A stretch of DNA of 64,000 bases, taken from the NCBI GenBank assembly GCA_018056955.1, contig JAGPEQ010000006.1, positions 1 to 64,000 on the forward strand. Direction: 5' to 3'. This document shows positions 1-64,000 of this stretch, piece by piece (positions within the stretch are counted from its first letter, which is position 1; each line of letters begins with the position of its first letter). Origin of the DNA: Bacteroidales bacterium (GTDB lineage: Bacteria; Bacteroidota; Bacteroidia; Bacteroidales; Tenuifilaceae). Under the pieces are notes generated by a model. That model was given only the letters and a program-made list of their open reading frames with translations. It ran no database searches and was not told the DNA's origin. A program made the translations under genes and the position numbers.

Positions 1-1
1 C

Positions 2-382
2 AAAACTGCTGAGCATGAGTATCAGATTACACTTACTAATGGTAAAATTACCTTTACCGATGGTACCACCTACACCCGTACTGTAGAGCGCACCCGTACT
101 TGGGTTGAAGGTTATGATACTCCGTTCAACATTTGGGATGATGTTTACACCCTGGAAGGTGAAGCCACAGGCGTAAACCGTAGAGGTTACACTTACAATC
201 ACCAAATTACCAGTGCACTCATGTTCAAGCTCTCGTGCAGGTGGTTGGTTCAAGGTGTGATTGATTTGACTGTAGGCGATAAGCAGGCCACTATTGATTA
301 CGGTAATGGTGATTGCGATAACATAGCTTACGTAACAGTTAATGGCAAAACCTACGAGGTAAAGCTGAGGGGTGGTAAATAG
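2..382 (+). CDS. C-terminal end of an unknown protein (5' end outside the window)
   Basis: The frame is open from base 2 to a TAG at 380-382, giving 126 codons. The start lies outside the window. The translation is rich in Thr, Tyr, Gly and Val with alternating polar and hydrophobic residues, which suggests an all-beta, probably exported domain. I see no catalytic motif and do not recognise the family. A strong intrinsic terminator follows 18 bases after the stop, supporting this as a real gene end. Its regular third-base pattern resembles the genes that follow. Confidence 0.6.
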   Translation, partial: KTAEHEYQITLTNGKITFTDGTTYTRTVERTRTWVEGYDTPFNIWDDVYTLEGEATGVNRRGYTYNHQITSALMFKLSCRWLVQGVIDLTVGDKQATIDYGNGDCDNIAYVTVNGKTYEVKLRGGK

Positions 383-400
383 TTAACCTAAAAGTGATAT

Positions 401-427
401 AAAAAGGAGGGGAAACCCTCCTTTTTT
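401..427 (+). terminator. Intrinsic terminator after the first partial gene
   Basis: An A-rich GGAGGG stem (to 411), a GAAA loop and the matching CCCTCC are followed by a run of T. It sits 18 bases past the stop of the partial gene and ends that transcript. Confidence 0.85.
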
Positions 428-542
428 ATTTTCATTGCTTTTATGTGAATTTTAAATCATTTTTGGGGTTCAGTTAAAATCTCCTTTTGCTCATAATTTG
501 ACAGTCCGTGCTCATTGTTAAATATCAACATAAATTAACATA

Positions 543-569
543 TTGATATATGAAAATATATTATTTTTG
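543..569 (+). promoter_or_regulatory. Bacteroidota-type promoter for the ferredoxin gene
   Basis: A perfect TAnnTTTG -7 element (TATTTTTG) lies at 562-569, 21 bases before the ATG at 591. A TTG at 543-545 could be the -33 element, though the 16-base gap is a little short. The region is very AT-rich. The same -7 motif precedes many other genes in this window. Confidence 0.55.
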
Positions 570-590
570 TAGCCGAAAAAACTGAACAAA

Positions 591-791
591 ATGAGCACTA
601 TAGTTGTTGATGAAGCACGATGCCCGCAGAACCATCCTTGTCCGGTGGTTCGTTACTGTCCAACAGGTGCAATTAAACAGCGTAGCTGGAATAGCGCACC
701 AGAGATTGATAAGGAAAACTGCAAGGATTGCGGTTTGTGCGTTAGGATTTGTGGGTACGGTGCATTTACCTTTGCCGATAATGGCAGGTAG
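591..791 (+). CDS. Small atypical 4Fe-4S ferredoxin-like protein
   Basis: A 66-residue cytoplasmic protein with two cysteine groups. The C-terminal group is canonical: C44, C47, C50 and C54 in CX2CX2CX3C spacing, although Gly rather than Pro follows the last Cys. The N-terminal group is C11, C17 and C23-Pro in CX5CX5CP spacing, one Cys short of a normal cluster motif. By ferredoxin logic C44/C47/C50 plus C23 would hold one [4Fe-4S] cluster, and C11, C17 and C54 could hold only a partial or [3Fe-4S] cluster. It probably carries electrons; its partner is unknown. A thioredoxin lipoprotein follows 57 bases later on the same strand and may be co-transcribed. Confidence 0.8.
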   Translation: MSTIVVDEARCPQNHPCPVVRYCPTGAIKQRSWNSAPEIDKENCKDCGLCVRICGYGAFTFADNGR

Positions 792-848
792 TAAAGGGAG
801 GGTACAACCCTGCCCTTTGATTATGAAAATATTTAAATAGAGATAGCT

Positions 849-1355
849 ATGAGAAAACTTACTGCTTTTTTCCCGGTTCTTTTGGTTGCAGCCTTTGCGC
901 TAGGAGCATGTAACGGTACCGCCGCCAAGCAAAACGAAGGTGAACCCGTTACTGCATCAAAACCAGCTAAAGAGAAATATGCCATTGATATTACCCGTGA
1001 CTTTTTCCTGACCAAAATTTTGGATTACACCAAGGGACAGGAAAATATGAAATACCTTGGCGATAAACCTGCCATTGTCGATTTCTGGGCAAGCTGGTGC
1101 GGCCCTTGCCGTATTGCGGGTCCAATCCTGGAGGAACTGGCCAAGGAGTACGATGGCAAAATTTATGTTTACAAGGTGAACACCCAAAACGAGCAGCAAA
1201 TCTCTGCTGAACTAGGTATACAGAGCATACCAACATTTATATTCTTTCCCATGGACGGAAAGCCTTTTGCTACCTCAGGTATAGCTCAAACCCCTGAGGA
1301 AACCAAAAAAATGTTCAAGGAGATTATTGAGAAAGAACTACTTAAGAACAAGTAA
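849..1355 (+). CDS. Thioredoxin-family lipoprotein
   Basis: A 168-residue protein with a lipoprotein signal: basic start, hydrophobic stretch, and lipobox LGAC with Cys21. A thioredoxin fold follows, with the active-site C84-G-P-C87 in a WASWCGPC context and a later Ile-Pro-Thr segment supplying the cis-proline. It should be anchored in the envelope facing the periplasm, where it would reduce or exchange disulfides. Without a visible partner its substrate cannot be named. It lies 57 bases after the ferredoxin gene and is followed by an intrinsic terminator. The CGPC pair points to a reducing enzyme rather than a DsbA-like oxidase. Confidence 0.88.
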   Translation: MRKLTAFFPVLLVAAFALGACNGTAAKQNEGEPVTASKPAKEKYAIDITRDFFLTKILDYTKGQENMKYLGDKPAIVDFWASWCGPCRIAGPILEELAKEYDGKIYVYKVNTQNEQQISAELGIQSIPTFIFFPMDGKPFATSGIAQTPEETKKMFKEIIEKELLKNK

Positions 1356-1393
1356 TTAATTAGTACTCCCGTCATAACTGTTTTTGGTTGGTT

Positions 1394-1418
1394 AGCCGGC
1401 TTTATGCCGGCTTTTTTA
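1394..1418 (+). terminator. Intrinsic terminator after the thioredoxin gene
   Basis: AGCCGGC, a TTTAT loop and GCCGGCT are followed by T6. It lies between the thioredoxin stop and the convergent mqnC stop at 1422. Confidence 0.85.
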
Positions 1419-1421
1419 TTC

Positions 1422-2576
1422 TTAGAACAGTGGGCTGGCGTTTTGTTTTAGCTCCTCAATGCTGTAAATGCGGCTAAACTCACAGTCCGGGAGTACTATG
1501 TATTCGTAACGTTGGTTGCGGAGTTGAGGTTCAAACCCAGCATCAACAATGGCTTTCTGAATACCATAGGCATCCATCTTGTACTTGGCTCCAGCCGATG
1601 ATACAACATTCTCCTCAATCATTATTGAGCCAAAATCGTTAGCCCCAGCGTGCAAGCACAGCTGAGCGGTATCGATACCAACAGTAAGCCAGGATGCTTG
1701 TATGTTCGGAATGTTATTCAACATGATCCTGCATAGGGCTATAGTCCTAACATATTCCTCAGTGGTTACCGTATTTAGCACGCCCTCGCGCTGTAGTTTG
1801 GTGCCCTCATCCTGAAAGGTCCAAACAATAAAGTTCAGAAATCCGGGGGCGTCGGCAGGCTTTTGCGCTTGGAGGTTACGGAGTTTAATCAAATGCTCCA
1901 CACGCTCCTCCAGGGTTTCAACATGCCCAATCATCATAGTAGCAGAGGTAACAAGACCCATTTGGTGCGCTTGAGCCATAACATCGAGCCAGGCCTGGCT
2001 ATCGGGTTTGCCCGGCGATATTTGCTTTCGTACTCTGTCCACAAGAATTTCGGCACCAGCACCGGGTAAACTATCGAGGCCTGCCTCCACAAGTTCTTCA
2101 AGAACTTGCCGGTAGGTCATACCTTCTTTTTTAGCTATAAAGGCAATTTCAGGAGGCCCTAGGGCGTGAAGTTTGATGTTGGGAAACATTGACTTTAGCT
2201 CCTTGAACAGGCTGCTATAAAACTCAATACCAAGCCTGGGATGAAGTCCACCCTGTAGTAGAAGCTGGTCGCCTCCGTAGCGCTCAAGCTCTTCAATCTT
2301 TACTTTATACTCTGCAATTGACGTGATAAAGGCGCTATCGGACTGAAGCCCACAGTGGAAGTTGCAAAACTTACATCCCGATATGCATACGTTTGTGATG
2401 TTTACGTTGCGGTCAATCTGCCAGGTAACTTTGTTTCCAGGAACATGAAATTTGCGAAGCTCGTTTGCAACATACATCAAATCGGGCGTTGATGCCTGTG
2501 TGTAAATATAAAGGCCCTCTTCCAAAGTGAGGGATTCCAGGTTTATTGCCTTTTTTAAAATATCTTTAACTTGCAT
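1422..2576 (-). CDS. mqnC: Cyclic dehypoxanthinyl futalosine synthase (radical SAM)
   Basis: A 384-residue radical-SAM enzyme with C64, C68 and C71 in CX3CX2C spacing within the context DRNVNITNVCISGCKFC. Further family signatures are a GGLHP segment, LHALGPPEI and GLDSLPGAGAEILVDRV, which fit MqnC rather than MqnE. MqnC makes cyclic dehypoxanthine futalosine in the futalosine route to menaquinone. No other mqn gene is in the window, so the pathway must be scattered. The gene is transcribed divergently from pdxA, and a TAnnTTTG element sits about 20 bases upstream of its ATG. MqnE is the nearest alternative. Confidence 0.88.
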   Translation of the reverse strand: MQVKDILKKAINLESLTLEEGLYIYTQASTPDLMYVANELRKFHVPGNKVTWQIDRNVNITNVCISGCKFCNFHCGLQSDSAFITSIAEYKVKIEELERYGGDQLLLQGGLHPRLGIEFYSSLFKELKSMFPNIKLHALGPPEIAFIAKKEGMTYRQVLEELVEAGLDSLPGAGAEILVDRVRKQISPGKPDSQAWLDVMAQAHQMGLVTSATMMIGHVETLEERVEHLIKLRNLQAQKPADAPGFLNFIVWTFQDEGTKLQREGVLNTVTTEEYVRTIALCRIMLNNIPNIQASWLTVGIDTAQLCLHAGANDFGSIMIEENVVSSAGAKYKMDAYGIQKAIVDAGFEPQLRNQRYEYIVLPDCEFSRIYSIEELKQNASPLF

Positions 2577-2594
2577 TCTTCAATGTTGATTGGG

Positions 2595-2602
2595 CAAAGG
2601 TA
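2595..2602 (-). promoter_or_regulatory. -7 promoter element for mqnC
   Basis: Read on the minus strand this is TACCTTTG, a perfect TAnnTTTG, ending 19 bases before the mqnC ATG. No well-spaced TTG -33 element is evident. Confidence 0.5.
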
Positions 2603-2667
2603 TTAAAAGTAACAAAAACATTCCTAGTAAAAACAACAAGGTGTTAACTATGTTTACAGCTTTTTTT

Positions 2668-2675
2668 TACTTTTG
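2668..2675 (+). promoter_or_regulatory. -7 promoter element for pdxA
   Basis: TACTTTTG matches TAnnTTTG and lies 33 bases upstream of the ATG at 2709. The TTG at its end (2673) opens a longer in-frame ORF, but a start there would lie inside the promoter, so the ATG at 2709 is preferred. Confidence 0.6.
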
Positions 2676-2708
2676 CATATTTACGAGCCATTTAAAATAC
2701 TACAAGGT

Positions 2709-3761
2709 ATGAGTAATGAAAAGATTAGGGTAGGAATCACACAGGGTGATATTAACGGAATAGGCTATGAGGTAATTATTAAAACATTGATGGACCCTCG
2801 TATGGACGAGATGTGCACATCAATTGTTTACGGATCGCCCAAGGTTGCTGCCTATCATCGCAAAGCGTTGAACATTGAAAACTTCAGCTTTAACCAAATA
2901 AAGGATGCCTCAGAGGCAAACCCCAAACGCCCCAATATTGTAAACTGCATGGACGAAAACGTTCGGGTGGAGTTAGGTAAATCAACTGAGTATGGCGGAC
3001 AGGGTGCGTTGCTAGCATTACAGGCTGCTATAGCAGACTTAAAAGCTGGTAAAATTGACGTACTGGTTACAGCACCCATCAATAAGGCTAACATACAAAG
3101 TCAAAGCTTTAGCTTTCCGGGGCATACCGAGTTCTTGGCCAATGAGTTTGGTGTTAAAAGCGCGCTAATGCTCATGGTAAGCGATACCATGAAGGTAGGT
3201 GTTGTTACGGGTCATATCCCAATTGCTGATGTTCCAAAAAATATTACTGTTGACGCCATACTCAACAAGCTACGCTTGCTTAACGAGACACTAATTAAGG
3301 ATTTTGCAATCCGCCGGCCTCGTATTGCTGTACTTGGCTTGAACCCCCATGCTGGCGATAGCGGTGTTATTGGCAACGAGGAGGAAACAATTATACTACC
3401 AGCAATAAAGCAGGCCAACGATGAGGGAATAGTCGCCATGGGGCCCTATCCGGCCGATGGTTTCTTTGGCTCCGATAGGTTCACCCGTTTCGATGCAATT
3501 CTGGCCATGTACCACGATCAAGGCTTATCGCCTTTTAAGGTGATAAACTTCGATACAGGAGTAAACTATACTGCTGGTTTACCCATTGTTCGCACCTCGC
3601 CCGATCATGGAACGGCATACGATTTGGCCGGACATAACCTGGCTAACCCGAACTCATTCCGCCAGGCGGTTTACCTTGCCATTGATATTTTCCGTAACCG
3701 ACAGCTGCATAAAGAGCTTACCTCAAACCCTTTGCAGTCAGTTGACCCAGAAACGGCATAA
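2709..3761 (+). CDS. pdxA: 4-hydroxythreonine-4-phosphate dehydrogenase
   Basis: A 350-residue PdxA, close to the family's usual length, with the start at the ATG encoding MSNEKIRVG. PdxA oxidises 4-phosphohydroxy-L-threonine in the DXP-dependent pyridoxal 5'-phosphate pathway. Visible signatures are the N-terminal GDINGIGYEV, PGHTEFLA (metal-binding His), LNPHAGDSG (His) and MYHDQGLSPFK (third metal His). It lies 12 bases upstream of ruvA on the same strand and is likely co-transcribed with it. No other pdx gene is nearby. The upstream in-frame TTG at 2673 is rejected because it overlaps the promoter. Confidence 0.95.
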   Translation: MSNEKIRVGITQGDINGIGYEVIIKTLMDPRMDEMCTSIVYGSPKVAAYHRKALNIENFSFNQIKDASEANPKRPNIVNCMDENVRVELGKSTEYGGQGALLALQAAIADLKAGKIDVLVTAPINKANIQSQSFSFPGHTEFLANEFGVKSALMLMVSDTMKVGVVTGHIPIADVPKNITVDAILNKLRLLNETLIKDFAIRRPRIAVLGLNPHAGDSGVIGNEEETIILPAIKQANDEGIVAMGPYPADGFFGSDRFTRFDAILAMYHDQGLSPFKVINFDTGVNYTAGLPIVRTSPDHGTAYDLAGHNLANPNSFRQAVYLAIDIFRNRQLHKELTSNPLQSVDPETA

Positions 3762-3773
3762 AAAAGTTGATTT

Positions 3774-4358
3774 ATGTACGAGTACATTCAGGGTTCCCTT
3801 GCCGAGCTGACACCAACCCATGCAATTGTTGATGCTGGTGGAGTTGGGTATTTTGTAAATATTTCGTTACAAACATACTCTCATCTGGAGGGTAAAACAC
3901 AGGTTAAGCTCTGGCTTCATCAAATTATCCGCGAGGATGCTCATTTGCTCTACGGTTTCACCGATGTACGCGAAAGGGAGATTTTCCGCTTGCTTATTTC
4001 AGTTTCTGGAGTTGGTGCTAGTACGGCAAGGCTTATTCTTTCGTCGCTTACTACCGATGAGATTCAGGCAGCCATTACCACGGAAAATGTTAACCTCATA
4101 AAACAGGTTAAGGGAATTGGCCTTAAAACGGCACAACGCATAGTTGTTGATCTTAAGGATAAGGTTTCCATAGGGGAGGCTACGGTTTCACAAATTTTAT
4201 CAACATCAAACAATACTTTAAAGAGCGAAGCGTTATCTGCATTGGTGATGCTCGGCTTTGCCCGTTCAGCTGCCGATAAGGTAATTGACCAGGTTCTGAA
4301 GGAAATGGGGCAAATGCCAGTTGAAGCGCTCATTAAGCATGCGCTCAAACGCTTGTAG
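3774..4358 (+). CDS. ruvA: Holliday junction branch migration protein RuvA
   Basis: A 194-residue protein with the three RuvA domains: an N-terminal OB fold starting MYEYIQGSL; a central pair of helix-hairpin-helix motifs (ISVSGVGAS and VKGIGLKTAQ); and a C-terminal three-helix domain around residues 150-194 that contacts RuvB. RuvA tetramers bind Holliday junctions and recruit the RuvB motor. ruvB and ruvC are not in the window. It sits between pdxA (12-base gap) and sprA, whose preferred ATG is 10 bases after the ruvA stop. The ruvA-sprA neighbourhood is, from memory, conserved in Bacteroidota. Confidence 0.95.
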   Translation: MYEYIQGSLAELTPTHAIVDAGGVGYFVNISLQTYSHLEGKTQVKLWLHQIIREDAHLLYGFTDVREREIFRLLISVSGVGASTARLILSSLTTDEIQAAITTENVNLIKQVKGIGLKTAQRIVVDLKDKVSIGEATVSQILSTSNNTLKSEALSALVMLGFARSAADKVIDQVLKEMGQMPVEALIKHALKRL

Positions 4359-4368
4359 TAACAGTAAA

Positions 4369-7300
4369 ATGCTTTGTAAGTTGAGGGTAAAACACTTATC
4401 TCATACACATACTATCCGAATAATTGGAATACTTACTCTCGTAACCATTACCATTACGAGAGCTTTTTCTGTTCCCATTCCACAACAGGATACATTAAAT
4501 TTGCCTTTCCCTATTAAACAACCCGGTATATGGTCAATTGACACGCAGTATTCACCATTATACCTTTCAAGCCCATCAAACATAAGCGAGGAGGTTGTGT
4601 TTGATCCAATCAACAACCAGTACATCATTTACAGAAAGGTTGGAAATACAACCATTGAAACACCACGTGTGCTATCGGCCGATGAGTACCGGTCGTATCG
4701 TGTGGAGAAGGCCATGCGCGAGTACTGGCGACAAAAGCAAACCGGTGAATTTGTGGGGAAAGGCGATGGCATTCTGCCCCGTATTCAGGTAGGTGGTGAA
4801 ACATTCGACCGAATTTTTGGGAGCAACACCATAGAAATTATACCACAGGGTAATGCCGAGCTGGTGTTTGGAGTATCAAGCGCTAAAACCGATAACCCAG
4901 CATTACCAATCGATCAGCGACGGAACACAACCTTCGACTTTCAGTCGAAAATCCAGATGAACGTTTCCGGTAAGATTGGTGAGAAGCTAAAAATGGAGGT
5001 GAATTACAACACCGAGGCGACCTTTGACTTTGAGAATAATGTTAAAATAGAGTACAACGGATTTGAGGATGAAATCATTCAGCGCATTGAGGCTGGTAAC
5101 GTTTCGTTGCCTTTACCCGGAACTCTAATAACCGGGAGTCAGAGCCTTTTTGGTATTAAAACTCAGCTTAAGTTCGGAAAGTTAAACGTTACTAGCGTAG
5201 TATCCAAACAGAATGGCCAAACACAGGTGGTTGAGATTAAGGGTGGTGCGCAAACGCGCGATTTTCAGCTTAAAGCCGATGAGTACGATGCCAATAGGCA
5301 TTTTTTCCTTTCTCACTACTTTAGGGAAAACTACAATCGTGCCCTGATGAATTTACCCATTATTAACTCAGGGGTACAAATCACCAAAATTGAGGTGTGG
5401 GTAACAAACAAACAGGCAAACTTTGAGAACTCCCGCAATATAATTGCTTTTGCCGATTTGGGCGAGGCCCAGAACAACATCTTTGCTTCCAATATTTTTG
5501 CCCAAACGGGAAGTGGCCCGGCAAGCAACGGTTTAAACAACCTGTACGAGCTTATGACCACAACCTACGCCGGTATTCGGGATGTTGCCGAAGTAAGCAA
5601 TGTATTGTTGCCCTTGGAATCGCAGGGTTTTACCGGTGGGCGCGATTATGAGAAGATTGAGTATGCCCGTAAGCTATCACCCAATGAGTTCACCATAAAT
5701 CAGGCGTTGGGGTATATCTCGCTATCGTCGGCGCTCAATAGCGATGAGGTACTTGCGGTTGCATATGAGTACACATACAATGGCCAAACCTACAAGGTTG
5801 GTGAATTCTCTACCGATGGGGTAGAGGCTCCTAAAGCCTTAATCCTTAAACTCCTAAAGGGAACAAACCTTAGCCCTAAAATGCCCACATGGAGGTTGAT
5901 GATGAAAAACATCTACTCCATGAATGCCTATCAGATTAGCAAAGATGATTTCAGGCTCGATATTTTTTACCAGGACGATGCAACCGGAACCCCGATTAAC
6001 TATATCAAGGAAGGGAATATTGCCGAAGTTCCGCTAATCAGAGTACTTAATCTTGATAACCTGAACAACCAGCTCGATGCATTCCCCGATGGAGTGTTTG
6101 ACTTTATTGAGGGTGTAACCATTAATCCCGCTAACGGCAAAATTATTTTTCCTGTTTTGGAACCATTTGGACGCGATTTGGCATCGCGTATAGGCGATCC
6201 TACTATTGCCCAGAAGTATATTTTCCAAGAGCTTTACGATTCATCGTTAACCAAAGCACGACAGGTAGCCGATAAGAACAAGTTCCTAATAGGGGGTTCC
6301 TACAAGTCGGCCGGAGGATCGGAAATCTTTCTTAATGCGCCCAATATTCCTAAAGGTGCCGTGGTTGTAACTGCAGGTGGTGTAAAACTGCAGGAGGATG
6401 TTGATTTTATTGTTGATTACAATCTGGGTACTGTACGAATTATCAACCAGGGACTTCTTGAATCCGGTACTCCCATAAAGGTTGCAGTGGAAAGCAACGC
6501 CTTGTTCAGCCTACAAACCAAAACCTTGGTTGGAACCCACTTTGATTACCGTTTCTCCGATAACTTTAATGTTGGGGCAACCATAATGAACCTCACGGAG
6601 CGCCCCCTAACCCAAAAGGTAAGTTTTGGAAACGAGGCAGTATCGAATACAATATGGGGATTTAATACCTCGTACCAAACCGAGTCCAAGTTCCTGACTA
6701 AAATGGTCGACTTTCTTCCATTCATTCAAACCAAGGAAAAATCAACAATAACATTTGACGCTGAGTTTGCACAGCTAATTCCTGGGCACTCGCGTGCCAT
6801 TGGTAAGGCCGGTACAGTATATATCGATGATTTTGAGGGGAGCAGCACATCGCTTGATATTCGCTCATGGGTAGAATGGAAGTTAGCAAGTACTCCCCAG
6901 GGGCAACCCGATATGTTCCCGGAAGCCTCGTTCTCCAACGATTTACGGTATGGATACAACCGCGCCCATTTGGCTTGGTACTACATCGATCCGCTATTTT
7001 TGAGGAACACGTCGCTTACGCCATCGTATCTCCGTAATAATAAGGAGCTGCAGGGTAACCATTTTGTTCGCGAAATATTTGAGCGCGAGCTTTTTCCAAA
7101 CAAGAACACGCCACAGGGGCAACCAACCAATATCTCCGTTCTTAACCTTGCATTCTATCCTACTGAACGTGGCCAGTATAACTTTAATACTACTGAACTT
7201 GATGCAAACGGAAGGTTAATAGATCCGCAGCGCCGTTGGGGTGGTATAATGCGCAACCTGAGCACCACTGACTTTGAAGCATCAAATATTGAGTATATTG

Positions 7301-10300
7301 AGTTTTGGTTGATGGATCCGTTTGTGTACGACACGCTCAGTAGTGGCGGCGATTTTTACATCAACCTTGGTAACATCTCCGAGGATATTTTAAGGGATGG
7401 CCGAAAATCGTTTGAGAATGGACTACCCACCTCATCGGAGGAGCTTTCCAAAACCGATCAAACCGCCTGGGGTAGGGTTCCTACCAAGCAGTATCTGCCT
7501 GTTGGTTTCGATAACGACCAAGCTAAACGCCCCTACCAGGATATTGGATTAGATGGACTCTCCTCGTCGGTCGATTTGGATGGCGATGGGATACCCGATG
7601 AGCAGTTCTTCTTTTCGGAGTATATAAACCAGCTCAGGAATAAAATAACCAATAGCGATGTGCTCGCCGGATTTGAAAGCGATCCGGCAGGCGATAACTT
7701 CAGGCATTACCTTAGCGGGGTTTACGACCAACAGCGTGCCACCATTCTCGACCGATATAAGTACTTTAACGGAACCGAGAATAATTCGCCAGTTGCAACC
7801 GGAACTACCTCGCAGCAGAGCTACTCAACCCCCGATGTGGAGGAGCTGGGAACCGATAATACCATGAATGAAAATGAGGCTTACTATCAGTATCGCATTT
7901 CACTTCGCCCGCAGGACATGGAGGTTGGTAAGAATTTTATAACTAACGTTGTGACAGGCGATAAGGATAAAATTTTAAATAAAGCAGTAAAGTGGTATCA
8001 ATTTAAGGTTCCCATTGCAGAATACGAGAAGGTGGTTGGCCCAATTGAGGATTTCAAGTCAATCCGTTTCATGAGGATGTTCCTGCGCGGTTTCCAGGAT
8101 ACGGTTATACTACGTTTTGCTACGCTGCATCTGGTTCGTAGCGAGTGGCGTAAATACAATTACTCACTTATTCAAGGCCAGGAGGGTATGCCGGTTGGCG
8201 ATTTACCTTCAGGCAGCTTATCGATAGCAACCGTAAATATTGAGGAGAACGACAAACGAACACCCGTTAACTACGTATTGCCACCAGGCGTGGATAGGGT
8301 TATTGACCCAAGTCAACCCCAGCTTATCCAGCTTAACGAACAGGCCATGGAGTACAGGGTAACCGATTTGGCCGATGGCGATGCCCGTGCAGCGTTTAAG
8401 AATGTTAACATCGATATCAGGCAGTACAAACGACTCAAAATGGATGTTCATGCCGAGGCAATTGAGGGATATCCATTAAACGACTACGAGGTAAATGCTT
8501 TCATCCGTATAGGTACCGACTATAACACTAACTACTACGAGTACGAAATACCATTAAAGCTGACTCCTTACGGGTTTTACTACAATAGCCGGGAACGCGA
8601 TCGCGAGGCGGTATGGCCAAGGGAGAATGTAATTGATATCGACCTCGATAAGCTGGTTGATGTTAAAGTAGCCCGAAACAATGCCATGCAAAAACCAGGG
8701 TCGCTTATCACCCTGAATACTGTGTATGTTGTTCAAAGCGGGAACAGTAAGCTAAAAGTTACCGGAAATCCGAACCTTAGCAACGTTAAGGTAATAATGA
8801 TAGGAATTAGGAACCCTGCCGATGATAGAATGCCTAAATCGGTTATAGCATGGTTCAACGAGTTAAGGCTTACTAACTTTAACGATCAAAGTGGATGGGC
8901 AGCCAATGCCCGCTTATCGGCAAAACTTGCCGATTTGGGAATGGTTACCGTAGCTGGCACCACCATTACACCCGGTTTTGGTTCCATTGAGAAAAAGGTT
9001 AACGAGCGGAGCAAGGAGACAGTTTACCAGTACGATATCAACTCAACCCTTGAGCTGGGTAAGTTTTTCCCCGCCTCGTTCAACATTAAAATTCCAATGT
9101 TCATTGGATTCGGCGAATCGATGGCAAACCCCCAGTACAACCCGCTTGACCCCGATATACTTCTCGACGATGCCCTACGTAATGCATCGGAACGCGAAAG
9201 AGATTCCATTAAACGGATTGCCCAGGATTATACTCGCAGGCGAAGTATCAACTTCACCAATGTAAAGATTGATAAAATGGGCTCAAAGCCCCGCTTATGG
9301 GATCCCGCCAATATTTCGGTAAGCTACTCTTATAGCGAGATTTTCTCCCGTAACGTAAGAATTGATCATAGGATTCAGCGCAATATTCGGGGGGCGTTTA
9401 CCTATAATTATAATCGACAGCCCAAGTACATATCCCCATTTAGCAAGATAAAATGGTTAAATTCAAGCTATTTGGCTTTAATACGCGATTTTAACTTTAA
9501 CCTATTTCCAACCCAGCTCTCGTTCCGAACCGATCTGAATAGGAATTACTTTGAACAGCAATTCCGAAATATTCAGAACCCCAATCAGGTGTTTTTACCC
9601 ACATTTTCAAAGGATTTTATGTGGAATAGGAACTACTCCCTGAACTGGGATATAACCCAATCGGTTAAGTTTGATTTTGTGGCTACAGCTACTGCTCGTA
9701 TCGATGAACCTGAGGGCATGGTGGACAGGTATAGGGATAGGGACAGGTATGAGCAGTGGAAGGACTCGGTTTGGCAGAATATCCGTAGGGGTGGACGAAA
9801 CACCATGTACAACCATCAGTTTAACATAACCTATTCCCTTCCGTTAAGCAAAATTCCATTACTTAACTGGATTAGCGTTACATCGCGTTACACCGGAATA
9901 TACCGTTGGCAGGCTGGGCCAATTTTGGCCGATACTTCACGGTTCGATCCCGGGAATACAGTTCAGAACTCAAACACCATTCAGCTGAATGGGCAGGTAA
10001 ACATTAATACCTTATTTAATAAGGTAGGATACCTTAAAAGGGTTAACCAGCAGTTTGACCAGCGGGCAAGGGGGGCTGCACCCCAAACCCGAACGGTTAA
10101 GTATGAGGAGGAAAAGGTAAACCTTAGGGCAAATGCAACTAAGGTTATTACCCACAAGCTAAAAACGGAAAAGGTTACCGTAAAGGTTTTCGACCCCAAT
10201 GGCAAGGAGATAAAGGTAAGTTCACAGGTACGTGGCGACACCAAGGTAGCCATTAAGGCCGATGCCGATTATAAGAACTGCAAGGTTGTGGTTGAAGGCA

Positions 10301-11733
10301 AAGTCCCTGAAAAGATTAACCCCGCCAAGTTTGCCCTTGAAACCACACTCCGACTTTTGATGAGCGTAAAAAGCATGGGAGCATCGTACACGGAAACAAA
10401 CGGAACACTACTACCTGGTTATAAACCTGGGGTAAACTACTTGGGAACTGAGAACTTTAACGGTATGCTTGCCCCCGGCTGGGAATTTGTAGCTGGTTGG
10501 CAGGACCCCGACTTTGCTTGGAAGGCTGCTACTAATGGTTGGCTCACCCGCGACACATCGTTTAACACACCAGTAGTTTTTACTCGCAATGAGAATCTTA
10601 ACTTCAGAGCAACACTGGAACCTTTACCGGGCTTCCGTTTCGATGTTAGCGCTACGCGAACACTGGGTAAAAGCAATAGCAAAATTTTTAAATCCGATGG
10701 TTTGGGTTCTTACAGGGTGCTAAGTCCGCTCACAACAGGAAATTTCAGTATTAGCGTGCTTACCATAGGTACTGCATTCGAGGGTGGTAAACGGACTGGA
10801 AGCTCCAAGGCTTTTGAAAGGATGAAGCAAAACCGATTGGAAATTGCCTATAGGCTTCGCGATAGGAGGGTTGCAAATCCATCGCAGGGCTATGACCCCA
10901 ATGTGATAGATCCTGTTACAGGATTTCCCGATGGCTATGGGCCTTTATCGCAGGATGTTCTCAGGGCCTCGTTTTTGGCCGCTTACACCAATACATCCCC
11001 AAGCAAGGTCTCGCTAAGCGATTTTCCCCTTATACCAATGCCTAACTGGCAGCTATCGTACGATGGTTTGGCCAAGATGAAACCTTTTAAGCGTTGGTTT
11101 AAGTCAATTACTATCAATCATGGGTATCGATCGCTCTATACCATTGGGGCTTTTACAAGCAATCTTACCTATTTACCCGAGGATGATGGGTTTAGCTACG
11201 TTCGTAACATTAACGGCGATTTTGTCCCGCAGAACGAGATCACTAACGTTGCTATAAACGAGCAATTTACCCCATTGGTTGGGCTCGATTTGGGATGGAA
11301 CAATAACCTTACCAACAGGATCGAGATTAAGAATAGCCGTTCATTAGCCATGAGCTTTGCCAATAACCAGCTTACCGAGATTTATGGCAACGAGTTTATC
11401 GTAGGAGCTGGTTACCGGTTTGAGGATTTACCTCTTATTTTCCAGGCCGAGGATGGTGGTAAAAAGGCAATCAAGAGCGATTTACGATTAACTGTGGATT
11501 TTTCGCTACGCGATAATACTACCATTCTTCGAAAGTTGGTTGAGGATTCGAACGATATTATTGCAGGTCAACTGATTAGCACTATCAAAACAGCTGCTGA
11601 CTACCGGATTAATGAGAAGGTAACCATTCGCCTGTTCTTTGACCGCACCCTCAATAACCCTAAGGTTTCAAGAACATTCCGAACAACCAATACCAGCTTT
11701 GGATTTAGCGTCAGGTTTGAATTGGTTAACTAA
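4369..11733 (+). CDS. sprA: Type IX secretion system outer-membrane translocon SprA/Sov
   Basis: A 2454-residue protein, the largest in the window and close to the roughly 2400-2500 residues of known SprA/Sov proteins. SprA forms a very large outer-membrane beta-barrel through which T9SS cargo leaves the cell. The protein begins with an export signal (hydrophobic stretch IGILTLVTITITRAF, about residues 20-35). It then consists of long, aromatic-rich alternating strands with many Asn/Tyr turns and ends in strand-like FGFSVRFELVN, typical of a barrel terminus. The start is placed at the ATG at 4369 because the upstream in-frame TTG at 4321 lies inside ruvA. It is flanked by ruvA and gcvH. Other T9SS core genes (porKLMN, porV) are absent here. 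Confidence 0.93.
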   Translation: MLCKLRVKHLSHTHTIRIIGILTLVTITITRAFSVPIPQQDTLNLPFPIKQPGIWSIDTQYSPLYLSSPSNISEEVVFDPINNQYIIYRKVGNTTIETPRVLSADEYRSYRVEKAMREYWRQKQTGEFVGKGDGILPRIQVGGETFDRIFGSNTIEIIPQGNAELVFGVSSAKTDNPALPIDQRRNTTFDFQSKIQMNVSGKIGEKLKMEVNYNTEATFDFENNVKIEYNGFEDEIIQRIEAGNVSLPLPGTLITGSQSLFGIKTQLKFGKLNVTSVVSKQNGQTQVVEIKGGAQTRDFQLKADEYDANRHFFLSHYFRENYNRALMNLPIINSGVQITKIEVWVTNKQANFENSRNIIAFADLGEAQNNIFASNIFAQTGSGPASNGLNNLYELMTTTYAGIRDVAEVSNVLLPLESQGFTGGRDYEKIEYARKLSPNEFTINQALGYISLSSALNSDEVLAVAYEYTYNGQTYKVGEFSTDGVEAPKALILKLLKGTNLSPKMPTWRLMMKNIYSMNAYQISKDDFRLDIFYQDDATGTPINYIKEGNIAEVPLIRVLNLDNLNNQLDAFPDGVFDFIEGVTINPANGKIIFPVLEPFGRDLASRIGDPTIAQKYIFQELYDSSLTKARQVADKNKFLIGGSYKSAGGSEIFLNAPNIPKGAVVVTAGGVKLQEDVDFIVDYNLGTVRIINQGLLESGTPIKVAVESNALFSLQTKTLVGTHFDYRFSDNFNVGATIMNLTERPLTQKVSFGNEAVSNTIWGFNTSYQTESKFLTKMVDFLPFIQTKEKSTITFDAEFAQLIPGHSRAIGKAGTVYIDDFEGSSTSLDIRSWVEWKLASTPQGQPDMFPEASFSNDLRYGYNRAHLAWYYIDPLFLRNTSLTPSYLRNNKELQGNHFVREIFERELFPNKNTPQGQPTNISVLNLAFYPTERGQYNFNTTELDANGRLIDPQRRWGGIMRNLSTTDFEASNIEYIEFWLMDPFVYDTLSSGGDFYINLGNISEDILRDGRKSFENGLPTSSEELSKTDQTAWGRVPTKQYLPVGFDNDQAKRPYQDIGLDGLSSSVDLDGDGIPDEQFFFSEYINQLRNKITNSDVLAGFESDPAGDNFRHYLSGVYDQQRATILDRYKYFNGTENNSPVATGTTSQQSYSTPDVEELGTDNTMNENEAYYQYRISLRPQDMEVGKNFITNVVTGDKDKILNKAVKWYQFKVPIAEYEKVVGPIEDFKSIRFMRMFLRGFQDTVILRFATLHLVRSEWRKYNYSLIQGQEGMPVGDLPSGSLSIATVNIEENDKRTPVNYVLPPGVDRVIDPSQPQLIQLNEQAMEYRVTDLADGDARAAFKNVNIDIRQYKRLKMDVHAEAIEGYPLNDYEVNAFIRIGTDYNTNYYEYEIPLKLTPYGFYYNSRERDREAVWPRENVIDIDLDKLVDVKVARNNAMQKPGSLITLNTVYVVQSGNSKLKVTGNPNLSNVKVIMIGIRNPADDRMPKSVIAWFNELRLTNFNDQSGWAANARLSAKLADLGMVTVAGTTITPGFGSIEKKVNERSKETVYQYDINSTLELGKFFPASFNIKIPMFIGFGESMANPQYNPLDPDILLDDALRNASERERDSIKRIAQDYTRRRSINFTNVKIDKMGSKPRLWDPANISVSYSYSEIFSRNVRIDHRIQRNIRGAFTYNYNRQPKYISPFSKIKWLNSSYLALIRDFNFNLFPTQLSFRTDLNRNYFEQQFRNIQNPNQVFLPTFSKDFMWNRNYSLNWDITQSVKFDFVATATARIDEPEGMVDRYRDRDRYEQWKDSVWQNIRRGGRNTMYNHQFNITYSLPLSKIPLLNWISVTSRYTGIYRWQAGPILADTSRFDPGNTVQNSNTIQLNGQVNINTLFNKVGYLKRVNQQFDQRARGAAPQTRTVKYEEEKVNLRANATKVITHKLKTEKVTVKVFDPNGKEIKVSSQVRGDTKVAIKADADYKNCKVVVEGKVPEKINPAKFALETTLRLLMSVKSMGASYTETNGTLLPGYKPGVNYLGTENFNGMLAPGWEFVAGWQDPDFAWKAATNGWLTRDTSFNTPVVFTRNENLNFRATLEPLPGFRFDVSATRTLGKSNSKIFKSDGLGSYRVLSPLTTGNFSISVLTIGTAFEGGKRTGSSKAFERMKQNRLEIAYRLRDRRVANPSQGYDPNVIDPVTGFPDGYGPLSQDVLRASFLAAYTNTSPSKVSLSDFPLIPMPNWQLSYDGLAKMKPFKRWFKSITINHGYRSLYTIGAFTSNLTYLPEDDGFSYVRNINGDFVPQNEITNVAINEQFTPLVGLDLGWNNNLTNRIEIKNSRSLAMSFANNQLTEIYGNEFIVGAGYRFEDLPLIFQAEDGGKKAIKSDLRLTVDFSLRDNTTILRKLVEDSNDIIAGQLISTIKTAADYRINEKVTIRLFFDRTLNNPKVSRTFRTTNTSFGFSVRFELVN

Positions 11734-11776
11734 TGTGCTGAATAACATGCGGCACTAATTAAAAAAACCGATAGGA

Positions 11777-11809
11777 TTGAACATACAATCTTAAAATTCA
11801 CTACTTTTG
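11777..11809 (+). promoter_or_regulatory. Promoter for gcvH
   Basis: A TTG at 11777-11779 and a perfect -7 element TACTTTTG at 11802-11809 are separated by 22 bases, 42 bases before the ATG. The TTG inside the -7 box also opens a spurious longer ORF. Confidence 0.6.
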
Positions 11810-11851
11810 AACAGCAAAATCTTTAGTGTAAAACTATTAACTGAAAATACT

Positions 11852-12235
11852 ATGAATATTCCATCAAACCTAAAGTACACAAAGGATCACGAGTGGATCA
11901 AGGACGAAGGCAATGGCATGGCTACCGTTGGCGTAACCGATTTTGCCCAAACACAGCTTGGCGACATTGTTTTCATTGAGATTGAAACTCAGGGTGAAAC
12001 CCTTGCCAGGGAGGAGGTTTTTGGCACCATTGAGGCTGTTAAAACCGTTTCCGATATGTTTATGCCTGTTAGTGGCGAGGTAGTTGAAGTTAACCCTAAG
12101 GTTACTGAACAACCCGATATCGTTAACAAGGATCCCTATGGTGAAGGTTGGATGATTAAAATCAAAATGTCCAATCCTGCTGAGATGAACGATTTGCTCA
12201 ATGCCGAGCAGTACAAAGGAATTATCAACGAGTAA
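11852..12235 (+). CDS. gcvH: Glycine cleavage system H protein
   Basis: A 127-residue GcvH with the lipoyl attachment Lys64 in the context GTIEAVKTVSDM, preceded by LGDIVFIE, both hallmarks of the family. The lipoylated arm carries the aminomethyl group between the P, T and L proteins in glycine decarboxylation. No other gcv gene is in the window. The start is the ATG giving MNIPSNLKYTKDHEW, because the longer frame starts inside the promoter. It has its own promoter and ends at a bidirectional terminator shared with thiL. Confidence 0.96.
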   Translation: MNIPSNLKYTKDHEWIKDEGNGMATVGVTDFAQTQLGDIVFIEIETQGETLAREEVFGTIEAVKTVSDMFMPVSGEVVEVNPKVTEQPDIVNKDPYGEGWMIKIKMSNPAEMNDLLNAEQYKGIINE

Positions 12236-12268
12236 AAAAAAGTAAACCCCGCTCAAGCGGGGTTTTTT
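12233..12268. terminator. Bidirectional terminator between gcvH and thiL
   Basis: AACCCCGC, a TCAA loop and GCGGGGTT have an A-run on the left and a T-run on the right, so it can stop transcription from either side between these convergent genes. Confidence 0.88.
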
Positions 12269-12272
12269 ATTG

Positions 12273-13319
12273 CTATTCCTTTTGTAAAGCATTCCAGCCC
12301 TGAGCAGTAATCCTTATGTCTTCACCCGATGGTGGTATCATGTATGCACCAAGGTGTGGCTCAACAATATGCCCTATCACTCTGACATTTTCCATGCTAT
12401 CAACTACCTGGTATTCCGATAGCGGAACCGTGAACAAAAGCTCGTAGTCCTCGCCTCCGTTCAGTGCAGCAGTAAACATATCAATATTAAATTCCTCGGC
12501 CATTCGTGCGGTTTGCTCATCAATAGGAATTTTGTCCATGTATATCCTGCATCCCACGTTGGAGTTCTTGCAAATATGCAGCAGCTCCGACGATAGCCCA
12601 TCGGAAACATCTATCATAGATGTAGGTTTAACACCTGCCTTTCGTAGGTTCTCAATTACATTCCTTCGGACTTCGGGTTTCAGGAATCGCTCAAGAATGT
12701 AGTCGTAACCTTCCAGCTTTGGCTTGGCTGCCTTATTTGAAAGGAAGATTCTCTTTTCGCGTTCCAGCAGTTGAAGCCCCATGTAAGCCCCTCCTAAATT
12801 ACCGGTTACGCAAATTAAGTCATTTACCTTGGCACCACTCCGGTAAACAATTTCATCCTCCTTTGCGCTGCCAATAGCAGTAACACTTATAGTCATTCCA
12901 GTCATCGACGACGATGTATCACCACCTACCAGGTCAACATTGTAGCTATCGCAGGCAAGCTTAATTCCGCTGTATAGCTCATCAAGATCCTCCACACAGA
13001 AACGCTTCGAAACGCCTATGGAAACCGTTACCTGTTTAGGGATTGCGTTCATTGCGTAAACATCGCTGAGGTTAACCACAATAGCTTTGTAGCCTAAGTG
13101 TTTAAGGGGTGTGTAGGTTAAGTCGAAATGAATTCCTTCAAGTAGCAAATCGGTAGTAACCACAAGGCATTCACCTTTTCCGCATGATATTACCGCAGCA
13201 TCATCGCCCACACCTTTTAGTGTCTCTTGATGTTTTGGGGCAAACGGCTCAGTTAACCTATCAATCAGCTTAAACTCACCCAGTTCGTAAAGCTCTGTTC
13301 TTTTCTGCGTTTCGCTCAT
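12273..13319 (-). CDS. thiL: Thiamine-monophosphate kinase
   Basis: A 348-residue ThiL, which phosphorylates thiamine phosphate to the active cofactor thiamine diphosphate. Visible signatures are GVGDDAAVI near residue 36-44, the substrate/metal segment DLVGGDTSSS, and IDVSDGLSSEL, as expected for the PurM/ThiL/HypE ATP-binding fold. The start at 13319 gives MSETQKRTELYELGEF. The gene is divergent from the M23 peptidase gene, with a TAnnTTTG element 17 bases upstream. Downstream it shares a terminator with gcvH. No other thi genes are nearby. Confidence 0.94.
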   Translation of the reverse strand: MSETQKRTELYELGEFKLIDRLTEPFAPKHQETLKGVGDDAAVISCGKGECLVVTTDLLLEGIHFDLTYTPLKHLGYKAIVVNLSDVYAMNAIPKQVTVSIGVSKRFCVEDLDELYSGIKLACDSYNVDLVGGDTSSSMTGMTISVTAIGSAKEDEIVYRSGAKVNDLICVTGNLGGAYMGLQLLEREKRIFLSNKAAKPKLEGYDYILERFLKPEVRRNVIENLRKAGVKPTSMIDVSDGLSSELLHICKNSNVGCRIYMDKIPIDEQTARMAEEFNIDMFTAALNGGEDYELLFTVPLSEYQVVDSMENVRVIGHIVEPHLGAYMIPPSGEDIRITAQGWNALQKE

Positions 13320-13335
13320 CTTTTTAATTTTTCTG

Positions 13336-13363
13336 CAAACCTACATCAAAATAGAATAACCAA
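13336..13363 (-). promoter_or_regulatory. Promoter for thiL
   Basis: Read on the minus strand, a TTG (13361-13363) is 17 bases upstream of a -7 element TAGGTTTG (13336-13343), which ends 16 bases before the thiL ATG. Confidence 0.55.
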
Positions 13364-13386
13364 AATGCAGTTACATTCTTTTTTGG

Positions 13387-13394
13387 TAGTTTTG
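13387..13394 (+). promoter_or_regulatory. -7 promoter element for the M23 peptidase operon
   Basis: TAGTTTTG matches TAnnTTTG and ends 20 bases before the ATG at 13415. It probably drives the peptidase, tatD and asparaginase genes together. Confidence 0.55.
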
Positions 13395-13414
13395 GGGCAA
13401 AATTCAGAAAATTT

Positions 13415-14692
13415 ATGCTTAAAAAGATTTTACCCCTTTTAGTTATTTCTTTACTCACAGTGTTCATAATTGACTATTTCATAGGTACCGCCTACATTAA
13501 ACTATACAGCCCTGAAAAGGATCAAAAACCATTGGTGGAGGATGTGCAACCCATACTGGAGTATGGAATACCAATCGATTCGTTTTATGTTACTGAATAC
13601 ACCGTTAGGAGTAACCAAACACTAGGGAAAATACTTTTCAGCTTAAACCTAACTGGAAATGTTAATGAGTTTCTGCTCTCGCTTACGCCCGATATTTTTG
13701 ATGTGAAAAAGGTTAGGGCGGGGGCACGGTATAAGGTTTTCGCCCGGAAGGATTCCCTTCAGACTCCTGCTTATCTTGTTTATGAGGTTTCGCCTGTTGA
13801 ATATTTCGTTTTTAACCTTACCGATTCCCTTTACGTTTACCCCTTTAAAAAAGAGATTGTACCTGTTAGGAAAATTTCCGAGGCTGAAATCAAATCGTCG
13901 CTTTGGGTCGATATGAAGGCAAATGGTCTAAATCCCATGCTTGCCCTTGAGCTTTCCGATATTTTTGCTTGGACAGTCGATTTCTTTGGCCTTTTTAAGG
14001 GTGATAAGTTCAGGGTGATGTACGATGAACTTTATGTTGATAGCACATCAATTGGGATTGGGACTGTTTATGCTGCATGGTTCGAGCATCGTGGCGAAAA
14101 ATTTTACGCGTTCAGGTTTGAACAGGACTCCATAGCCAGCTACTGGGACGAAAAAGGGAATTCACTTCGTAAGTCGTTCCTCAAAGCTCCGCTCCGCTTT
14201 TCACGTATTTCAAGCCGTTTTAGCGGGAACCGCTTCCACCCTGTGCTAAAAATTTATCGCCCTCATTCCGGTGTGGATTATGCTGCTCCTGAAGGAACAC
14301 CTGTAATGGCCCTAGGCGATGGTGTTGTAATTGATATGGGTTACGATAAGGCCGCAGGCAATTACATTAAAATTCGCCATAACAGCGTATATACAACTGG
14401 CTACAATCATTTTTCACGATTTGCCAAGGGAATTGCAAGGGGTGCTCGTGTAAAACAGGGCGATATTATAGGGTATGTTGGTCGTACAGGCTATGCCACT
14501 GGCCCACACCTCGACATGCGTGTTTGGATGAATGGCTCACCCATTGACCCTCTAAAAATGAAATCACCTCCGGTGGAGCCCGTTAAACAGGAAAATCTTG
14601 AAACTTTCAGGAATGTAGTAGCCAAACTCTCAGCACAACTCGATAGCATAACACCCGGAAGCAGAATCTACTATGCAGTTCAAAAAGAGTAA
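13415..14692 (+). CDS. M23-family peptidoglycan metalloendopeptidase-like protein
   Basis: A 425-residue protein with an N-terminal membrane anchor or signal (residues 5-20), a region of about 200 residues resembling the substrate-gating part of MepM-type peptidases (including VRSNQTLGKIL around 65-75), and a C-terminal M23 LytM domain at about 265-385. The first motif H284-SGV-D288 and the mid-domain H332 are present. The usual second motif HxH is H365-Leu-D367 here, so one zinc ligand is Asp instead of His. It likely cuts peptide cross-bridges in the periplasm. It starts an operon with tatD (3-base gap) and asparaginase. Confidence 0.85.
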   Translation: MLKKILPLLVISLLTVFIIDYFIGTAYIKLYSPEKDQKPLVEDVQPILEYGIPIDSFYVTEYTVRSNQTLGKILFSLNLTGNVNEFLLSLTPDIFDVKKVRAGARYKVFARKDSLQTPAYLVYEVSPVEYFVFNLTDSLYVYPFKKEIVPVRKISEAEIKSSLWVDMKANGLNPMLALELSDIFAWTVDFFGLFKGDKFRVMYDELYVDSTSIGIGTVYAAWFEHRGEKFYAFRFEQDSIASYWDEKGNSLRKSFLKAPLRFSRISSRFSGNRFHPVLKIYRPHSGVDYAAPEGTPVMALGDGVVIDMGYDKAAGNYIKIRHNSVYTTGYNHFSRFAKGIARGARVKQGDIIGYVGRTGYATGPHLDMRVWMNGSPIDPLKMKSPPVEPVKQENLETFRNVVAKLSAQLDSITPGSRIYYAVQKE

Positions 14693-14695
14693 ACC

Positions 14696-15481
14696 ATGCT
14701 TTTGATTGATACTCACTCACATATATTCTCGGACGAGTTCGATACCGATCGTGAAGCTGTTCTTATGCGTGCTGCCGAGATTGGTGTGCATTATCACATT
14801 TTGCCAAATATCGATTCCTCCTCTACCAACCGTTTGCTCGATACCTGCAATCGCTTTCCGCAATGCTTCCCTTTAATCGGTTTGCATCCTACCTCTGTCC
14901 GGAACGGGTTTGAAAGGGAAATCTATCACGTTGAGGAGCAGTTGGCCAAGACCAGGTTCTGGGGCATTGGGGAAATAGGAATTGATTTGTACTGGGATAA
15001 AACATACTTTATACAGCAACAGGAGGCATTCAGGCATCAGCTCAGGCTGGCCAAAAAGCTCAACCTTCCGGTTGTAATTCATTCCCGCAATTCTTTCAGG
15101 GAGATCTTTGATATTGTCGATCAGGAAATTGACAACACCCTAAAGGGAGTTTTTCACAGCTTTACTGGAACTATTGACGATTATAAACACATTGACGAAT
15201 ACAAAACCTTTTTGGTGGGGATTGGTGGTATTGTAACCTACAAGAATGGTGGGGTTAACGGTTTAGTAAACCAGTTGGATCCAAACAAAATTTTATTGGA
15301 AACTGATTCCCCTTACCTATCGCCAGTGCCTGTCAGGGGCAAGCGAAACGAGAGCTATAACCTTATCTACATTGCTGACAAGGTAGCCGAGTTACTCGGA
15401 GTTACTGTGGAGCAGGTTGCGAAACAAACCACCCAAAATGCCGTTAAACTCTTCAAAATTAAGATAGATGAAATCGGGTAA
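14696..15481 (+). CDS. tatD: TatD-family metal-dependent hydrolase/DNase
   Basis: A 261-residue TIM-barrel hydrolase of normal TatD length. Metal ligands are visible as DTHSH (residues 5-9), GEIGID, VIHSRN, the FHSF segment and the late ETDSPYLSP. TatD proteins are Mg-dependent 3'-5' nucleases or related phosphohydrolases acting in the cytoplasm; the exact substrate is not certain from sequence. The gene begins 3 bases after the peptidase stop and its 3' end overlaps the asparaginase start by 14 bases, indicating translational coupling. Confidence 0.9.
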   Translation: MLLIDTHSHIFSDEFDTDREAVLMRAAEIGVHYHILPNIDSSSTNRLLDTCNRFPQCFPLIGLHPTSVRNGFEREIYHVEEQLAKTRFWGIGEIGIDLYWDKTYFIQQQEAFRHQLRLAKKLNLPVVIHSRNSFREIFDIVDQEIDNTLKGVFHSFTGTIDDYKHIDEYKTFLVGIGGIVTYKNGGVNGLVNQLDPNKILLETDSPYLSPVPVRGKRNESYNLIYIADKVAELLGVTVEQVAKQTTQNAVKLFKIKIDEIG

Positions 15482-16505
15482 TACATCAATTCTAATTATT
15501 TACACTGGTGGAACAATTGGGATGAAGCAAAACCCTGAAACCGGGGCATTGGCTCCCTTTAATTTTGAGCAAATTGAACAGGAGGTTCCTGAACTCAAAA
15601 AATTTGGCTTCAACCTTAGCACATACTCCTTTGAACCCCCAATCGATTCATCGGATATCAATCCCGATTTCTGGAGGAAGTTAGCGGCAATAATTGGGGA
15701 TAATTACCAAAGCTACGATGGTTTTGTGATTCTCCATGGAACCGACACCATGTCGTTTACAGCTTCTGCTCTGAGCTTTATGCTCGAGGGGCTGTCAAAA
15801 CCCGTTGTTCTTACCGGTTCTCAGCTACCCATAGGCATGTTGCGAACCGATGGGAAGGAGAACCTTATCAGTGCCATTGAGATTGCCGCCTCCCTTCAAA
15901 ACGGGCAGGCAATGGTACCGGAGGTAACCATTTTTTTTGAGAATAGGCTATACCGTGGAAACAGAACAACCAAGCATAACTCCGAACATTTTAATGCTTT
16001 CCGTTCCGACAACTATCCCCCCCTTGCCGAGGCAGGTATATCAATAAAGTACAATTACCCTTTTATTCATTACCCTACTCAGGAACAGCACCTTATTGTC
16101 CACACACAGCTCGATAGCTCTATTGCTGTGCTTAAACTTTTTCCGGGAATATCGGAAAATGTTGTGGAATCCATTTTAACCACCAAAGGGGTAAAAGCGG
16201 TTATACTGGAAACCTACGGCTCGGGCAACGCACCAATGCAGAAGTGGTTTTTAAAGAAACTGGAATATGCTATAAACAGTAATATAGTTGTGTTAAACGT
16301 TACCCAATGCAAGGCTGGCGGGGTTGACATGGATAAGTATGAGAATGGCCTTATGCTAAAACGGTTGGGTGTAGTAAGTGGCCACGATATAACCTATGAG
16401 GCAGCAGTTGCTAAGCTAATGTTTTTGCTTGGCAAAGGGTTTTATGGTAAGGCGCTTGCCCATGAGTTAGAAAAATCCATAGCAGGCGAAATAACATTGA
16501 AATAG
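15468..16505 (+). CDS. ansA: Type I (cytoplasmic) L-asparaginase
   Basis: A 345-residue asparaginase that hydrolyses L-asparagine to aspartate and ammonia. The first catalytic Thr lies in YTGGTIGM near the N terminus, and the second Thr with its Asp lies in LHGTDTMSF. No signal peptide is present, which separates it from secreted type II enzymes. It overlaps tatD by 14 bases and is the last gene of the M23-tatD-ansA operon. No obvious terminator follows before the tRNA gene. Confidence 0.93.
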   Translation: MKSGNTSILIIYTGGTIGMKQNPETGALAPFNFEQIEQEVPELKKFGFNLSTYSFEPPIDSSDINPDFWRKLAAIIGDNYQSYDGFVILHGTDTMSFTASALSFMLEGLSKPVVLTGSQLPIGMLRTDGKENLISAIEIAASLQNGQAMVPEVTIFFENRLYRGNRTTKHNSEHFNAFRSDNYPPLAEAGISIKYNYPFIHYPTQEQHLIVHTQLDSSIAVLKLFPGISENVVESILTTKGVKAVILETYGSGNAPMQKWFLKKLEYAINSNIVVLNVTQCKAGGVDMDKYENGLMLKRLGVVSGHDITYEAAVAKLMFLLGKGFYGKALAHELEKSIAGEITLK

Positions 16506-16581
16506 TCATTGTTTTTTTCAATATTTTTTTTGTAATTTGCGCCACGTTTTAAAGGTTCTTTATTTAGTATTTCGTAACTTT

Positions 16582-16672
16582 GGAGAGATGGCCGAGTGGT
16601 CTAAGGCGCACGCCTGGAGAGCGTGTATACGCCAAAAGCGTATCGAGGGTTCGAATCCCTCTCTCTCCGCCA
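16582..16672 (+). tRNA. tRNA-Ser (anticodon GGA)
   Basis: A class II tRNA with acceptor stem GGAGAGA (16582-16588) paired to TCTCTCC (16662-16668), discriminator G, and an encoded CCA at 16670-16672. The anticodon loop CTGGAGA places GGA at 16616-16618. A long variable arm, as in Ser tRNAs, follows, and the T-arm contains GTTCGAATC. It reads UCC and UCU codons. Confidence 0.97.
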
Positions 16673-16689
16673 GCCTTTTAATGTTTAAC

Positions 16690-16697
16690 TAAATTTG
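16690..16697 (+). promoter_or_regulatory. -7 promoter element for the exbB operon
   Basis: TAAATTTG fits TAnnTTTG and lies 48 bases before the exbB ATG. No clear -33 TTG is visible, because the tRNA gene occupies that region. Confidence 0.45.
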
Positions 16698-16745
16698 AGA
16701 ACAAACAAAACAAACCTTTAGTAATAATTAAACGACAATCAAACC

Positions 16746-17543
16746 ATGAAAAAGCTATTCACACTAGTAGCAGTATTGGGAGTGCTCTCGTTTGGAGCAT
16801 CAACCTTTGTTAATGCACAGGATGAACCTGCAGCAAAACCTGACTCAGCAATGGTTCAGGAGCAAGCAGCTCAGGCTGCAACACCTGCAGCTCCTGCTGT
16901 TGAAGAACAATCGTTACACAAGGCTATTAAAACCAAATTCATTGAGGGTGGTCCTGGATTTATGGCTTCCATTCTTTTAACCTTAATTTTTGGTTTAGCT
17001 ATTGTAATTGAGCGTATTATTTACCTAAACCTTTCTACTACCAATACCAAAAAGCTTCTCAATGCCATTGAGGATGCTCTAAAAAATGGTGGTGTTGAGG
17101 CAGCAAAGGAAGTGTGCCGCAATACCCGTGGCCCTGTTGCCAGCATTTTCTACCAAGGTCTTGACCGTGTTCACGAGGGTATCGAAGTTGTTGAGAAATC
17201 AATTGTTACCTACGGATCGGTTATGATGGGTCAGCTGGAAAAGGGATTAACCTGGATTTCACTTTTCATCGCAGTTGCTCCTATGTTAGGGTTTATGGGT
17301 ACTGTTATCGGTATGATCGGTGCTTTTGATGCTATCCAAGCTGCTGGTGACATTTCTCCGTCGCTTGTTGCTGGTGGTATTAAGGTTGCTCTTATCACTA
17401 CCGTGTTCGGTCTTATTGTTGCTATTATTCTTCAGGTGTTCTATAACTACCTGCTCAATAAGATTGATAGCATCACCAATGAAATGGAAGACGCTTCAGT
17501 AAGTCTGCTCGATATTCTTGTTAAGTTTAACCTTCAAAAGTAA
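16746..17543 (+). CDS. exbB: MotA/TolQ/ExbB proton-channel protein with cleaved leader
   Basis: A 265-residue inner-membrane protein. It starts with a signal peptide ending near VNAQ (residue about 24), followed by an Ala/Pro/Gln-rich periplasmic stretch that is not found in short ExbB proteins. Three transmembrane segments follow at about residues 77-97, 170-190 and 210-235. The MotA/TolQ/ExbB core is recognisable from LGFMGTVIGMIGAF and the Thr/Ala-rich last helix. With the two ExbD proteins downstream it should form a proton-driven motor that powers outer-membrane transport through TonB-like partners. It is the first gene of a four-gene operon. Confidence 0.92.
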   Translation: MKKLFTLVAVLGVLSFGASTFVNAQDEPAAKPDSAMVQEQAAQAATPAAPAVEEQSLHKAIKTKFIEGGPGFMASILLTLIFGLAIVIERIIYLNLSTTNTKKLLNAIEDALKNGGVEAAKEVCRNTRGPVASIFYQGLDRVHEGIEVVEKSIVTYGSVMMGQLEKGLTWISLFIAVAPMLGFMGTVIGMIGAFDAIQAAGDISPSLVAGGIKVALITTVFGLIVAIILQVFYNYLLNKIDSITNEMEDASVSLLDILVKFNLQK

Positions 17544-17549
17544 TTGGCC

Positions 17550-17981
17550 ATGAATAGCTCATTATCAACCTATACCAAGGTTCTTTCGTGGCTATTAATG
17601 GGTGTTTCTATTGTTATAACCATACTATTCTTTTTGAGCAACCAGGATATTGAATCTGTAGAACCATTCATTGATTGGGCTTATATTCTGTTTGCCATAG
17701 CAGCCGTTTCGGCATTAGTTTTCCCTGTTGTAAACCTTGTAAGAAACCCCAAGAATGTCACTAAATCGTTGGTAGGATTACTGGCAGTTGCTGTAATCTT
17801 TGTAATTGGCTATGTTTTGGCCGATGCTACTCCAATTCCATCGCCAACTCAAAACGCTGACCTTTCAAATCCTACCGTTCTGATTATTAGCGATACCGGT
17901 TTAATAGCAACATACCTGTTATTTGGCATTTCTATGCTATTGTTGTTATATACCGGCGTTCGCAGTGCATTCCATAAGTAG
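17550..17981 (+). CDS. Hypothetical four-helix membrane protein in the ExbBD operon
   Basis: A 143-residue protein with four predicted transmembrane helices (about residues 12-28, 45-62, 72-92 and 112-135). There is a periplasmic-looking loop with repeated Pro between helices 3 and 4. The ATG at 17550 is preferred to the in-frame TTG at 17544, only 6 bases earlier. It lies 6 bases after exbB and 58 bases before exbD, so it is part of the operon. I recognise no family. Its position suggests an accessory subunit or modulator of the ExbBD motor, which is inference only. Confidence 0.75.
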   Translation: MNSSLSTYTKVLSWLLMGVSIVITILFFLSNQDIESVEPFIDWAYILFAIAAVSALVFPVVNLVRNPKNVTKSLVGLLAVAVIFVIGYVLADATPIPSPTQNADLSNPTVLIISDTGLIATYLLFGISMLLLLYTGVRSAFHK

Positions 17982-18039
17982 TTTAAACAAATGGTTAGCC
18001 GGCTCAGTTCGGCTAACCTGAAAAATACTAAGTATAAAG

Positions 18040-18615
18040 ATGGCAAGAAAAGTTCCAGAAGTAAATGCCAGTTCAACTGCCGACATTGCGTTCTTATTGC
18101 TCATCTTCTTCCTGATGACCACTACTATGAACGTGGATACGGGTCTTACGAGGATGCTTCCACCAATGCCCGATCCCAATCAAAAACAGGATGATGTTGA
18201 GGTTAAGCGCAGGAATATTTTCTCTGTACTTATCAACAAGAGCGATAAGTTACTTGTCCGTGGTGAACCCATGGAGGTTGGCATGTTGAAGGAGAAGACC
18301 AAGGAGTTCATTATGAACCCGAATAGCGACCCCAACCTTTCCGAGTTTGAGGAAAAGGATATACCTGGAATAGGTAAGTTTAAAGTTTCAAAGGGTGTTG
18401 TTTCTCTTCAGAACGACCGTGGTACATCGTACGAAATGTACATGAAGGTTCAGAACGAGCTGGTTGCTGCATACAATGAGTTACGCGACGAACTATCAAC
18501 TTCAGTTTACGGAAAGCCTTTCAGCAAGTTAGCCAAGGAAGAGCAAGAAACAATTTCTAAGGCCATCCCATTGAAGATTTCCGAAGCTGAACCTAAGAAC
18601 GTAGGAGGAAAGTAG
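18040..18615 (+). CDS. exbD: ExbD/TolR-family biopolymer transport protein (first copy)
   Basis: A 191-residue ExbD-like protein with one N-terminal transmembrane helix (about residues 15-30) carrying the conserved proton-pathway Asp in STADIAFLLL, then a periplasmic domain. The periplasmic part is longer than in E. coli ExbD (141 residues) and is mostly charged and helical. It pairs with ExbB and the second ExbD encoded two bases downstream. Having two different ExbD subunits in one operon is common in Bacteroidota, from memory. Confidence 0.9.
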   Translation: MARKVPEVNASSTADIAFLLLIFFLMTTTMNVDTGLTRMLPPMPDPNQKQDDVEVKRRNIFSVLINKSDKLLVRGEPMEVGMLKEKTKEFIMNPNSDPNLSEFEEKDIPGIGKFKVSKGVVSLQNDRGTSYEMYMKVQNELVAAYNELRDELSTSVYGKPFSKLAKEEQETISKAIPLKISEAEPKNVGGK

Positions 18616-18617
18616 TT

Positions 18618-19091
18618 ATGGCTAAGTTTGAACGAAAAGGTAAAAACGAGTTGCAGGCTATTTCAACTGCCTCGCTTCCCGATATTGTGTTCATGCTTCT
18701 CTTCTTCTTCATGGTTAGTACAACCATGCGTGAAACCACGCTAATGGTTCGTAGCCAGCTGCCCGAAGCCACTGAAGTAAACAAGCTGGAAAAGAAGTCG
18801 TTGGTATCGTATATCTACATTGGTCCTCCTATGAGGCAGTTCCAATCTCTGTTTGGTACTGAGCCCCGCATTCAGCTTAACGATTCTTTCAAGTCGCTCG
18901 ACGATATTCGCGATTTTATCGCATCGGAGCGTGAAGCAATGAAGGAAGATGAAAAGCCCTTGCTTACCACATCGCTAAAAATTGACAAGGAAACCCGTAT
19001 GGGTATTGTTACCGATGTTAAGCAGGAGTTGCGTAAAGCCAGTGCACTCAAGATTGTTTACGCTGCCCGCAAGGCCGATAAGAAAAAGTAA
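18618..19091 (+). CDS. exbD: ExbD/TolR-family biopolymer transport protein (second copy)
   Basis: A 157-residue ExbD-like protein with an N-terminal transmembrane helix containing the conserved Asp in SLPDIVFMLLFF. The periplasmic domain ends with a KQELRKASALKIVYAA segment resembling the C-terminal fold of ExbD. It begins two bases after the first exbD stop. Sequence differences from the first copy are large, so it is a functional paralogue rather than a recent duplicate. A strong terminator ends the operon. Confidence 0.9.
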   Translation: MAKFERKGKNELQAISTASLPDIVFMLLFFFMVSTTMRETTLMVRSQLPEATEVNKLEKKSLVSYIYIGPPMRQFQSLFGTEPRIQLNDSFKSLDDIRDFIASEREAMKEDEKPLLTTSLKIDKETRMGIVTDVKQELRKASALKIVYAARKADKKK

Positions 19092-19113
19092 TTTGCTTTT
19101 TATACCATTATTT

Positions 19114-19147
19114 CAGGAAGCTGCCCTTGGGCAGCTTCCTGTTTTTT
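19114..19147 (+). terminator. Intrinsic terminator of the exbBD operon
   Basis: A stem of 12-13 base pairs (CAGGAAGCTGCC and its complement) with a tiny loop is followed by T6, 22 bases after the last exbD stop. Confidence 0.9.
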
Positions 19148-19183
19148 AACACCTTTTAATAAACTGAACTAAAGGCTTGTATG

Positions 19184-19211
19184 TTGCTCCAACTTTTTTA
19201 GTGTAGTTTTG
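19184..19211 (+). promoter_or_regulatory. Promoter for the alkaline phosphatase gene
   Basis: A TTG at 19184-19186 lies 17 bases before a perfect -7 element TAGTTTTG (19204-19211), and the ATG is at 19250. No obvious Pho-type operator is seen. Confidence 0.55.
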
Positions 19212-19249
19212 TTATCAATACATTCAATAAATTTTTTAAATCACAAGAG

Positions 19250-20650
19250 ATGAGAGCACGAACCCTAATAACAATTTTGCTCGCTATAGCAATGGCTTCC
19301 TGCGGGAAACATGAACCCAAGGCAAAGTATGTATTTTACTTTATTGGCGATGGAATGGGAGTATCGCACGTGACACTTGCAAAGCTGTATGCCGATAGCG
19401 TTTTACTCGACAGCACGGCAATGTCGTTTACCCGTTTCCCCGTCACTTCGCTTTCTACTACCTATGCACATAACAGGTATGTTACCTGTTCAGCAGCTGC
19501 CGGAACTGCTCTTTCAACCGGTACCAAAACTTCAATCAACACCATTGGTTTAACTTACGATAGGACAGATACTTTATACAGTATTGCAAAAAAGTTTAAG
19601 GAAGCTGGGAAAAAAGTTGCCATTTTAACCAGCGTAAGCATTGACCATGCAACACCGGCAGCTTTTTATGCCCATGTTGGCTCACGTGGCAGTTACTACG
19701 ATATTGCTAAACAGCTGCTGAAGTCAAATTACGATTTTTTTGCATCGGGTGGTTTCCTTGAACCCTATGGTACCAAAACCGATTCCAATGCCGTTAGCGT
19801 ATACGAGTTGGGAAAGGTTAGAGGTTGCCAATTTACATCATCGCTAACGGAGGTAGACTCTTTGGTGGCAGCAGGAGCAAAATCCATTGTTTACTCTGCC
19901 CCAAATCCTGCACCCAGCAGCACATTACAGTATGAAATTGACCGTTCGGAATCCGATATAAGCCTTGCCGACATTACCCGTAAAGCCATTGAGGTAGTGG
20001 ATAACCCCAATGGTTTCTTTATTATGGTTGAAGGGGGCAAAATTGATTGGGCTGCCCATGACAACGATGCAGCAACTGTGATACATGAAGTGCTTGCTTT
20101 TGCCCGTGCTATAGATGTTGCCTTGGAATTTTACAGGAAACATCCTCACGAAACGTTAATAGTGGTAACTGCTGATCACGAAACTGGTGGACTTTCAATT
20201 GGGAACAGGGAAAACAAGTACGATTTTCACGTAAAGTTACTCCATTACCAAACTGCATCCGAGGAGCGTTTACATAAGCTTATTGCTGAATTTAAGGAAC
20301 AAAACCCAAAGGCAAAGTTTGACGATTTGCTGAAGTTCTTGGCCGATAAAACAGGGCTTTCAAAAGATATTGAGCTAAACGAAAACGATATCAAGATGCT
20401 GAAAGATGCATACAACGTAGCCTTTAAGGGTTTAAAATCAAATGAAAAAACCACATACAGCGAAACTGATCCCATATCAAAGGTTTCCATTCAGATACTA
20501 AACTCAAAGGCTGCAGTAGGGTGGACATCGGGCTCACATACTGGTCAACCCGTGCCAGTATTTGCAATTGGCAGTGGTCAGCAGCTATTTGTTCCTTTGC
20601 TCGATAACACCGATATCCCCAAAAATATTGTTAGAGCTGCAGGCATATAG
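19250..20650 (+). CDS. Alkaline phosphatase, lipoprotein form
   Basis: A 466-residue alkaline phosphatase. A lipobox ending MASC (Cys18) predicts membrane anchoring. Family motifs are FIGDGMG (Asp34 metal ligand), TCSAAAGTALSTG with nucleophile Ser81, HATPAAFYAHV followed by a substrate-binding Arg, EGGKIDWAAHDND, TADHETGG and the late GSHTGQ. It should release phosphate from monoesters in the envelope. The residue before the nucleophile is Cys80 rather than the usual Asp. An inserted charged region at about 340-400 precedes the last metal motif. The gene stands alone between two terminators. Confidence 0.92.
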   Translation: MRARTLITILLAIAMASCGKHEPKAKYVFYFIGDGMGVSHVTLAKLYADSVLLDSTAMSFTRFPVTSLSTTYAHNRYVTCSAAAGTALSTGTKTSINTIGLTYDRTDTLYSIAKKFKEAGKKVAILTSVSIDHATPAAFYAHVGSRGSYYDIAKQLLKSNYDFFASGGFLEPYGTKTDSNAVSVYELGKVRGCQFTSSLTEVDSLVAAGAKSIVYSAPNPAPSSTLQYEIDRSESDISLADITRKAIEVVDNPNGFFIMVEGGKIDWAAHDNDAATVIHEVLAFARAIDVALEFYRKHPHETLIVVTADHETGGLSIGNRENKYDFHVKLLHYQTASEERLHKLIAEFKEQNPKAKFDDLLKFLADKTGLSKDIELNENDIKMLKDAYNVAFKGLKSNEKTTYSETDPISKVSIQILNSKAAVGWTSGSHTGQPVPVFAIGSGQQLFVPLLDNTDIPKNIVRAAGI

Positions 20651-20675
20651 CCTAAACCATAAGCGAAATTAAATA

Positions 20676-20707
20676 TAAGGGAAGGTTAAACCTTCCCTTA
20701 TTTATTT
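20676..20707 (+). terminator. Intrinsic terminator after alkaline phosphatase
   Basis: TAAGGGAAGG, a TTAAA loop and its perfect complement are followed by a T-rich run, 25 bases after the stop. The A/T ends allow some bidirectional activity. Confidence 0.85.
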
Positions 20708-20823
20708 GACGAATGCAATGAATTGTTGCTTTAATTAAATGCAATCTGCTTTAAACAAACGTTTTTTGGTGATATTTATCAATCCATATGGCCAAAAAAA
20801 ATTTTTAAATAAAAAAATTGCCG

Positions 20824-20844
20824 TAACTTTATTCAATAACTTTA
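20824..20844 (+). promoter_or_regulatory. Possible promoter of the exported-protein operon
   Basis: Two copies of TAACTTTA, a one-base variant of TAnnTTTG, lie at 20824-20831 and 20837-20844. A TTG at 20818-20820 is 16 bases before the second. The ATG is at 20857. The spacing is imperfect, so this is a weak call. Confidence 0.3.
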
Positions 20845-20856
20845 AAGTGATAAAGT

Positions 20857-22491
20857 ATGAAAAAGGGATATTTGCTTTTGGCCTTACTACTTAGTGCCAA
20901 TATTTACGCTCAGGATATTGAAAAAGGGAATCGCATTCCATCCACCTACGACCGTAGTTCCATCACAGTGTTCTACATGAAGTTCCCGGGCGAGAATCAC
21001 GCTTCCGAGGTTGAGGCAAAATTCCCAAAAATTAGGTTAACCGATAAGTATTACGACAACAGCCTCAATTACATGGTATTTGAAGCACCATTCTCACGTG
21101 GCGATGTGTCAGTTGTTCCTACCAAAGCCATTGAGAGTTTCCTTATGCAGAAGCAAGTATCAAAATCGATTGTAAGTAAATGGTATAACCGTAAGGATGA
21201 TGGCTCGATGGATCTCGACCTCATTTTCGATAGGGGGATGTTTAATGCTACCGACGCCCAGTACATAAAAGCCCAAGCCACAAAGCGAGGCGATAATATA
21301 CTTAAGGATTATGGGAACCGCCTGATTGAGAAGAGCTACATACTGGTGCTTGATTACCAGAATGTACTCACCATGAAAGAGGCTAAGGTTGAGAAAATGA
21401 AGGGATGGAAGGCCACCGTTAATGGATATCTTTATAAGGTAAAGTTCAATGAGGAAACCCAGAATGCGCTCTACGATTGCTGGATTTATCCTGAAGACTC
21501 TCCCGCTGTTCGTCAGGAAAAAATTAAAAAGTTCCAGGAACTAAATATTCCTATTGAGTTTGTTACTCAAACTGTTGTTTATGCCACCGCCTCGCAACCC
21601 ACTGAGGATACTCAGCTTGGTAAATTAATTAAACAAAAAACCGAGGATCAGTTACTTACAGAACTTGTTCAGAAAGGATACGATGAAAGCCTTTACTACC
21701 TTGAAATGAAACATGAAGATTTCATGGTAAAAACCACCATTCATCAGGTTAGGCCAATTCGGGCTAAAATTGGGTTGAAGGAAGGGTTAAAATGCGATCA
21801 CCGCTACTTTGCCTATGAGTATGTTTACAATGAAAAAACCAACAGCGTGGAGCCACGTTTTAGAGGTGTAATTCGCGCAACCAGTAAGATTGTCGATAAC
21901 CGGCAGGTTGCCAAAGGCGATATGCCTACCTCGCAGTTTTACCAAACTGCAGGTAGAAGGCTACGCGAGGGATATCTGATTCGTCAGCAGAACGATCTTG
22001 GCCTAGAGTTACTGGTTGGCTATGAAGCTGGTGAGGTTGGTGGTATTTACGGCAGAATTGATGCACGTATGGGTCGATATATTGGTATAAAAGCCCTGTT
22101 TGTTTACGTTGAGGGTGGTGTTCAGGCAAAGGATTATGAAATTGGATTTGTAAATTACGAGAACATTGCCTTCTTACACTACGGAGCAGGTTTGGCTAAG
22201 GGATTCATGCTAACTCGCAACCTGGAATTGCGCCCATATATTGGCTTAGGGCAGGAACAGGCTAATCAATCGGATTTGTCCAGTAGCACGTTAAAAGCTC
22301 TTTACCTGAAAGCTGGGGCAAATTTGGCACTAAATTTGAAACATAACATCCAGCTAATGGGTGGTATTGGTTCATACTCATTTATCAGTAATGCAGAAGA
22401 AGGAGGTACTGATACCGGATTAACATGGGACGAAAAATTTACTGACCGTAAAGGTGCAGCAGTAATGTTTGGTATTAAATTTATGTTCTAA
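20857..22491 (+). CDS. Exported protein with probable outer-membrane beta-barrel end; unknown function
   Basis: A 544-residue protein with a clear signal peptide cleaved after IYAQ (residue about 19). Residues 20-270 form a mixed, charged region. The segment at about 300-390 (GLKEGLKCDHRYFAYEY, then VIRATSKIVDNRQVAKGD) looks like a conserved domain I cannot name. From about 390 onward, short alternating strands and a last strand ending GIKFMF suggest an outer-membrane or barrel-like domain. It heads a co-oriented run with gaps of 20, 14, 11 and 57 bases, all encoding exported proteins. The function is unknown. It is the only candidate membrane-spanning component of the set. Confidence 0.8.
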   Translation: MKKGYLLLALLLSANIYAQDIEKGNRIPSTYDRSSITVFYMKFPGENHASEVEAKFPKIRLTDKYYDNSLNYMVFEAPFSRGDVSVVPTKAIESFLMQKQVSKSIVSKWYNRKDDGSMDLDLIFDRGMFNATDAQYIKAQATKRGDNILKDYGNRLIEKSYILVLDYQNVLTMKEAKVEKMKGWKATVNGYLYKVKFNEETQNALYDCWIYPEDSPAVRQEKIKKFQELNIPIEFVTQTVVYATASQPTEDTQLGKLIKQKTEDQLLTELVQKGYDESLYYLEMKHEDFMVKTTIHQVRPIRAKIGLKEGLKCDHRYFAYEYVYNEKTNSVEPRFRGVIRATSKIVDNRQVAKGDMPTSQFYQTAGRRLREGYLIRQQNDLGLELLVGYEAGEVGGIYGRIDARMGRYIGIKALFVYVEGGVQAKDYEIGFVNYENIAFLHYGAGLAKGFMLTRNLELRPYIGLGQEQANQSDLSSSTLKALYLKAGANLALNLKHNIQLMGGIGSYSFISNAEEGGTDTGLTWDEKFTDRKGAAVMFGIKFMF

Positions 22492-22511
22492 CTTTAAAAT
22501 AGTATAGGTGT

Positions 22512-23033
22512 ATGAGAAAAGTTTTATTAGGATTTACGGTTGCAGTGCTTGCTATGGTAATGGTTTTACCGACTAATGCACAAACCCGCAAGGAGCGGAA
22601 GATTTTATGGAATAGCCAGTATAACTATGAAATTGAACCGGTTGGTGTTGGACAGGATGGTACAAAAGTGTTTAAGGTTTGGGGATACGGTAAGGATGTT
22701 GGCACTGCAGTTATGAATGCCAAAGAGGCTGCTGTAGCAGCTTGTATATTTAAAGGACTACCTGGCGGAGGAGGCTCTGCTCCTACCCCTCCTATTTGCT
22801 CCCAGCCCAACGCTGAACAAATTCATGCCGATTACTTTGAAAAGTTCTTTGAGGTGGGAGGTAAGTACCTTCAGTACATTGCCGTAACCAACGATGCAGA
22901 CCCTTCGGGTGAGGATCGTATTAAAATGAAGAAAGGATACAAGGTGGCAATCTACGTTCAGGTTATGTACGATGCTTTACGTAAACAGCTCGAAGCCGAT
23001 GGCATCGCACGTCGTCTGGATTCAGGATTCTAA
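22512..23033 (+). CDS. Exported LPP20/FlgT-like small protein, unknown function
   Basis: A 173-residue protein with a signal peptide ending TNAQ (residue about 24). The mature part has a GYGKDVGTAVMNAKEAAV segment, the glycine-then-alanine spaced helix typical of LPP20/FlgT N-domain-like folds. A Gly/Pro-rich insert (residues about 82-95) follows, and then a strand-like YKVAIYVQVMYDALR. It has two cysteines, one on each side of the Gly-rich insert. It is the second gene of the operon. The family assignment is by pattern only. Confidence 0.7.
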   Translation: MRKVLLGFTVAVLAMVMVLPTNAQTRKERKILWNSQYNYEIEPVGVGQDGTKVFKVWGYGKDVGTAVMNAKEAAVAACIFKGLPGGGGSAPTPPICSQPNAEQIHADYFEKFFEVGGKYLQYIAVTNDADPSGEDRIKMKKGYKVAIYVQVMYDALRKQLEADGIARRLDSGF

Positions 23034-23047
23034 TACATGATGCAAAT

Positions 23048-24007
23048 ATGAAACGAATACTACTATCAATTTCGTTGCTTGCCCTCGCGGTTATAGCATT
23101 TGGTCAGGCAAAAAAGCCCATAATAATGGTTGTTCCCAGCGATCAGTATTGCATTAGCCGTGGGTATAAAATGGAGTTTAACAACCAGGGTTTGAAACAG
23201 GTTCTCCCCGATTACAAAACCGCCCTGCAAACCGATCCCGATTTACGTTTGGTTATAACCAAAATGGGCCAAATAATGGCCGATAGGGGTTTCCCTCTTA
23301 AGGACCTGGAGCAGGAACTTAAAAATCTGGAGCAGGAACGTGCCGAATCGTCTATGTTAACAAGTTCATCGAGCGGTTCAGAGATGGCCGAAAGTCCAAT
23401 TGATGCTTTAAAACGTGTTGCCAAGGCCGATATCATAATGGACCTGGACTTTGAGGTAAAGCGCCAGGGACCTCAGAAGTACATTGTGTTTAACCTAAAA
23501 GGTCTCGATGCATACACTGCAAAGCAGGTATCGGGTGTTGCAGGGGCAGGTAGCCCATCCACATCGGCTTCACCTGAGCTTTTGCTCGAGGAAGCAGTAC
23601 TTAGCCACATGGATAACTTCAACGCAGGTCTCATGCGACATTTTGAGGATATGTTTGCAAAAGGCCGTGAGGTTAAGGTACAAATTAAGGTTTGGGCTAA
23701 CTGGGGCGAGAATCTGGAATCAGAGTTTGGCAGCGATGGCAAAGAACTATCAACCATTATTGAGGACTGGTTTGCCGATAACTGCGTGGAAGGTCGCTTT
23801 AACCTTTCCGATGCAACCGAAAACTTCATGAAGTTTGAGCAGGTTCGTATCCCTATGATGCGTACTGACGAAAAAGGTCGCCAAAGAGCAGTTGACACCC
23901 GCTCATTTGTTAGCGATTTGCGCAAGTACCTGAACGGTATGGGAATACCCTCAAAGCTGTACATGCGCGGTTTGGGTGAAGCTTGGCTAATACTAGGTGA
24001 AAAGTAA
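23048..24007 (+). CDS. Exported DUF6175-like protein
   Basis: A 319-residue protein with a signal peptide ending AFGQ (residue about 20), followed by KKPIIMVVPSDQYC, which I associate with DUF6175 from memory. A Ser-rich linker (about 102-115) precedes KRVAKADIIMDLDFEV, a segment like the periplasmic lipoprotein-like folds of LpoB/CsgG relatives. The C-terminal half ends in a charged helix and strand (LYMRGLGEAWLIL). No catalytic motif is visible. It lies 14 bases after the previous gene and 11 before the next, so it is surely co-transcribed. Confidence 0.75.
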   Translation: MKRILLSISLLALAVIAFGQAKKPIIMVVPSDQYCISRGYKMEFNNQGLKQVLPDYKTALQTDPDLRLVITKMGQIMADRGFPLKDLEQELKNLEQERAESSMLTSSSSGSEMAESPIDALKRVAKADIIMDLDFEVKRQGPQKYIVFNLKGLDAYTAKQVSGVAGAGSPSTSASPELLLEEAVLSHMDNFNAGLMRHFEDMFAKGREVKVQIKVWANWGENLESEFGSDGKELSTIIEDWFADNCVEGRFNLSDATENFMKFEQVRIPMMRTDEKGRQRAVDTRSFVSDLRKYLNGMGIPSKLYMRGLGEAWLILGEK

Positions 24008-24018
24008 CTGATATTAAA

Positions 24019-24990
24019 ATGAAAAAGTTAATACTATCAATAGTTGTGCTTGCAGGTTTTGTATTAAACCTAAGCGCACAAAACAGCCAAGGAAAAGCTG
24101 ACGACATGGGCAGAATAGCACTTGCTGCTATTGTTCCCGAACAGGCAACCGGTATCCCTCAGGAGGCTCGACAGATGTTAGTAAACAAGATGAGCCAGAT
24201 TGCTACACAGAACGGTTTAGGCGCTACTGCTGCTAATCCACGTTTTTGCATAGTCCCGCTCGTAACCGTGATTAGCAAAGAGGTTACTCCAACTGCACCC
24301 CCAATGCAGGCTGTTAATCTGGATGTTACCTTTTATATTGTTGATGCTGCTAGCCAAAACATCTTCAGTCAAACAAATATATCCGTTAAGGGCGTTGGTC
24401 AATCCGAAGATAAAGCATACATTCAGGCTTTAAAGAACATCAATGTTAAGGCTGGTCAGTTTAAGGGGTTCATTGAAAAAGGTAAGGAAAAGATCATTGA
24501 ATACTACAACTCTCAGTGCGATGTAGTGCTAAAGGGAGCCCAAGCTCTTGCCGGACAAAGAAAATACGAAGAGGCTCTTTTCGTTCTGCTCTCAGTTCCC
24601 GACGTTTGCCGCGAATGCTTTGACAAGAGCAAGGATTTGTCCGTCGAGATTTATAAGCAGTACGCCAACTACAAATGTACTGAGTACATGGCTGGCGCAA
24701 AGGCTGCATGGGCTAACATGAATGCCGATAAGGCAGCTGAGTATTTAGGCAAAATAACTCCCGACATGGAGTGCTACGCCGATGCGGTAAGACTAACCGA
24801 CGAAATCACCCAGAAAATGCTGGCCGATGGTGCTAACGTATGGAATTTTAAAATGAAACAGTACGACGATTCCATTGAAAAAGATAAGATGATGATACAG
24901 GCTGGCAAGGAAATTGCAGTAGCTTGGGCATACTGGGGGGCTGCTCCATACTTCAACTGGGATTGGAGTTGGTTGTACCAGCAGAAATAA
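24019..24990 (+). CDS. Exported protein with LPP20-like and TPR-like parts, unknown function
   Basis: A 323-residue protein with a signal peptide ending LSAQ. Residues about 90-150 contain strand-rich sequence and VKGVGQSEDKAYIQALKNI, the same G-x-G then spaced-Ala helix seen in its operon neighbours. Residues about 170-290 are helical with repeat-like KYEEALFVLLSV and DKAAEYLGKI units, resembling TPR or Sel1-like helices, and include several Cys. The Trp-rich tail (WDWSWLYQQK) is unusual. The function is unknown. Confidence 0.72.
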   Translation: MKKLILSIVVLAGFVLNLSAQNSQGKADDMGRIALAAIVPEQATGIPQEARQMLVNKMSQIATQNGLGATAANPRFCIVPLVTVISKEVTPTAPPMQAVNLDVTFYIVDAASQNIFSQTNISVKGVGQSEDKAYIQALKNINVKAGQFKGFIEKGKEKIIEYYNSQCDVVLKGAQALAGQRKYEEALFVLLSVPDVCRECFDKSKDLSVEIYKQYANYKCTEYMAGAKAAWANMNADKAAEYLGKITPDMECYADAVRLTDEITQKMLADGANVWNFKMKQYDDSIEKDKMMIQAGKEIAVAWAYWGAAPYFNWDWSWLYQQK

Positions 24991-25047
24991 CCTGATAATT
25001 AATTTAATAACAATTTGATTTTAAGTTTAACCAAAAAAAGAATGACT

Positions 25048-25623
25048 ATGAAAATGAGAAATTTATTAATGGTTGCCGGCATTTTTACCTTTGCTTTTAT
25101 GCTGGCTAGTTGCGGTGGTTCAAAGAAAGCTGCAGACAGCTCATTAGGTAAGGAAATTAATGTTCCTTGCAACGACGATGAGTTCCACACCGATGCCAAG
25201 TACTTCCGTGGCACTGGCAATGGCATTAGCAGCGATTTAAGTACTGCAAAGAGCAAAGCTCGTATCGATGCACAAACCAACCTTTCACGTAGCATAAGCA
25301 CTACCATGAAGGCTGTTGCTGACCGTTATGTGAACGAACGTCAGGTTGGCGATGCCATGGAGTTTGAACAGAAGTTTGAGCAAATGACCCGTGAGGTTAT
25401 CAACCAGGAGCTGAATAACGTTGAAGTGGTTTGTACCAAAACTTTCCAGAAAGAAGGTCGTTACCAAGTATTCAATGCTCTTCAGGTTCCAAAGGATCAG
25501 GTTCTAAACAACATTAAGGACCGTATTTCAAAGGATCAGAAACTACAGCTCGACTACGATAAGATGAAATTCGAGCAAGTATTCAACGAGGAAATGGAAA
25601 AGATGGCTAAAGAACGCCCATAG
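25048..25623 (+). CDS. LPP20-family-like lipoprotein
   Basis: A 191-residue lipoprotein with lipobox MLASC in the context of a long hydrophobic signal. The mature protein begins with a short Ser/Ala linker. It then shows YFRGTGNGISSDLSTAKSKA and a long polar helix, a strand GRYQVFNALQVPKD, and a terminal charged helix, matching the layout of LPP20-like lipoproteins. ATGs at 25042, 25048 and 25054 are all possible starts, and 25048 is chosen as giving a good basic N terminus. It lies 57 bases after the previous gene and is followed by a terminator. Confidence 0.78.
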   Translation: MKMRNLLMVAGIFTFAFMLASCGGSKKAADSSLGKEINVPCNDDEFHTDAKYFRGTGNGISSDLSTAKSKARIDAQTNLSRSISTTMKAVADRYVNERQVGDAMEFEQKFEQMTREVINQELNNVEVVCTKTFQKEGRYQVFNALQVPKDQVLNNIKDRISKDQKLQLDYDKMKFEQVFNEEMEKMAKERP

Positions 25624-25641
25624 TTTTCCTATTCATTTCAC

Positions 25642-25675
25642 ACAGCAGCCCCAACCATTGGGGTTGCTGTTTTTG
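25642..25675 (+). terminator. Intrinsic terminator inside the exported-protein gene set
   Basis: A 13-pair stem (CAGCAGCCCCAA paired to its complement, one G-U) with a CCA loop is followed by T5. It separates the LPP20-like lipoprotein gene from the last gene of the set. Confidence 0.85.
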
Positions 25676-25724
25676 TAAAATTATTTTACTTGCCAATCCC
25701 CTTTTGGGGTTAAAAAATGTGAGT

Positions 25725-27014
25725 ATGAAAAAGATATTACTTCTTGCTTTATCCGTTCTGGGGGTTATAGCTCTAACCTTTGCCCAGGATAAACTACTGG
25801 AGAAAAGCGGAAAACAACCCAAATGGGTGAATGGTTTGGAAAAGGATTTCATAATCGTAACGGGTACAGGCCCAACCGCCCAGGATGCCCAGCAGAACGC
25901 CCTTTCAAATGTAAAAGCACAAATAGTGTCATCCGTAGCCGAGTATGTTAAGGCAAGTTCCGAGGTACGTAAAGAGGAGGCCAGTTTCAACAATAATGTT
26001 AATGCCTTCCTTGAAAAGTTTGCCACCACTACAACCACCCAATCAGGAAAAGTACCTTTTCTGCAAGGGATTTCTATCTCCAAGGTTAGTGAGTTTTACT
26101 GGGAAAAACGTCAGCGTGCCGACAAATCGGTTTACTTCATTTACCACATAAAGTACCCTTTCCCGGAATCAGAGCTGAAAATGCTAGTGCTTGACTACAA
26201 GATGCGCGACCGTGAGCTAACACGCCAGATGGAGGATTTGCTGGAGCAAGTTGATAAGGTAGAATCTGTTGAACAGATTGAAAAAAACATTGCTGAGCTC
26301 GGCTCGCTTAAGGATTACTTCATGGATGGAAGAGTTGACCAGTGTAATCTTGGTATTACCCGATACAAATCATTGCTTAGCTCCATTGAACTTGTTGAAC
26401 TGGAAAGTAATCTTGGTGAACTTAAGTACTACTTGCGCTTGAACGGGCGAGCCATTTCCACGGCTAAGAAGCCCACAACCAAATCGGAATGTGCCCGAAT
26501 TACTTCGGTTATCAACAATTCCGATAATGTGGTTATTAAATATAACTATGAGAATTGCTACGAGGACCCGGAGAATAATATTTTGGTAAAATACATGTTT
26601 GGAGGTGTAACCGTTCAAAAACCTTTCTATTTTGATGTTGCAGCCAACAAAGCATCAATTTTCTTATCGGACCCCATACATTTGAATGCCATTGCAAAGG
26701 ATGATGTAACGGTTACCGGAATAATAGTTGATATGACCATTCGCTCCAAGTACGATTCTCATTTTGTGGTTGAAAAGGTTGTGCTGGAATGGAAGGGTTT
26801 CCCTCCTGTAGTTATTGAGAATATTGGGCAATCGTTCAAAGGGAAGGGAAATCATACCTTGAAAGTAAACTCTGACCAGTCCCTTAAGATTGCTGAAACA
26901 TCCTCGTCGGATAAAACCCTATCGTTGCTCTCAGGTTATATCCACTACCGCGATGCCTCAGGCGAACTAAAGACTTACAGGATTTACAACCACAGCTACA
27001 CCACCGATTGGTAA
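25725..27014 (+). CDS. Exported protein with LPP20/FlgT-like N-domain, unknown function
   Basis: A 429-residue protein with a signal peptide ending TFAQ. Residues about 30-150 have the layout of the preceding lipoprotein: KQPKWV, then FIIVTGTGPTAQDAQQNAL (G-x-G followed by Ala-spaced helix), then the strand VYFIYHIKYPFPE. A coiled-coil-like charged helix follows (about 165-200). The C-terminal half is beta-rich without motifs I know. The ATG at 25725 is chosen over the TTG at 25704. A terminator separates it from the upstream genes, so it may be expressed partly on its own, but the shared domain argues for a common system. Confidence 0.72.
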   Translation: MKKILLLALSVLGVIALTFAQDKLLEKSGKQPKWVNGLEKDFIIVTGTGPTAQDAQQNALSNVKAQIVSSVAEYVKASSEVRKEEASFNNNVNAFLEKFATTTTTQSGKVPFLQGISISKVSEFYWEKRQRADKSVYFIYHIKYPFPESELKMLVLDYKMRDRELTRQMEDLLEQVDKVESVEQIEKNIAELGSLKDYFMDGRVDQCNLGITRYKSLLSSIELVELESNLGELKYYLRLNGRAISTAKKPTTKSECARITSVINNSDNVVIKYNYENCYEDPENNILVKYMFGGVTVQKPFYFDVAANKASIFLSDPIHLNAIAKDDVTVTGIIVDMTIRSKYDSHFVVEKVVLEWKGFPPVVIENIGQSFKGKGNHTLKVNSDQSLKIAETSSSDKTLSLLSGYIHYRDASGELKTYRIYNHSYTTDW

Positions 27015-27035
27015 TAGGTTGTTAGAATATTGTTC

Positions 27036-27066
27036 AATAAAAAAAGGCCTTTACGGCCTTTTTTTA
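27036..27066. terminator. Bidirectional terminator between the exported-protein set and the SiaC-like gene
   Basis: AAAAAGGCC, a TTTAC loop and GGCCTTTTT lie between convergent stops. The A-run and T-run serve both strands. Confidence 0.87.
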
Positions 27067-27444
27067 TTCCTTATATGATTCCAACTTGAAAGGTATCTTG
27101 ATATGATTTGAGAGTTCTTTCCCAGCATCTTTTATATCGATGTCATCCTCATTATACATCCAAACTATACTTATTTTGTGGCCATCCTGAGCAATTTTTT
27201 CAAATCGCTTCAGTACCTGAAAAAGCATTTTTGAGCTGGGGGTATTGTAGTAAATCATTTTAAATCGTACCACTGTTTCAGGATTTGGGCTCTTTGCATA
27301 CTCTTCAATCCAAGTAATTATTGGTTCGAAAAATGATTTTGCATCCTCAGGTAAAGAGTTTCCTTTAAACTCAAAGACACCTGCATCCTTATCGAGAGTA
27401 ATGGTTGGATATTGGCTGGTACCGTTAACCTTTAATGGTTCCAT
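27064..27444 (-). CDS. SiaC-family (DUF1987) regulatory phosphoprotein
   Basis: A 126-residue cytoplasmic protein matching the SiaC/DUF1987 pattern, with the FKGNSLPEDAKSFFEP segment and the phosphorylation-site motif YYNTPSSK, where Thr68 corresponds to the phosphorylated Thr of Pseudomonas SiaC. In that system SiaC is modified by kinase SiaB and phosphatase SiaA and activates the diguanylate cyclase SiaD. None of those partners is near, so its partner here is unknown. It is a single-gene unit with its own -7 element, convergent with the exported-protein set. Confidence 0.85.
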   Translation of the reverse strand: MEPLKVNGTSQYPTITLDKDAGVFEFKGNSLPEDAKSFFEPIITWIEEYAKSPNPETVVRFKMIYYNTPSSKMLFQVLKRFEKIAQDGHKISIVWMYNEDDIDIKDAGKELSNHIKIPFKLESYKE

Positions 27445-27484
27445 ACAGCATTGGTTTTATAAATTTCAATAACTTCCCATAAAA

Positions 27485-27492
27485 CAAATATA
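27485..27492 (-). promoter_or_regulatory. -7 promoter element for the SiaC-like gene
   Basis: On the minus strand the sequence is TATATTTG, matching TAnnTTTG, 41 bases upstream of the ATG. Confidence 0.5.
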
Positions 27493-27572
27493 CGGAAAAT
27501 CAATGCAAAAGTAACATTATATTGATATATTTTACCTGTTTTATGGCAGGCTTTTTATTTTTGTTGATAAAA

Positions 27573-28463
27573 TTATTTTAAAAACCGCAAAAAAACACCC
27601 AGTGGTAATTTTCGTCCAGCTCTGTCAACTACGTAAAGTTCTCCAATTTCTGGTTTGTCAACTTTAAAAATGCTTTTAACCAGACTTTCGGCTATTATGG
27701 GCGAGTAGCCCATTGAGTAAAGGTTTAGTATCAGGAAGGAGTTTTTATGGGTTAATAGATTTTTGCAGTTTTCCAGAAGCGGACATAGATTTGTTTCAAG
27801 TATCCATTTTTCACCTTCGGGCCCCCTACCATAAGCTGGAGGGTCAAGTATAATTCCATTGTAGGTTTTGGCGCGCCGTACCTCGCGTGCTACAAATTTT
27901 ACGGCATCATCTACCATCCACCTAATTCCATCGAGCTTGCTAAGCTCCATATTTTCGCGTGACCAGGTAATGGTTTGCTTAACCGAATCGACATGGGTTA
28001 CATCGGCCCCGGCTGCTCTAGCAGCCAACGATGCACCTCCGGTGTATGCAAACAGATTTAAAACCGATGGTTTTTCTGCTGAAAGATGCTGAACAGTGTC
28101 GTAAATAAAATCCCAGTTTGTTGCTTGTTCAGGGAATATGCCAACATGCTTGAACGATGTAAGGCCCAAACGGAACTTTAGCTTCATTTGTTTGTAGCTG
28201 TAACCAATTGTCCATTGCTCCTTACAGTTTCCCTTCTTATTCCACTCGCCCCATTCGTTATCGCTCTCGCGGTTACCCTTTTTCTTTACAAAGTATGCAT
28301 TGGCTAAGCTATTCCATTCGGCTTGTGAAAGTGCTTTTCGCCAAATGGCTTGAGGCTCGGGACGAGCCAGAATTTGGCTGCCGAATCGTTCTAGCTTTTC
28401 GCCATCGCCGCTGTCGATTAGCTCGTAATCAGGCCAGTTGCTGGGTGTTTCAAGTATAATCAT
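27573..28463 (-). CDS. SAM-dependent rRNA methyltransferase, RlmI/RlmK type
   Basis: A 296-residue class I methyltransferase. The SAM-binding motif LNLFAYTGGASLAA (about 137-150) and the catalytic-region DPPAYGRG are typical of RlmI-like 23S rRNA cytosine-5 methyltransferases. The N-terminal PUA-like domain of classical RlmI is reduced here, since the protein is shorter than the roughly 390 residues of RlmI. The ATG at 28463 is taken rather than the TTG one codon upstream. It is the last gene of a minus-strand operon: HAD phosphatase, U32 protein, then this gene. The exact target base is uncertain. Confidence 0.82.
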   Translation of the reverse strand: MIILETPSNWPDYELIDSGDGEKLERFGSQILARPEPQAIWRKALSQAEWNSLANAYFVKKKGNRESDNEWGEWNKKGNCKEQWTIGYSYKQMKLKFRLGLTSFKHVGIFPEQATNWDFIYDTVQHLSAEKPSVLNLFAYTGGASLAARAAGADVTHVDSVKQTITWSRENMELSKLDGIRWMVDDAVKFVAREVRRAKTYNGIILDPPAYGRGPEGEKWILETNLCPLLENCKNLLTHKNSFLILNLYSMGYSPIIAESLVKSIFKVDKPEIGELYVVDRAGRKLPLGVFLRFLK

Positions 28464-28485
28464 CAATCTAATTTTTAAAAAACTT

Positions 28486-30309
28486 TTACTTATTGGGTTG
28501 AATCACCTTCATCACACAGTTCTTACAGTCAAAAACCAGAGGAAAAAGGTTATGGTCATTTTTGAGAAAAAGTTGTCCGGTTGGTTTGGCGCCTTGCTTG
28601 CTTGGGCATAAGCCCAGCTCGTGTTTGATACAGTATCGGGTAACCATTAGCTCCACCTCGCCCTTGGGGCGCTTAACCTCAAATGCAGGTTCAATGCTTT
28701 GGGCTCCATGTTTTAGCAGGAAATTGGTGCTTGCCCTGTTGGCAACATTGGCTTTATATGTTAGGATTGGGTTAGGAACTGTGGCCGTGGTAGTTGTTTT
28801 ATCTCTGAGATGTCGCCTATGTGCCTCAATCCTTTTGCTGAGGAACTGCAAGGTTAGATCCCTGCGGGCAGAGTTTATTATACTTGTGGGGATAAATGGG
28901 GCCTCAGTAGAACATTCAATGTTAACCCTGTTGACGTTAAAAATAGTGTCGCCCGTTTTTCGTAGCTGATTTTCTATTGCATCAAGATGATTAGGGTTTT
29001 TGGCTTTGTCGAACCCATTAGGAAATTCAATGAAAGCGCTCACCCCGTCTTCATCTCTAATGTATAGTTTAATAAAGTTTGCGGAAATATATAAATCAAT
29101 ATTGCAATCAACTTTACGTTCAGCGCTTTTACGATTAAGGATTTGTTCCAACTCAAAATCCTCGTTACGGTAAATAGTTGTTTCAATAGCTAGGTCAGTG
29201 GTCTTTTGGTTGGGAAATATCTTATTCCCTTCTACTTTATTCACCCTAAAGCCCTCAAGTTGATCTTGAGAGTTGAAAAAGCATAACCCATCGCCATTAT
29301 GAATGGTTTCAGCTGAATTTATGCAGAAGTAATTCCGGTATATACGGTCAACCATGCCTATTCTCTTTCCTACAGATTTTGGCGTGTTTATTGATGCTTG
29401 GTTAGGTTTTCGCCCATCGATAAAATGGGTGGTAAACCCGCGGTTAAAGGTTCGTTCAGGGTCGGGTGTGAAGGAGTAGCTGCATTTTCCGCTCGATGCC
29501 CTTTTGTATTGGCTATTAAGACTTATGAATTGGTTGAGTAGGTTACTGTAGTGGGCAGTTATATTTTTTACATAAGCAACATCTTTAAGACGACCTTCAA
29601 TCTTGAACGAGGTTATGCCTGCTCCAATCAAATTGGCAAGGTGGCTGCTAAGGTTAAGATCCTTTAGCGACAAGAGGTGTTTGTTTTTTACAAGAACGTT
29701 TCCGGTTTCGTCAACAAGATCGTAGGCTAGGCGGCAGGGTTGGGCGCAAGCGCCTCTATTGGCGCTTCGTCCTGAAAGCAAGTAGCTCATGTAACATTGT
29801 CCGCTGTATGATACGCATAGTGCCCCATGAATAAAAAATTCAAGTTCAGCTTTTGTTTTGCTGCGAAAGTTGGATATTTCATCAAGGGTTAATTCCCTTG
29901 GTAAAACAATCCTGGATACGCCATTTTTTTCCAGAAAGTTAATGTGGTCAGGGTTAATGTTGTGCATTTGGGTGCTTGCATGTATGGCAATAGGAGGTAT
30001 ATCCATAGCAAGAATGGCAAAATCCTGTATAATAATTGCATCGGCGCCAGCATTGTAAATATGGTGGATGAGCTCCTTTACCTCGTTTAGCTCATTATCA
30101 AAAATGATAGTGTTAACGGTAACATAAACTCTGGCATGGTATGCATGGGCAAAATGGCAAAGCTCAGCAATGTCCTCAATGGGGTTTCCGGCTTTCTCGC
30201 GGGCACCGAACTTATGAGCAGCAATGTAAACCGCATCGGCACCGTGTGTAATGGCAGCAATGCCAGTTTCTAAATCCTTTGCGGGGGCAAGTAGCTCGAG
30301 TTCGGTCAT
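28486..30309 (-). CDS. Peptidase U32-family protein (RlhA-like)
   Basis: A 607-residue U32-family protein. Residues 1-300 hold the TIM-barrel-like region with HGADAVYIAAHKFGAR and HASTQMHN. The Cys-rich signature (HGALCVSYSGQCYMS, then GACAQPCR) likely binds an iron-sulfur cluster. The C-terminal third holds a beta-rich domain and ends with a CKNC pair. Members called collagenases are now linked to RNA hydroxylation; RlhA makes 5-hydroxycytidine in 23S rRNA. An rRNA methyltransferase downstream (22-base gap) fits an RNA-modification role. The HAD gene is 3 bases upstream. Confidence 0.85.
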   Translation of the reverse strand: MTELELLAPAKDLETGIAAITHGADAVYIAAHKFGAREKAGNPIEDIAELCHFAHAYHARVYVTVNTIIFDNELNEVKELIHHIYNAGADAIIIQDFAILAMDIPPIAIHASTQMHNINPDHINFLEKNGVSRIVLPRELTLDEISNFRSKTKAELEFFIHGALCVSYSGQCYMSYLLSGRSANRGACAQPCRLAYDLVDETGNVLVKNKHLLSLKDLNLSSHLANLIGAGITSFKIEGRLKDVAYVKNITAHYSNLLNQFISLNSQYKRASSGKCSYSFTPDPERTFNRGFTTHFIDGRKPNQASINTPKSVGKRIGMVDRIYRNYFCINSAETIHNGDGLCFFNSQDQLEGFRVNKVEGNKIFPNQKTTDLAIETTIYRNEDFELEQILNRKSAERKVDCNIDLYISANFIKLYIRDEDGVSAFIEFPNGFDKAKNPNHLDAIENQLRKTGDTIFNVNRVNIECSTEAPFIPTSIINSARRDLTLQFLSKRIEAHRRHLRDKTTTTATVPNPILTYKANVANRASTNFLLKHGAQSIEPAFEVKRPKGEVELMVTRYCIKHELGLCPSKQGAKPTGQLFLKNDHNLFPLVFDCKNCVMKVIQPNK

Positions 30310-30312
30310 TAC

Positions 30313-31152
30313 CTATGCGAATTTGAATATGGATTCAAGGGTTTTGGCAACACCATCATTGGTATTTGCAGGGGCAACCATTTTAGCCTTGTCCTTTACT
30401 TCCGATGGAGCATTGTCCATTGCAACCCCAAAGTTAACCAATTGCAGCATCTCAATATCATTAAAGTTATCGCCAAAAGCCATTGCCTGTTCAGGCTTTA
30501 ATCCCAAGTGATTCAATAGAATAAGGCAGCCGGATGCTTTGTTTATATTTGCAGGGGTTATCTCGATGTAGGTATCTTTTGATCGGTATATATTGATTTT
30601 TCCGGTAAACTGGTTTACTAAATGGTTGTATAATCCATCGATTAGCATGCTTTCGCCCATAACCATTAACTTATGGATGTGTTGCTTATCCTTTTCTAGT
30701 TCACTTATTTTATACTCCAGATTCGAATGAATGGTTGCCTTAACCTTGGTATTATTTTCCTCGCGTAACCTCCACTCATCGTTTTTTGATGCATACCAAA
30801 GGTTGTATGTGTAGAGACTAAAATGTAAATCGAATTTTCGGCAGGTGCCAAAAACGGATGAAGCAACATTGTAGTCAATAGTTTTTGAGAAAAGGATGTT
30901 CTTGGCATCCATTTTCTCCTCAATCGATTTTAAAACTAGCGCACCGTTGTAGCAAATGGCAGGGTTGTCCACGGGCACTTCGCGATAAAGGTGGATCATG
31001 CCTGCTGGCATTCGTGCCGATACCATTACAAATGGTATATTATGCTCTGTTAGTTTGCGGATTTGGTATATTGTAGCCGATGCAAGTTCACGATTTTTAT
31101 TAAGAAGCGTTCCATCGACATCGGAAAATACAATTCGAAATCTACTTGGCAT
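30313..31152 (-). CDS. Cof-type HAD-IIB family phosphatase
   Basis: A 279-residue HAD hydrolase with the nucleophile motif FSDVDGTLL, then SARMPAGM, a Cof-type cap domain, and the late GDNFNDIEML motif of HAD-IIB enzymes. Substrates of this family are typically sugar phosphates or nucleotides, and none can be assigned here. The ATG at 31152 is preferred over an upstream TTG inside the terminator. It heads the operon with the U32 and methyltransferase genes. A terminator-like hairpin lies only about 23 bases upstream of its start. Confidence 0.85.
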   Translation of the reverse strand: MPSRFRIVFSDVDGTLLNKNRELASATIYQIRKLTEHNIPFVMVSARMPAGMIHLYREVPVDNPAICYNGALVLKSIEEKMDAKNILFSKTIDYNVASSVFGTCRKFDLHFSLYTYNLWYASKNDEWRLREENNTKVKATIHSNLEYKISELEKDKQHIHKLMVMGESMLIDGLYNHLVNQFTGKINIYRSKDTYIEITPANINKASGCLILLNHLGLKPEQAMAFGDNFNDIEMLQLVNFGVAMDNAPSEVKDKAKMVAPANTNDGVAKTLESIFKFA

Positions 31153-31174
31153 TGATAAAAGGTTTGAATAGCAA

Positions 31175-31200
31175 TAAAAAAAGGGCTGCAAAGGCAGCCC
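31175..31200 (-). terminator. Terminator of the TPR gene, adjacent to the HAD start
   Basis: On the minus strand, GGGCTGC, a CTTT loop and GCAGCCC are followed by T7. It ends the TPR transcript. Confidence 0.85.
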
Positions 31201-31201
31201 T

Positions 31202-31209
31202 CAAAGATA
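31202..31209 (-). promoter_or_regulatory. Possible -7 element for the HAD-U32 operon
   Basis: TATCTTTG on the minus strand matches TAnnTTTG. Transcription would begin within the TPR terminator hairpin, so the hairpin would form the 5' end of the HAD mRNA. Confidence 0.35.
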
Positions 31210-31222
31210 GTAAAAAGTTGTG

Positions 31223-32194
31223 TTACTGGCATTTTAGTTGTTGAATCTGGTAATCGGCATTGGGCTTAAAGTTGCCAAAGGCTGCATTTTTGTAAGCGGC
31301 ACAAGCCTCATTAATCTTGTTGAGTTTATGGTAAGCAGTAGCAATCAGGAAATAAATCTCAGCCTTATCATCGGCGGTTCCCTTTACTAGTTCAAGTGCT
31401 TTGTTTCCATACTCAATGGCATCGTTCCAGCGTTCAAGCTTGCTGTAGTTTATGGTCATTGAGCGGTAAATGTTGTAATCGTCGCCATCGTACTTTAAAG
31501 CCATGTCGAGCAGTTTAACCACATCGTTTAGTTTATTGGCATTGAGAGCTTCGTCGGCTTTCTTCAGGAAATACGCTTTGCCTTTTGTTTTAGCCTTTTC
31601 AACATTAGCGGCATCGTTGGCTTTTCCGCCTAAATCGATGGTAAGGTCGAGGTACTCAACCATTTTTTCTTCGTTCTTAAGGCCTTCGTATGCCAAGGCT
31701 GTTCCCAGGTAGGGATCAATATAGTTAGGATCTAACTTAATGGATTTTTCGTAGTTTGCGATAGCCTCGTCAAACTTACCTTCCTTAAATAGGTTGTTGC
31801 CCATTGCGTTGTAAAGCTTAGGAAGAGTTTTTTCAACCCGGGTTTTAGTTGCGCCATCATTATATTTGATTGCAGATTCCTTAGCTTTTTCAAGGTTTTC
31901 AAGGGTGGCCTTTAGATCTTTTGCTTTGTACTTGGCCATTGCAACCTGAAAGTAAATGGTGGGGATTAACTCCTCGCAATTCTGCTTGGTCTCAGAGCCC
32001 TCTTCTCCCAACTGCTCGGAAATTTGTAGTGCCGATTGAATATCCTGTAATGCTTTTTCAGGATCTTGCTTGTAGTTTGTAGCGGCGTTGTTATATGCCT
32101 GAATGGCATCTTTAATGCTTTGTCCGCTTACTGAAATGGCACCCAATGCAAAAATGCCCAATAGCAAAAACTGTTTCACTAATCTTACTCTCAT
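31223..32194 (-). CDS. Exported tetratricopeptide-repeat protein
   Basis: A 323-residue protein with a signal peptide ending VSGQ (residue about 25). TPR units include YNAMGNNLFKEGKFDEAI, followed by YEKSIKLDPNYI and later YFLIATAYHKLNKINEA. Such proteins scaffold complexes in the periplasm; the partner is unknown. A full promoter (TTG and TATTTTTG) lies upstream and a terminator follows. tadA lies upstream on the same strand with an 89-base gap. Confidence 0.85.
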   Translation of the reverse strand: MRVRLVKQFLLLGIFALGAISVSGQSIKDAIQAYNNAATNYKQDPEKALQDIQSALQISEQLGEEGSETKQNCEELIPTIYFQVAMAKYKAKDLKATLENLEKAKESAIKYNDGATKTRVEKTLPKLYNAMGNNLFKEGKFDEAIANYEKSIKLDPNYIDPYLGTALAYEGLKNEEKMVEYLDLTIDLGGKANDAANVEKAKTKGKAYFLKKADEALNANKLNDVVKLLDMALKYDGDDYNIYRSMTINYSKLERWNDAIEYGNKALELVKGTADDKAEIYFLIATAYHKLNKINEACAAYKNAAFGNFKPNADYQIQQLKCQ

Positions 32195-32238
32195 AGGTAT
32201 TTGGTTTTAAATTGTGTTTTAAAATTTGTTAATGGCCT

Positions 32239-32267
32239 CAAAAATATCACATCCATTTAAAAAACAA
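32239..32267 (-). promoter_or_regulatory. Promoter for the TPR gene
   Basis: On the minus strand, TTG (32265-32267) and TATTTTTG (32239-32246) are 18 bases apart, about 45 bases upstream of the ATG at 32194. Confidence 0.55.
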
Positions 32268-32283
32268 AAATTAAGCCATAAAA

Positions 32284-32727
32284 TTATCGTTTTTTGTTAA
32301 AAAATGTAGTAATCATATTGGAACATTCATTGGCGAGAACTCCGCTGATAGTTTTTGTTTTGGGATGAAGTATATTCTTAGCAATTAGTGAAAATCCTCG
32401 TTTTGGGTCAGGGGCACCGTAAACCAATTGACCAACCTGAGCCCAGTATAGGGCACCCGCACACATTGGGCAGGGCTCAATGGTAACATAAAGCGTACAT
32501 TGATTTAAATATTTACCTCCCAGGTAGTTGGTTGCAGCGGTAATGGCTTGCATTTCGGCATGTGCTGTTGGGTCGCCAAGGGTTTCGGTCAAATTGTAAG
32601 CACGCGATACTATTCGGCCGTTGCATACAACTACCGCTCCAATTGGCACTTCGTCTTTTGCCAGTGCTTTTTGCGCTTCCTTTAGTGCTTCGCGCATGAA
32701 AAACTCATGATCCTTTGTGTTTTCCAT
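32284..32727 (-). CDS. tadA: tRNA adenosine(34) deaminase
   Basis: A 147-residue cytidine-deaminase-fold enzyme with the zinc-binding HAEM motif ([10 protein letters not shown]) and PCPMCAGAL, where Glu is the proton shuttle and His with two Cys bind zinc. TadA converts A34 to inosine in tRNA-Arg(ACG). Guanine or other nucleoside deaminases are related, but the motif context and length fit TadA. The gene is divergent from aspS, with a -7 element 14 bases upstream. Confidence 0.9.
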
Positions 32728-32740
32728 ATAAGATTTTGGC

Positions 32741-32748
32741 CAAATATA
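32741..32748 (-). promoter_or_regulatory. -7 promoter element for tadA
   Basis: TATATTTG on the minus strand, 13 bases upstream of the tadA ATG. Confidence 0.55.
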
Positions 32749-32783
32749 TCAAAAAATATAGCGTAAGCATCGTTTTTTATTTT

Positions 32784-32791
32784 TACATTCG
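32784..32791 (+). promoter_or_regulatory. Possible -7 element for aspS (TTCG variant)
   Basis: TACATTCG differs from TAnnTTTG by one base and lies 22 bases before the ATG at 32814. The same TTCG variant precedes the PpiD-like gene. Confidence 0.35.
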
Positions 32792-32813
32792 CAACCTGAA
32801 AATGGTATTAGAT

Positions 32814-34565
32814 ATGTACAGATCACATACTTGCGGAGAACTTAGAATTGCTCATGTAGGCAGCAATGTTACCCTTAGTGGATGGGTGCAACGTATCCGA
32901 AACCTTGGTGCAATGACCTTCATTGACCTTAGAGATAGGTATGGAATAACACAGGTAGTTGTTGACGACAGCTCTAGTAGCGATGTCAAGGAGGTTGTCA
33001 AGGAGCTTGGTCGTGAATATGTTATCCAGATTTCGGGCGAGGTGGTGGAACGGGCAAGCAAGAACAGCAAACTCCCCACCGGAGATATTGAGGTTAAGGC
33101 AAAAATAGTAAAAATACTCAATACCAGTGAGATACCCCCATTTACCATTGAGGACGAAACCGATGGTGGCGACGAATTACGAATGAAGTATAGGTATCTT
33201 GATTTACGTAGAAACCCGGTAAAGAACGCCTTACTATTGCGCCACAGAATGGCTCAGGAAGTTCGGAAATACCTTGATGCACAAGGTTTTATTGAGGTTG
33301 AAACGCCGTTCCTCATTAAATCGACACCTGAGGGTGCCCGCGATTTTGTTGTCCCCTCGCGAATGCATCCGGGTGAATTCTACGCTTTACCCCAATCGCC
33401 TCAAACCTTTAAGCAACTCCTGATGGTTGCCGGTTTCGATAAGTACTTCCAAATTGTGAAATGCTTCCGCGATGAGGATTTACGTGCCGACAGGCAACCA
33501 GAGTTTACTCAAATTGACTGTGAGATGTCGTTTGTGGAGCGCGACGATGTGCTCAACACCTTTGAAGGGCTGATTAAACATCTTTTTGCCCATGTTAAAG
33601 GCATAAATTTTGATGAATCCTTCAGACGGATGCCCTACAGCGAGGCCATGGAGAAGTATGGCTCCGATAAGCCCGATTTACGATTTGGGATGGAATTTGT
33701 TGAGCTGAGTTCCATTGTGAAAGGCAAAGGTTTTAAGGTTTTTGACGATGCTGAGTATATTGGCGGAATTTGTGCTACTGGGTGTGCGGGGTACACCCGC
33801 AAACAGCTCGATGAGCTAACCGAGTTTGTGAAACGTCCTCAGGTTGGTGCCAGCGGCCTTGTTTACATTCGCTTTGCCGACGATGGAATAAAATCGACAG
33901 TTGATAAGTTTTACTCACCCGACGATTTAATGGCTATAGCCAACGTCATGGGGGCTAAACAGGGCGACCTAATTCTAGTTCTGGCTGGTTCAAAGAAGAA
34001 AACGCTCTCTGCGCTTTGTGAGTTAAGGCTTGAAATGGGTAATAGGCTTGGCCTAAGGTCAAAGGATGTGTTTGCTCCCCTTTGGGTTGTCGATTTCCCC
34101 CTCCTGGAGTGGGACGATGAGGCACAACGTTTCTTTGCCATGCATCACCCATTTACTTCGCCTAACCCAGATGACACTCATTTGTTTAAAACCGATCCCG
34201 CCAAGATTAGAGCAAATGCCTACGACTTGGTGATAAATGGAGTAGAGATTGGCGGTGGCTCAATCAGAATTTATAATAGGGAACTCCAACAGATTATGTT
34301 CGATACTCTTGGATTTACCAACGAGGAGGCTGAGAAACAGTTTGGGTTTCTTCTTAATGCATTCCGATATGGCGCACCTCCTCACGGTGGCATTGCCTTT
34401 GGATTTGATAGGCTTTGCTCGCTTTTTGGTGGGAGCGACTCTATTCGTGATTACATAGCATTCCCCAAAAACAATGCGGGCCGCGATGTGATGATTGATT
34501 CACCATCCACTATCAGCCAGCAGCAACTCGATGAGCTATCCATACAGATTAAAAAGAACAACTAG
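32814..34565 (+). CDS. aspS: Aspartyl-tRNA synthetase
   Basis: A 583-residue bacterial AspRS. It has an N-terminal OB-fold anticodon domain ([21 protein letters not shown]), class II motif 2 ([18 protein letters not shown]), an inserted GAD domain (about residues 290-420) and class II motif 3 ([10 protein letters not shown]). The start at 32814 ([10 protein letters not shown]) matches the usual N terminus; another ATG lies 12 bases earlier. Upstream in-frame codons run into tadA and are rejected. The large GAD insertion marks it as the bacterial form. It ends at a strong terminator. Confidence 0.96.
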
Positions 34566-34580
34566 AACCCCACATAAATA

Positions 34581-34610
34581 AAAAACATCCGGTAACACCG
34601 GATGTTTTTT
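34581..34610. terminator. Bidirectional terminator after aspS
   Basis: ACATCCGGT, an AAC loop and ACCGGATGT have A5 before and T6 after. It can end aspS and the convergent small lipoprotein gene. Confidence 0.87.
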
Positions 34611-34631
34611 ATTTTTTTCTGCAACTATTAA

Positions 34632-34799
34632 TTATTCAGCTGCAGGTACAGTGTCGGGTTGAGCCTCAACAGTAGCATTGGTGTCAACTTGCTCAATTTG
34701 TTCTTCTTGAGCAGGTTGTTCTTCCTGCTTGGGAGCTGATTTACATGCAACCATTGAAAGCATTCCGGCAACCATTAGGTAAAATACAATCTTTTTCAT
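34632..34799 (-). CDS. Very small lipoprotein, acidic and Gln/Glu-rich
   Basis: A 55-residue ORF read from the ATG at 34799 to a TAA at 34632-34634. It has a short basic start (MKKIVFY), a hydrophobic stretch and the lipobox MVAC, then an acidic, Gln/Glu/Pro/Thr-rich tail with no regular fold. It has its own -7 element 29 bases upstream and a terminator beyond the stop, which makes it a credible gene despite its size. It resembles small spacer-type lipoproteins; no function can be assigned. Confidence 0.75.
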   Translation of the reverse strand: MKKIVFYLMVAGMLSMVACKSAPKQEEQPAQEEQIEQVDTNATVEAQPDTVPAAE

Positions 34800-34827
34800 G
34801 GCAATAAAGTTATTAGTTAGTTCAAGG

Positions 34828-34835
34828 CAAAACTA
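34828..34835 (-). promoter_or_regulatory. -7 promoter element for the small lipoprotein gene
   Basis: TAGTTTTG on the minus strand, matching TAnnTTTG, 28 bases upstream of the ATG. Confidence 0.5.
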
Positions 34836-35049
34836 ATAAAAAAAAATATCAAATCAAAAAAAATACAATTAAACGTCATTCAATGTCGTTTAGTTAAGGT
34901 TATTTGTCATGTTGCGCGCAAGCGAAACATCACGCTGTCGTGCTGAGTCCCGATTTATATGGATTTAGACTTCGCTGAAGCATCGCTTTACCTTAAACCC
35001 TTTTATTCTTATTGTTTTTTTGGAAATCGCTCTTGTCAGTTTTTTTTCT

Positions 35050-35162
35050 GTTGCGATGCAACGTTTTCCCCATGCTCTTTGGAAAAAGTACTGCGTGCAT
35101 CGCTATACATGTATGAATAATCATGTTGTTACAAATATTACGTCCCTACGGGGCTGGAAGCG
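35050..35162 (+). repeat. Internal direct repeat, copy 1
   Basis: A 113-bp unit starting with GTTGCGATGCAACG and ending CTGGAAGCG. It matches copy 2 at 35587-35699 with scattered mismatches, densest near its left end; the segment CTATACATGTATG is identical in both. Confidence 0.75.
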
Positions 35163-35197
35163 GCAATCTTTGTTCGTGGAATTGACCTCACCCCTAG

Positions 35198-35220
35198 CCC
35201 CTCTCCTGACAGGAGAGGGG
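35198..35220. repeat. Perfect hairpin in the repeat element
   Basis: CCCCTCTCCT and its exact complement flank a GAC loop. There is no T-run, so it is unlikely to be a terminator. Confidence 0.6.
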
Positions 35221-35249
35221 TGAAACAATTGGGTGACCTTATTGCAGGG

Positions 35250-35279
35250 CTAAAGTCTCCCCTCTCAGGGGAGATTTAG
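35250..35279. repeat. Inverted repeat in the element
   Basis: CTAAAGTCTCCCC pairs with GGGGAGATTTAG around a TCTCA loop, with one extra base on the left arm. Confidence 0.5.
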
Positions 35280-35368
35280 AGGGGTCATCTGGGTTGTTTG
35301 TGAGAAAAGGCTTCATCCCAGACCTTATCCCTGAAAGGGAACGGAGGGGAAGAAGCAGGCATTGGCAT

Positions 35369-35509
35369 AAAAGCCTGACCCGGCAATGGGTCGGGGGTGG
35401 AACGTGGCGGTGGGCTTGGTAAGCGATACCACATGAGCCACGCCGCAGGCGTGGCGAATAGTATCGCGTGGCAGTTCCACCCACGGGGCACCCATCGGGT
35501 CGGGCTTTT
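35369..35509. repeat. Large nested palindrome at the element core
   Basis: A set of paired arms nested around one centre: AAAAGCC with GGCTTTT, GACCCG with CGGGTC, ATGGGT with ACCCAT, GGTGGAAC with GTTCCACC, GCGATAC with GTATCGC, and innermost GCCACGCC with GGCGTGGC around GCA. The arms are in register, so the roughly 140-base region can fold as one long interrupted hairpin. Confidence 0.6.
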
Positions 35510-35527
35510 CAGCCTTGATTTTCTTTG

Positions 35528-35557
35528 GTTCTTTCTTGTATCAAGACAAGAAAGAAC
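35528..35557. repeat. Perfect 12-bp inverted repeat in the element
   Basis: GTTCTTTCTTGT and its complement are separated by a 6-base loop, immediately right of the large palindrome. Confidence 0.55.
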
Positions 35558-35586
35558 GTATAAATAGCTCTTTGCCATGCTTTTCA

Positions 35587-35699
35587 GTTGCGATGCAACG
35601 TATCATGGTTGCTCTTTAGCATATGTATTGCGTGCATAGCTATACATGTATGAGTAATCATGTTGTTACAAATATTACGCCCCTACCGGGCTGGAAGCG
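35587..35699 (+). repeat. Internal direct repeat, copy 2
   Basis: The second copy of the 113-bp unit described at 35050, in the same orientation, diverged at scattered sites. It is about 90 bases from a long hairpin at 35723-35792 near the right end. Confidence 0.75.
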
Positions 35700-35722
35700 T
35701 TATTCGCTATTCTTGAAACTAT

Positions 35723-35792
35723 TGTCATGTTGAGCGCAAGCGAAACATCTCAATGGGTCGATTAGAGATCCTTCGCTACGCTCAGGATGACA
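35723..35792. repeat. 70-bp imperfect hairpin near the right end of the element
   Basis: TGTCATGTTGAGCG pairs imperfectly with CGCTCAGGATGACA and AGCGAA with TTCGCT. The left arm is also a near copy of the repeat at 34905. Confidence 0.55.
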
Positions 35793-35980
35793 GGCATGAA
35801 TATTTTTGTTAACTAAACGACATTGAATCGTCATTAAAAATCATATTAGGGAATGTTATTCCTTTGCTATTGAGGTTGGTTAGGCGAAATACATCTTATA
35901 AAATAAGCGATTAAACAATTTTGCTCCCAGCCTGATGGATTTGTTTTAGGATTATTGCTTACGGTTTGATTGGCACATTA

Positions 35981-35988
35981 TATCTTTG
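35981..35988 (+). promoter_or_regulatory. -7 promoter element for mfd
   Basis: TATCTTTG matches TAnnTTTG. A TTG at 35955-35957 lies 23 bases upstream. This places the transcript start near 35994 and argues against the ORF opening at 35966. Confidence 0.55.
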
Positions 35989-36001
35989 CAAAAATTTTAC
36001 A

Positions 36002-39000
36002 TTGCACAACATAGGAAATCTAGAACCAATATTACAAGGATATTTCTCAGTATCGGAAGACAAATTTGAGTTTTCCGATAAGTCATGTTTTGTAAAGGGA
36101 CTATCGGGTTCCTCCTTAAGTTTTATTGTTGCTGCATTACAGGGTTCCTCGGAAAAGCCTACCATACTGGTTTTTAACGAGAAAGAGGAGGCCGCATATG
36201 CATTCTCCGATCTTTCCACATTGCTTGGAATGGATAAGGTATTCTTTTTTCCATCCTCGTACAAAAGGTCAATACAGTTCAACCAGATTCTTTCTGAGGC
36301 CATAATTCAACGCACCGATGTGTTGAACCTCTTGCGGCAAATGGGGGAGGGTGAAAACCAAAAAACGGTAATAGTAACCTATAGCGATGCGCTTTTTGAA
36401 AAAATTCCCCTTAGGAATATTTTGAAGGAGAATATTTTAACAATATCGAAAGGAGAAAGGATATCAACCGATTTCATTACTGAGGTTCTTTTTGAGTATG
36501 GTTTTGAACGAACCGATTTTGTATATGAACCGGGTCAGTTTGCCATAAGAGGAAGCATTGTTGATGTTTTCTCGTACTCGTCGGCAATGCCTTACCGTAT
36601 CGATTTTTTTGGTGATGAGGTTGAGTCCATACGAACCTTTGATGTGGAGGACCAGCTCTCTCGCGACTTACATCAAACCATTTCAATAATTCCTAACCTA
36701 CAGGAAAAGGAGCAAGCTGAAGGGGCTATCTTAACCGATGAGTTACCCGAGAACTCAACGGTGTGGGTAAAGAACCCTGAGTTGGTGCTTGAAAGGATAA
36801 ACCAGCTAAACGAGATAGCATTACAGATTGATTTTAAGGCTCAAGCGGGATATGCTTCTGGCAAGGAGTTCTTTACCTCACTTCAGAACCATCGGATAGT
36901 TTACTTTGGTTTAAGGCCACCCTCAACGGTTCACCAAAACATTGAATTTTCAACCTCACCTCAGCCTGCATTCTCAAAAAACTTTGAGCTGCTGGCCGAT
37001 GATATTGAGCAAAAAAATTTAAATGGTTACAGGGTTTATCTGCTGTCCGAGAATCAGGCTCAGCTCGATAGGCTCAACAACATTTTACATTCCATAAAGC
37101 CCGACTTGCACTTTGAGCTAATTAACGAGAGCATTGCGGAGGGTTTTGTTGACCACAGCTTGAGGATTTGCCTCTACACCGATCACCAAATCTTTGACCG
37201 TTACCATAAGTTCCGTTTAAAACACGAATTTACCCGTCGCGATGCACTCACCATACAGGAGCTGGTAAACCTGCAACCAGGCGATTATGTTGTACACATC
37301 GATCATGGAATTGGAGTTTTTGGAGGTTTGGTAAAAACCGAGGTAAATGGAAGATTACAGGAGGCAATTCGGCTTATCTATCAGGATAACGACACATTGC
37401 TTGTAAGCATTCATAATCTTCATAAAATATCCAAGTATCGCGGTAAGGATGCTGAGCCACCAAAGGTTTACAAGCTAGGGTCGGGGGCTTGGCAAAAGTT
37501 GAAACAGCGCACCAAGAGCAAAATAAAGGATATTGCAAAGGACCTTATTGCGCTTTATGCAAAGCGAAAGGCTCAGAAGGGTTTTGCTTTCTCGCCCGAT
37601 ACCTACATGCAGCAGGAGCTTGAGGCTTCATTTATATACGAGGATACCCCTGACCAGCAGAAAGCAACCCAGGCCGTTAAACTTGACATGGAGGACGAAC
37701 GCCCAATGGATAGGCTTGTGTGTGGCGATGTTGGTTTTGGTAAAACCGAGGTGGCCATTAGAGCTGCTTTCAAAGCGGTAGCCGATAGCAAGCAGGTGGC
37801 TGTTTTGGTACCAACTACCATTCTGGCATTGCAGCATTACAGAACCTTTACATCGAGGCTCAATGGTTTTCCCTGCAATGTTGAGTTTATAAGCAGGATG
37901 AAATCAGCCGCACAACAGCGAGAGATTAGGCAACGCTTGAAAGACGGTAAAATAGATATACTTATTGGCACACACTCCATACTTAAAGAAGCATCAAACT
38001 TTAAAGATTTAGGGCTGCTTATTGTTGATGAAGAACAAAAGTTTGGCGTAGCGGCTAAGGAAAAAATAAGGCAGTTCAAGCTGAATGTCGATACTTTAAC
38101 CTTAACGGCAACACCTATTCCGCGAACTTTGCAATTCTCACTGTTGGGAGCCCGGGACCTATCGATAATCAACACCCCGCCACCTAATAGATATCCCATT
38201 CAAACCGAGTTGCATGTTTTTAACACAGCAATAATAAAGGAAGCTGTTGAGTATGAGATTTCCAGGGGTGGGCAGGTGTTTTTTGTTCACAACCGAGTTC
38301 AAAACATTGGTGAGGTGCAGGTAATGCTGCACAAGATTGTACCCAAAATTAGAACTGCCGTTGCTCACGGTCAAATGGAGCCATCGAAGCTTGAAAACAT
38401 TATGCTCGATTTTATAAATGGCGATTACGATGTGCTCATCTCAACAGCTATCATTGAGGCAGGGCTCGATATTCCAAATGCTAACACCATTATTATAAAC
38501 AATGCCCACATGTTTGGGCTAAGCGATTTGCATCAACTACGCGGTAGGGTAGGCCGTTCAAACAAAAAGGCTTTCTGCTACCTGTTGGCCCCTCCGCTTG
38601 AATCGCTAACACCTGAAGCGAGGCGGAGGTTAAAAGCCATTGAGGAGTTTTCAGAGCTGGGAAGCGGTTTTAGCATTGCCATGCAGGATTTGGATATTAG
38701 GGGTGCCGGAAACCTACTTGGTGCTGAACAGAGCGGGTTTATCTCAGAAATTGGTTACGAAACCTACCAGCGAATACTCGATGAGGCAGTTCAGGAGCTA
38801 AAGGAAACCGACTTTCGTGATCTATTTTCAACCCAACAGGCTGAAACCAGAACCGATAAATGGGTAGGTAGCAATACTGATTGTCAGGTTGAAACTGACC
38901 TTGAGGTTTTAATCCCCGATTACTACGTTTCAAATACTGCCGAGCGAATAAAGCTCTACAGAGAACTTGATTCCATAAAAAACTCTCAGGACCTTGAAGT

Positions 39001-39334
39001 ATTTGCTAGCGTGCTTCGCGATAGGTTTGGCCCAATTCCCGATCCTGTTATTGAATTGATGAGCATTGTGAGGTTACGATGGATAGCCGTAGAATTGGGA
39101 ATAGAAAAGATTATTCTCAAAAACGGTAAAGCTCACGCCTACTTTATTACCAATCAGCTATCACCGTTTTACAGAACATCTACTTTTGAACGAATCATTA
39201 ACTATATTTTGCGTAACCCAGGAATTTTTTCCATGAAAGAGGGTAACGAAAAGCTCATTTTAACCATTAAGGACGTAAAAGGAGTAGGTAAGGCTATTGA
39301 TATTCTACAACAAATGCTCGATAATGTCCGTTAG
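36002..39334 (+). CDS. mfd: Transcription-repair coupling factor Mfd
   Basis: An 1110-residue Mfd, near the usual 1100-1200. Mfd displaces stalled RNA polymerase and recruits UvrA. It has an N-terminal UvrB-like region, an RNA-polymerase-interaction (CarD-like) segment around VNLQPGDYVVHIDHGIG, then a superfamily 2 helicase core: Walker A GDVGFGKTEVA, DEEQKFGV box, TATPIPRT, and QLRGRVGRS. A C-terminal TRCF domain ends the protein. The start is uncertain because no ATG is available early. The TTG at 36002 lies about 8 bases after the predicted transcript start and is chosen over the TTG at 35966. Confidence 0.93.
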   Translation: MHNIGNLEPILQGYFSVSEDKFEFSDKSCFVKGLSGSSLSFIVAALQGSSEKPTILVFNEKEEAAYAFSDLSTLLGMDKVFFFPSSYKRSIQFNQILSEAIIQRTDVLNLLRQMGEGENQKTVIVTYSDALFEKIPLRNILKENILTISKGERISTDFITEVLFEYGFERTDFVYEPGQFAIRGSIVDVFSYSSAMPYRIDFFGDEVESIRTFDVEDQLSRDLHQTISIIPNLQEKEQAEGAILTDELPENSTVWVKNPELVLERINQLNEIALQIDFKAQAGYASGKEFFTSLQNHRIVYFGLRPPSTVHQNIEFSTSPQPAFSKNFELLADDIEQKNLNGYRVYLLSENQAQLDRLNNILHSIKPDLHFELINESIAEGFVDHSLRICLYTDHQIFDRYHKFRLKHEFTRRDALTIQELVNLQPGDYVVHIDHGIGVFGGLVKTEVNGRLQEAIRLIYQDNDTLLVSIHNLHKISKYRGKDAEPPKVYKLGSGAWQKLKQRTKSKIKDIAKDLIALYAKRKAQKGFAFSPDTYMQQELEASFIYEDTPDQQKATQAVKLDMEDERPMDRLVCGDVGFGKTEVAIRAAFKAVADSKQVAVLVPTTILALQHYRTFTSRLNGFPCNVEFISRMKSAAQQREIRQRLKDGKIDILIGTHSILKEASNFKDLGLLIVDEEQKFGVAAKEKIRQFKLNVDTLTLTATPIPRTLQFSLLGARDLSIINTPPPNRYPIQTELHVFNTAIIKEAVEYEISRGGQVFFVHNRVQNIGEVQVMLHKIVPKIRTAVAHGQMEPSKLENIMLDFINGDYDVLISTAIIEAGLDIPNANTIIINNAHMFGLSDLHQLRGRVGRSNKKAFCYLLAPPLESLTPEARRRLKAIEEFSELGSGFSIAMQDLDIRGAGNLLGAEQSGFISEIGYETYQRILDEAVQELKETDFRDLFSTQQAETRTDKWVGSNTDCQVETDLEVLIPDYYVSNTAERIKLYRELDSIKNSQDLEVFASVLRDRFGPIPDPVIELMSIVRLRWIAVELGIEKIILKNGKAHAYFITNQLSPFYRTSTFERIINYILRNPGIFSMKEGNEKLILTIKDVKGVGKAIDILQQMLDNVR

Positions 39335-39350
39335 TAATTTAAAGCAAATT

Positions 39351-40070
39351 ATGAACCTAATTATTGATATAGGAAATACTTTAAGCAAGGTTGCCATAGC
39401 CGATGGAAAGGAAGTAAGATTCTTCCAGAGCTTTCATGAGCTTGATATTGACGATTTAATGCCAATTATCAATGATTTTAAGCCCGAGAGATGCATTGTT
39501 TCGGCTGTTGGTAAAATACCCGTAAACACCTTGGTATGGTTAAGGCAAAACTTGCCTGTACATATTGCCGGTGCAAATACTAATATTCCCCTAAAGAACG
39601 AATACTCTACCCCCGAAACCTTGGGTTTCGACAGGCTTGCGCTAGCGGTTGGGGCAAACTTCCTCTTCCCGAACCAGAACGTTTTAGTAATTGATGCTGG
39701 AACAGCCATAACCTACGATTTGGTTACCAGTGAAGGGGTATACAAGGGAGGCGCTATATCGCCTGGGTTACGTTTACGCTTTAAGGCACTTAACGACTAT
39801 ACTGCTAAGTTACCGTTAATTGAGCACTTTAAAATTGTTGATATTGTTGGAACATCAACGGTTGAATGTATTAGTTCCGGAGTAATTAATGGAACTGTTC
39901 TGGAAATTGAGGGTTATGTCGGAAAAATTAACTCAATTTATGAGGGTTGTGCTGTGGTTTTAACAGGTGGCGATGCAAATTTCTTGGCTAATATGTTAAA
40001 AAATAGCATATTTGTGAACCCATTTTTAATGGTAATAGGTTTAAACAGAATACTTGAATTCAATGTATAG
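39351..40070 (+). CDS. coaX: Type III pantothenate kinase
   Basis: A 239-residue CoaX that phosphorylates pantothenate in the first step of coenzyme A synthesis. Hallmarks are the N-terminal phosphate-binding IDIGNTLSKVAI, TLGFDRLALAVGA, and VIDAGTAITYDLV followed by GGAISPGL, typical of the ASKHA fold and distinct from CoaA. The ATG at 39351 is used because the longer frame overlaps mfd. Its last 8 bases overlap the next gene, so translation is likely coupled. It starts an envelope gene cluster. Confidence 0.93.
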   Translation: MNLIIDIGNTLSKVAIADGKEVRFFQSFHELDIDDLMPIINDFKPERCIVSAVGKIPVNTLVWLRQNLPVHIAGANTNIPLKNEYSTPETLGFDRLALAVGANFLFPNQNVLVIDAGTAITYDLVTSEGVYKGGAISPGLRLRFKALNDYTAKLPLIEHFKIVDIVGTSTVECISSGVINGTVLEIEGYVGKINSIYEGCAVVLTGGDANFLANMLKNSIFVNPFLMVIGLNRILEFNV

Positions 40071-41364
40071 AATAGCATTTCGACGTTTTTTGATTTTGGC
40101 AGGGCTGTTAAGCCTTTCAGAATTTGCAGGAGCACAGAACCTCAACACTTATTCGCCATACTCACGGTATGGTATTGGAGTTTTGAGTCAGCCAGGGTTT
40201 ACCCAAAACCGTTCAATGGGAGGTGTATCGCAACCCTATAGGAGCGAGACCGTTATTAATTTCAACAACCCTGCATCCTACGCCCAAAGGGATAGCATGT
40301 CGTTCCTGTTTGATTTTGGTATAGAGACCAACACGAGCGGTTTTACAGGTTACGACCAGTATCTTAATCCACAAACATCGCGTAATAGTGCAGGTGGTAT
40401 TCATCATATTGCTATATCGTTCCCTATAACCAAACGGATAGGATTTGCTGCGGGTTTAACACCATACAGCTTTGTAGGGTACAGGTTACTCCGTTTCGAG
40501 ACTGATTCCTACATCCTGAGTACCATTGGAAGGATAAAGTACTACCATACCGGCAGAGGAGGGATTAACCAAGCATTTGTTGGAATGGGGGTAAGTCCGG
40601 TTAAAAACTTAGCGGTTGGGTTTAACATGTTATACTACTTTGGTAGCCTTGATTATAATAACGACATAGAATTCCCTCTTAGCTACAATCCTTACACCAA
40701 CGGGTATATTCGATCCAGCTTTCAGGTAAGCGATATCAACTTTAACTTTGGAGTACAGTATTCGCTTGTTCTCGATAAGGAAAACAATACAAATATTACA
40801 CTAGGGGGAACCTACCAGCTTGGGAAAAACATAAATATGACCCAGAAATGGTTTGCAACCCTTGAAAGTAACCTACTCGACACACTTTATCCTCATCCCG
40901 ATAGGCAATCGAAACTTGAATTACCCTGGAGCGTGAATGCTGGTTTAGCATTTACTTATAAGGATAAGCTTACTATTATGGGTGAATACTTTACTCAGGA
41001 CTGGTCAAAAACCACCCCTTTCAACGTAAACACACCCATGGCAAAAATGGAATCGGTTCGATTTGGAGTTGAATTTACCCCAAACAGAATGGATTTGAAG
41101 AGCTATGCTAAGAAAGTTAACTATCGGGCAGGGTTTTTCTCCAATAAATCGAACCTGATAGTGGGTGGAAAACAAATAAATGATTTTGGCATAACATTTG
41201 GAGCAGGTTTACCGTTAAAGGGAAAAACCAAGGTAAATGTCTCATTTGAGGTTGGAAAAAGGGGAACTGATGAAAACTACTTAATAAAAGAGACCTTTGG
41301 GGCATTGAATGTAAGCCTTACATTCTATGACTACCCCTGGTTCTTTAAACGGAAATACAATTAA
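40063..41364 (+). CDS. Probable outer-membrane beta-barrel protein
   Basis: A 433-residue protein with a signal peptide ending FAGAQ, then NTYSPYSRYGIGVLSQPGF and many alternating strands with aromatic girdles. The last strand region ends FFKRKYN. I would place it among the FadL-like/OMP-transport barrel proteins that Bacteroidota keep beside coaX and lptC, but no substrate is apparent. The ATG at 40063 overlaps the coaX end by 8 bases. The TPR protein follows 29 bases later. Confidence 0.8.
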   Translation: MYRIAFRRFLILAGLLSLSEFAGAQNLNTYSPYSRYGIGVLSQPGFTQNRSMGGVSQPYRSETVINFNNPASYAQRDSMSFLFDFGIETNTSGFTGYDQYLNPQTSRNSAGGIHHIAISFPITKRIGFAAGLTPYSFVGYRLLRFETDSYILSTIGRIKYYHTGRGGINQAFVGMGVSPVKNLAVGFNMLYYFGSLDYNNDIEFPLSYNPYTNGYIRSSFQVSDINFNFGVQYSLVLDKENNTNITLGGTYQLGKNINMTQKWFATLESNLLDTLYPHPDRQSKLELPWSVNAGLAFTYKDKLTIMGEYFTQDWSKTTPFNVNTPMAKMESVRFGVEFTPNRMDLKSYAKKVNYRAGFFSNKSNLIVGGKQINDFGITFGAGLPLKGKTKVNVSFEVGKRGTDENYLIKETFGALNVSLTFYDYPWFFKRKYN

Positions 41365-41393
41365 AGTTTAATGTCCAAATAAAACCAGAAGCC

Positions 41394-42731
41394 ATGAAGT
41401 TCAGAAGTTACATTAGGTTATTTGCAGGTGTTTTACTTGTTACTGTAAGCACTTCCGCTATTGCACAGTCTTACCTTGAGAACCCAAAGTATGGGCCCGA
41501 TGAGGAATCCCGGAAGGAATGTGCTAAAAACCTATCGCTTTACGGGACATTCTACCAGCAAAGCAACTATAAGGATGCCTATAAACCTTGGCAGAATGTT
41601 ATTAGGATTTGTCCCGCAGCTAGTATTAACACATACATTAGAGGCGTAAAGCTTTTAAAGGCTCGTTACGAGGAGGTTGCTGATCCTGCCCAGAAGAAAG
41701 TCTTAGTTGACTCACTGATGATGATTTACGACCTCCGTATTACCCATTTTGATAAAAAGGGTATGGTTCTTGGCCAGAAGGCTGAAGATTTATTTACCCT
41801 TGCACCGGACCGTTACGAGGAGGCTTTTAACATTGCCAAGGAGGCTATTAGCATTGAAAAGGCTAATTCAAACCCATCAACACTCTTTGCCTATGTTTCA
41901 ATTGCAAAGGCTATGTACGACAACAAAAAGTTGACTGCCGATCAGGTAATTGAACTTTACTCACAGGTGAGCGACTATATTGATGCTCAGGTGACAGCGA
42001 ACCCCAGCGATGATAAAGCAAAACAGGCTAAGGATGGAATTGATGCTATTTTTGCAGGCATGGGTGTAGCTAACTGCGATAACGTTATTGCTCTTTTTGA
42101 GCCCCGTTTTAAGGCTACTCCAGAGGATGTAAACCTTTGCAAAAAAATTCGCTCGCTGATGTCGGCAAATAGGTGCACTAGCCACCCACTATACTTAAAT
42201 GCCAGCATACAAATTTTTAAGGGTGAGCCTAATGCTGATTTAGCCCTTGATATTGCCAGGCTGGAGTACGAAGCAAAGAATGCCCGGGAGGCAGAAAAGT
42301 ACTACAATGAGGCAATTAACCTTGAATCGGTTGTAGAAAAGAGAGCCAACATTTACTATGAACTTGCACTGCTCACTTTCACTGAACTTAAGAATTTGCC
42401 CAAAGCCAGAGAAATTGCATTAAAGGCCATTGAGGAAAATCCCAACATGGGTAAAGCCTATAAACTGATTGGCGATATATATGCCAGCGAGCGCAACTGT
42501 GGCAGCAACGATTTTGAAAAGAAGACTGTTTACTGGGTTGCAGTGGATAAATACATTAAGGCAAAGCAGGTTGATCCTGAACTTACCGATGCGATGGATA
42601 ACCTTATAAGCACTTACAGCCAATACTACCCCTCAAAAGAGGACATCTTCTTCTACGATTTAAAGGTTGGCGATTCATACACAGTAGGATGCTGGATTAA
42701 TGAGCGTACAACTGTAAGGGATAGAAAGTAA
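41394..42731 (+). CDS. Exported TPR-repeat protein
   Basis: A 445-residue protein with a signal peptide ending AIAQ. TPR-like helices occur throughout, such as YKDAYKPWQNVIRICP and, in the C-terminal half, AREAEKYYNEAINLES and LPKAREIALKAIEENPNMGKA. The region between has paired Cys residues. It is co-transcribed with the barrel protein and lptC (2-base gap), so it may act in outer-membrane or LPS biogenesis. The function is unproven. Confidence 0.85.
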   Translation: MKFRSYIRLFAGVLLVTVSTSAIAQSYLENPKYGPDEESRKECAKNLSLYGTFYQQSNYKDAYKPWQNVIRICPAASINTYIRGVKLLKARYEEVADPAQKKVLVDSLMMIYDLRITHFDKKGMVLGQKAEDLFTLAPDRYEEAFNIAKEAISIEKANSNPSTLFAYVSIAKAMYDNKKLTADQVIELYSQVSDYIDAQVTANPSDDKAKQAKDGIDAIFAGMGVANCDNVIALFEPRFKATPEDVNLCKKIRSLMSANRCTSHPLYLNASIQIFKGEPNADLALDIARLEYEAKNAREAEKYYNEAINLESVVEKRANIYYELALLTFTELKNLPKAREIALKAIEENPNMGKAYKLIGDIYASERNCGSNDFEKKTVYWVAVDKYIKAKQVDPELTDAMDNLISTYSQYYPSKEDIFFYDLKVGDSYTVGCWINERTTVRDRK

Positions 42732-42733
42732 AA

Positions 42734-43306
42734 ATGATTAGGCTAAACATAAAAGTATTTAAGAATATGGTAGTCCTCACCCTGGTGGGGGCTACTTCTT
42801 TATTTTTCGTTTCTTGTAAGGGCGATTCTGAGGCTATAGTTTACCTTTCCGATATAAAAACTACACCCGGTGTTACAGCCTATAATTCAGAGGTAGTTTA
42901 CACTGAGGGGGGTAAAGTGGTTTTAAAAGTAATAGCCCCTGAAACGGTTTACTACCAGTTTGCCGATGAGCCCTACACCGAGTTTCCTAAAGGGATAACA
43001 GTTTACACTTACGATAATGAGTTAAAGCAGGAGTCGAGCCTTACAGCAAACTATGCCATTTACTACGAAAAGAAATTGCTTTGGCAGGCAAAGAACAACG
43101 TAGTGGCTAAAAACAGGAAGGGCGAACAGCTTTACACGGAAGAACTTTACTGGGATCAGAATAAACGCATCATTTATACTAACGTTAATGTTAAAATTAA
43201 TAGCGTTAGCGGCATTATATATGGAAAGGGAATGATTGCCGATGAAAATTTTGATAACTGGGAAGTTAAAGAGCCCTACGATGGCGAGTTTGAGGTTGAC
43301 CAGTAA
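42734..43306 (+). CDS. lptC: LPS export periplasmic protein LptC (lipoprotein form)
   Basis: A 190-residue LptC-like protein. A signal with lipobox ending VSCK suggests a lipid anchor rather than the usual transmembrane helix. The mature part has the beta-jelly roll-like LptC/OstA pattern: YNSEVVYTEGGKVVLKV, then GITVYTYDNEL, TANYAIYY, and a final GKGMIADENFDNWEV. LptC bridges the LptB2FG extractor to LptA in moving LPS to the outer membrane. The 2-base gap after the TPR gene implies coupling. Confidence 0.87.
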   Translation: MIRLNIKVFKNMVVLTLVGATSLFFVSCKGDSEAIVYLSDIKTTPGVTAYNSEVVYTEGGKVVLKVIAPETVYYQFADEPYTEFPKGITVYTYDNELKQESSLTANYAIYYEKKLLWQAKNNVVAKNRKGEQLYTEELYWDQNKRIIYTNVNVKINSVSGIIYGKGMIADENFDNWEVKEPYDGEFEVDQ

Positions 43307-43339
43307 TAATTAAATCGTTTAAAGCATTTAAGGGTTGTA

Positions 43340-43369
43340 TTGACATACAATCCTTTTTTTGTACCTTTA
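43340..43369 (+). promoter_or_regulatory. Possible internal promoter before the small membrane protein
   Basis: A TTG at 43340-43342, a 19-base spacer, then TACCTTTA, one base from TAnnTTTG, lie 29 bases before the ATG at 43398. Confidence 0.35.
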
Positions 43370-43397
43370 CCTATTGTAAACCATACATACTTTGTAC

Positions 43398-43589
43398 ATG
43401 AATAAGTTGGCATTTATCCTAGAGTTAATCTGGCTTGCCCTTGCCCTATTTTGCTTGGGTATGGGAATTTGGGCTACCTACAAAACTGGATTTAGCAACA
43501 GCTACATGTTTCTTGTAATGGCTTTAGTTGCTTTACTCATGTATTTTCTGCGACGAAGCAGGCGAAAGAGACTGGAGAATCAACAGTAA
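43398..43589 (+). CDS. Small two-helix membrane protein
   Basis: A 63-residue protein with two hydrophobic helices (about residues 5-25 and 34-50) and a basic tail RRSRRKR, which places the C terminus in the cytoplasm. The ATG at 43398 is preferred over the TTG at 43392. It is 3 bases before the CorC-like gene start, so the two are surely co-transcribed, which makes it a real gene rather than a shadow. The function is unknown. Confidence 0.72.
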   Translation: MNKLAFILELIWLALALFCLGMGIWATYKTGFSNSYMFLVMALVALLMYFLRRSRRKRLENQQ

Positions 43590-43592
43590 AAG

Positions 43593-44846
43593 ATGGGAAC
43601 ACAGCTACTGGTAATAGCGGTTGCTATTTTGTTTTCGGCTTTCTTTTCGGGTGTTGAGATAGCTTTTCTATCATCAAATAAGTTACGCTTTGAGCTGGAA
43701 CGGAAGCATGGCCGTTTAACCTCTCGAATTCTCGATATCTTTTATCGGAACAAGGAACAGTTTATTGCCACCATGCTGGTAGGCAACAACATCACCCTGG
43801 TAATTTATGGTATTGTAACAGCAAATGTTTTAACGCCACTACTTGGACCGTTAAATCAGTTTCCCATGTTGCTTTTGCTTACCCAAACGCTTATTGCAAC
43901 ATTGGTAATATTACTTACAGGTGAGTTCCTTCCAAAATCAATATTTCGTCAGTACGCCAATGCCTTACTTAATTTATTTGCAATACCTATATTTATTTTT
44001 TACGTACTGTTCTATCCGGTTAGTAAATTTGTTTCCTGGCTTTCGTACTGGATAATTCGTTTGGCTTTTAGGATGAAAATAAATATTGGCGAGGAACAAC
44101 GAATTTTCAGTAAGGTTGACCTAGACCATCTTGTGGAACAGGCCACCTCAGCTGACGATAGTGGTGATGAGCAGGAACTGAAATACTTTCAAAAAGCACT
44201 CGATTTTTCTGAGGTGCGGATTCGCGATTGCATGATTCCCCGTACCGATATTGAGGCAATTGACATAGACGATTCTGTAGAGCAGCTTAAAAAGTTATTT
44301 GCTGAAACTATGTATTCACGTATCCCGGTATATCGCGGCTCAATCGACAACATCATTGGTTATGTCAACTCAAAATCGCTTTTCCTAAAACCCAACTCCA
44401 TAAAGGAGTGTATTATTGATGTCGATTTTTTCCCTGAAACCATGAAGGCCAATGAACTACTAACCCACTTCATTAAAGCCCATAAAAGTATAGCGATTGT
44501 GGTTGACGAGTTTGGAGGAACATCGGGATTGGTTACCATTGAGGATATCATTGAAGAAATTTTTGGTGAAATTGACGATGAACACGATTTAAACGAGCTG
44601 GTTGAGAAAAAGCTTTCCGATAAGGAGTACATCCTTTCAGGGCGCGTTGAGGTATCGCATGTTAATGAGGCTTATGGGCTTGGCATTCCTGAATCGGACG
44701 AGTATGAGACTATAGCCGGATTCATTCTTCACCACTACCAGAGTTTACCAAAACCTGGCGATTCGTTAAAAATCCAAAACTTTGAGTTTAAAATTCTAAG
44801 GGTGAATAAAACGCGAATCGACCTGGTTCGGTTGGTTATTGACTAG
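43593..44846 (+). CDS. Hemolysin/CorC-family membrane protein (CNNM, CBS pair)
   Basis: A 417-residue protein with three or four N-terminal transmembrane segments of the DUF21/CNNM domain (about residues 1-150), a pair of CBS domains (around MIPRTDIEAIDIDD and SIAIVVDEFGGTSGLVT), and a C-terminal CorC/transporter-associated domain. Such proteins are linked to Mg or other cation handling. In flavobacteria the relative GldE accompanies gliding genes, but no gldD is here. It follows the small membrane protein by 3 bases and precedes a PpiD-like chaperone. Confidence 0.85.
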   Translation: MGTQLLVIAVAILFSAFFSGVEIAFLSSNKLRFELERKHGRLTSRILDIFYRNKEQFIATMLVGNNITLVIYGIVTANVLTPLLGPLNQFPMLLLLTQTLIATLVILLTGEFLPKSIFRQYANALLNLFAIPIFIFYVLFYPVSKFVSWLSYWIIRLAFRMKINIGEEQRIFSKVDLDHLVEQATSADDSGDEQELKYFQKALDFSEVRIRDCMIPRTDIEAIDIDDSVEQLKKLFAETMYSRIPVYRGSIDNIIGYVNSKSLFLKPNSIKECIIDVDFFPETMKANELLTHFIKAHKSIAIVVDEFGGTSGLVTIEDIIEEIFGEIDDEHDLNELVEKKLSDKEYILSGRVEVSHVNEAYGLGIPESDEYETIAGFILHHYQSLPKPGDSLKIQNFEFKILRVNKTRIDLVRLVID

Positions 44847-44915
44847 GTTACTACTGGTTTTTAACGGTTGTTAAAAAATTATCAGGCAGTTAAACTGCTT
44901 ATTGTTGAAAATTAC

Positions 44916-44923
44916 TATATTCG
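44916..44923 (+). promoter_or_regulatory. Possible -7 element for the PpiD-like gene (TTCG variant)
   Basis: TATATTCG is one base from TAnnTTTG and lies 41 bases before the ATG. No clear -33 element. Confidence 0.3.
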
Positions 44924-44964
44924 TGGCTCGAAAAATATTATTGTACCTTAAAATATACTTGTAG

Positions 44965-47064
44965 ATGGCAACACTTGAAAGAATTAGAAACCGTGCAGGC
45001 GTATTGGTTTCTGTAGTAATTGGATTGGCTCTTTTTGCCTTTATACTTGGCGATTTTATTACATCGGGAGGAGTGTTCTTTAATCGCTCACAAATGGAAA
45101 TTGCCGAGATAGCCGGTAGTTCTATATCCTACGAGGAATACCAGGCTAGGGTTAGCGAAAATGAGAATTTACAGAAGCTTTTCTCGCAACAATCATCGCT
45201 TAACGAGCAACAAATGCTTCAAATCCGTGAACAGGTTTGGCAGGATCTGCTTAGGGCTAATATTCTCCAACCCGAATATAAGCGTTTAGGGCTTGTGATT
45301 CATGAGGACGAACTTTTTGACATGGTTCAGGGAAGGAACATACACCCATTTATCAGTCAACAGTTTGGCGACCCTCAAACCGGCGAAGTGAACAAAGCGT
45401 TTCTTACAAACTTCCTTCAGAATTTGGATAGAGACCCAAGCGCTAAAGCATACTGGTTATTCATTGAGAATGAAATACAGAAAGATAGATTATTCAACAA
45501 ATACCTTACTTTAGTCCGTAAAGGATTAGGCGTTACCTCGCTTCAAGCCAAACGTGCTGTAAACGACCGAACCAGCAAGGTTAACTTTGATTATGCTGTT
45601 GCCTCGTACCAATCAATATCTGATTCGCTGGTAACGGTTACCAATAGCGATATTAAGGCATACTACAAGTCGCACCAGAACGACTACAAGCAAACTGCTT
45701 CGCGCGATATTGAGTACGTTGTGTTCCCCATTCTTCCCTCGGAAAGCGATGTAAACGATGCAGAAGCATGGATACAGAAGGCTTTGCCCGATTTTATTGC
45801 CGCTTCCGATCCCGCTCAGTATGTTACCCTGAATTCCGACTCAAAATTCGATTCTAAGTATTATAAGGCTTCGGAATTACCTGAGAATGTTCGGGCATGG
45901 GCTTTTTCAAAACCAGTTGGAAGTTTGTTGGAGGTTTATCGCGATGGCGATAGCTTCAAGGCTTCGAGGTTGGTTGATGTTAAAATGATGCCCGACAGCG
46001 TAAAGGCTCGCCACATACTTATAGGTTTGAGAAGTCAATCCGCTGAGGAGCGCGAAAAAGCTAAAGCCAAGGCCGACAGTATTATGAACGTTTTAAAACG
46101 CGGTGGTAGTTGGGAGCAGTTAGCAGCTAAACATTCCGACGATCCCGGTTCAAAGGACAAGGGCGGTGATTTAGGTTGGTTCCCCAGTGGTATGATGGTT
46201 CCCGAGTTCGATGAGGCTTCGTTCAGCAGCAACAAGGGTGAGATTAAGGTTGTAGAAACCCAGTTTGGGTTCCATGTACTTCAGGTTGTTGATAGGGGCA
46301 AGGAGGAAAAGAAAGTACAAATTGCCACCCTGGAACGCAAAATTGTTCCTAGCTCTTATACAACATCGCAGGTTTACAATAAAGCTGCAGCTTTTGCAGG
46401 GAATAACCGTGATTACGACAAATTTGCAACTGCAGCCGATCAGAACAAGTACACCCGTCGCGTTGCAAACAATCTATTGCAGAACGACAGAAGTATTGCC
46501 GGATTAGAGCAACCTCGGGAGTTAATCCGTTGGGCTTTCCGCTCCAAAAAAGGCGATGTTTCAGATGTAATGCAGTTTGGCGATAATTACGTTGTAGCCG
46601 CCCTTACGGCTGTCCGCGAAGAGGGTATTGCACCGTTAAAACAGATTGCATCCGATGTAAAAGTTCGTGTTATTCGCGAAAAGAAGGCTGAACTTCTGAT
46701 GGACAAGGTTAAGAAAGCCATGAGCGACAAAACCGACATCTATGATGTAGCTCAGGCTATTGGCGTAAATGTTGAGAAGGCCGAGAATGTATCGTTCAGC
46801 TCATTGACTCTACCCTATGCTGGTATTGAACCAGCAGTAATTGGAGTTGCCTCAGTATCGGCTGAAGGTAAGCTAGCAGGGCCGGTTAAGGGTAATAATG
46901 GTGTGTTTGTGCTTACCGTTACCTCATCGGTTAAGGAGGAGGGCGATGCCAATGCCGAAAAGTATAGGATTGCAAACATGTATCAATCACGTTCATACTA
47001 TGAAGTATTTGAGGCCTTAAAGAACAATGCTGGCGTAGTTGACAAAAGGTACAATTTCTACTAA
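44965..47064 (+). CDS. PpiD/SurA-type peptidyl-prolyl isomerase chaperone
   Basis: A 699-residue membrane-anchored chaperone. One transmembrane helix lies at about residues 12-33. A SurA_N-like helical region follows, and a parvulin domain at about 345-445 contains KARHILIG, GGDLGWFPSGMMVPEF and QFGFHVLQV. A second weaker parvulin-like part may follow. It would assist folding of proteins leaving the inner membrane toward the outer membrane. It is preceded by the CorC-like gene and ends at a strong terminator. PpiD is the best match, but the exact orthology to E. coli PpiD is uncertain. Confidence 0.88.
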   Translation: MATLERIRNRAGVLVSVVIGLALFAFILGDFITSGGVFFNRSQMEIAEIAGSSISYEEYQARVSENENLQKLFSQQSSLNEQQMLQIREQVWQDLLRANILQPEYKRLGLVIHEDELFDMVQGRNIHPFISQQFGDPQTGEVNKAFLTNFLQNLDRDPSAKAYWLFIENEIQKDRLFNKYLTLVRKGLGVTSLQAKRAVNDRTSKVNFDYAVASYQSISDSLVTVTNSDIKAYYKSHQNDYKQTASRDIEYVVFPILPSESDVNDAEAWIQKALPDFIAASDPAQYVTLNSDSKFDSKYYKASELPENVRAWAFSKPVGSLLEVYRDGDSFKASRLVDVKMMPDSVKARHILIGLRSQSAEEREKAKAKADSIMNVLKRGGSWEQLAAKHSDDPGSKDKGGDLGWFPSGMMVPEFDEASFSSNKGEIKVVETQFGFHVLQVVDRGKEEKKVQIATLERKIVPSSYTTSQVYNKAAAFAGNNRDYDKFATAADQNKYTRRVANNLLQNDRSIAGLEQPRELIRWAFRSKKGDVSDVMQFGDNYVVAALTAVREEGIAPLKQIASDVKVRVIREKKAELLMDKVKKAMSDKTDIYDVAQAIGVNVEKAENVSFSSLTLPYAGIEPAVIGVASVSAEGKLAGPVKGNNGVFVLTVTSSVKEEGDANAEKYRIANMYQSRSYYEVFEALKNNAGVVDKRYNFY

Positions 47065-47084
47065 AATCTTTATTATAGTTGCAA

Positions 47085-47120
47085 ACGGGAGGGGAATATT
47101 ATATTCCCCTCCTGTTTTTT
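47085..47120 (+). terminator. Intrinsic terminator after the PpiD-like gene
   Basis: A stem of about 14 pairs (GGGAGGGGAATAT with its complement, one G-U) is followed by T6, 20 bases after the stop. Confidence 0.88.
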
Positions 47121-47422
47121 ATTAGGTAAAACAATAAATTCTATCCCTTCAACGCTTATTATTACAACAAAATATCCGAGACTAGTCATTTGAAAAATTC
47201 AATTTACGAATTTGGGATTATACTAAACCAGTAGACCGAGTAATACAATAAGCATTTATCTCTTATGAAACGCTATACCTCGTTAAGCATGACAAATTAA
47301 TTCAAAGTCTAACAGTATTATGGATTAGTTAAGAATAGTTTGACTCGTATTAGTATTATTCGTAACTTGATCAGTCTTTTAAATAGGAATTATTAACATT
47401 GATTGAAGTAAAAAAGGGGAAT
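47121..47422. other. 302-base AT-rich gap without a gene
   Basis: Nothing codes here on either strand. The right part has short AT-rich segments, but no perfect TAnnTTTG with a suitable -33 element. It must hold the promoter of the lipoprotein-barrel-OmpA operon, which I could not locate with confidence. Confidence 0.5.
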
Positions 47423-49093
47423 ATGAAAACTAGTAGATTCTTAAAATCACTGTTTATTGTTGGTTTGGCTGGACTGGGAGGGTGTTACGATTTCTCGCAG
47501 TTCGATAACATCAAGGTTGAACCCATTTCGCCTAAAATGGTTGTCCCGGTGGTTAAGTCAACCATTTCGTTCAACGATATTGTTGAGCGAGAGGATGCTA
47601 ATACAATAATATTTACCAAACCTGGCGATACCCGGTTTTTTATAGCATTCAGGGATACTATGGATTTGTTTAACGCAGCCGATAGGTATTCGTTTCCGGA
47701 TTTCAACTTTACCAAGCAGTATCAGCTCGATGCAGGTGAAGTCCCGGGAGTTCCTGTGCCCGCAGGAGAAACATGGGGACCATTTACAAAGCAATACACT
47801 GAAACATACAATAGCATTGCTGGAGCTGAAGTAAAGTTAGTAAAGCTTTCGGCTGGAAATATTAACATGGTTGTTACCAATAATTTCCAGAACAGCATTA
47901 GCGCAACTATCCGGTTCCCTTCCATACGTGACCAATTAGGGAACCCTCTAGTTTTTGTAATGGCTACTACTCTTCCCGGCCAAACCTTCATTAACAACCA
48001 AGATTTAGAGGGCTACTCCCTAAATCTTACCAGTGGATCCCTGTATAATACCCTTACGGTTGAGGTAGAATTGACTATTCATTCGCTGGGTAATCCAATT
48101 TCTGTATCGGATGATGCTAATATCCAAATATCAATTACAGGTTTGGATTTTGATTACTTACAGGGTAAACTAAATGAGACATTTCCCTTGAACGAGATCA
48201 ATTTAACCCTCGATGCTTTTAGAACATCGATTGATGCCGACTTTTCCCTTTCGGAACCAAAGCTTACCATGACTTTTGAGAATTTATTTGGCATACCACT
48301 TGCATTCAGCACTGTTAACTTTGATGCCTCAAATACTAACACCAGTATACAGGTTAGCCTTGTGAATGAGGGAGTCCCACCAACCGGGTCGTTGCTCCTT
48401 ACTCAGCCCAACAACATTAAGTATTTAACCTCGTTAACACAACAGCAACCCGAGGTTGACTTAAAATACGTTGATCGTAACAATTCAAACCTTGAGGATT
48501 TTCTGGCCATAGCACCCAATGAGATACTAATCAGCCCAACGGTAACCGTTGGTGATCCCACTACCAATCACGATTACTTTGTTCGCAAAACTTCAACACT
48601 AAGAATGATAAACGAGATTGAATTTCCCCTTGCCGGCTGGGTTGATAATTTAGAAATTTGTGATACCCTAGAGGTTGAACTACCCGATTTGGAAAAGGAT
48701 TTAAAACTTGTAAACGATAACGCTCTTAAAATAAGGTTGAAGTTTAAGTTTATCAATAGCATTCCATTTAATATTTATATTCAAGGATACTTTCTGGACG
48801 ATGCTAACACATTACTTACCCAGCTTTACGACGAGGCTTCGGAGCTGATGCTGGTTAAAAGCTCTGCAATAAATCCAACGACAGGTAAAACATCAACCCC
48901 CACAACTCATTGGGCTTACATCGATATAAGCAAGAGCAAGTACGATCAAATGAAAAACGCAACCAATCTGGTTATTCAAGCCCGAATGCAAACCGGAGGT
49001 AACACCCACCAAAATGTAGTTGTGGAATCAACCAACACCCTTGAAACAATGTTTAGCGTTGAGTTAGAGGGTAATGTGGATTTAAATAATTAG
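47423..49093 (+). CDS. Large beta-rich lipoprotein, unknown function
   Basis: A 556-residue lipoprotein with lipobox LGGC (signal: KTSRFLKSLFIVGLAGLGGC). The mature part is dominated by beta strands and Asn/Thr-rich turns, with motifs such as DLKYVDRNNSNLEDF and a repeated NNxNxS-like content, and lacks catalytic signatures. The ATG at 47423 is chosen because the longer frame begins with a TTG at 47399. It lies 13 bases before the DUF5723 barrel gene and is the first gene of a three-gene operon. Confidence 0.8.
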   Translation: MKTSRFLKSLFIVGLAGLGGCYDFSQFDNIKVEPISPKMVVPVVKSTISFNDIVEREDANTIIFTKPGDTRFFIAFRDTMDLFNAADRYSFPDFNFTKQYQLDAGEVPGVPVPAGETWGPFTKQYTETYNSIAGAEVKLVKLSAGNINMVVTNNFQNSISATIRFPSIRDQLGNPLVFVMATTLPGQTFINNQDLEGYSLNLTSGSLYNTLTVEVELTIHSLGNPISVSDDANIQISITGLDFDYLQGKLNETFPLNEINLTLDAFRTSIDADFSLSEPKLTMTFENLFGIPLAFSTVNFDASNTNTSIQVSLVNEGVPPTGSLLLTQPNNIKYLTSLTQQQPEVDLKYVDRNNSNLEDFLAIAPNEILISPTVTVGDPTTNHDYFVRKTSTLRMINEIEFPLAGWVDNLEICDTLEVELPDLEKDLKLVNDNALKIRLKFKFINSIPFNIYIQGYFLDDANTLLTQLYDEASELMLVKSSAINPTTGKTSTPTTHWAYIDISKSKYDQMKNATNLVIQARMQTGGNTHQNVVVESTNTLETMFSVELEGNVDLNN

Positions 49094-49106
49094 TATTCAG
49101 AAATAT

Positions 49107-50462
49107 ATGACTCCAATGAAACGATATATTTTTTCCACATTCATTTTATTTACCTCACTGCTGGCAAAAGCCCAGCCCGAGGTAACCCTGCCATACATGC
49201 GTAATGTGTTTCAGGCATCGTTTGTAAACCCTACCGTAATGCCCGAGCATACCTTTAGCATGGGATTTAGCGTATTTGGTCAAGCCATAAGCAATGGTTT
49301 TCAGCCAAAGAGTTTCATGAACTATCGGAGCGATACGATGTATGTTAACCTTAACAGCCTTTTGGGCGATATGAACGATAAAAATTTAATCTATGTTGGG
49401 GAAAACGTCGATATCTTTCATATACGTGTGAAAGGGAAATCGTCCTTTACCTGGTTTGCCATGCGTCAGAACGCAACAGTAACACTCCAGTATCCACGTG
49501 AACTTTTTAGCTTAGCTATTGAGGGGAATAAGCAGTTTGTTGGCTCAACCTTGGATTTATCCAACCTAAAATCGGATGTTAGCGTTTACAACGAGTACAC
49601 CATTGGATACCTTAAAGATTTACCCCAATGGACTTTTGCAGGAAGGGTAAGTTTGCTGCAAGGTTTAGCCAATATCAGTTTTAATCCCAAAGTAATGCAG
49701 GTTGAAATTGATACTGCCATGTATGCTCATACTGCTACTGCCGACGGTCAACTCCGTACCTCGGGCACACCTAAAAACAGTGAAGGCGATATCAGTTTTG
49801 ATAATGTTGATGACCAATGGGTTACCAATAGGCTTACTGGTTTTGGGAACATGGGGTTTGCCATTAGTGGAGGCGCAACATACAAGTTCGATGAAAGGAT
49901 GAAACTATCCTTTGGGTTTTCCGATATAGGATTTATAAAATGGAAGGATGAAATTCAAACATATACCCTTAAAGGAACCACCAAATTTGAAGGTTTAGAT
50001 ATTCTTGGCGATTTCCTGAGAGGAAACGATGTTGACGTTGACTCGTTACTACAGAAAATGGAAGACGATTTTACCCGCGATACCGTAGCGGTTTCCTACA
50101 CCACTTGGTTAAATCCTAAGTTTAACTTTTCGGCCACTTACGATTTAACCCGAAGGACAACCCTTGGCCTTACCTTTGCAACATTTTATAATAAACGATT
50201 ATACCCTTCAATAACGCTTGGTGTTTCTCAGGGCATTGGCCGCTTCTTCCAGCTAGTAGGAACAGCTTCAATTTACCAAAGATCCATACCCAACCTGGGG
50301 GTAGGAATTGTAATTAAACCAGGGCCTTTGCAGCTATTTGTTGTAGCCGATAATCTGTACCTGGCAATTGACCCGCTGGCATTCACCAACGCCAATGTGA
50401 GGGTAGGAATCAATTTTGTTTTTGGCAGGGTTAATCCACCTCAAGGGTTGCCTTACCGCTAA
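49107..50462 (+). CDS. DUF5723-family outer-membrane protein
   Basis: A 451-residue protein with a signal peptide ending AKAQ. It then shows YMRNVFQASFVNPTVMPEH, a pattern I associate with DUF5723 outer-membrane proteins, with many amphipathic strands and a final strand ending GINFVFGRV. It is likely a beta-barrel. An alternative start ATG lies at 49116 (three codons on). It sits between the beta-rich lipoprotein and the OmpA/beta-propeller protein, which suggests one complex. Confidence 0.82.
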   Translation: MTPMKRYIFSTFILFTSLLAKAQPEVTLPYMRNVFQASFVNPTVMPEHTFSMGFSVFGQAISNGFQPKSFMNYRSDTMYVNLNSLLGDMNDKNLIYVGENVDIFHIRVKGKSSFTWFAMRQNATVTLQYPRELFSLAIEGNKQFVGSTLDLSNLKSDVSVYNEYTIGYLKDLPQWTFAGRVSLLQGLANISFNPKVMQVEIDTAMYAHTATADGQLRTSGTPKNSEGDISFDNVDDQWVTNRLTGFGNMGFAISGGATYKFDERMKLSFGFSDIGFIKWKDEIQTYTLKGTTKFEGLDILGDFLRGNDVDVDSLLQKMEDDFTRDTVAVSYTTWLNPKFNFSATYDLTRRTTLGLTFATFYNKRLYPSITLGVSQGIGRFFQLVGTASIYQRSIPNLGVGIVIKPGPLQLFVVADNLYLAIDPLAFTNANVRVGINFVFGRVNPPQGLPYR

Positions 50463-50512
50463 TTTTCCAAATACCGATTATTCAGCAATTATTCAATTTA
50501 AAGGTAAAAGCG

Positions 50513-52873
50513 ATGAAACTAAAAGTTGTAAGCAGAATCCTCATAACACTCAGCATAATTAGTTTTGGTTCCAAGGTGTTTGCACAAACCGGTTTTACTC
50601 CACAAAAGCTAAGTGGCGAAATTAATACAGGGTATGCTGAAATCAATCCAATACTAAGTCCCGATGGGAAAACCCTTTATTTCACAAGGGTAAATCACCC
50701 CGAGAATAGGTTTGGCGAAGTCGATAGTCAAGATATTTGGTGCACAACATTGAACCCCGATGGCACATGGAGCGAAGCTAAACGCTTACCCAATACCATT
50801 AACCTTGGTCGTTACAATGCAATTTTTGGCATACTCGATGATGGTAAAACGTTTGTAATCAATGGCCATTACACTGAGAGTGGAAAGTACTGGACAGAAA
50901 GAGGCCTATCAGTAATTGAGAGGATTGATGAAAACACATGGGGTACGCCCAGGCCGTTGAATGTGAAGGGATTTACCAGGATGAACAAGGGTTTAACAAC
51001 AACTGCATACCTTACCCCCGATGGGAAATATTTACTTACGTCGTTCAGTAAGCGTGCCGGTGGGAAAAATCATTCAATCTACCTTTCGGTAAAGGAGGGC
51101 GATGGATACTCTAAGCCCCAAAAGGTTAAAATTGGTGATGGGAACCTCGGCGAAAGCTATGAGGCGCCATTCCTAAGCAAGGATGGCAATGCGCTTTTCT
51201 TCAGCTGTAAGGTTGATGGGAACAACAATATATACATGGCTAACCGAACGGACGATACTTACCTAAACTGGTCGACGCCCACTGCCCTGAACGATACCAT
51301 TAATACACCGGGTTGGGAAAACTACTACCGTTTAAACGCTAAGGAAAGTTGGGCCTACTACTGCTCATCAAGTTCAAAGAAGGAGCATTCGGAAATTATG
51401 CGGGTAAAGATTTACGAAGAGTTCCCCTACGTAAAGTTAACCGGGCTTGTAATGAACAAGGCCGAGGAGAGTCTTATGCTTGCCGATACCGGATACAACA
51501 TTCTTGTTAATGGGAAAAAGTCGGATAGCTTAAAAATTGATAGGGCCTCAGCTTCGTATGAGCTACTTATTCCCTTTGGAAAAAAACATTCCTTACTTCC
51601 TGAGCTGGCTAACTGGGTGGGCATCCCCGATACATTGGATTTAACTGCCGTTAAGGAATACTCTGAAATGTCAAAGAATTTATACCTGCAGCCCATACCA
51701 TTAGTAAGGATTTACGGTAAGATAATAAATACTCGAACTGGACTCCCTATTAACCCTGAAATGAAATACCAGATTTTGGTAAATGGGGTTACAAGCGATT
51801 CGGTAAAGTATGAGGCCGAAATAGCCAAATACGGTATGACCCTACCATTAGGAAACAGGTATATACTCTCCCTTAACTTGCCCAACTTTACAAGTAAAAC
51901 CGATACTATTGATGTAACCAATGCAAAGTACTATACGGAGAAACAGGTTGATTTTTATGCCACAACAGTACCCTGGGTTGAGGTGAATGGGGTTGCGCTC
52001 GATAATTCAACCTTTACGCCAATAATTGGGGCTTCAGCACCAAAACTTAAGATTAATGGTTCAACTGCCGATAGCGTTAGCATCGATCCAGTAACCGGTG
52101 AGTTTAAGGTACGATTGCCTTTTGGAAAGAAGTACGTTACAGCAATTGAGTCAAAGGATTACAATCCGTTAGATAATCAGCTCGATTTAACCGGTTACGT
52201 TGAGTTTACCCAGGTTAAGCATGAGGTTTACGCTGAGCGTAAAGATGCTAACATGGCAATACTAAGCGGTAAAGTTATTAACTTGAAGACAGGACAACCC
52301 CTTGAAAAAGAGGTGCCCGTGAAGCTGAAGGTAAACGGAACTGAAACCAGAGGATTTATTTACGACTCCACATCGGCAAGCTATACCTTGAAGTTGCCAG
52401 TTGGTGTGTCATACGACGTTCTGCCTTCCGTTAAAAACTTTTACAATAAGTACGAGCAGGTTGACCTAACCAAAGTGAAAAAGGGAACTAAAATTGCCAA
52501 GAACTTTTACGTAACTCCAATTGAGGTTGGTCAATCAGTTAATATTGACTTCATCTACTTTGACGTTGGTAAAGCAACCCTGAAACCACAGTCGTTCCGC
52601 TCACTAAATGCCCTGGTTGAGTTCCTAAATGAATATCCCAATGTAATTGTTGAAATTGGTGGACATACCGATAATACGGGATCGGCTGTTGTTAACCAGC
52701 GGCTATCCGATGCCAGGGCAAAATCCGTTGCCGATTATATTATAAAAATGGGTATTCCTAAGGATAGAATTACATCCAAGGGATACGGCCCAAGCAAGCC
52801 CAAAGCAAGCAATGCAACCGCCAAAGGACGTGCAGAAAACCGCAGGGTAGAGTTTACAATTGTAGGCATTTAA
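50513..52873 (+). CDS. PorE-like beta-propeller, four-repeat and OmpA-domain protein
   Basis: A 786-residue exported protein (signal ends VFAQ). Residues about 30-300 form PD40-type beta-propeller blades with repeated SPDGKTLYF-like units. Residues 306-672 are four tandem units of about 90 residues (306-396, 398-487, 488-580, 581-672) sharing a VNG core and an LPFGKKY-like strand, resembling carboxypeptidase-regulatory-like modules. Residues 673-786 are an OmpA peptidoglycan-binding domain with HTDNTGS (Asp720) and SDAR (Arg735). This is the architecture of T9SS-linked PorE without its TPR part. It should tether an outer-membrane complex to the cell wall. Confidence 0.85.
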   Translation: MKLKVVSRILITLSIISFGSKVFAQTGFTPQKLSGEINTGYAEINPILSPDGKTLYFTRVNHPENRFGEVDSQDIWCTTLNPDGTWSEAKRLPNTINLGRYNAIFGILDDGKTFVINGHYTESGKYWTERGLSVIERIDENTWGTPRPLNVKGFTRMNKGLTTTAYLTPDGKYLLTSFSKRAGGKNHSIYLSVKEGDGYSKPQKVKIGDGNLGESYEAPFLSKDGNALFFSCKVDGNNNIYMANRTDDTYLNWSTPTALNDTINTPGWENYYRLNAKESWAYYCSSSSKKEHSEIMRVKIYEEFPYVKLTGLVMNKAEESLMLADTGYNILVNGKKSDSLKIDRASASYELLIPFGKKHSLLPELANWVGIPDTLDLTAVKEYSEMSKNLYLQPIPLVRIYGKIINTRTGLPINPEMKYQILVNGVTSDSVKYEAEIAKYGMTLPLGNRYILSLNLPNFTSKTDTIDVTNAKYYTEKQVDFYATTVPWVEVNGVALDNSTFTPIIGASAPKLKINGSTADSVSIDPVTGEFKVRLPFGKKYVTAIESKDYNPLDNQLDLTGYVEFTQVKHEVYAERKDANMAILSGKVINLKTGQPLEKEVPVKLKVNGTETRGFIYDSTSASYTLKLPVGVSYDVLPSVKNFYNKYEQVDLTKVKKGTKIAKNFYVTPIEVGQSVNIDFIYFDVGKATLKPQSFRSLNALVEFLNEYPNVIVEIGGHTDNTGSAVVNQRLSDARAKSVADYIIKMGIPKDRITSKGYGPSKPKASNATAKGRAENRRVEFTIVGI

Positions 52874-52891
52874 TTAAATAATATGTAATTT

Positions 52892-52923
52892 AGGTGGATA
52901 CTAATTTGTGTCCACCTATTTTT
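52892..52923 (+). terminator. Terminator after the OmpA-domain gene, just before marC
   Basis: AGGTGGATAC, a six-base TAATTT loop and GTGTCCACCT form a 10-pair stem (one G-U), then a T-rich run. The GTG at 52894 lies in the stem, so the marC start is placed at 52927. Confidence 0.75.
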
Positions 52924-52926
52924 CCC

Positions 52927-53541
52927 ATGATGGCATTTAATCTAAAATACCTGCTAAGCTGTATGGTTGCCCTGCTGGCATTAGTAAATCCAATACAGAA
53001 GGTATTTGTTATGACCACCCTACAGGCTCAGTTTGATGAGGCAAAAACTCGGTTTATTGCCACTAAGGCTACACTTACAGCGTTTATTGTCTTGATATTC
53101 TTTCTGCTTTTAGGCGAATTGGTATTTAGCTATGTATTTCATGTTGAGCTATATGCTTTTCAAATTACATCGGGCATAGTGCTTTTTTACAATGGAATAA
53201 ATGGATTGCAGAAGGGCACTTTCATACGAGTTGATTCAGGCGTAAACCTTAAGGATATAACGGCGGTTCCAATAGCCATTCCGATGATTGCTGGGCCCGC
53301 CACCATTACTGCAGCGGTTACTTTCCCAGCACACTACGGTCACACCAATACCATTGTATCAATGGCGGTAGCCTTGGGGGTAAACTTCCTTTTCATGTAT
53401 TACTCAAGGCCAATAGGAAAGGCCCTTAACCGGTTCAACCTGATGGGCCCGCTTGTGCGTATATTCGGGCTCATTGTTGCTACCATTGGTGTACAGATGA
53501 TGCTTAGCGGAATAGCTAGCTTTTGGATTTCAATCCGATAG
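52927..53541 (+). CDS. MarC/NAAT-family membrane protein
   Basis: A 204-residue integral membrane protein with about six transmembrane helices. A family signature is visible at the first helix (LVNPIQKVFVM) and in the later AIPMIAGPATITAAV. MarC proteins were once linked to multidrug resistance, but their function remains unclear. The start is the ATG at 52927, with another ATG one codon later. A terminator hairpin lies directly upstream. It precedes the glycine-lipid gene pair. Confidence 0.85.
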   Translation: MMAFNLKYLLSCMVALLALVNPIQKVFVMTTLQAQFDEAKTRFIATKATLTAFIVLIFFLLLGELVFSYVFHVELYAFQITSGIVLFYNGINGLQKGTFIRVDSGVNLKDITAVPIAIPMIAGPATITAAVTFPAHYGHTNTIVSMAVALGVNFLFMYYSRPIGKALNRFNLMGPLVRIFGLIVATIGVQMMLSGIASFWISIR

Positions 53542-53587
53542 ATTGCAGTATCAGGAAGAATGTAGAATAACCATACTTGGGTTTTAT

Positions 53588-53595
53588 TATATTTG
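53588..53595 (+). promoter_or_regulatory. -7 promoter element for the glycine-lipid operon
   Basis: TATATTTG matches TAnnTTTG and lies 20 bases before the GTG start at 53615, supporting that start. Confidence 0.5.
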
Positions 53596-53614
53596 CACTT
53601 AAATTTATTACGAA

Positions 53615-54445
53615 GTGCAGCAAAACCTAATCGACATCGATAATGTAATTGCCTCCAAAAGTCCTCGACTTCAAAGGGCATTACCCCGTTTTATAATTCG
53701 GTACCTTAAACGAATCATTCATCAGGATGAGATTAATGAGGTGCTTCTGAATCATGGCGATAAGCAGGGAGTAGATTTTATTGACGAAGTGCTTAAGGTT
53801 ATGCAGGTGACCTATTCGGTAAAAGGAATTGAAAATCTTAAGCCCGATGGTAGGTACTTGTTTGCCTCGAACCACCCCCTTGGAGGTCTGGACGGGATGA
53901 TTCTCATTCATCTTTTGGGTAAACGTTACCCCGAAGTAAAATTCCCTGTGAACGATTTGCTAATGCATATTAATCAGCTACATAACATATTCATACCCAT
54001 TAATAAGCATGGTGCGCAGGGCTCCCAAAATGTAAAGTTGATGGACGCTACCTTTGCATCCGATGCACAGGTACTTTACTTCCCGGCAGGCCTATGCTCT
54101 CGCAAGCAGCATGGCCGAATTGAGGATTTGGAGTGGAAAAAAAGCTTTATTGTAAAAGCAATTCAGCATAAGCGCGATGTGGTGCCCGTTTTCTTTAGTG
54201 GCCACAACTCCAATTTCTTTTATAATTTGGCAAAGCTCAGAACTTTTTTAGGAATAAAGGCAAATATAGAGATGCTTTACCTTGTTGATGAGATGTTTAA
54301 GCAAAAAGGCAAACGCATTGCTGTAATAATAGGGGAGCCAATTCCCTGCACCACTTTCGATAGTTCTAAATCTCCAGCTGAATGGGCAAAATGGGTTAAA
54401 TCGGTAGTTTACGAGTTGGGAAAAATGAACTTTAATAAATTTTAA
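53615..54445 (+). CDS. glsA: PlsC-like O-acyltransferase, glycine-lipid synthesis (GlsA-like)
   Basis: A 276-residue acyltransferase. The catalytic segment is NHPLGGLDG (His87, Asp93), an HX5D spacing instead of the HX4D of standard PlsC. Further motifs are IFIPINKH and YFPAGLCSRK. Paired with the following GNAT gene (5-base gap), it fits the Bacteroides GlsA/GlsB pair, in which GlsB makes an N-acylated glycine lipid and GlsA adds the second acyl chain. The start is a GTG supported by the promoter position. The family match is by pattern; ornithine-lipid OlsA is the related alternative. Confidence 0.8.
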   Translation: MQQNLIDIDNVIASKSPRLQRALPRFIIRYLKRIIHQDEINEVLLNHGDKQGVDFIDEVLKVMQVTYSVKGIENLKPDGRYLFASNHPLGGLDGMILIHLLGKRYPEVKFPVNDLLMHINQLHNIFIPINKHGAQGSQNVKLMDATFASDAQVLYFPAGLCSRKQHGRIEDLEWKKSFIVKAIQHKRDVVPVFFSGHNSNFFYNLAKLRTFLGIKANIEMLYLVDEMFKQKGKRIAVIIGEPIPCTTFDSSKSPAEWAKWVKSVVYELGKMNFNKF

Positions 54446-54450
54446 CCGAC

Positions 54451-55419
54451 ATGAAACAAATTATTGAACCGGTTGACAGGGAGCTGCTCCTTGCGGAGCT
54501 TACCCCCGATAAACTTGTTAGGCATACCAATAACGCAAACAACGAGCTCTACATATTTACAGCCCACAATGCCCCAAACCTGATGCGTGAGGTTGGACGG
54601 TTAAGGGAACTCACATTCAGATCGGCAGGTGGTGGAACCGGTGAGGAGGTAGATATCGATGAGTACGACACCTGCGAAAATTGTTACAAGCAGCTTATTG
54701 TATGGGATCCCCATGAAAAGGAGATACTTGGTGGCTACCGCTTTCATAGCGTTGATCCCTCTAAAGGCGAGGAGATAAATCTATCTACCAAACATTTGTT
54801 TCACTTTTCCAATAAGTTTATTCAGGAATATATGCCTCAAATGATTGAGTTGGGTCGATCATTTGTTCAGCCTAAATATCAATCACTTTCCCTTAGCGGA
54901 AAGGGATTGTATGCGCTCGATAACCTTTGGGATGGCCTGGGAGCACTCATTGTGCTAAATCCTCATATCAGGTATTTCTTCGGCAAGGTTACCATGTATC
55001 GCACGTACAATGTTGAAGCACGTAATATTTTGCTTTACTTTTTTGAAAAGTATTTCAGGGATGCTGAGAACCTGGTAACACCAATTCATCCAATTGAGGT
55101 AAATATCGATAGGCAGGCTATGGCCCAGGTTTTTACTGGTAAGAATTATGAAGAAGACTACAAGATTCTGTCCAAAAAAATACGCGAGTTTGGTGAGCGA
55201 ATTCCACCCCTTATCAACTCATACATGAACCTAAGCCCATCCATGAAAGTGTTTGGTACGGTTATTAATCCTTACTTTGGCGATGTTGAAGAAACTGCCA
55301 TTCTCATAACCATTCCTGATATTTACCAGCATAAGGTTGAGCGGCATATATCAACCTTTATAAAGAAGTTAAAGGATAAGTACCACTTGGGTTTAAGGTG
55401 GGGGAAGGATTCAAAATAA
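54451..55419 (+). CDS. glsB: GNAT-fold N-acyltransferase, glycine-lipid synthesis (GlsB-like)
   Basis: A 322-residue protein of the OlsB/hemolysin-like GNAT type. It has VGRLRELTFRSAGGGTGEEVDIDEYD, IVWDPHEKEILGGYRF and MIELGRSFVQP, in order, as in Bacteroidota GlsB. It would transfer an acyl chain from acyl-ACP or acyl-CoA to the amino group of glycine. It is the second gene of the operon with the O-acyltransferase. The C-terminal third is of unclear role. Confidence in the family is good; the amino-acid substrate is inferred. Confidence 0.8.
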   Translation: MKQIIEPVDRELLLAELTPDKLVRHTNNANNELYIFTAHNAPNLMREVGRLRELTFRSAGGGTGEEVDIDEYDTCENCYKQLIVWDPHEKEILGGYRFHSVDPSKGEEINLSTKHLFHFSNKFIQEYMPQMIELGRSFVQPKYQSLSLSGKGLYALDNLWDGLGALIVLNPHIRYFFGKVTMYRTYNVEARNILLYFFEKYFRDAENLVTPIHPIEVNIDRQAMAQVFTGKNYEEDYKILSKKIREFGERIPPLINSYMNLSPSMKVFGTVINPYFGDVEETAILITIPDIYQHKVERHISTFIKKLKDKYHLGLRWGKDSK

Positions 55420-55455
55420 CCCTGAAAGTTAAACCTCTACTATTTATCCTTTTTT

Positions 55456-55492
55456 TTATCCTTTAACCTTTATCCTTTAACCTTTATCCTTG
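55456..55492. repeat. Short tandem repeat between convergent genes
   Basis: Two and a half copies of the 14-base unit CTTTAACCTTTATC lie between the GlsB stop and the PurF-like stop. A longer T-run precedes it. Confidence 0.6.
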
Positions 55493-57391
55493 TCAATACG
55501 CCCTCTGATTTCGGCCCTCAATAAAGTTGATAAACGAATTGTTTACCACTCGGTTTCCACCGGGGGTGGGGTAGTCGCCTGTAAAGTACCAGTCGCCTTG
55601 GTCGTTAGGGCAAGACTTGTGTAGATTTTCAATGGATTGGTAAACTATTTTTATTTCTGCCTTTACATCCTTTGGGGTAAGAAGCTGAGCAATTTTTTGC
55701 GAAATCTGCTCATCGGTAAACGGGCGGTAGATCTCCTTTACATAGTTAATTATTTGCTCCTTGGGCAGGTTTTGTTGCTCCTTGCACTTGCGGTAAACGC
55801 TATTAATAACACCCTCTTGGCCGGTTTCCTTAAGCAACTCAATAGCTGCACGGAAGGCCACAAAATCGCTAAGTTTAGCCATGTCAATTCCGTAGCAATC
55901 GGGGTAGCGGATTTGTGGCGACGATGATACAACAATTATGCGGGCAGGATTAAGCCTGTCAAGTATTCGGAGAATGCTTTCACGAAGGGTTGTCCCTCGA
56001 ACAATTGAATCGTCAATAACCACTAAGTTATCAACTCCGGGACGAAGAGTTCCATAGGTAATATCGTAAACGTGACCAACCAGATCTTCGCGACCTTTAT
56101 CCTGCGCAATAAAGGTGCGTAGCTTCACGTCTTTTACAGCAATTTTTTCTACCCTTAGGCGAGTAGATATTATTTCATCGATATCCTTTTCGGAGAGGTT
56201 AGCCCCTTTTTCCAGAATTCTGCGTTTCTTTTCGTTCTTTATATAGTCTTCTACGCCCTTTACCATCCCAAGGAAAGCCGTTTCGGCAGTATTGGGGATA
56301 TAGGAAAAAACAGTATTCTCATGGTCGTAGTTAATGGCTTTAAGGATGGCAGGGGTTAAAAATTCGCCTAACCGTTTGCGTTCCTGGTAAATGTCCTTAT
56401 CGGTTCCCCGTGAGAAGTAGATCCGTTCAAACGAGCAGGATTTTCGTGCTTGGGGTATTCTTATTTCCTCGTGTAGTATTGTACCATTGCGCTTAATTAT
56501 AAGCGCATAGCCGGGCTTAATTTCTTTTACATCGTCGGTTGAAATGTTAAGCACAGTCTGAATAACCGGGCGTTCCGATGCAACAACAGCTATCTCATCG
56601 TTGGCATAGTAGAAAGCCGGACGAATTCCCCATGGGTCACGAACCACAAACGCATCGCCATGGCCTATAAGGCCAGCCATAGCATAACCACCGTCAAAAT
56701 CTTTAGTGGATGCCTGAAGGATTTTTGCAACATTTATGTTTTCTGCAATTAGCTTGCTTATCTCAATGTTGGGATGACCATCGTTTTTGTACTGCCGGAA
56801 AAGCTGCTGGTTTTCCTCGTCGAGGAAATGTCCAATTTTTTCAAGTACGGTAACCGTATCGGAGTAGTCGCGGGGATGCTGGCCTAAATCGACGAGCTTT
56901 TTGAAAAGCTCATCCACGTTTGTCATGTTGAAGTTACCAGCTAGGACAAGCGTACGCGATTTCCAGTTGTTGTCGCGCATTACCGGATGAACATAATCAA
57001 TGGAGTTATTACCAAAGGTTCCGTAGCGCAGGTGTCCCAGGAATAGTTCCCCGGCAAACGGAATATTTTCCTTGGCAAAAACCGGATCGTTTAGCAGTTC
57101 GGGTTTCGATGAGTACTTATTGATCCCTTTGTTAACAGCATCAAAAATATCCTTGATGGGAGTTGAAGAGTTTGAGCGTTCCCTATCGATATACTTTTTG
57201 CCCGGGGCAAGGTCGAACTTAATGGTGGTTAACCCTGCACCGTCCTGCCCACGGTTATGTTGCTTTTCCATAAGCAGGTAAAGCTTGTGAAGTCCGTATC
57301 GCCAGGTACCATACTTAAGCTGGTAGTACTCCAATGGTTTAAGCAACCTAATCAGTGCAATCCCGCATTCGTGTTTAATCTGCTCGCTCAT
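55493..57391 (-). CDS. Amidophosphoribosyltransferase-like protein (PurF family, long form)
   Basis: A 632-residue PurF-family protein, longer than the roughly 470-500 of standard PurF. Cys9 in HECGIALI would be the N-terminal nucleophile after removal of an 8-residue leader. QHNRGQDGAGL and GHLRYGTFG match the glutaminase. The usual HNGN segment is replaced by GNFN. The phosphoribosyltransferase PRPP loop VIDDSIVRGTT is intact. Charged insertions after residue 380 are family-specific. PurF normally makes 5-phosphoribosylamine, but the altered segment makes activity uncertain. It is downstream of the transketolase genes with a terminator-like hairpin between. Confidence 0.82.
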   Translation of the reverse strand: MSEQIKHECGIALIRLLKPLEYYQLKYGTWRYGLHKLYLLMEKQHNRGQDGAGLTTIKFDLAPGKKYIDRERSNSSTPIKDIFDAVNKGINKYSSKPELLNDPVFAKENIPFAGELFLGHLRYGTFGNNSIDYVHPVMRDNNWKSRTLVLAGNFNMTNVDELFKKLVDLGQHPRDYSDTVTVLEKIGHFLDEENQQLFRQYKNDGHPNIEISKLIAENINVAKILQASTKDFDGGYAMAGLIGHGDAFVVRDPWGIRPAFYYANDEIAVVASERPVIQTVLNISTDDVKEIKPGYALIIKRNGTILHEEIRIPQARKSCSFERIYFSRGTDKDIYQERKRLGEFLTPAILKAINYDHENTVFSYIPNTAETAFLGMVKGVEDYIKNEKKRRILEKGANLSEKDIDEIISTRLRVEKIAVKDVKLRTFIAQDKGREDLVGHVYDITYGTLRPGVDNLVVIDDSIVRGTTLRESILRILDRLNPARIIVVSSSPQIRYPDCYGIDMAKLSDFVAFRAAIELLKETGQEGVINSVYRKCKEQQNLPKEQIINYVKEIYRPFTDEQISQKIAQLLTPKDVKAEIKIVYQSIENLHKSCPNDQGDWYFTGDYPTPGGNRVVNNSFINFIEGRNQRAY

Positions 57392-57410
57392 ATCTTCCTA
57401 AATTATTCAA

Positions 57411-57436
57411 TTAAAAAAGGTAGATAGAATCTACCT
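57411..57436 (-). terminator. Terminator-like hairpin between transketolase and the PurF-like gene
   Basis: On the minus strand AGGTAGAT, a TCT loop and ATCTACCT are followed by T6. It ends about 20 bases before the PurF-like ATG, which leaves no room for a separate promoter, so readthrough or attenuation is likely. Confidence 0.7.
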
Positions 57437-57442
57437 GAAGTT

Positions 57443-58405
57443 TTATTGTTTAAATCGATTTACAAACTGAAAAACATGCTGGGCAATTGAATTGGCATTA
57501 AGACCGTACTTCTGCAACAACTCAGCAGGTGTTCCTGATTCGCCAAAACAATCGGGCATGCCAATTATCTTCATGGGGACAGGGTATTCCTGCGAAAGCA
57601 CTTCAGCCACTGCGCTGCCAAGTCCTCCATGAACCTGATGCTCCTCAACTGTTACAACACGCTTTGTTGCTTTAGCAACATCAACCAATAGCTGCTTATC
57701 AATAGGTTTGATGGTATGAATGTTTACCACCATGGCATTAACACCCTGCTTGGCAAGATGCTTTGATGCCTCGAGTGCCTCCCACACCATGTGACCGGTG
57801 GCTACTATTGCAACATCGGTTCCTGCTTTTAGGACTTGTCCCTTACCAACCTCAAACACCTGATTGGGCTCGGTAAAATTGGGCACTGGTTCGCGTCCGA
57901 AACGGATGTAAACCGGCCCTTCAACCTGCCTGATGGCGGCAAGGGTGGCAGCCTTTGCCTGGTTGGCATCGGCTGGTGAAATTAGTGTGATATTTGGGAG
58001 CGAACGGATAACTGCAATATCCTCAAGGGCTTGGTGTGTTGCACCATCGGGGCCAACCGATATTCCGGCATGGGCGCCACCAATTATTACTTTAACGTTA
58101 TTGTAGCAAATTGAAATTCTTATTTGATCGGCAGCACGGAATGCTGCAAAAACGCCGTATGTAGAAAAGACAGGAATCTTATTGGTTAATGCTAACCCAG
58201 CCGCAACAGCGGCTATATTTTGTTCAGCGATACCAAAGGAGAAGAACCTCTCGGGGAAACGTTCGGCAAAAAGATTCAATCCAACCGAGGAGGTGATATC
58301 GGCCCCAAGCACAACCAGGTTGGGGTATTCCCCACCGGCTTCGGCAACTCCTTCACCAAATCCCAGGCGGGTAGCTTTATCACCTTTATTTATATACTCA
58401 CCCAT
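57443..58405 (-). CDS. Split transketolase, C-terminal (second) subunit
   Basis: A 320-residue protein covering the pyrimidine-binding and C-terminal domains of transketolase. The catalytic Glu lies in FGIAEQNIAAVAAG, followed by GGAHAGISVGPDGATHQ, and the C-terminal TVEEHQVHGGLGSA. It needs the companion N-terminal subunit encoded upstream, which it overlaps by 8 bases. Together they move two-carbon units between sugar phosphates in the pentose phosphate pathway. Distant 1-deoxyxylulose-5-phosphate synthase is excluded by the split layout. Confidence 0.9.
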   Translation of the reverse strand: MGEYINKGDKATRLGFGEGVAEAGGEYPNLVVLGADITSSVGLNLFAERFPERFFSFGIAEQNIAAVAAGLALTNKIPVFSTYGVFAAFRAADQIRISICYNNVKVIIGGAHAGISVGPDGATHQALEDIAVIRSLPNITLISPADANQAKAATLAAIRQVEGPVYIRFGREPVPNFTEPNQVFEVGKGQVLKAGTDVAIVATGHMVWEALEASKHLAKQGVNAMVVNIHTIKPIDKQLLVDVAKATKRVVTVEEHQVHGGLGSAVAEVLSQEYPVPMKIIGMPDCFGESGTPAELLQKYGLNANSIAQHVFQFVNRFKQ

Positions 58406-59246
58406 GGATTAGTTCGTGGTAATATTTTTCTAATTCTTCCAAGAATTTCTCTGCCTCCTGCGTGGTTGGGGCTTTACCATGCCAACGGTAATCGCCTTGA
58501 ATGGAATTAACACCAAAGCCCATTTGGGTTTTAGCAATAATCACTTTAGGTTTGCCAGTGATGTTGCGGGTTTTACCAAAAACATCAATTAGCTCATCAA
58601 TACTATTGCCATTGCATTCAAATACGTGCCACCCAAATGCCTCCCATTTAAGTTTAAGGGGCTCAAGTTCCATTACTTTATGGGTGTAGCCATCAATCTG
58701 ACAGAAATTTCGATCAACAATGGCAGTCAGGTTATCGAGTTTGTAGTGTGCGGCGCTCATGGCAGCCTCCCAAACGGATCCTTCCTGTAGTTCGCCATCG
58801 CCATGCACAGAGTATACTTGCCATTTGGAATTATCAATTTTAGCGCTGAGCGCCATACCAACAGCAACCGATAACCCCTGACCTAACGAACCGGCTGAGA
58901 GTTCAATTCCAGGTAAACCGTGATCGCGTCCCGGATGGCCTTGTAGCCGTGAACCTAGCTTGCGTAAGGTAAGTAGTTCCTCATGCGGGAAGTATCCTGC
59001 ATTGGCAAGCGTTGCATACAAAACTGGTGCAACATGACCAATGGAAAGGATTAGCCTATCGCGGTTAGGGTGGTTTGGTTCTTTAGGGAAATGGTTTAGG
59101 GTGTTAAAGTATAGAACGGTGAAAACATCGGCAAGTCCAAGTGAGCCTCCCAGGTGTCCCGATCCGGCGGCCGTCAGGCTTCGAATTACATCCTGGCGGA
59201 TCTTTAGCGAAGTCTTTTGCAGTTGCCGGATTGCTGGTGTTGCCAT
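58398..59246 (-). CDS. Split transketolase, N-terminal (first) subunit
   Basis: A 282-residue protein matching the thiamine-diphosphate-binding half of transketolase. It has GSGHLGGSLGLADVF and the GDGELQEGSVWEAAM cofactor motif, ending with GVNSIQGDYRWHGKAP. It is translated just before the C-terminal subunit (8-base overlap), giving equal amounts. Split transketolases are known from some bacteria and archaea. It follows an SPOR gene on the same strand with a 1-base gap. Confidence 0.9.
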   Translation of the reverse strand: MATPAIRQLQKTSLKIRQDVIRSLTAAGSGHLGGSLGLADVFTVLYFNTLNHFPKEPNHPNRDRLILSIGHVAPVLYATLANAGYFPHEELLTLRKLGSRLQGHPGRDHGLPGIELSAGSLGQGLSVAVGMALSAKIDNSKWQVYSVHGDGELQEGSVWEAAMSAAHYKLDNLTAIVDRNFCQIDGYTHKVMELEPLKLKWEAFGWHVFECNGNSIDELIDVFGKTRNITGKPKVIIAKTQMGFGVNSIQGDYRWHGKAPTTQEAEKFLEELEKYYHELIHG

Positions 59247-59247
59247 A

Positions 59248-59709
59248 CTAATTTAGAGGTGGAAAATTTATATGTTCGGGAATAATGAAAGCTTTGGGAT
59301 AATCCTTGATAATCTGGTTGTAAAACTTGATAGCCTCTTCGCGCGAGCGGTAATCGCCCACTGATACCTTCCAGTATGGGTTTTGGTAATTCTGGTACAC
59401 AGGCACTCCAGGATATTTTTCCATAAAGGCCTGCATTATATCTTCAGAATTTTTCCGGGCAAACTGTCCGAGCTCAAAGAATATTCGAATCCTGTACCCT
59501 TCCATCCCCGGCGATTTGGCATTATGCAAGTAGCGAATGTTGTGGATTTGAGTAATTGATTCGCTCTGCCTGATAGTTACTGTACCTTCTCCAGCCTTGT
59601 GTGCTTGAAGCTCATTAACTATTGGTATGGGCGTGGTACCGTTTGTGTTTTGGGCAAAAATGCCAAAACTTAAACCGAGTAACACTAGGAGTAGGAAAAT
59701 TTTCCTCAT
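59248..59709 (-). CDS. SPOR-domain exported protein
   Basis: A 153-residue protein with a signal peptide ending FAQ. The C-terminal part (about 75-145) is a SPOR-like domain: GYRIRIFFELGQFARKN, then YWKVSVGDYRSREEAIKFYNQI, the two-repeat pattern that binds denuded peptidoglycan. It should act in the periplasm, perhaps at division sites. It overlaps no neighbour but is one base from the transketolase N-subunit gene, so it is co-transcribed. The upstream LEA-type lipoprotein is 39 bases away. Confidence 0.82.
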   Translation of the reverse strand: MRKIFLLLVLLGLSFGIFAQNTNGTTPIPIVNELQAHKAGEGTVTIRQSESITQIHNIRYLHNAKSPGMEGYRIRIFFELGQFARKNSEDIMQAFMEKYPGVPVYQNYQNPYWKVSVGDYRSREEAIKFYNQIIKDYPKAFIIPEHINFPPLN

Positions 59710-59748
59710 AAAGAGTATAATTTCGTTGCAAAAATAGCAAAAATTTAT

Positions 59749-60267
59749 CTATGGCATTACAGCAGGTTGAACCGAAAGAGTATCGGTAATAACAAATTTC
59801 TTTTGGAATGAGTTGGCTAGCTCGCTTAGTGGCTGCCGGGGGATGTTAATTTTTTTTACAACCGGGAATTTTCCCCCTTTAATGTAGCCTTCAACCTCTA
59901 TTACGCTAATCAGGTTTTTCCCTTCGCCTATAAGTTTAAATGCATCGGCTGGGGTACGGAGCACAATCTCTAATGGGACTTCATAATCTTTTCGACTTTT
60001 GCCCTCTATTTTCGATTTATGGCTACTCCTTAACTTTCCAAGTTCCCTATTGTTTAGCCAAGCTTTTAGGTGAATATCTTTTATTACAATTGATTTCCGG
60101 TTAGGGTTTTCAACATCGAGCGTTAGGTTTAGGAATATTACACCATCCTTCATCCCCCGAAATCTATACTCCTTAACACCATGAATATTTAAATCGTTGT
60201 ATTTACCACAGCCTGCTAAAGCAAATAGTAAAATGGAAAGAAGTAAAATAAAAGAAAAATTCTTCAT
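59749..60267 (-). CDS. LEA type-2/WHy-domain lipoprotein
   Basis: A 172-residue lipoprotein with lipobox LAGC and a single LEA14-like (WHy) domain: FRGMKDGVIFLNLTLDVENPN followed by DIHLKAWLNNRELGK. Such domains bind hydrophobic or stress-related partners; the role here is unknown. It likely starts the SPOR-transketolase-PurF-like operon. A -7 element lies about 45 bases upstream, and a palindrome GTATAC-AGT-GTATAC lies further upstream. Confidence 0.8.
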   Translation of the reverse strand: MKNFSFILLLSILLFALAGCGKYNDLNIHGVKEYRFRGMKDGVIFLNLTLDVENPNRKSIVIKDIHLKAWLNNRELGKLRSSHKSKIEGKSRKDYEVPLEIVLRTPADAFKLIGEGKNLISVIEVEGYIKGGKFPVVKKINIPRQPLSELANSFQKKFVITDTLSVQPAVMP

Positions 60268-60311
60268 GCTTTATGTTTTAATTAGTAAGAGCAAATGTTA
60301 TACCATACCCA

Positions 60312-60319
60312 CAAAAGTA
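60312..60319 (-). promoter_or_regulatory. -7 promoter element for the LEA-type operon
   Basis: TACTTTTG on the minus strand matches TAnnTTTG, 45 bases upstream of the LEA lipoprotein ATG. No clear -33 TTG is present. Confidence 0.45.
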
Positions 60320-60338
60320 ATATGATTGATTGGCCACG

Positions 60339-60353
60339 GTATACAGTGTATAC
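60339..60353. promoter_or_regulatory. Operator-like palindrome GTATAC-AGT-GTATAC
   Basis: A perfect 6-bp inverted repeat with a 3-base centre, just upstream of the -7 element of the LEA-type gene and downstream of the yebC terminator. It is placed like a repressor site. No regulator can be named. Confidence 0.3.
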
Positions 60354-60357
60354 TAAA

Positions 60358-60387
60358 AATAAAAAAAACTCCCCTGCATTGGGGAGT
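60358..60387 (-). terminator. Terminator of yebC
   Basis: On the minus strand ACTCCCC, a six-base loop and GGGGAGT are followed by T8, 18 bases after the yebC stop. Confidence 0.87.
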
Positions 60388-60404
60388 AAAAGGTTTTATT
60401 GTGT

Positions 60405-61151
60405 TTACTCGTTATCCATGGCAGCCATAACCTCATCGGTAAGCTCCAGGTTATGGTAAACCTGCTGAACATCGTCATTATCCTCTAGTTCCTCAACCAA
60501 CTTCAGGAACTTCATTGCAGTATCCTTATCAACCGATTTGAAATCGTTAGGAATACGTTGCAGGCTGGCATTTTCCACCTCTATTTTCAGTTCCTCAAGC
60601 TTTTTATTCATTCTGCCAAAATCTTCCATTTCGGTAGTAACCACATAGAAATCACCATTGTCATCGATGTTTTGGGCCCCGGCATCAATAAGATCGAGTT
60701 CCACCTCATCAAGGTTGATTTTATCCTTTGCAATGGTAAAGATACCTTTTCGGCTAAAAAGGAATGCCAATGAACCGTTGGTTCCAAGGTTTCCCCCTTT
60801 TTTGGTCAGGGTTGAACGGACTGCACTAATGGTACGGTTGTTATTATCGGTTAGGCACTCAATAAAGATAGCAATCCCTCCTGGTCCATAACCTTCAAAG
60901 GTAAGTTCTTGCAAGTTTTCAGGATCTTTTTCAGCCTTAGAAATAGCCCGTATGATATTCTCCTTGGGCATGTTTACCCCTTTGGCGTTATTAATGGCAA
61001 GTCTTAATCGTGGGTTGCCCTCAGGGTCAGCCCCACCCTCCTTTACAGCAACGGATATTTCTTTAATAATTCTTGAAAATTCCTTTGAACGCTTGGCATC
61101 AAGTGCACCCTTCTTGCGTTTAATGGTTGACCATTTATTGTGTCCACTCAT
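60405..61151 (-). CDS. yebC: YebC/PmpR-family protein
   Basis: A 248-residue YebC-family protein with the conserved N-terminal MSGHNKWSTIKRKKGALDA and the segment FEGYGPGGIAIFIECLTDN. The family is annotated as transcriptional regulators (PmpR), and several members assist translation of difficult proline stretches. It is a single-gene unit with its own promoter (-7 TAACTTTG, TTG 19 bases upstream). It ends at the terminator upstream of the LEA-type gene. The length is normal for the family. Confidence 0.93.
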   Translation of the reverse strand: MSGHNKWSTIKRKKGALDAKRSKEFSRIIKEISVAVKEGGADPEGNPRLRLAINNAKGVNMPKENIIRAISKAEKDPENLQELTFEGYGPGGIAIFIECLTDNNNRTISAVRSTLTKKGGNLGTNGSLAFLFSRKGIFTIAKDKINLDEVELDLIDAGAQNIDDNGDFYVVTTEMEDFGRMNKKLEELKIEVENASLQRIPNDFKSVDKDTAMKFLKLVEELEDNDDVQQVYHNLELTDEVMAAMDNE

Positions 61152-61180
61152 AGTTTTTTATTTTTGTCTCAGGTAAAGTG

Positions 61181-61210
61181 CAAAGTTAGCTACAAACTTG
61201 CGCTTTACAA
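61181..61210 (-). promoter_or_regulatory. Promoter for yebC
   Basis: On the minus strand a TTG (61208-61210) and TAACTTTG (61181-61188) are 19 bases apart, about 30 bases before the ATG at 61151. Confidence 0.55.
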
Positions 61211-61274
61211 AAATATTTAACCTCTATTGATTTGTATCACCTTATACACCTAAAGTAAAATATTCATAAATTCT

Positions 61275-61282
61275 TACCTTTG
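61275..61282 (+). promoter_or_regulatory. -7 promoter element for miaB
   Basis: TACCTTTG matches TAnnTTTG and lies 19 bases before the ATG at 61302. Confidence 0.55.
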
Positions 61283-61301
61283 CAAAAAAATAAGATTTCC
61301 A

Positions 61302-62699
61302 ATGGATTTTAATGCCGAAGATGCCAACATTTTTGAAAGTGCGCTGAGCGATGATAGTAGCCGCCCTAAGGTTTACATTGAAACCTATGGCTGCCAGATG
61401 AATGTGAACGATAGCGAGGTTGTGGCATCAATTCTAATAGCCAATGGATACGCAATAACTAGCAACATTAACGAAGCCGATGTTATCCTGATAAACACCT
61501 GCTCCATTCGTGAGAATGCTGAAACACGTGTGTTTGGACGAATTGATTTATTTGGGCAAGTAAAGAAGTCAAAGCCATCGGTATTGGTTGGGGTATTGGG
61601 CTGTATGGCTGAACGGCTAAAGGATCAGCTTTTAGAAGAAAAGAAAGTAGTTGATTTGGTGGTTGGCCCCGATGCTTACCGTGAACTACCGGTTCTGCTG
61701 CGTGCTGCCGAGGATGGTCAAAAGGGCATCAATGTTTTACTCTCCCGGGAAGAAACCTATGCCGATATTAGCCCTGTTCGGCTCGATAAAAATGGAGTTT
61801 CAGCCTTTGTTTCTATCATGCGTGGATGCAACAACATGTGTTCCTACTGTGTTGTACCTTACACACGTGGAGCAGAGCGAAGCCGCGATCCCCATACCAT
61901 TGTAAGGGAGGTTCAGGAATTAGTTGATGCTGGTTACCGCGAGGTTACTCTGCTTGGCCAAAATGTAAACTCCTACCACTGGGAGGAGCAAAAAGGCCTA
62001 ATCAAGCACAAGGTAAACTTTTCCGATTTGCTCGAAATGGTTGCCCTTGTCGACCCACGGTTAAGGGTTCGCTTTTCCACCTCACACCCCAAGGATTTAA
62101 CCAATGAGGTGCTTTACACCATGGCCATGTACGAGAACATTTGCAACCATATTCATCTCCCCGTTCAATCTGGCTCCACCCGCATTCTTCAGCTAATGAA
62201 CCGCAAGTACACCCGGGAGGATTACCTCGACAGAATAAAAGCTATACGCTCCATTATCCCCGATTGCTCTATATCAACCGATATTATAGCTGGTTTCTGC
62301 ACGGAAACCGAGGTCGATCACGATATGACCCTCAGCATTATGCGTGAAGTGGGCTTTGACTTTGCATACATGTTCAAGTACTCCGAGAGACCTAACACAA
62401 AGGCTGCTCGCCAGCTAAAGGACGATGTGCCTGAGGAGGTTAAAACTCGCAGGTTAATGGAAATCATTGAATTACAAGGCAAACTTTCCGAACAAAGCAA
62501 GAAGAGCGATTTAGGCAAACGCTTTGAAGTGCTTATTGAAGGAGGATCCAAAAAGTCAAAAGATGAATTTTTTGGCCGAACCAGCCAGAATAAGGTTGTT
62601 GTATTCCCAAAGGAGAACCACAAAATTGGAGAGTTTGTATTTGTAGAGATAACTGACTGCACTCCGGCAACATTAATTGGTCGCATTGTGCAGGAGTAG
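61302..62699 (+). CDS. miaB: tRNA-2-methylthio-N6-dimethylallyladenosine synthase
   Basis: A 465-residue MiaB-type methylthiotransferase with the N-terminal cluster-binding Cys residues in [14 protein letters not shown] and LGCMAE. The radical-SAM motif CNNMCSYC is in the middle, and a C-terminal TRAM domain ends at GRIVQE. It adds the methylthio group to i6A37 in tRNA. It is convergent with the RsmB-like gene, with only one base between stops, so no terminator is visible. The closely related RimO is less likely given the YGCQMN motif and length. Confidence 0.92.
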
Positions 62700-62700
62700 A

Positions 62701-63897
62701 CTATTTAATACGCTTTAGCCTTGCCATGTAAAACCCATCAAACCCTGTTTGGGATGGGGATAGGTTTTTTTCCTCTTCCAGTACAAAGCGGCCATTCATT
62801 TGCTCCAGGAACCATTTAACCTGCTCTTCATTCTCAGAGGGTAGAATACTACAGGTAGCATAAACCATACAGCCCCCAACCTTAAGCATTGACCAATACT
62901 TTTCAAGTATTTGTCTTTGAGTTTTTCGTAACTCAGCAATGTTTTCAGGAGTCAACCGCCATTTGGAGTCAGGGTTACGCTTAAGCACTCCCAAGCCCGA
63001 GCATGGGGCGTCAATCAGCAACCTATCGGCACTATCCTGTAAACGTTTTATCGTTTTTGTTGTTTCTATGGCTTTGGTCTCAACATTTGTAACCCCAGCC
63101 TTTCTTGACCTCCTTTTAAGCTCTTCAAGTTTCCATGGGGCAGTATCAAGGGCAATAATTCTTCCCTGATTATTCATGAGGCTTGCCAGGTGCAATGTTT
63201 TTCCACCATTCCCGGCACAAGCATCAATAACACGCATGCCCGGTTCCACATTTAAAAATGGAACTACTTGCTGCGATGAAAAATCCTGCTGCTCAAACAT
63301 TCCAAGCTTAAATGCCTCGGATTTAAAAATGTTGGCCGATTCGGTTAGCAGTATGGCGTGGGTGTTGGGAATAATTTTTGTTTTATACCCCTCACGTTTT
63401 AAAAAATTATTAAGCTCTTGAACGTTCGTTTTTAAAAGGTTTGTTCTTAGGACTATTGGGGCTTTATGATTTAAGCTATGAATCTCCTTTGGCCATTTTT
63501 CGCCCAGTTCCTTAAAACCTAGTTCATCGAGCCAATCGGGAATAGACTCCTTTATTGCCCTATTATTTGAAAGCTGATTTAGTTTGTTCTGAAGCTTCTT
63601 TTTAAAATGTTTTGGAATCTTACGCTCCTCTGGAAATCCAAAGGGTGTTAGGGTTGTATAAATGGCTACAATGTTATGAGTGTGTGATCCGAATTTTGGA
63701 AATTCACTATCGTGCAGCTCGTTCAGCAACCTCCACCATCGTGTTGTTTCCTCCACAATAACTGCAAACTGGTACTTATCAAAGGGTTCCCATAATTTAT
63801 TTTGAGCAATCCAGTACGATATTACCTGGTCTAAATTTCGATTTTGGTAAACAACCTCACCAAGGGCGCGACCTGCCGTTTCAAATACACTTCCCAT
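62701..63897 (-). CDS. RsmB/NOP2-family 16S rRNA cytosine-5 methyltransferase
   Basis: A 398-residue m5C RNA methyltransferase. Its N-terminal part has helices of the RsmB type. The catalytic part shows motif I DACAGNGGKTLHLA, the PC motif DAPCSGLGVLKRNP and the TC motif YATCSILPSENEEQV, with the two active-site Cys residues. It methylates a cytosine in rRNA, probably in 16S. A hairpin with a T-rich tail ends only 12 bases upstream of its ATG. Confidence 0.88.
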   Translation of the reverse strand: MGSVFETAGRALGEVVYQNRNLDQVISYWIAQNKLWEPFDKYQFAVIVEETTRWWRLLNELHDSEFPKFGSHTHNIVAIYTTLTPFGFPEERKIPKHFKKKLQNKLNQLSNNRAIKESIPDWLDELGFKELGEKWPKEIHSLNHKAPIVLRTNLLKTNVQELNNFLKREGYKTKIIPNTHAILLTESANIFKSEAFKLGMFEQQDFSSQQVVPFLNVEPGMRVIDACAGNGGKTLHLASLMNNQGRIIALDTAPWKLEELKRRSRKAGVTNVETKAIETTKTIKRLQDSADRLLIDAPCSGLGVLKRNPDSKWRLTPENIAELRKTQRQILEKYWSMLKVGGCMVYATCSILPSENEEQVKWFLEQMNGRFVLEEEKNLSPSQTGFDGFYMARLKRIK

Positions 63898-63905
63898 AAT
63901 ATAAA

Positions 63906-63934
63906 AATTAAAGGCCGCAATTTACGGCCTTTTT
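63906..63934. terminator. Bidirectional terminator-like hairpin beside the RsmB-like start
   Basis: AAGGCCG, a seven-base loop and CGGCCTT have A and T runs on both sides. It probably ends the minus-strand gene whose last codons lie at the window edge. Confidence 0.65.
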
Positions 63935-63952
63935 ATCGATAAAGAATGAAAT

Positions 63953-64000
63953 TTAGAATTTATTTTGGTACTCAGGCTTTAGGGTTCCATCCTCATTGAA
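63953..64000 (-). CDS. C-terminal codons of an unknown minus-strand gene
   Basis: Reading from the right edge on the minus strand gives 15 codons (FNEDGTLKPEYQNKF) then TAA at 63953-63955. The gene extends out of the window. The terminator just beyond supports a real stop, but the fragment is too short to identify. Confidence 0.4.
   Translation of the reverse strand, partial: FNEDGTLKPEYQNKF

Follow-up and report, generated by a model that had tools for sequence, protein, structure and literature searches.

The CsgG fold is common to LpoB, PelC, TolB-N and LptE and serves many functions, some of them outside rings. Domains of this type assemble into rings or collars in CsgG and PelC. LpoA and LpoB activate class A PBP in Gammaproteobacteria. 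In Vibrio, FlgO, FlgP and FlgT form the outer-membrane-associated H ring (PMC6504787; PMC6375700). LPP20, FlgP and FlgT all adopt the SHS2 fold, which forms rings where an insert follows the SHS2 helix (PMC12222027). The H ring and the Campylobacter basal disk, which contains FlgP, are both known as flagellar accessories. Here, we describe a set of six genes whose products are predicted to combine FlgT-, CsgG- and LPP20-type domains in a genome (2.76 Mb in 130 contigs, 93% complete) that lacks FliF/YscJ and hence a flagellum. Such a set allows one to test whether these parts have been put to another use.

The six genes, here called A to F, lie within the window, that is, the whole stretch of 64,000 nucleotides analysed, and their plus-strand ORFs were all confirmed where a first-pass annotation of this DNA had placed them (Table 1). 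Each product starts with a hydrophobic signal, of Sec type in five and of lipoprotein type in E, and from these signals all six look exported, as had been proposed; a sequence scan of the six proteins detected no second strong transmembrane helix beyond the N-terminal signal. The single lipoprotein that had been claimed is E, the only one of the six with a lipobox (LASC), whose lipidated cysteine is nearly invariant among orthologues. From A to F the genes are separated by 20, 14, 11, 57 and 101 bases, the first four gaps agreeing with the range of 11–57 reported for the first five genes. A to E likely constitute a transcript, because terminator-like hairpins, both of them pattern matches only, stand before A and between E and F. 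The nearest named record, C of a Bacteroidales MAG (locus L062), is 97% identical to C of the window.

Table 1. Positions of the six genes and of neighbouring features in the window
Feature	Position	Strand	Remarks
Gene A	20857-22491	+	544 aa; ORF confirmed; predicted to be exported
Gene B	22512-23033	+	173 aa; ORF confirmed; predicted to be exported
Gene C	23048-24007	+	319 aa; ORF confirmed; DUF6175 (PF19672)
Gene D	24019-24990	+	323 aa; ORF confirmed; predicted to be exported
Gene E	25048-25623	+	191 aa; ORF confirmed; further ATG at 25042; predicted lipoprotein
Gene F	25725-27014	+	429 aa; ORF confirmed; predicted to be exported
Terminator-like symmetrical hairpin	20675-20701	both	12-pair stem, upstream of A; pattern match
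Terminator-like hairpin	25642-25670	+	13-pair stem, T-rich tail, between E and F; pattern match
ExbB, 145-aa membrane protein, two ExbD and alkaline phosphatase genes	16746-20650	+	Pfam; just upstream of A

What do these proteins have in common with the H ring? A search of all window proteins against Pfam and NCBIfam gave a family name to C alone among A to F, and no window protein matched the Pfam models of FlgT, FlgO, CsgG or LpoB. C belongs over its full length to DUF6175 (E 1.3e-114, 382.7 bits against a cut-off of 23), as the annotation had suspected, and B has no Pfam match. The two were modelled by AF2 as a natural fusion from locus L081, not as the window proteins (pLDDT 80.2). The best Foldseek match of this fusion was FlgT 3w1e (E 1.8e-4, probability 0.93), followed by GNA1162, CsgG and PelC. 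VIA-align gave Z 10.5 with CsgG 4q79 (rmsd 3.9 over 130 residues), Z 9.9 with PelC 5t11 (rmsd 2.7 over 113 residues) and Z 8.8 with FlgT 3w1e (198 residues, model 50–433, chain 2–282), this last with an rmsd of 16.2 over the whole chain, which implies that the domains match and that their relative placement differs. The fold matches listed for the fusion cover model residues 74–356 and barely touch the last domain of C. As modelled, B is FlgT-N/SHS2-like by fold, the first domain of C, which CsgG and PelC match over model residues 164–351, is CsgG/PelC/FlgT-M-like, and the second domain of C is alpha/beta. The fusion is thus predicted to fold like FlgT. At the level of profiles, C matched the CsgG-like proteins that occupy the place of A in distant clusters (hereafter the A slot) with an hhalign value of 88.6%; all controls gave 0.8–2.2%, among them these CsgG-like proteins against F (2.2%) and against B (0.8%). 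The model of B also contains an insert of ~50 residues after the SHS2 helix (residues 81–131), which is helical, whereas that of FlgP is a beta-hairpin.

The annotation had seen a G-x-G followed by an Ala-rich helix as a feature shared by four of the genes. All four of B, D, E and F do show the motif, yet it does not mark one common domain: E and F have an LPP20 domain in common, B is FlgT-N-like in fold, and in D the motif sits at the end of a CsgG/LpoB-like domain, in its final strand and helix. With hhalign, B against E or F gave nothing useful. D, which had been taken for an LPP20-like protein, is instead, judging from profile comparisons, made up of a CsgG/LpoB-like alpha/beta domain and, after it, TPR-like helices, since it matches the CsgG-like proteins at 87.8% over 51 columns and natural LPP20-Ig-D fusions at 90.6% over 111 columns; TPR-type matches appear in part of its orthologues. 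E of the window scores 14.3 bits against LPP20 (PF02169), under the cut-off of 25.9; LPP20 was nevertheless detected, weakly and consistently, in 13 of 18 E orthologues (best E 4e-4), and the E profile weakly matches the LPP20 structure 5ok8 over most of its length (E 0.012). LPP20 was found at the N-terminus of 7 of 23 F orthologues, and this common domain aligns F with E (92.6%) and with the LPP20 part of the LPP20-Ig-D fusions (95.8%). It is followed in F by a helical segment and an apparently beta-rich C-terminal half, which may be Ig-like. E and the F N-terminus thus resemble the Helicobacter Lpp20 family, from which they differ in that the window proteins score under the Pfam cut-off, F has a large C-terminal addition and the operon partners are others. 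A second LPP20-Ig/TPR lipoprotein pair is encoded in the same genome, beside ftsQAZ, a neighbourhood that was not kept in the seven relatives examined.

A was modelled by AF2 on an alignment of the window protein with those of relatives' loci (pLDDT 78.7). In the model, a periplasmic alpha/beta domain (~30–295) precedes an 8-stranded outer-membrane barrel (379–544), in agreement with the barrel-like end noted earlier for this gene. The barrel shares its fold with OprF 4rlc (VIA-align Z 16.4, rmsd 2.2 over 130 residues) and OmpA 1qjp (Z 15.6), but, unlike in OmpA and OprF, it is C-terminal to the periplasmic domain and absent from many homologues. Between the two domains, a short beta region (315–378) resembles, at low confidence, the C-terminal portion of the CsgG-like proteins of the A slot, for which an hhalign value of ~55% is only suggestive because a signal-peptide match alone reached 65%. 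A structure search with the model returned no CsgG/FlgT-type chain among the matches listed, which barrel matches filled, and A compared by hhalign with C or D gave nothing useful. A sub-threshold Pfam match of A to VasX_N was taken as chance, like other similar ones. A count by eye, based on the range matched, gives ~30 long copies of A, with the barrel, and ~19 short ones; some genomes have both forms. Because ~40% of A homologues end before the barrel, this is an optional and not a defining part. The proposed combination of a barrel with an LPP20 lipoprotein stands for the window, where both are present. In L024 a separate barrel-like gene (OMP_b-brl, E 8e-6, just below the cut-off) adjoins a short A.

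Are these genes kept together elsewhere? We searched 148 relatives and 395 genomes drawn across the phylum from many families; the named loci compared are nearly all MAGs, and neighbourhood profiles were built on domain envelopes, owing to the fused proteins. The genes do occur together in other genomes, and Perlabentimonas gracilis M08_MB (locus L084), which is in culture, has all six. Among the 148 relatives, B was found in 45, C in 50, E in 51 and F in 40, and A and D in 43 and 50, counts that leave out weak matches. C and D occur together in 48 relatives (p 6e-34). In families other than that of the window, both are carried by 26 genomes, C only by two and D only by none (p 1.5e-24), and in the phylum sample C is present in 19 genomes and D in 18, all 18 of which carry C (p 3e-30); these p-values are inflated by shared ancestry, yet many families are represented in the draw, and the genes are missing from the great majority of its members. 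All 45 relatives with B also have C, and all 40 with F also have D. D lies within 8 kb and on the same strand for 50 of 56 copies of C, downstream and nearly always at a spacing of 11–289 bases, and the order A-B-C-D was found again in several families. A to F are co-conserved beyond chance, as co-occurrence and the order kept across many genomes attest. E–F is a looser, partly separable module: E is present without C in 15 relatives, and in some genomes E–F is placed away from A–D. The idea of a single six-gene set thus holds as regards co-conservation and the A-B-C-D order, but it has to be loosened for E–F, and a hairpin stands before F. With a presence in about one third of the relatives and ~5% of the phylum sample, against 141 of 148 relatives for SprA, the set is accessory. 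We found no description in the literature of DUF6175, or of LPP20 operons in Bacteroidota, in line with the annotator's impression that no such set was known; the set supplies a fold and a genomic context for DUF6175, a family of unknown function.

Architecture also varies between loci. B and C are a single protein in L081-L083, L096, L098 and L099 and in the distant L029-L032, and tandem copies of B occur in L023, L085, L086, L089 and L101. In L029-L032 an E-like LPP20 domain is followed within the same protein by a D-like one, and in these LPP20-Ig-D fusions LPP20 scores above its Pfam cut-off. The A slot of the distant clusters L025, L027 and L095 holds a CsgG/LpoB protein, the only place where such Pfam matches occur, with 21.0, 34.3 and 25.3 bits respectively for CsgG (cut-off 20.8) and 21.8, 37.4 and 33.8 bits for LpoB (cut-off 22.3); the L095 protein also has a weak FlgT_C match. 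WG-repeat, guanylate cyclase and OMP barrel genes in or beside some clusters recur too rarely to be counted as members of the set.

The annotation had imagined an envelope machine built of related folds, and Foldseek, VIA-align, Pfam and hhalign between them point to FlgT-, CsgG-, LpoB- and LPP20-type folds rather than to unrelated ones. Like the H ring, the set joins a lipoprotein, CsgG-like proteins and an outer-membrane anchor, and the LPP20-type domains of E and F would have the FlgP fold (PMC12222027). It departs from the H ring in the absence of a flagellum, in its split and rearranged genes and in its additional parts, namely the second domain of DUF6175 in C, the TPR in D and the barrel in A. 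With the CsgG/PelC/LpoB/GNA1162 outer-membrane lipoproteins it has in common the fold of the first domain of C and of the A-slot proteins, and a profile link to D; unlike those proteins, C and D are not lipoproteins, and neither an export substrate nor a CsgA, CsgE or CsgF partner was noticed in the neighbourhoods. Our preferred reading, to which we give a probability of about 0.45, is that A to F specify a periplasmic ring or scaffold associated with the outer membrane, H-ring-like in build and serving another purpose. In such an assembly, E by its lipid anchor and A by the barrel of its long form would tether the complex to the outer membrane; B and C together would resemble FlgT, as FlgT-N plus FlgT-M; E and F would supply FlgP/LPP20-type domains; and C, D and probably A would supply CsgG/LpoB/FlgT-M-type domains. 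The ring would reinforce the outer membrane around another envelope-spanning machine, or dock it. The physical complex, its ring form, its partner and its function are what we infer here, and the ring or scaffold is the best single reading because of what is known of SHS2 rings (PMC12222027, PMC6504787) and because of the insert at the matching place in B. The many uses of the CsgG fold, some of them outside rings, the whole-chain FlgT rmsd, the helical insert in B, the optional barrel and the occurrence of E without the set weigh against it. A bolder version, that this is a non-flagellar outer-membrane ring machine of Bacteroidota, sharing ancestry with the H ring and assembled on a barrel from split FlgT-, CsgG- and LPP20-type proteins, is somewhat unlikely. 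If it were true, the parts of the H ring would be members of a broader family of non-flagellar ring systems, and Bacteroidota would possess an undescribed accessory envelope machine.

Since the CsgG fold is shared with LpoB, PelC, TolB-N and LptE, peptidoglycan regulation and export are live rivals of the ring or scaffold. The proteins may be outer-membrane regulators of peptidoglycan synthesis, in which D and its partners, anchored by the LPP20 proteins and the barrel, would reach through the wall to activate a class A PBP. The union in D of a CsgG/LpoB-like domain with TPR-like helices, the two A-slot proteins well over the LpoB cut-off (33.8 and 37.4 against 22.3 bits) and the second LPP20 pair beside ftsQAZ would suit this role. 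We consider it unlikely, however, because the LpoB and CsgG models of Pfam overlap, so that a match does not tell one from the other, because the ftsZ neighbourhood of that pair is not conserved, and because presence in only ~1/3 of relatives would be odd for a core wall regulator; we also know of no Lpo system that includes a FlgT-like B–C. The same folds could instead belong to a secretion or assembly apparatus, in which C, D or A would form a channel or collar of the CsgG or PelC kind and export a surface polymer. In fold, C finds some of its best matches in CsgG and PelC, and the A-slot proteins match CsgG in Pfam. Yet no substrate, synthase or chaperone gene recurs in the neighbourhoods examined and, to our knowledge, an 8-stranded barrel has no pore of export size, so we regard export as distinctly unlikely.

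Two further readings draw on gene context. The complex might be driven by, or be a scaffold for, the upstream ExbB-ExbD-ExbD, or might be part of the type IX secretion/gliding apparatus. The order ExbD-ExbD-alkaline phosphatase-A is found in the window and in seven loci (L062, L064, L073, L079, L084, L087 and L104), and in L102 A adjoins RuvA and SprA. We give this reading only a slim chance, since that order is missing in more distant loci, so that the ExbB, ExbD and alkaline phosphatase genes, kept only in close relatives, are probably outside the set, and since SprA in 141 of 148 relatives, against the set in ~50, argues against a core T9SS part. The SprA gene of the window's genome lies ~9 kb upstream of the set, and a T9SS link through SprA was discarded, a gene so nearly universal being uninformative. 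Just as slim, in our view, is the chance that the six act separately in the periplasm and outer membrane, merely co-regulated and sharing no complex. The relatives with E and no C, the genomes where E–F is away from A–D and the terminator-like hairpin that sets F apart would agree with such independence, but the near-perfect co-occurrence of A to D, together with the B–C and LPP20–D fusions, is the usual mark of physical or functional coupling.

The surroundings of A–F, the six consecutive genes for exported proteins, recur in close relatives, where genes for ExbB, a 145-aa membrane protein, two ExbD proteins and an alkaline phosphatase lie, in that order, ahead of the set and a convergent SiaC-family phosphoprotein gene follows F. 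In L102, a locus from another record, RuvA and SprA are found near A. The second domain of C, the DUF6175 protein, is modelled with high confidence in the predicted structure of the natural B-C fusion protein of L081.

A second pair of genes is encoded in the genome of the window (locus L105). Its first member is an LPP20-Ig lipoprotein (LPP20 match, 48.6 bits) with an LptE/CsgG-like C-terminus, adjoined by a TPR lipoprotein; groEL lies on one side and ftsZ-ftsA-ftsQ on the other. Among seven relatives examined, six keep the pair, and its location beside ftsZ is not kept.

Other loci carry additional genes. The D-A interval is interrupted by a WG-repeat protein gene in two genomes (L024 and L089). 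The 320-aa exported protein of L081 has an N-terminal sequence resembling the LPP20/FlgT-N motif, and may substitute for E, the LPP20-type lipoprotein, in that lineage.

Coordinates of neighbouring, additional and related features
Feature	Location	Strand	Context
SprA (T9SS)	window 4321-11733		same window as A-F
ExbB, 145-aa membrane protein, ExbD, ExbD, alkaline phosphatase	window 16746-20650		upstream of A-F
DUF6175 second domain	window 23650-24004		second half of C
SiaC-family phosphoprotein	window 27064-27444	-	downstream of F, convergent
Second pair of genes	L105:4961-7721		contig C21, same genome as window
WG-repeat protein gene	L024:7960-9534		between D and A
WG-repeat protein gene	L089:3557-5248		between D and A
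Exported 320-aa protein	L081:7832-8791		downstream of F
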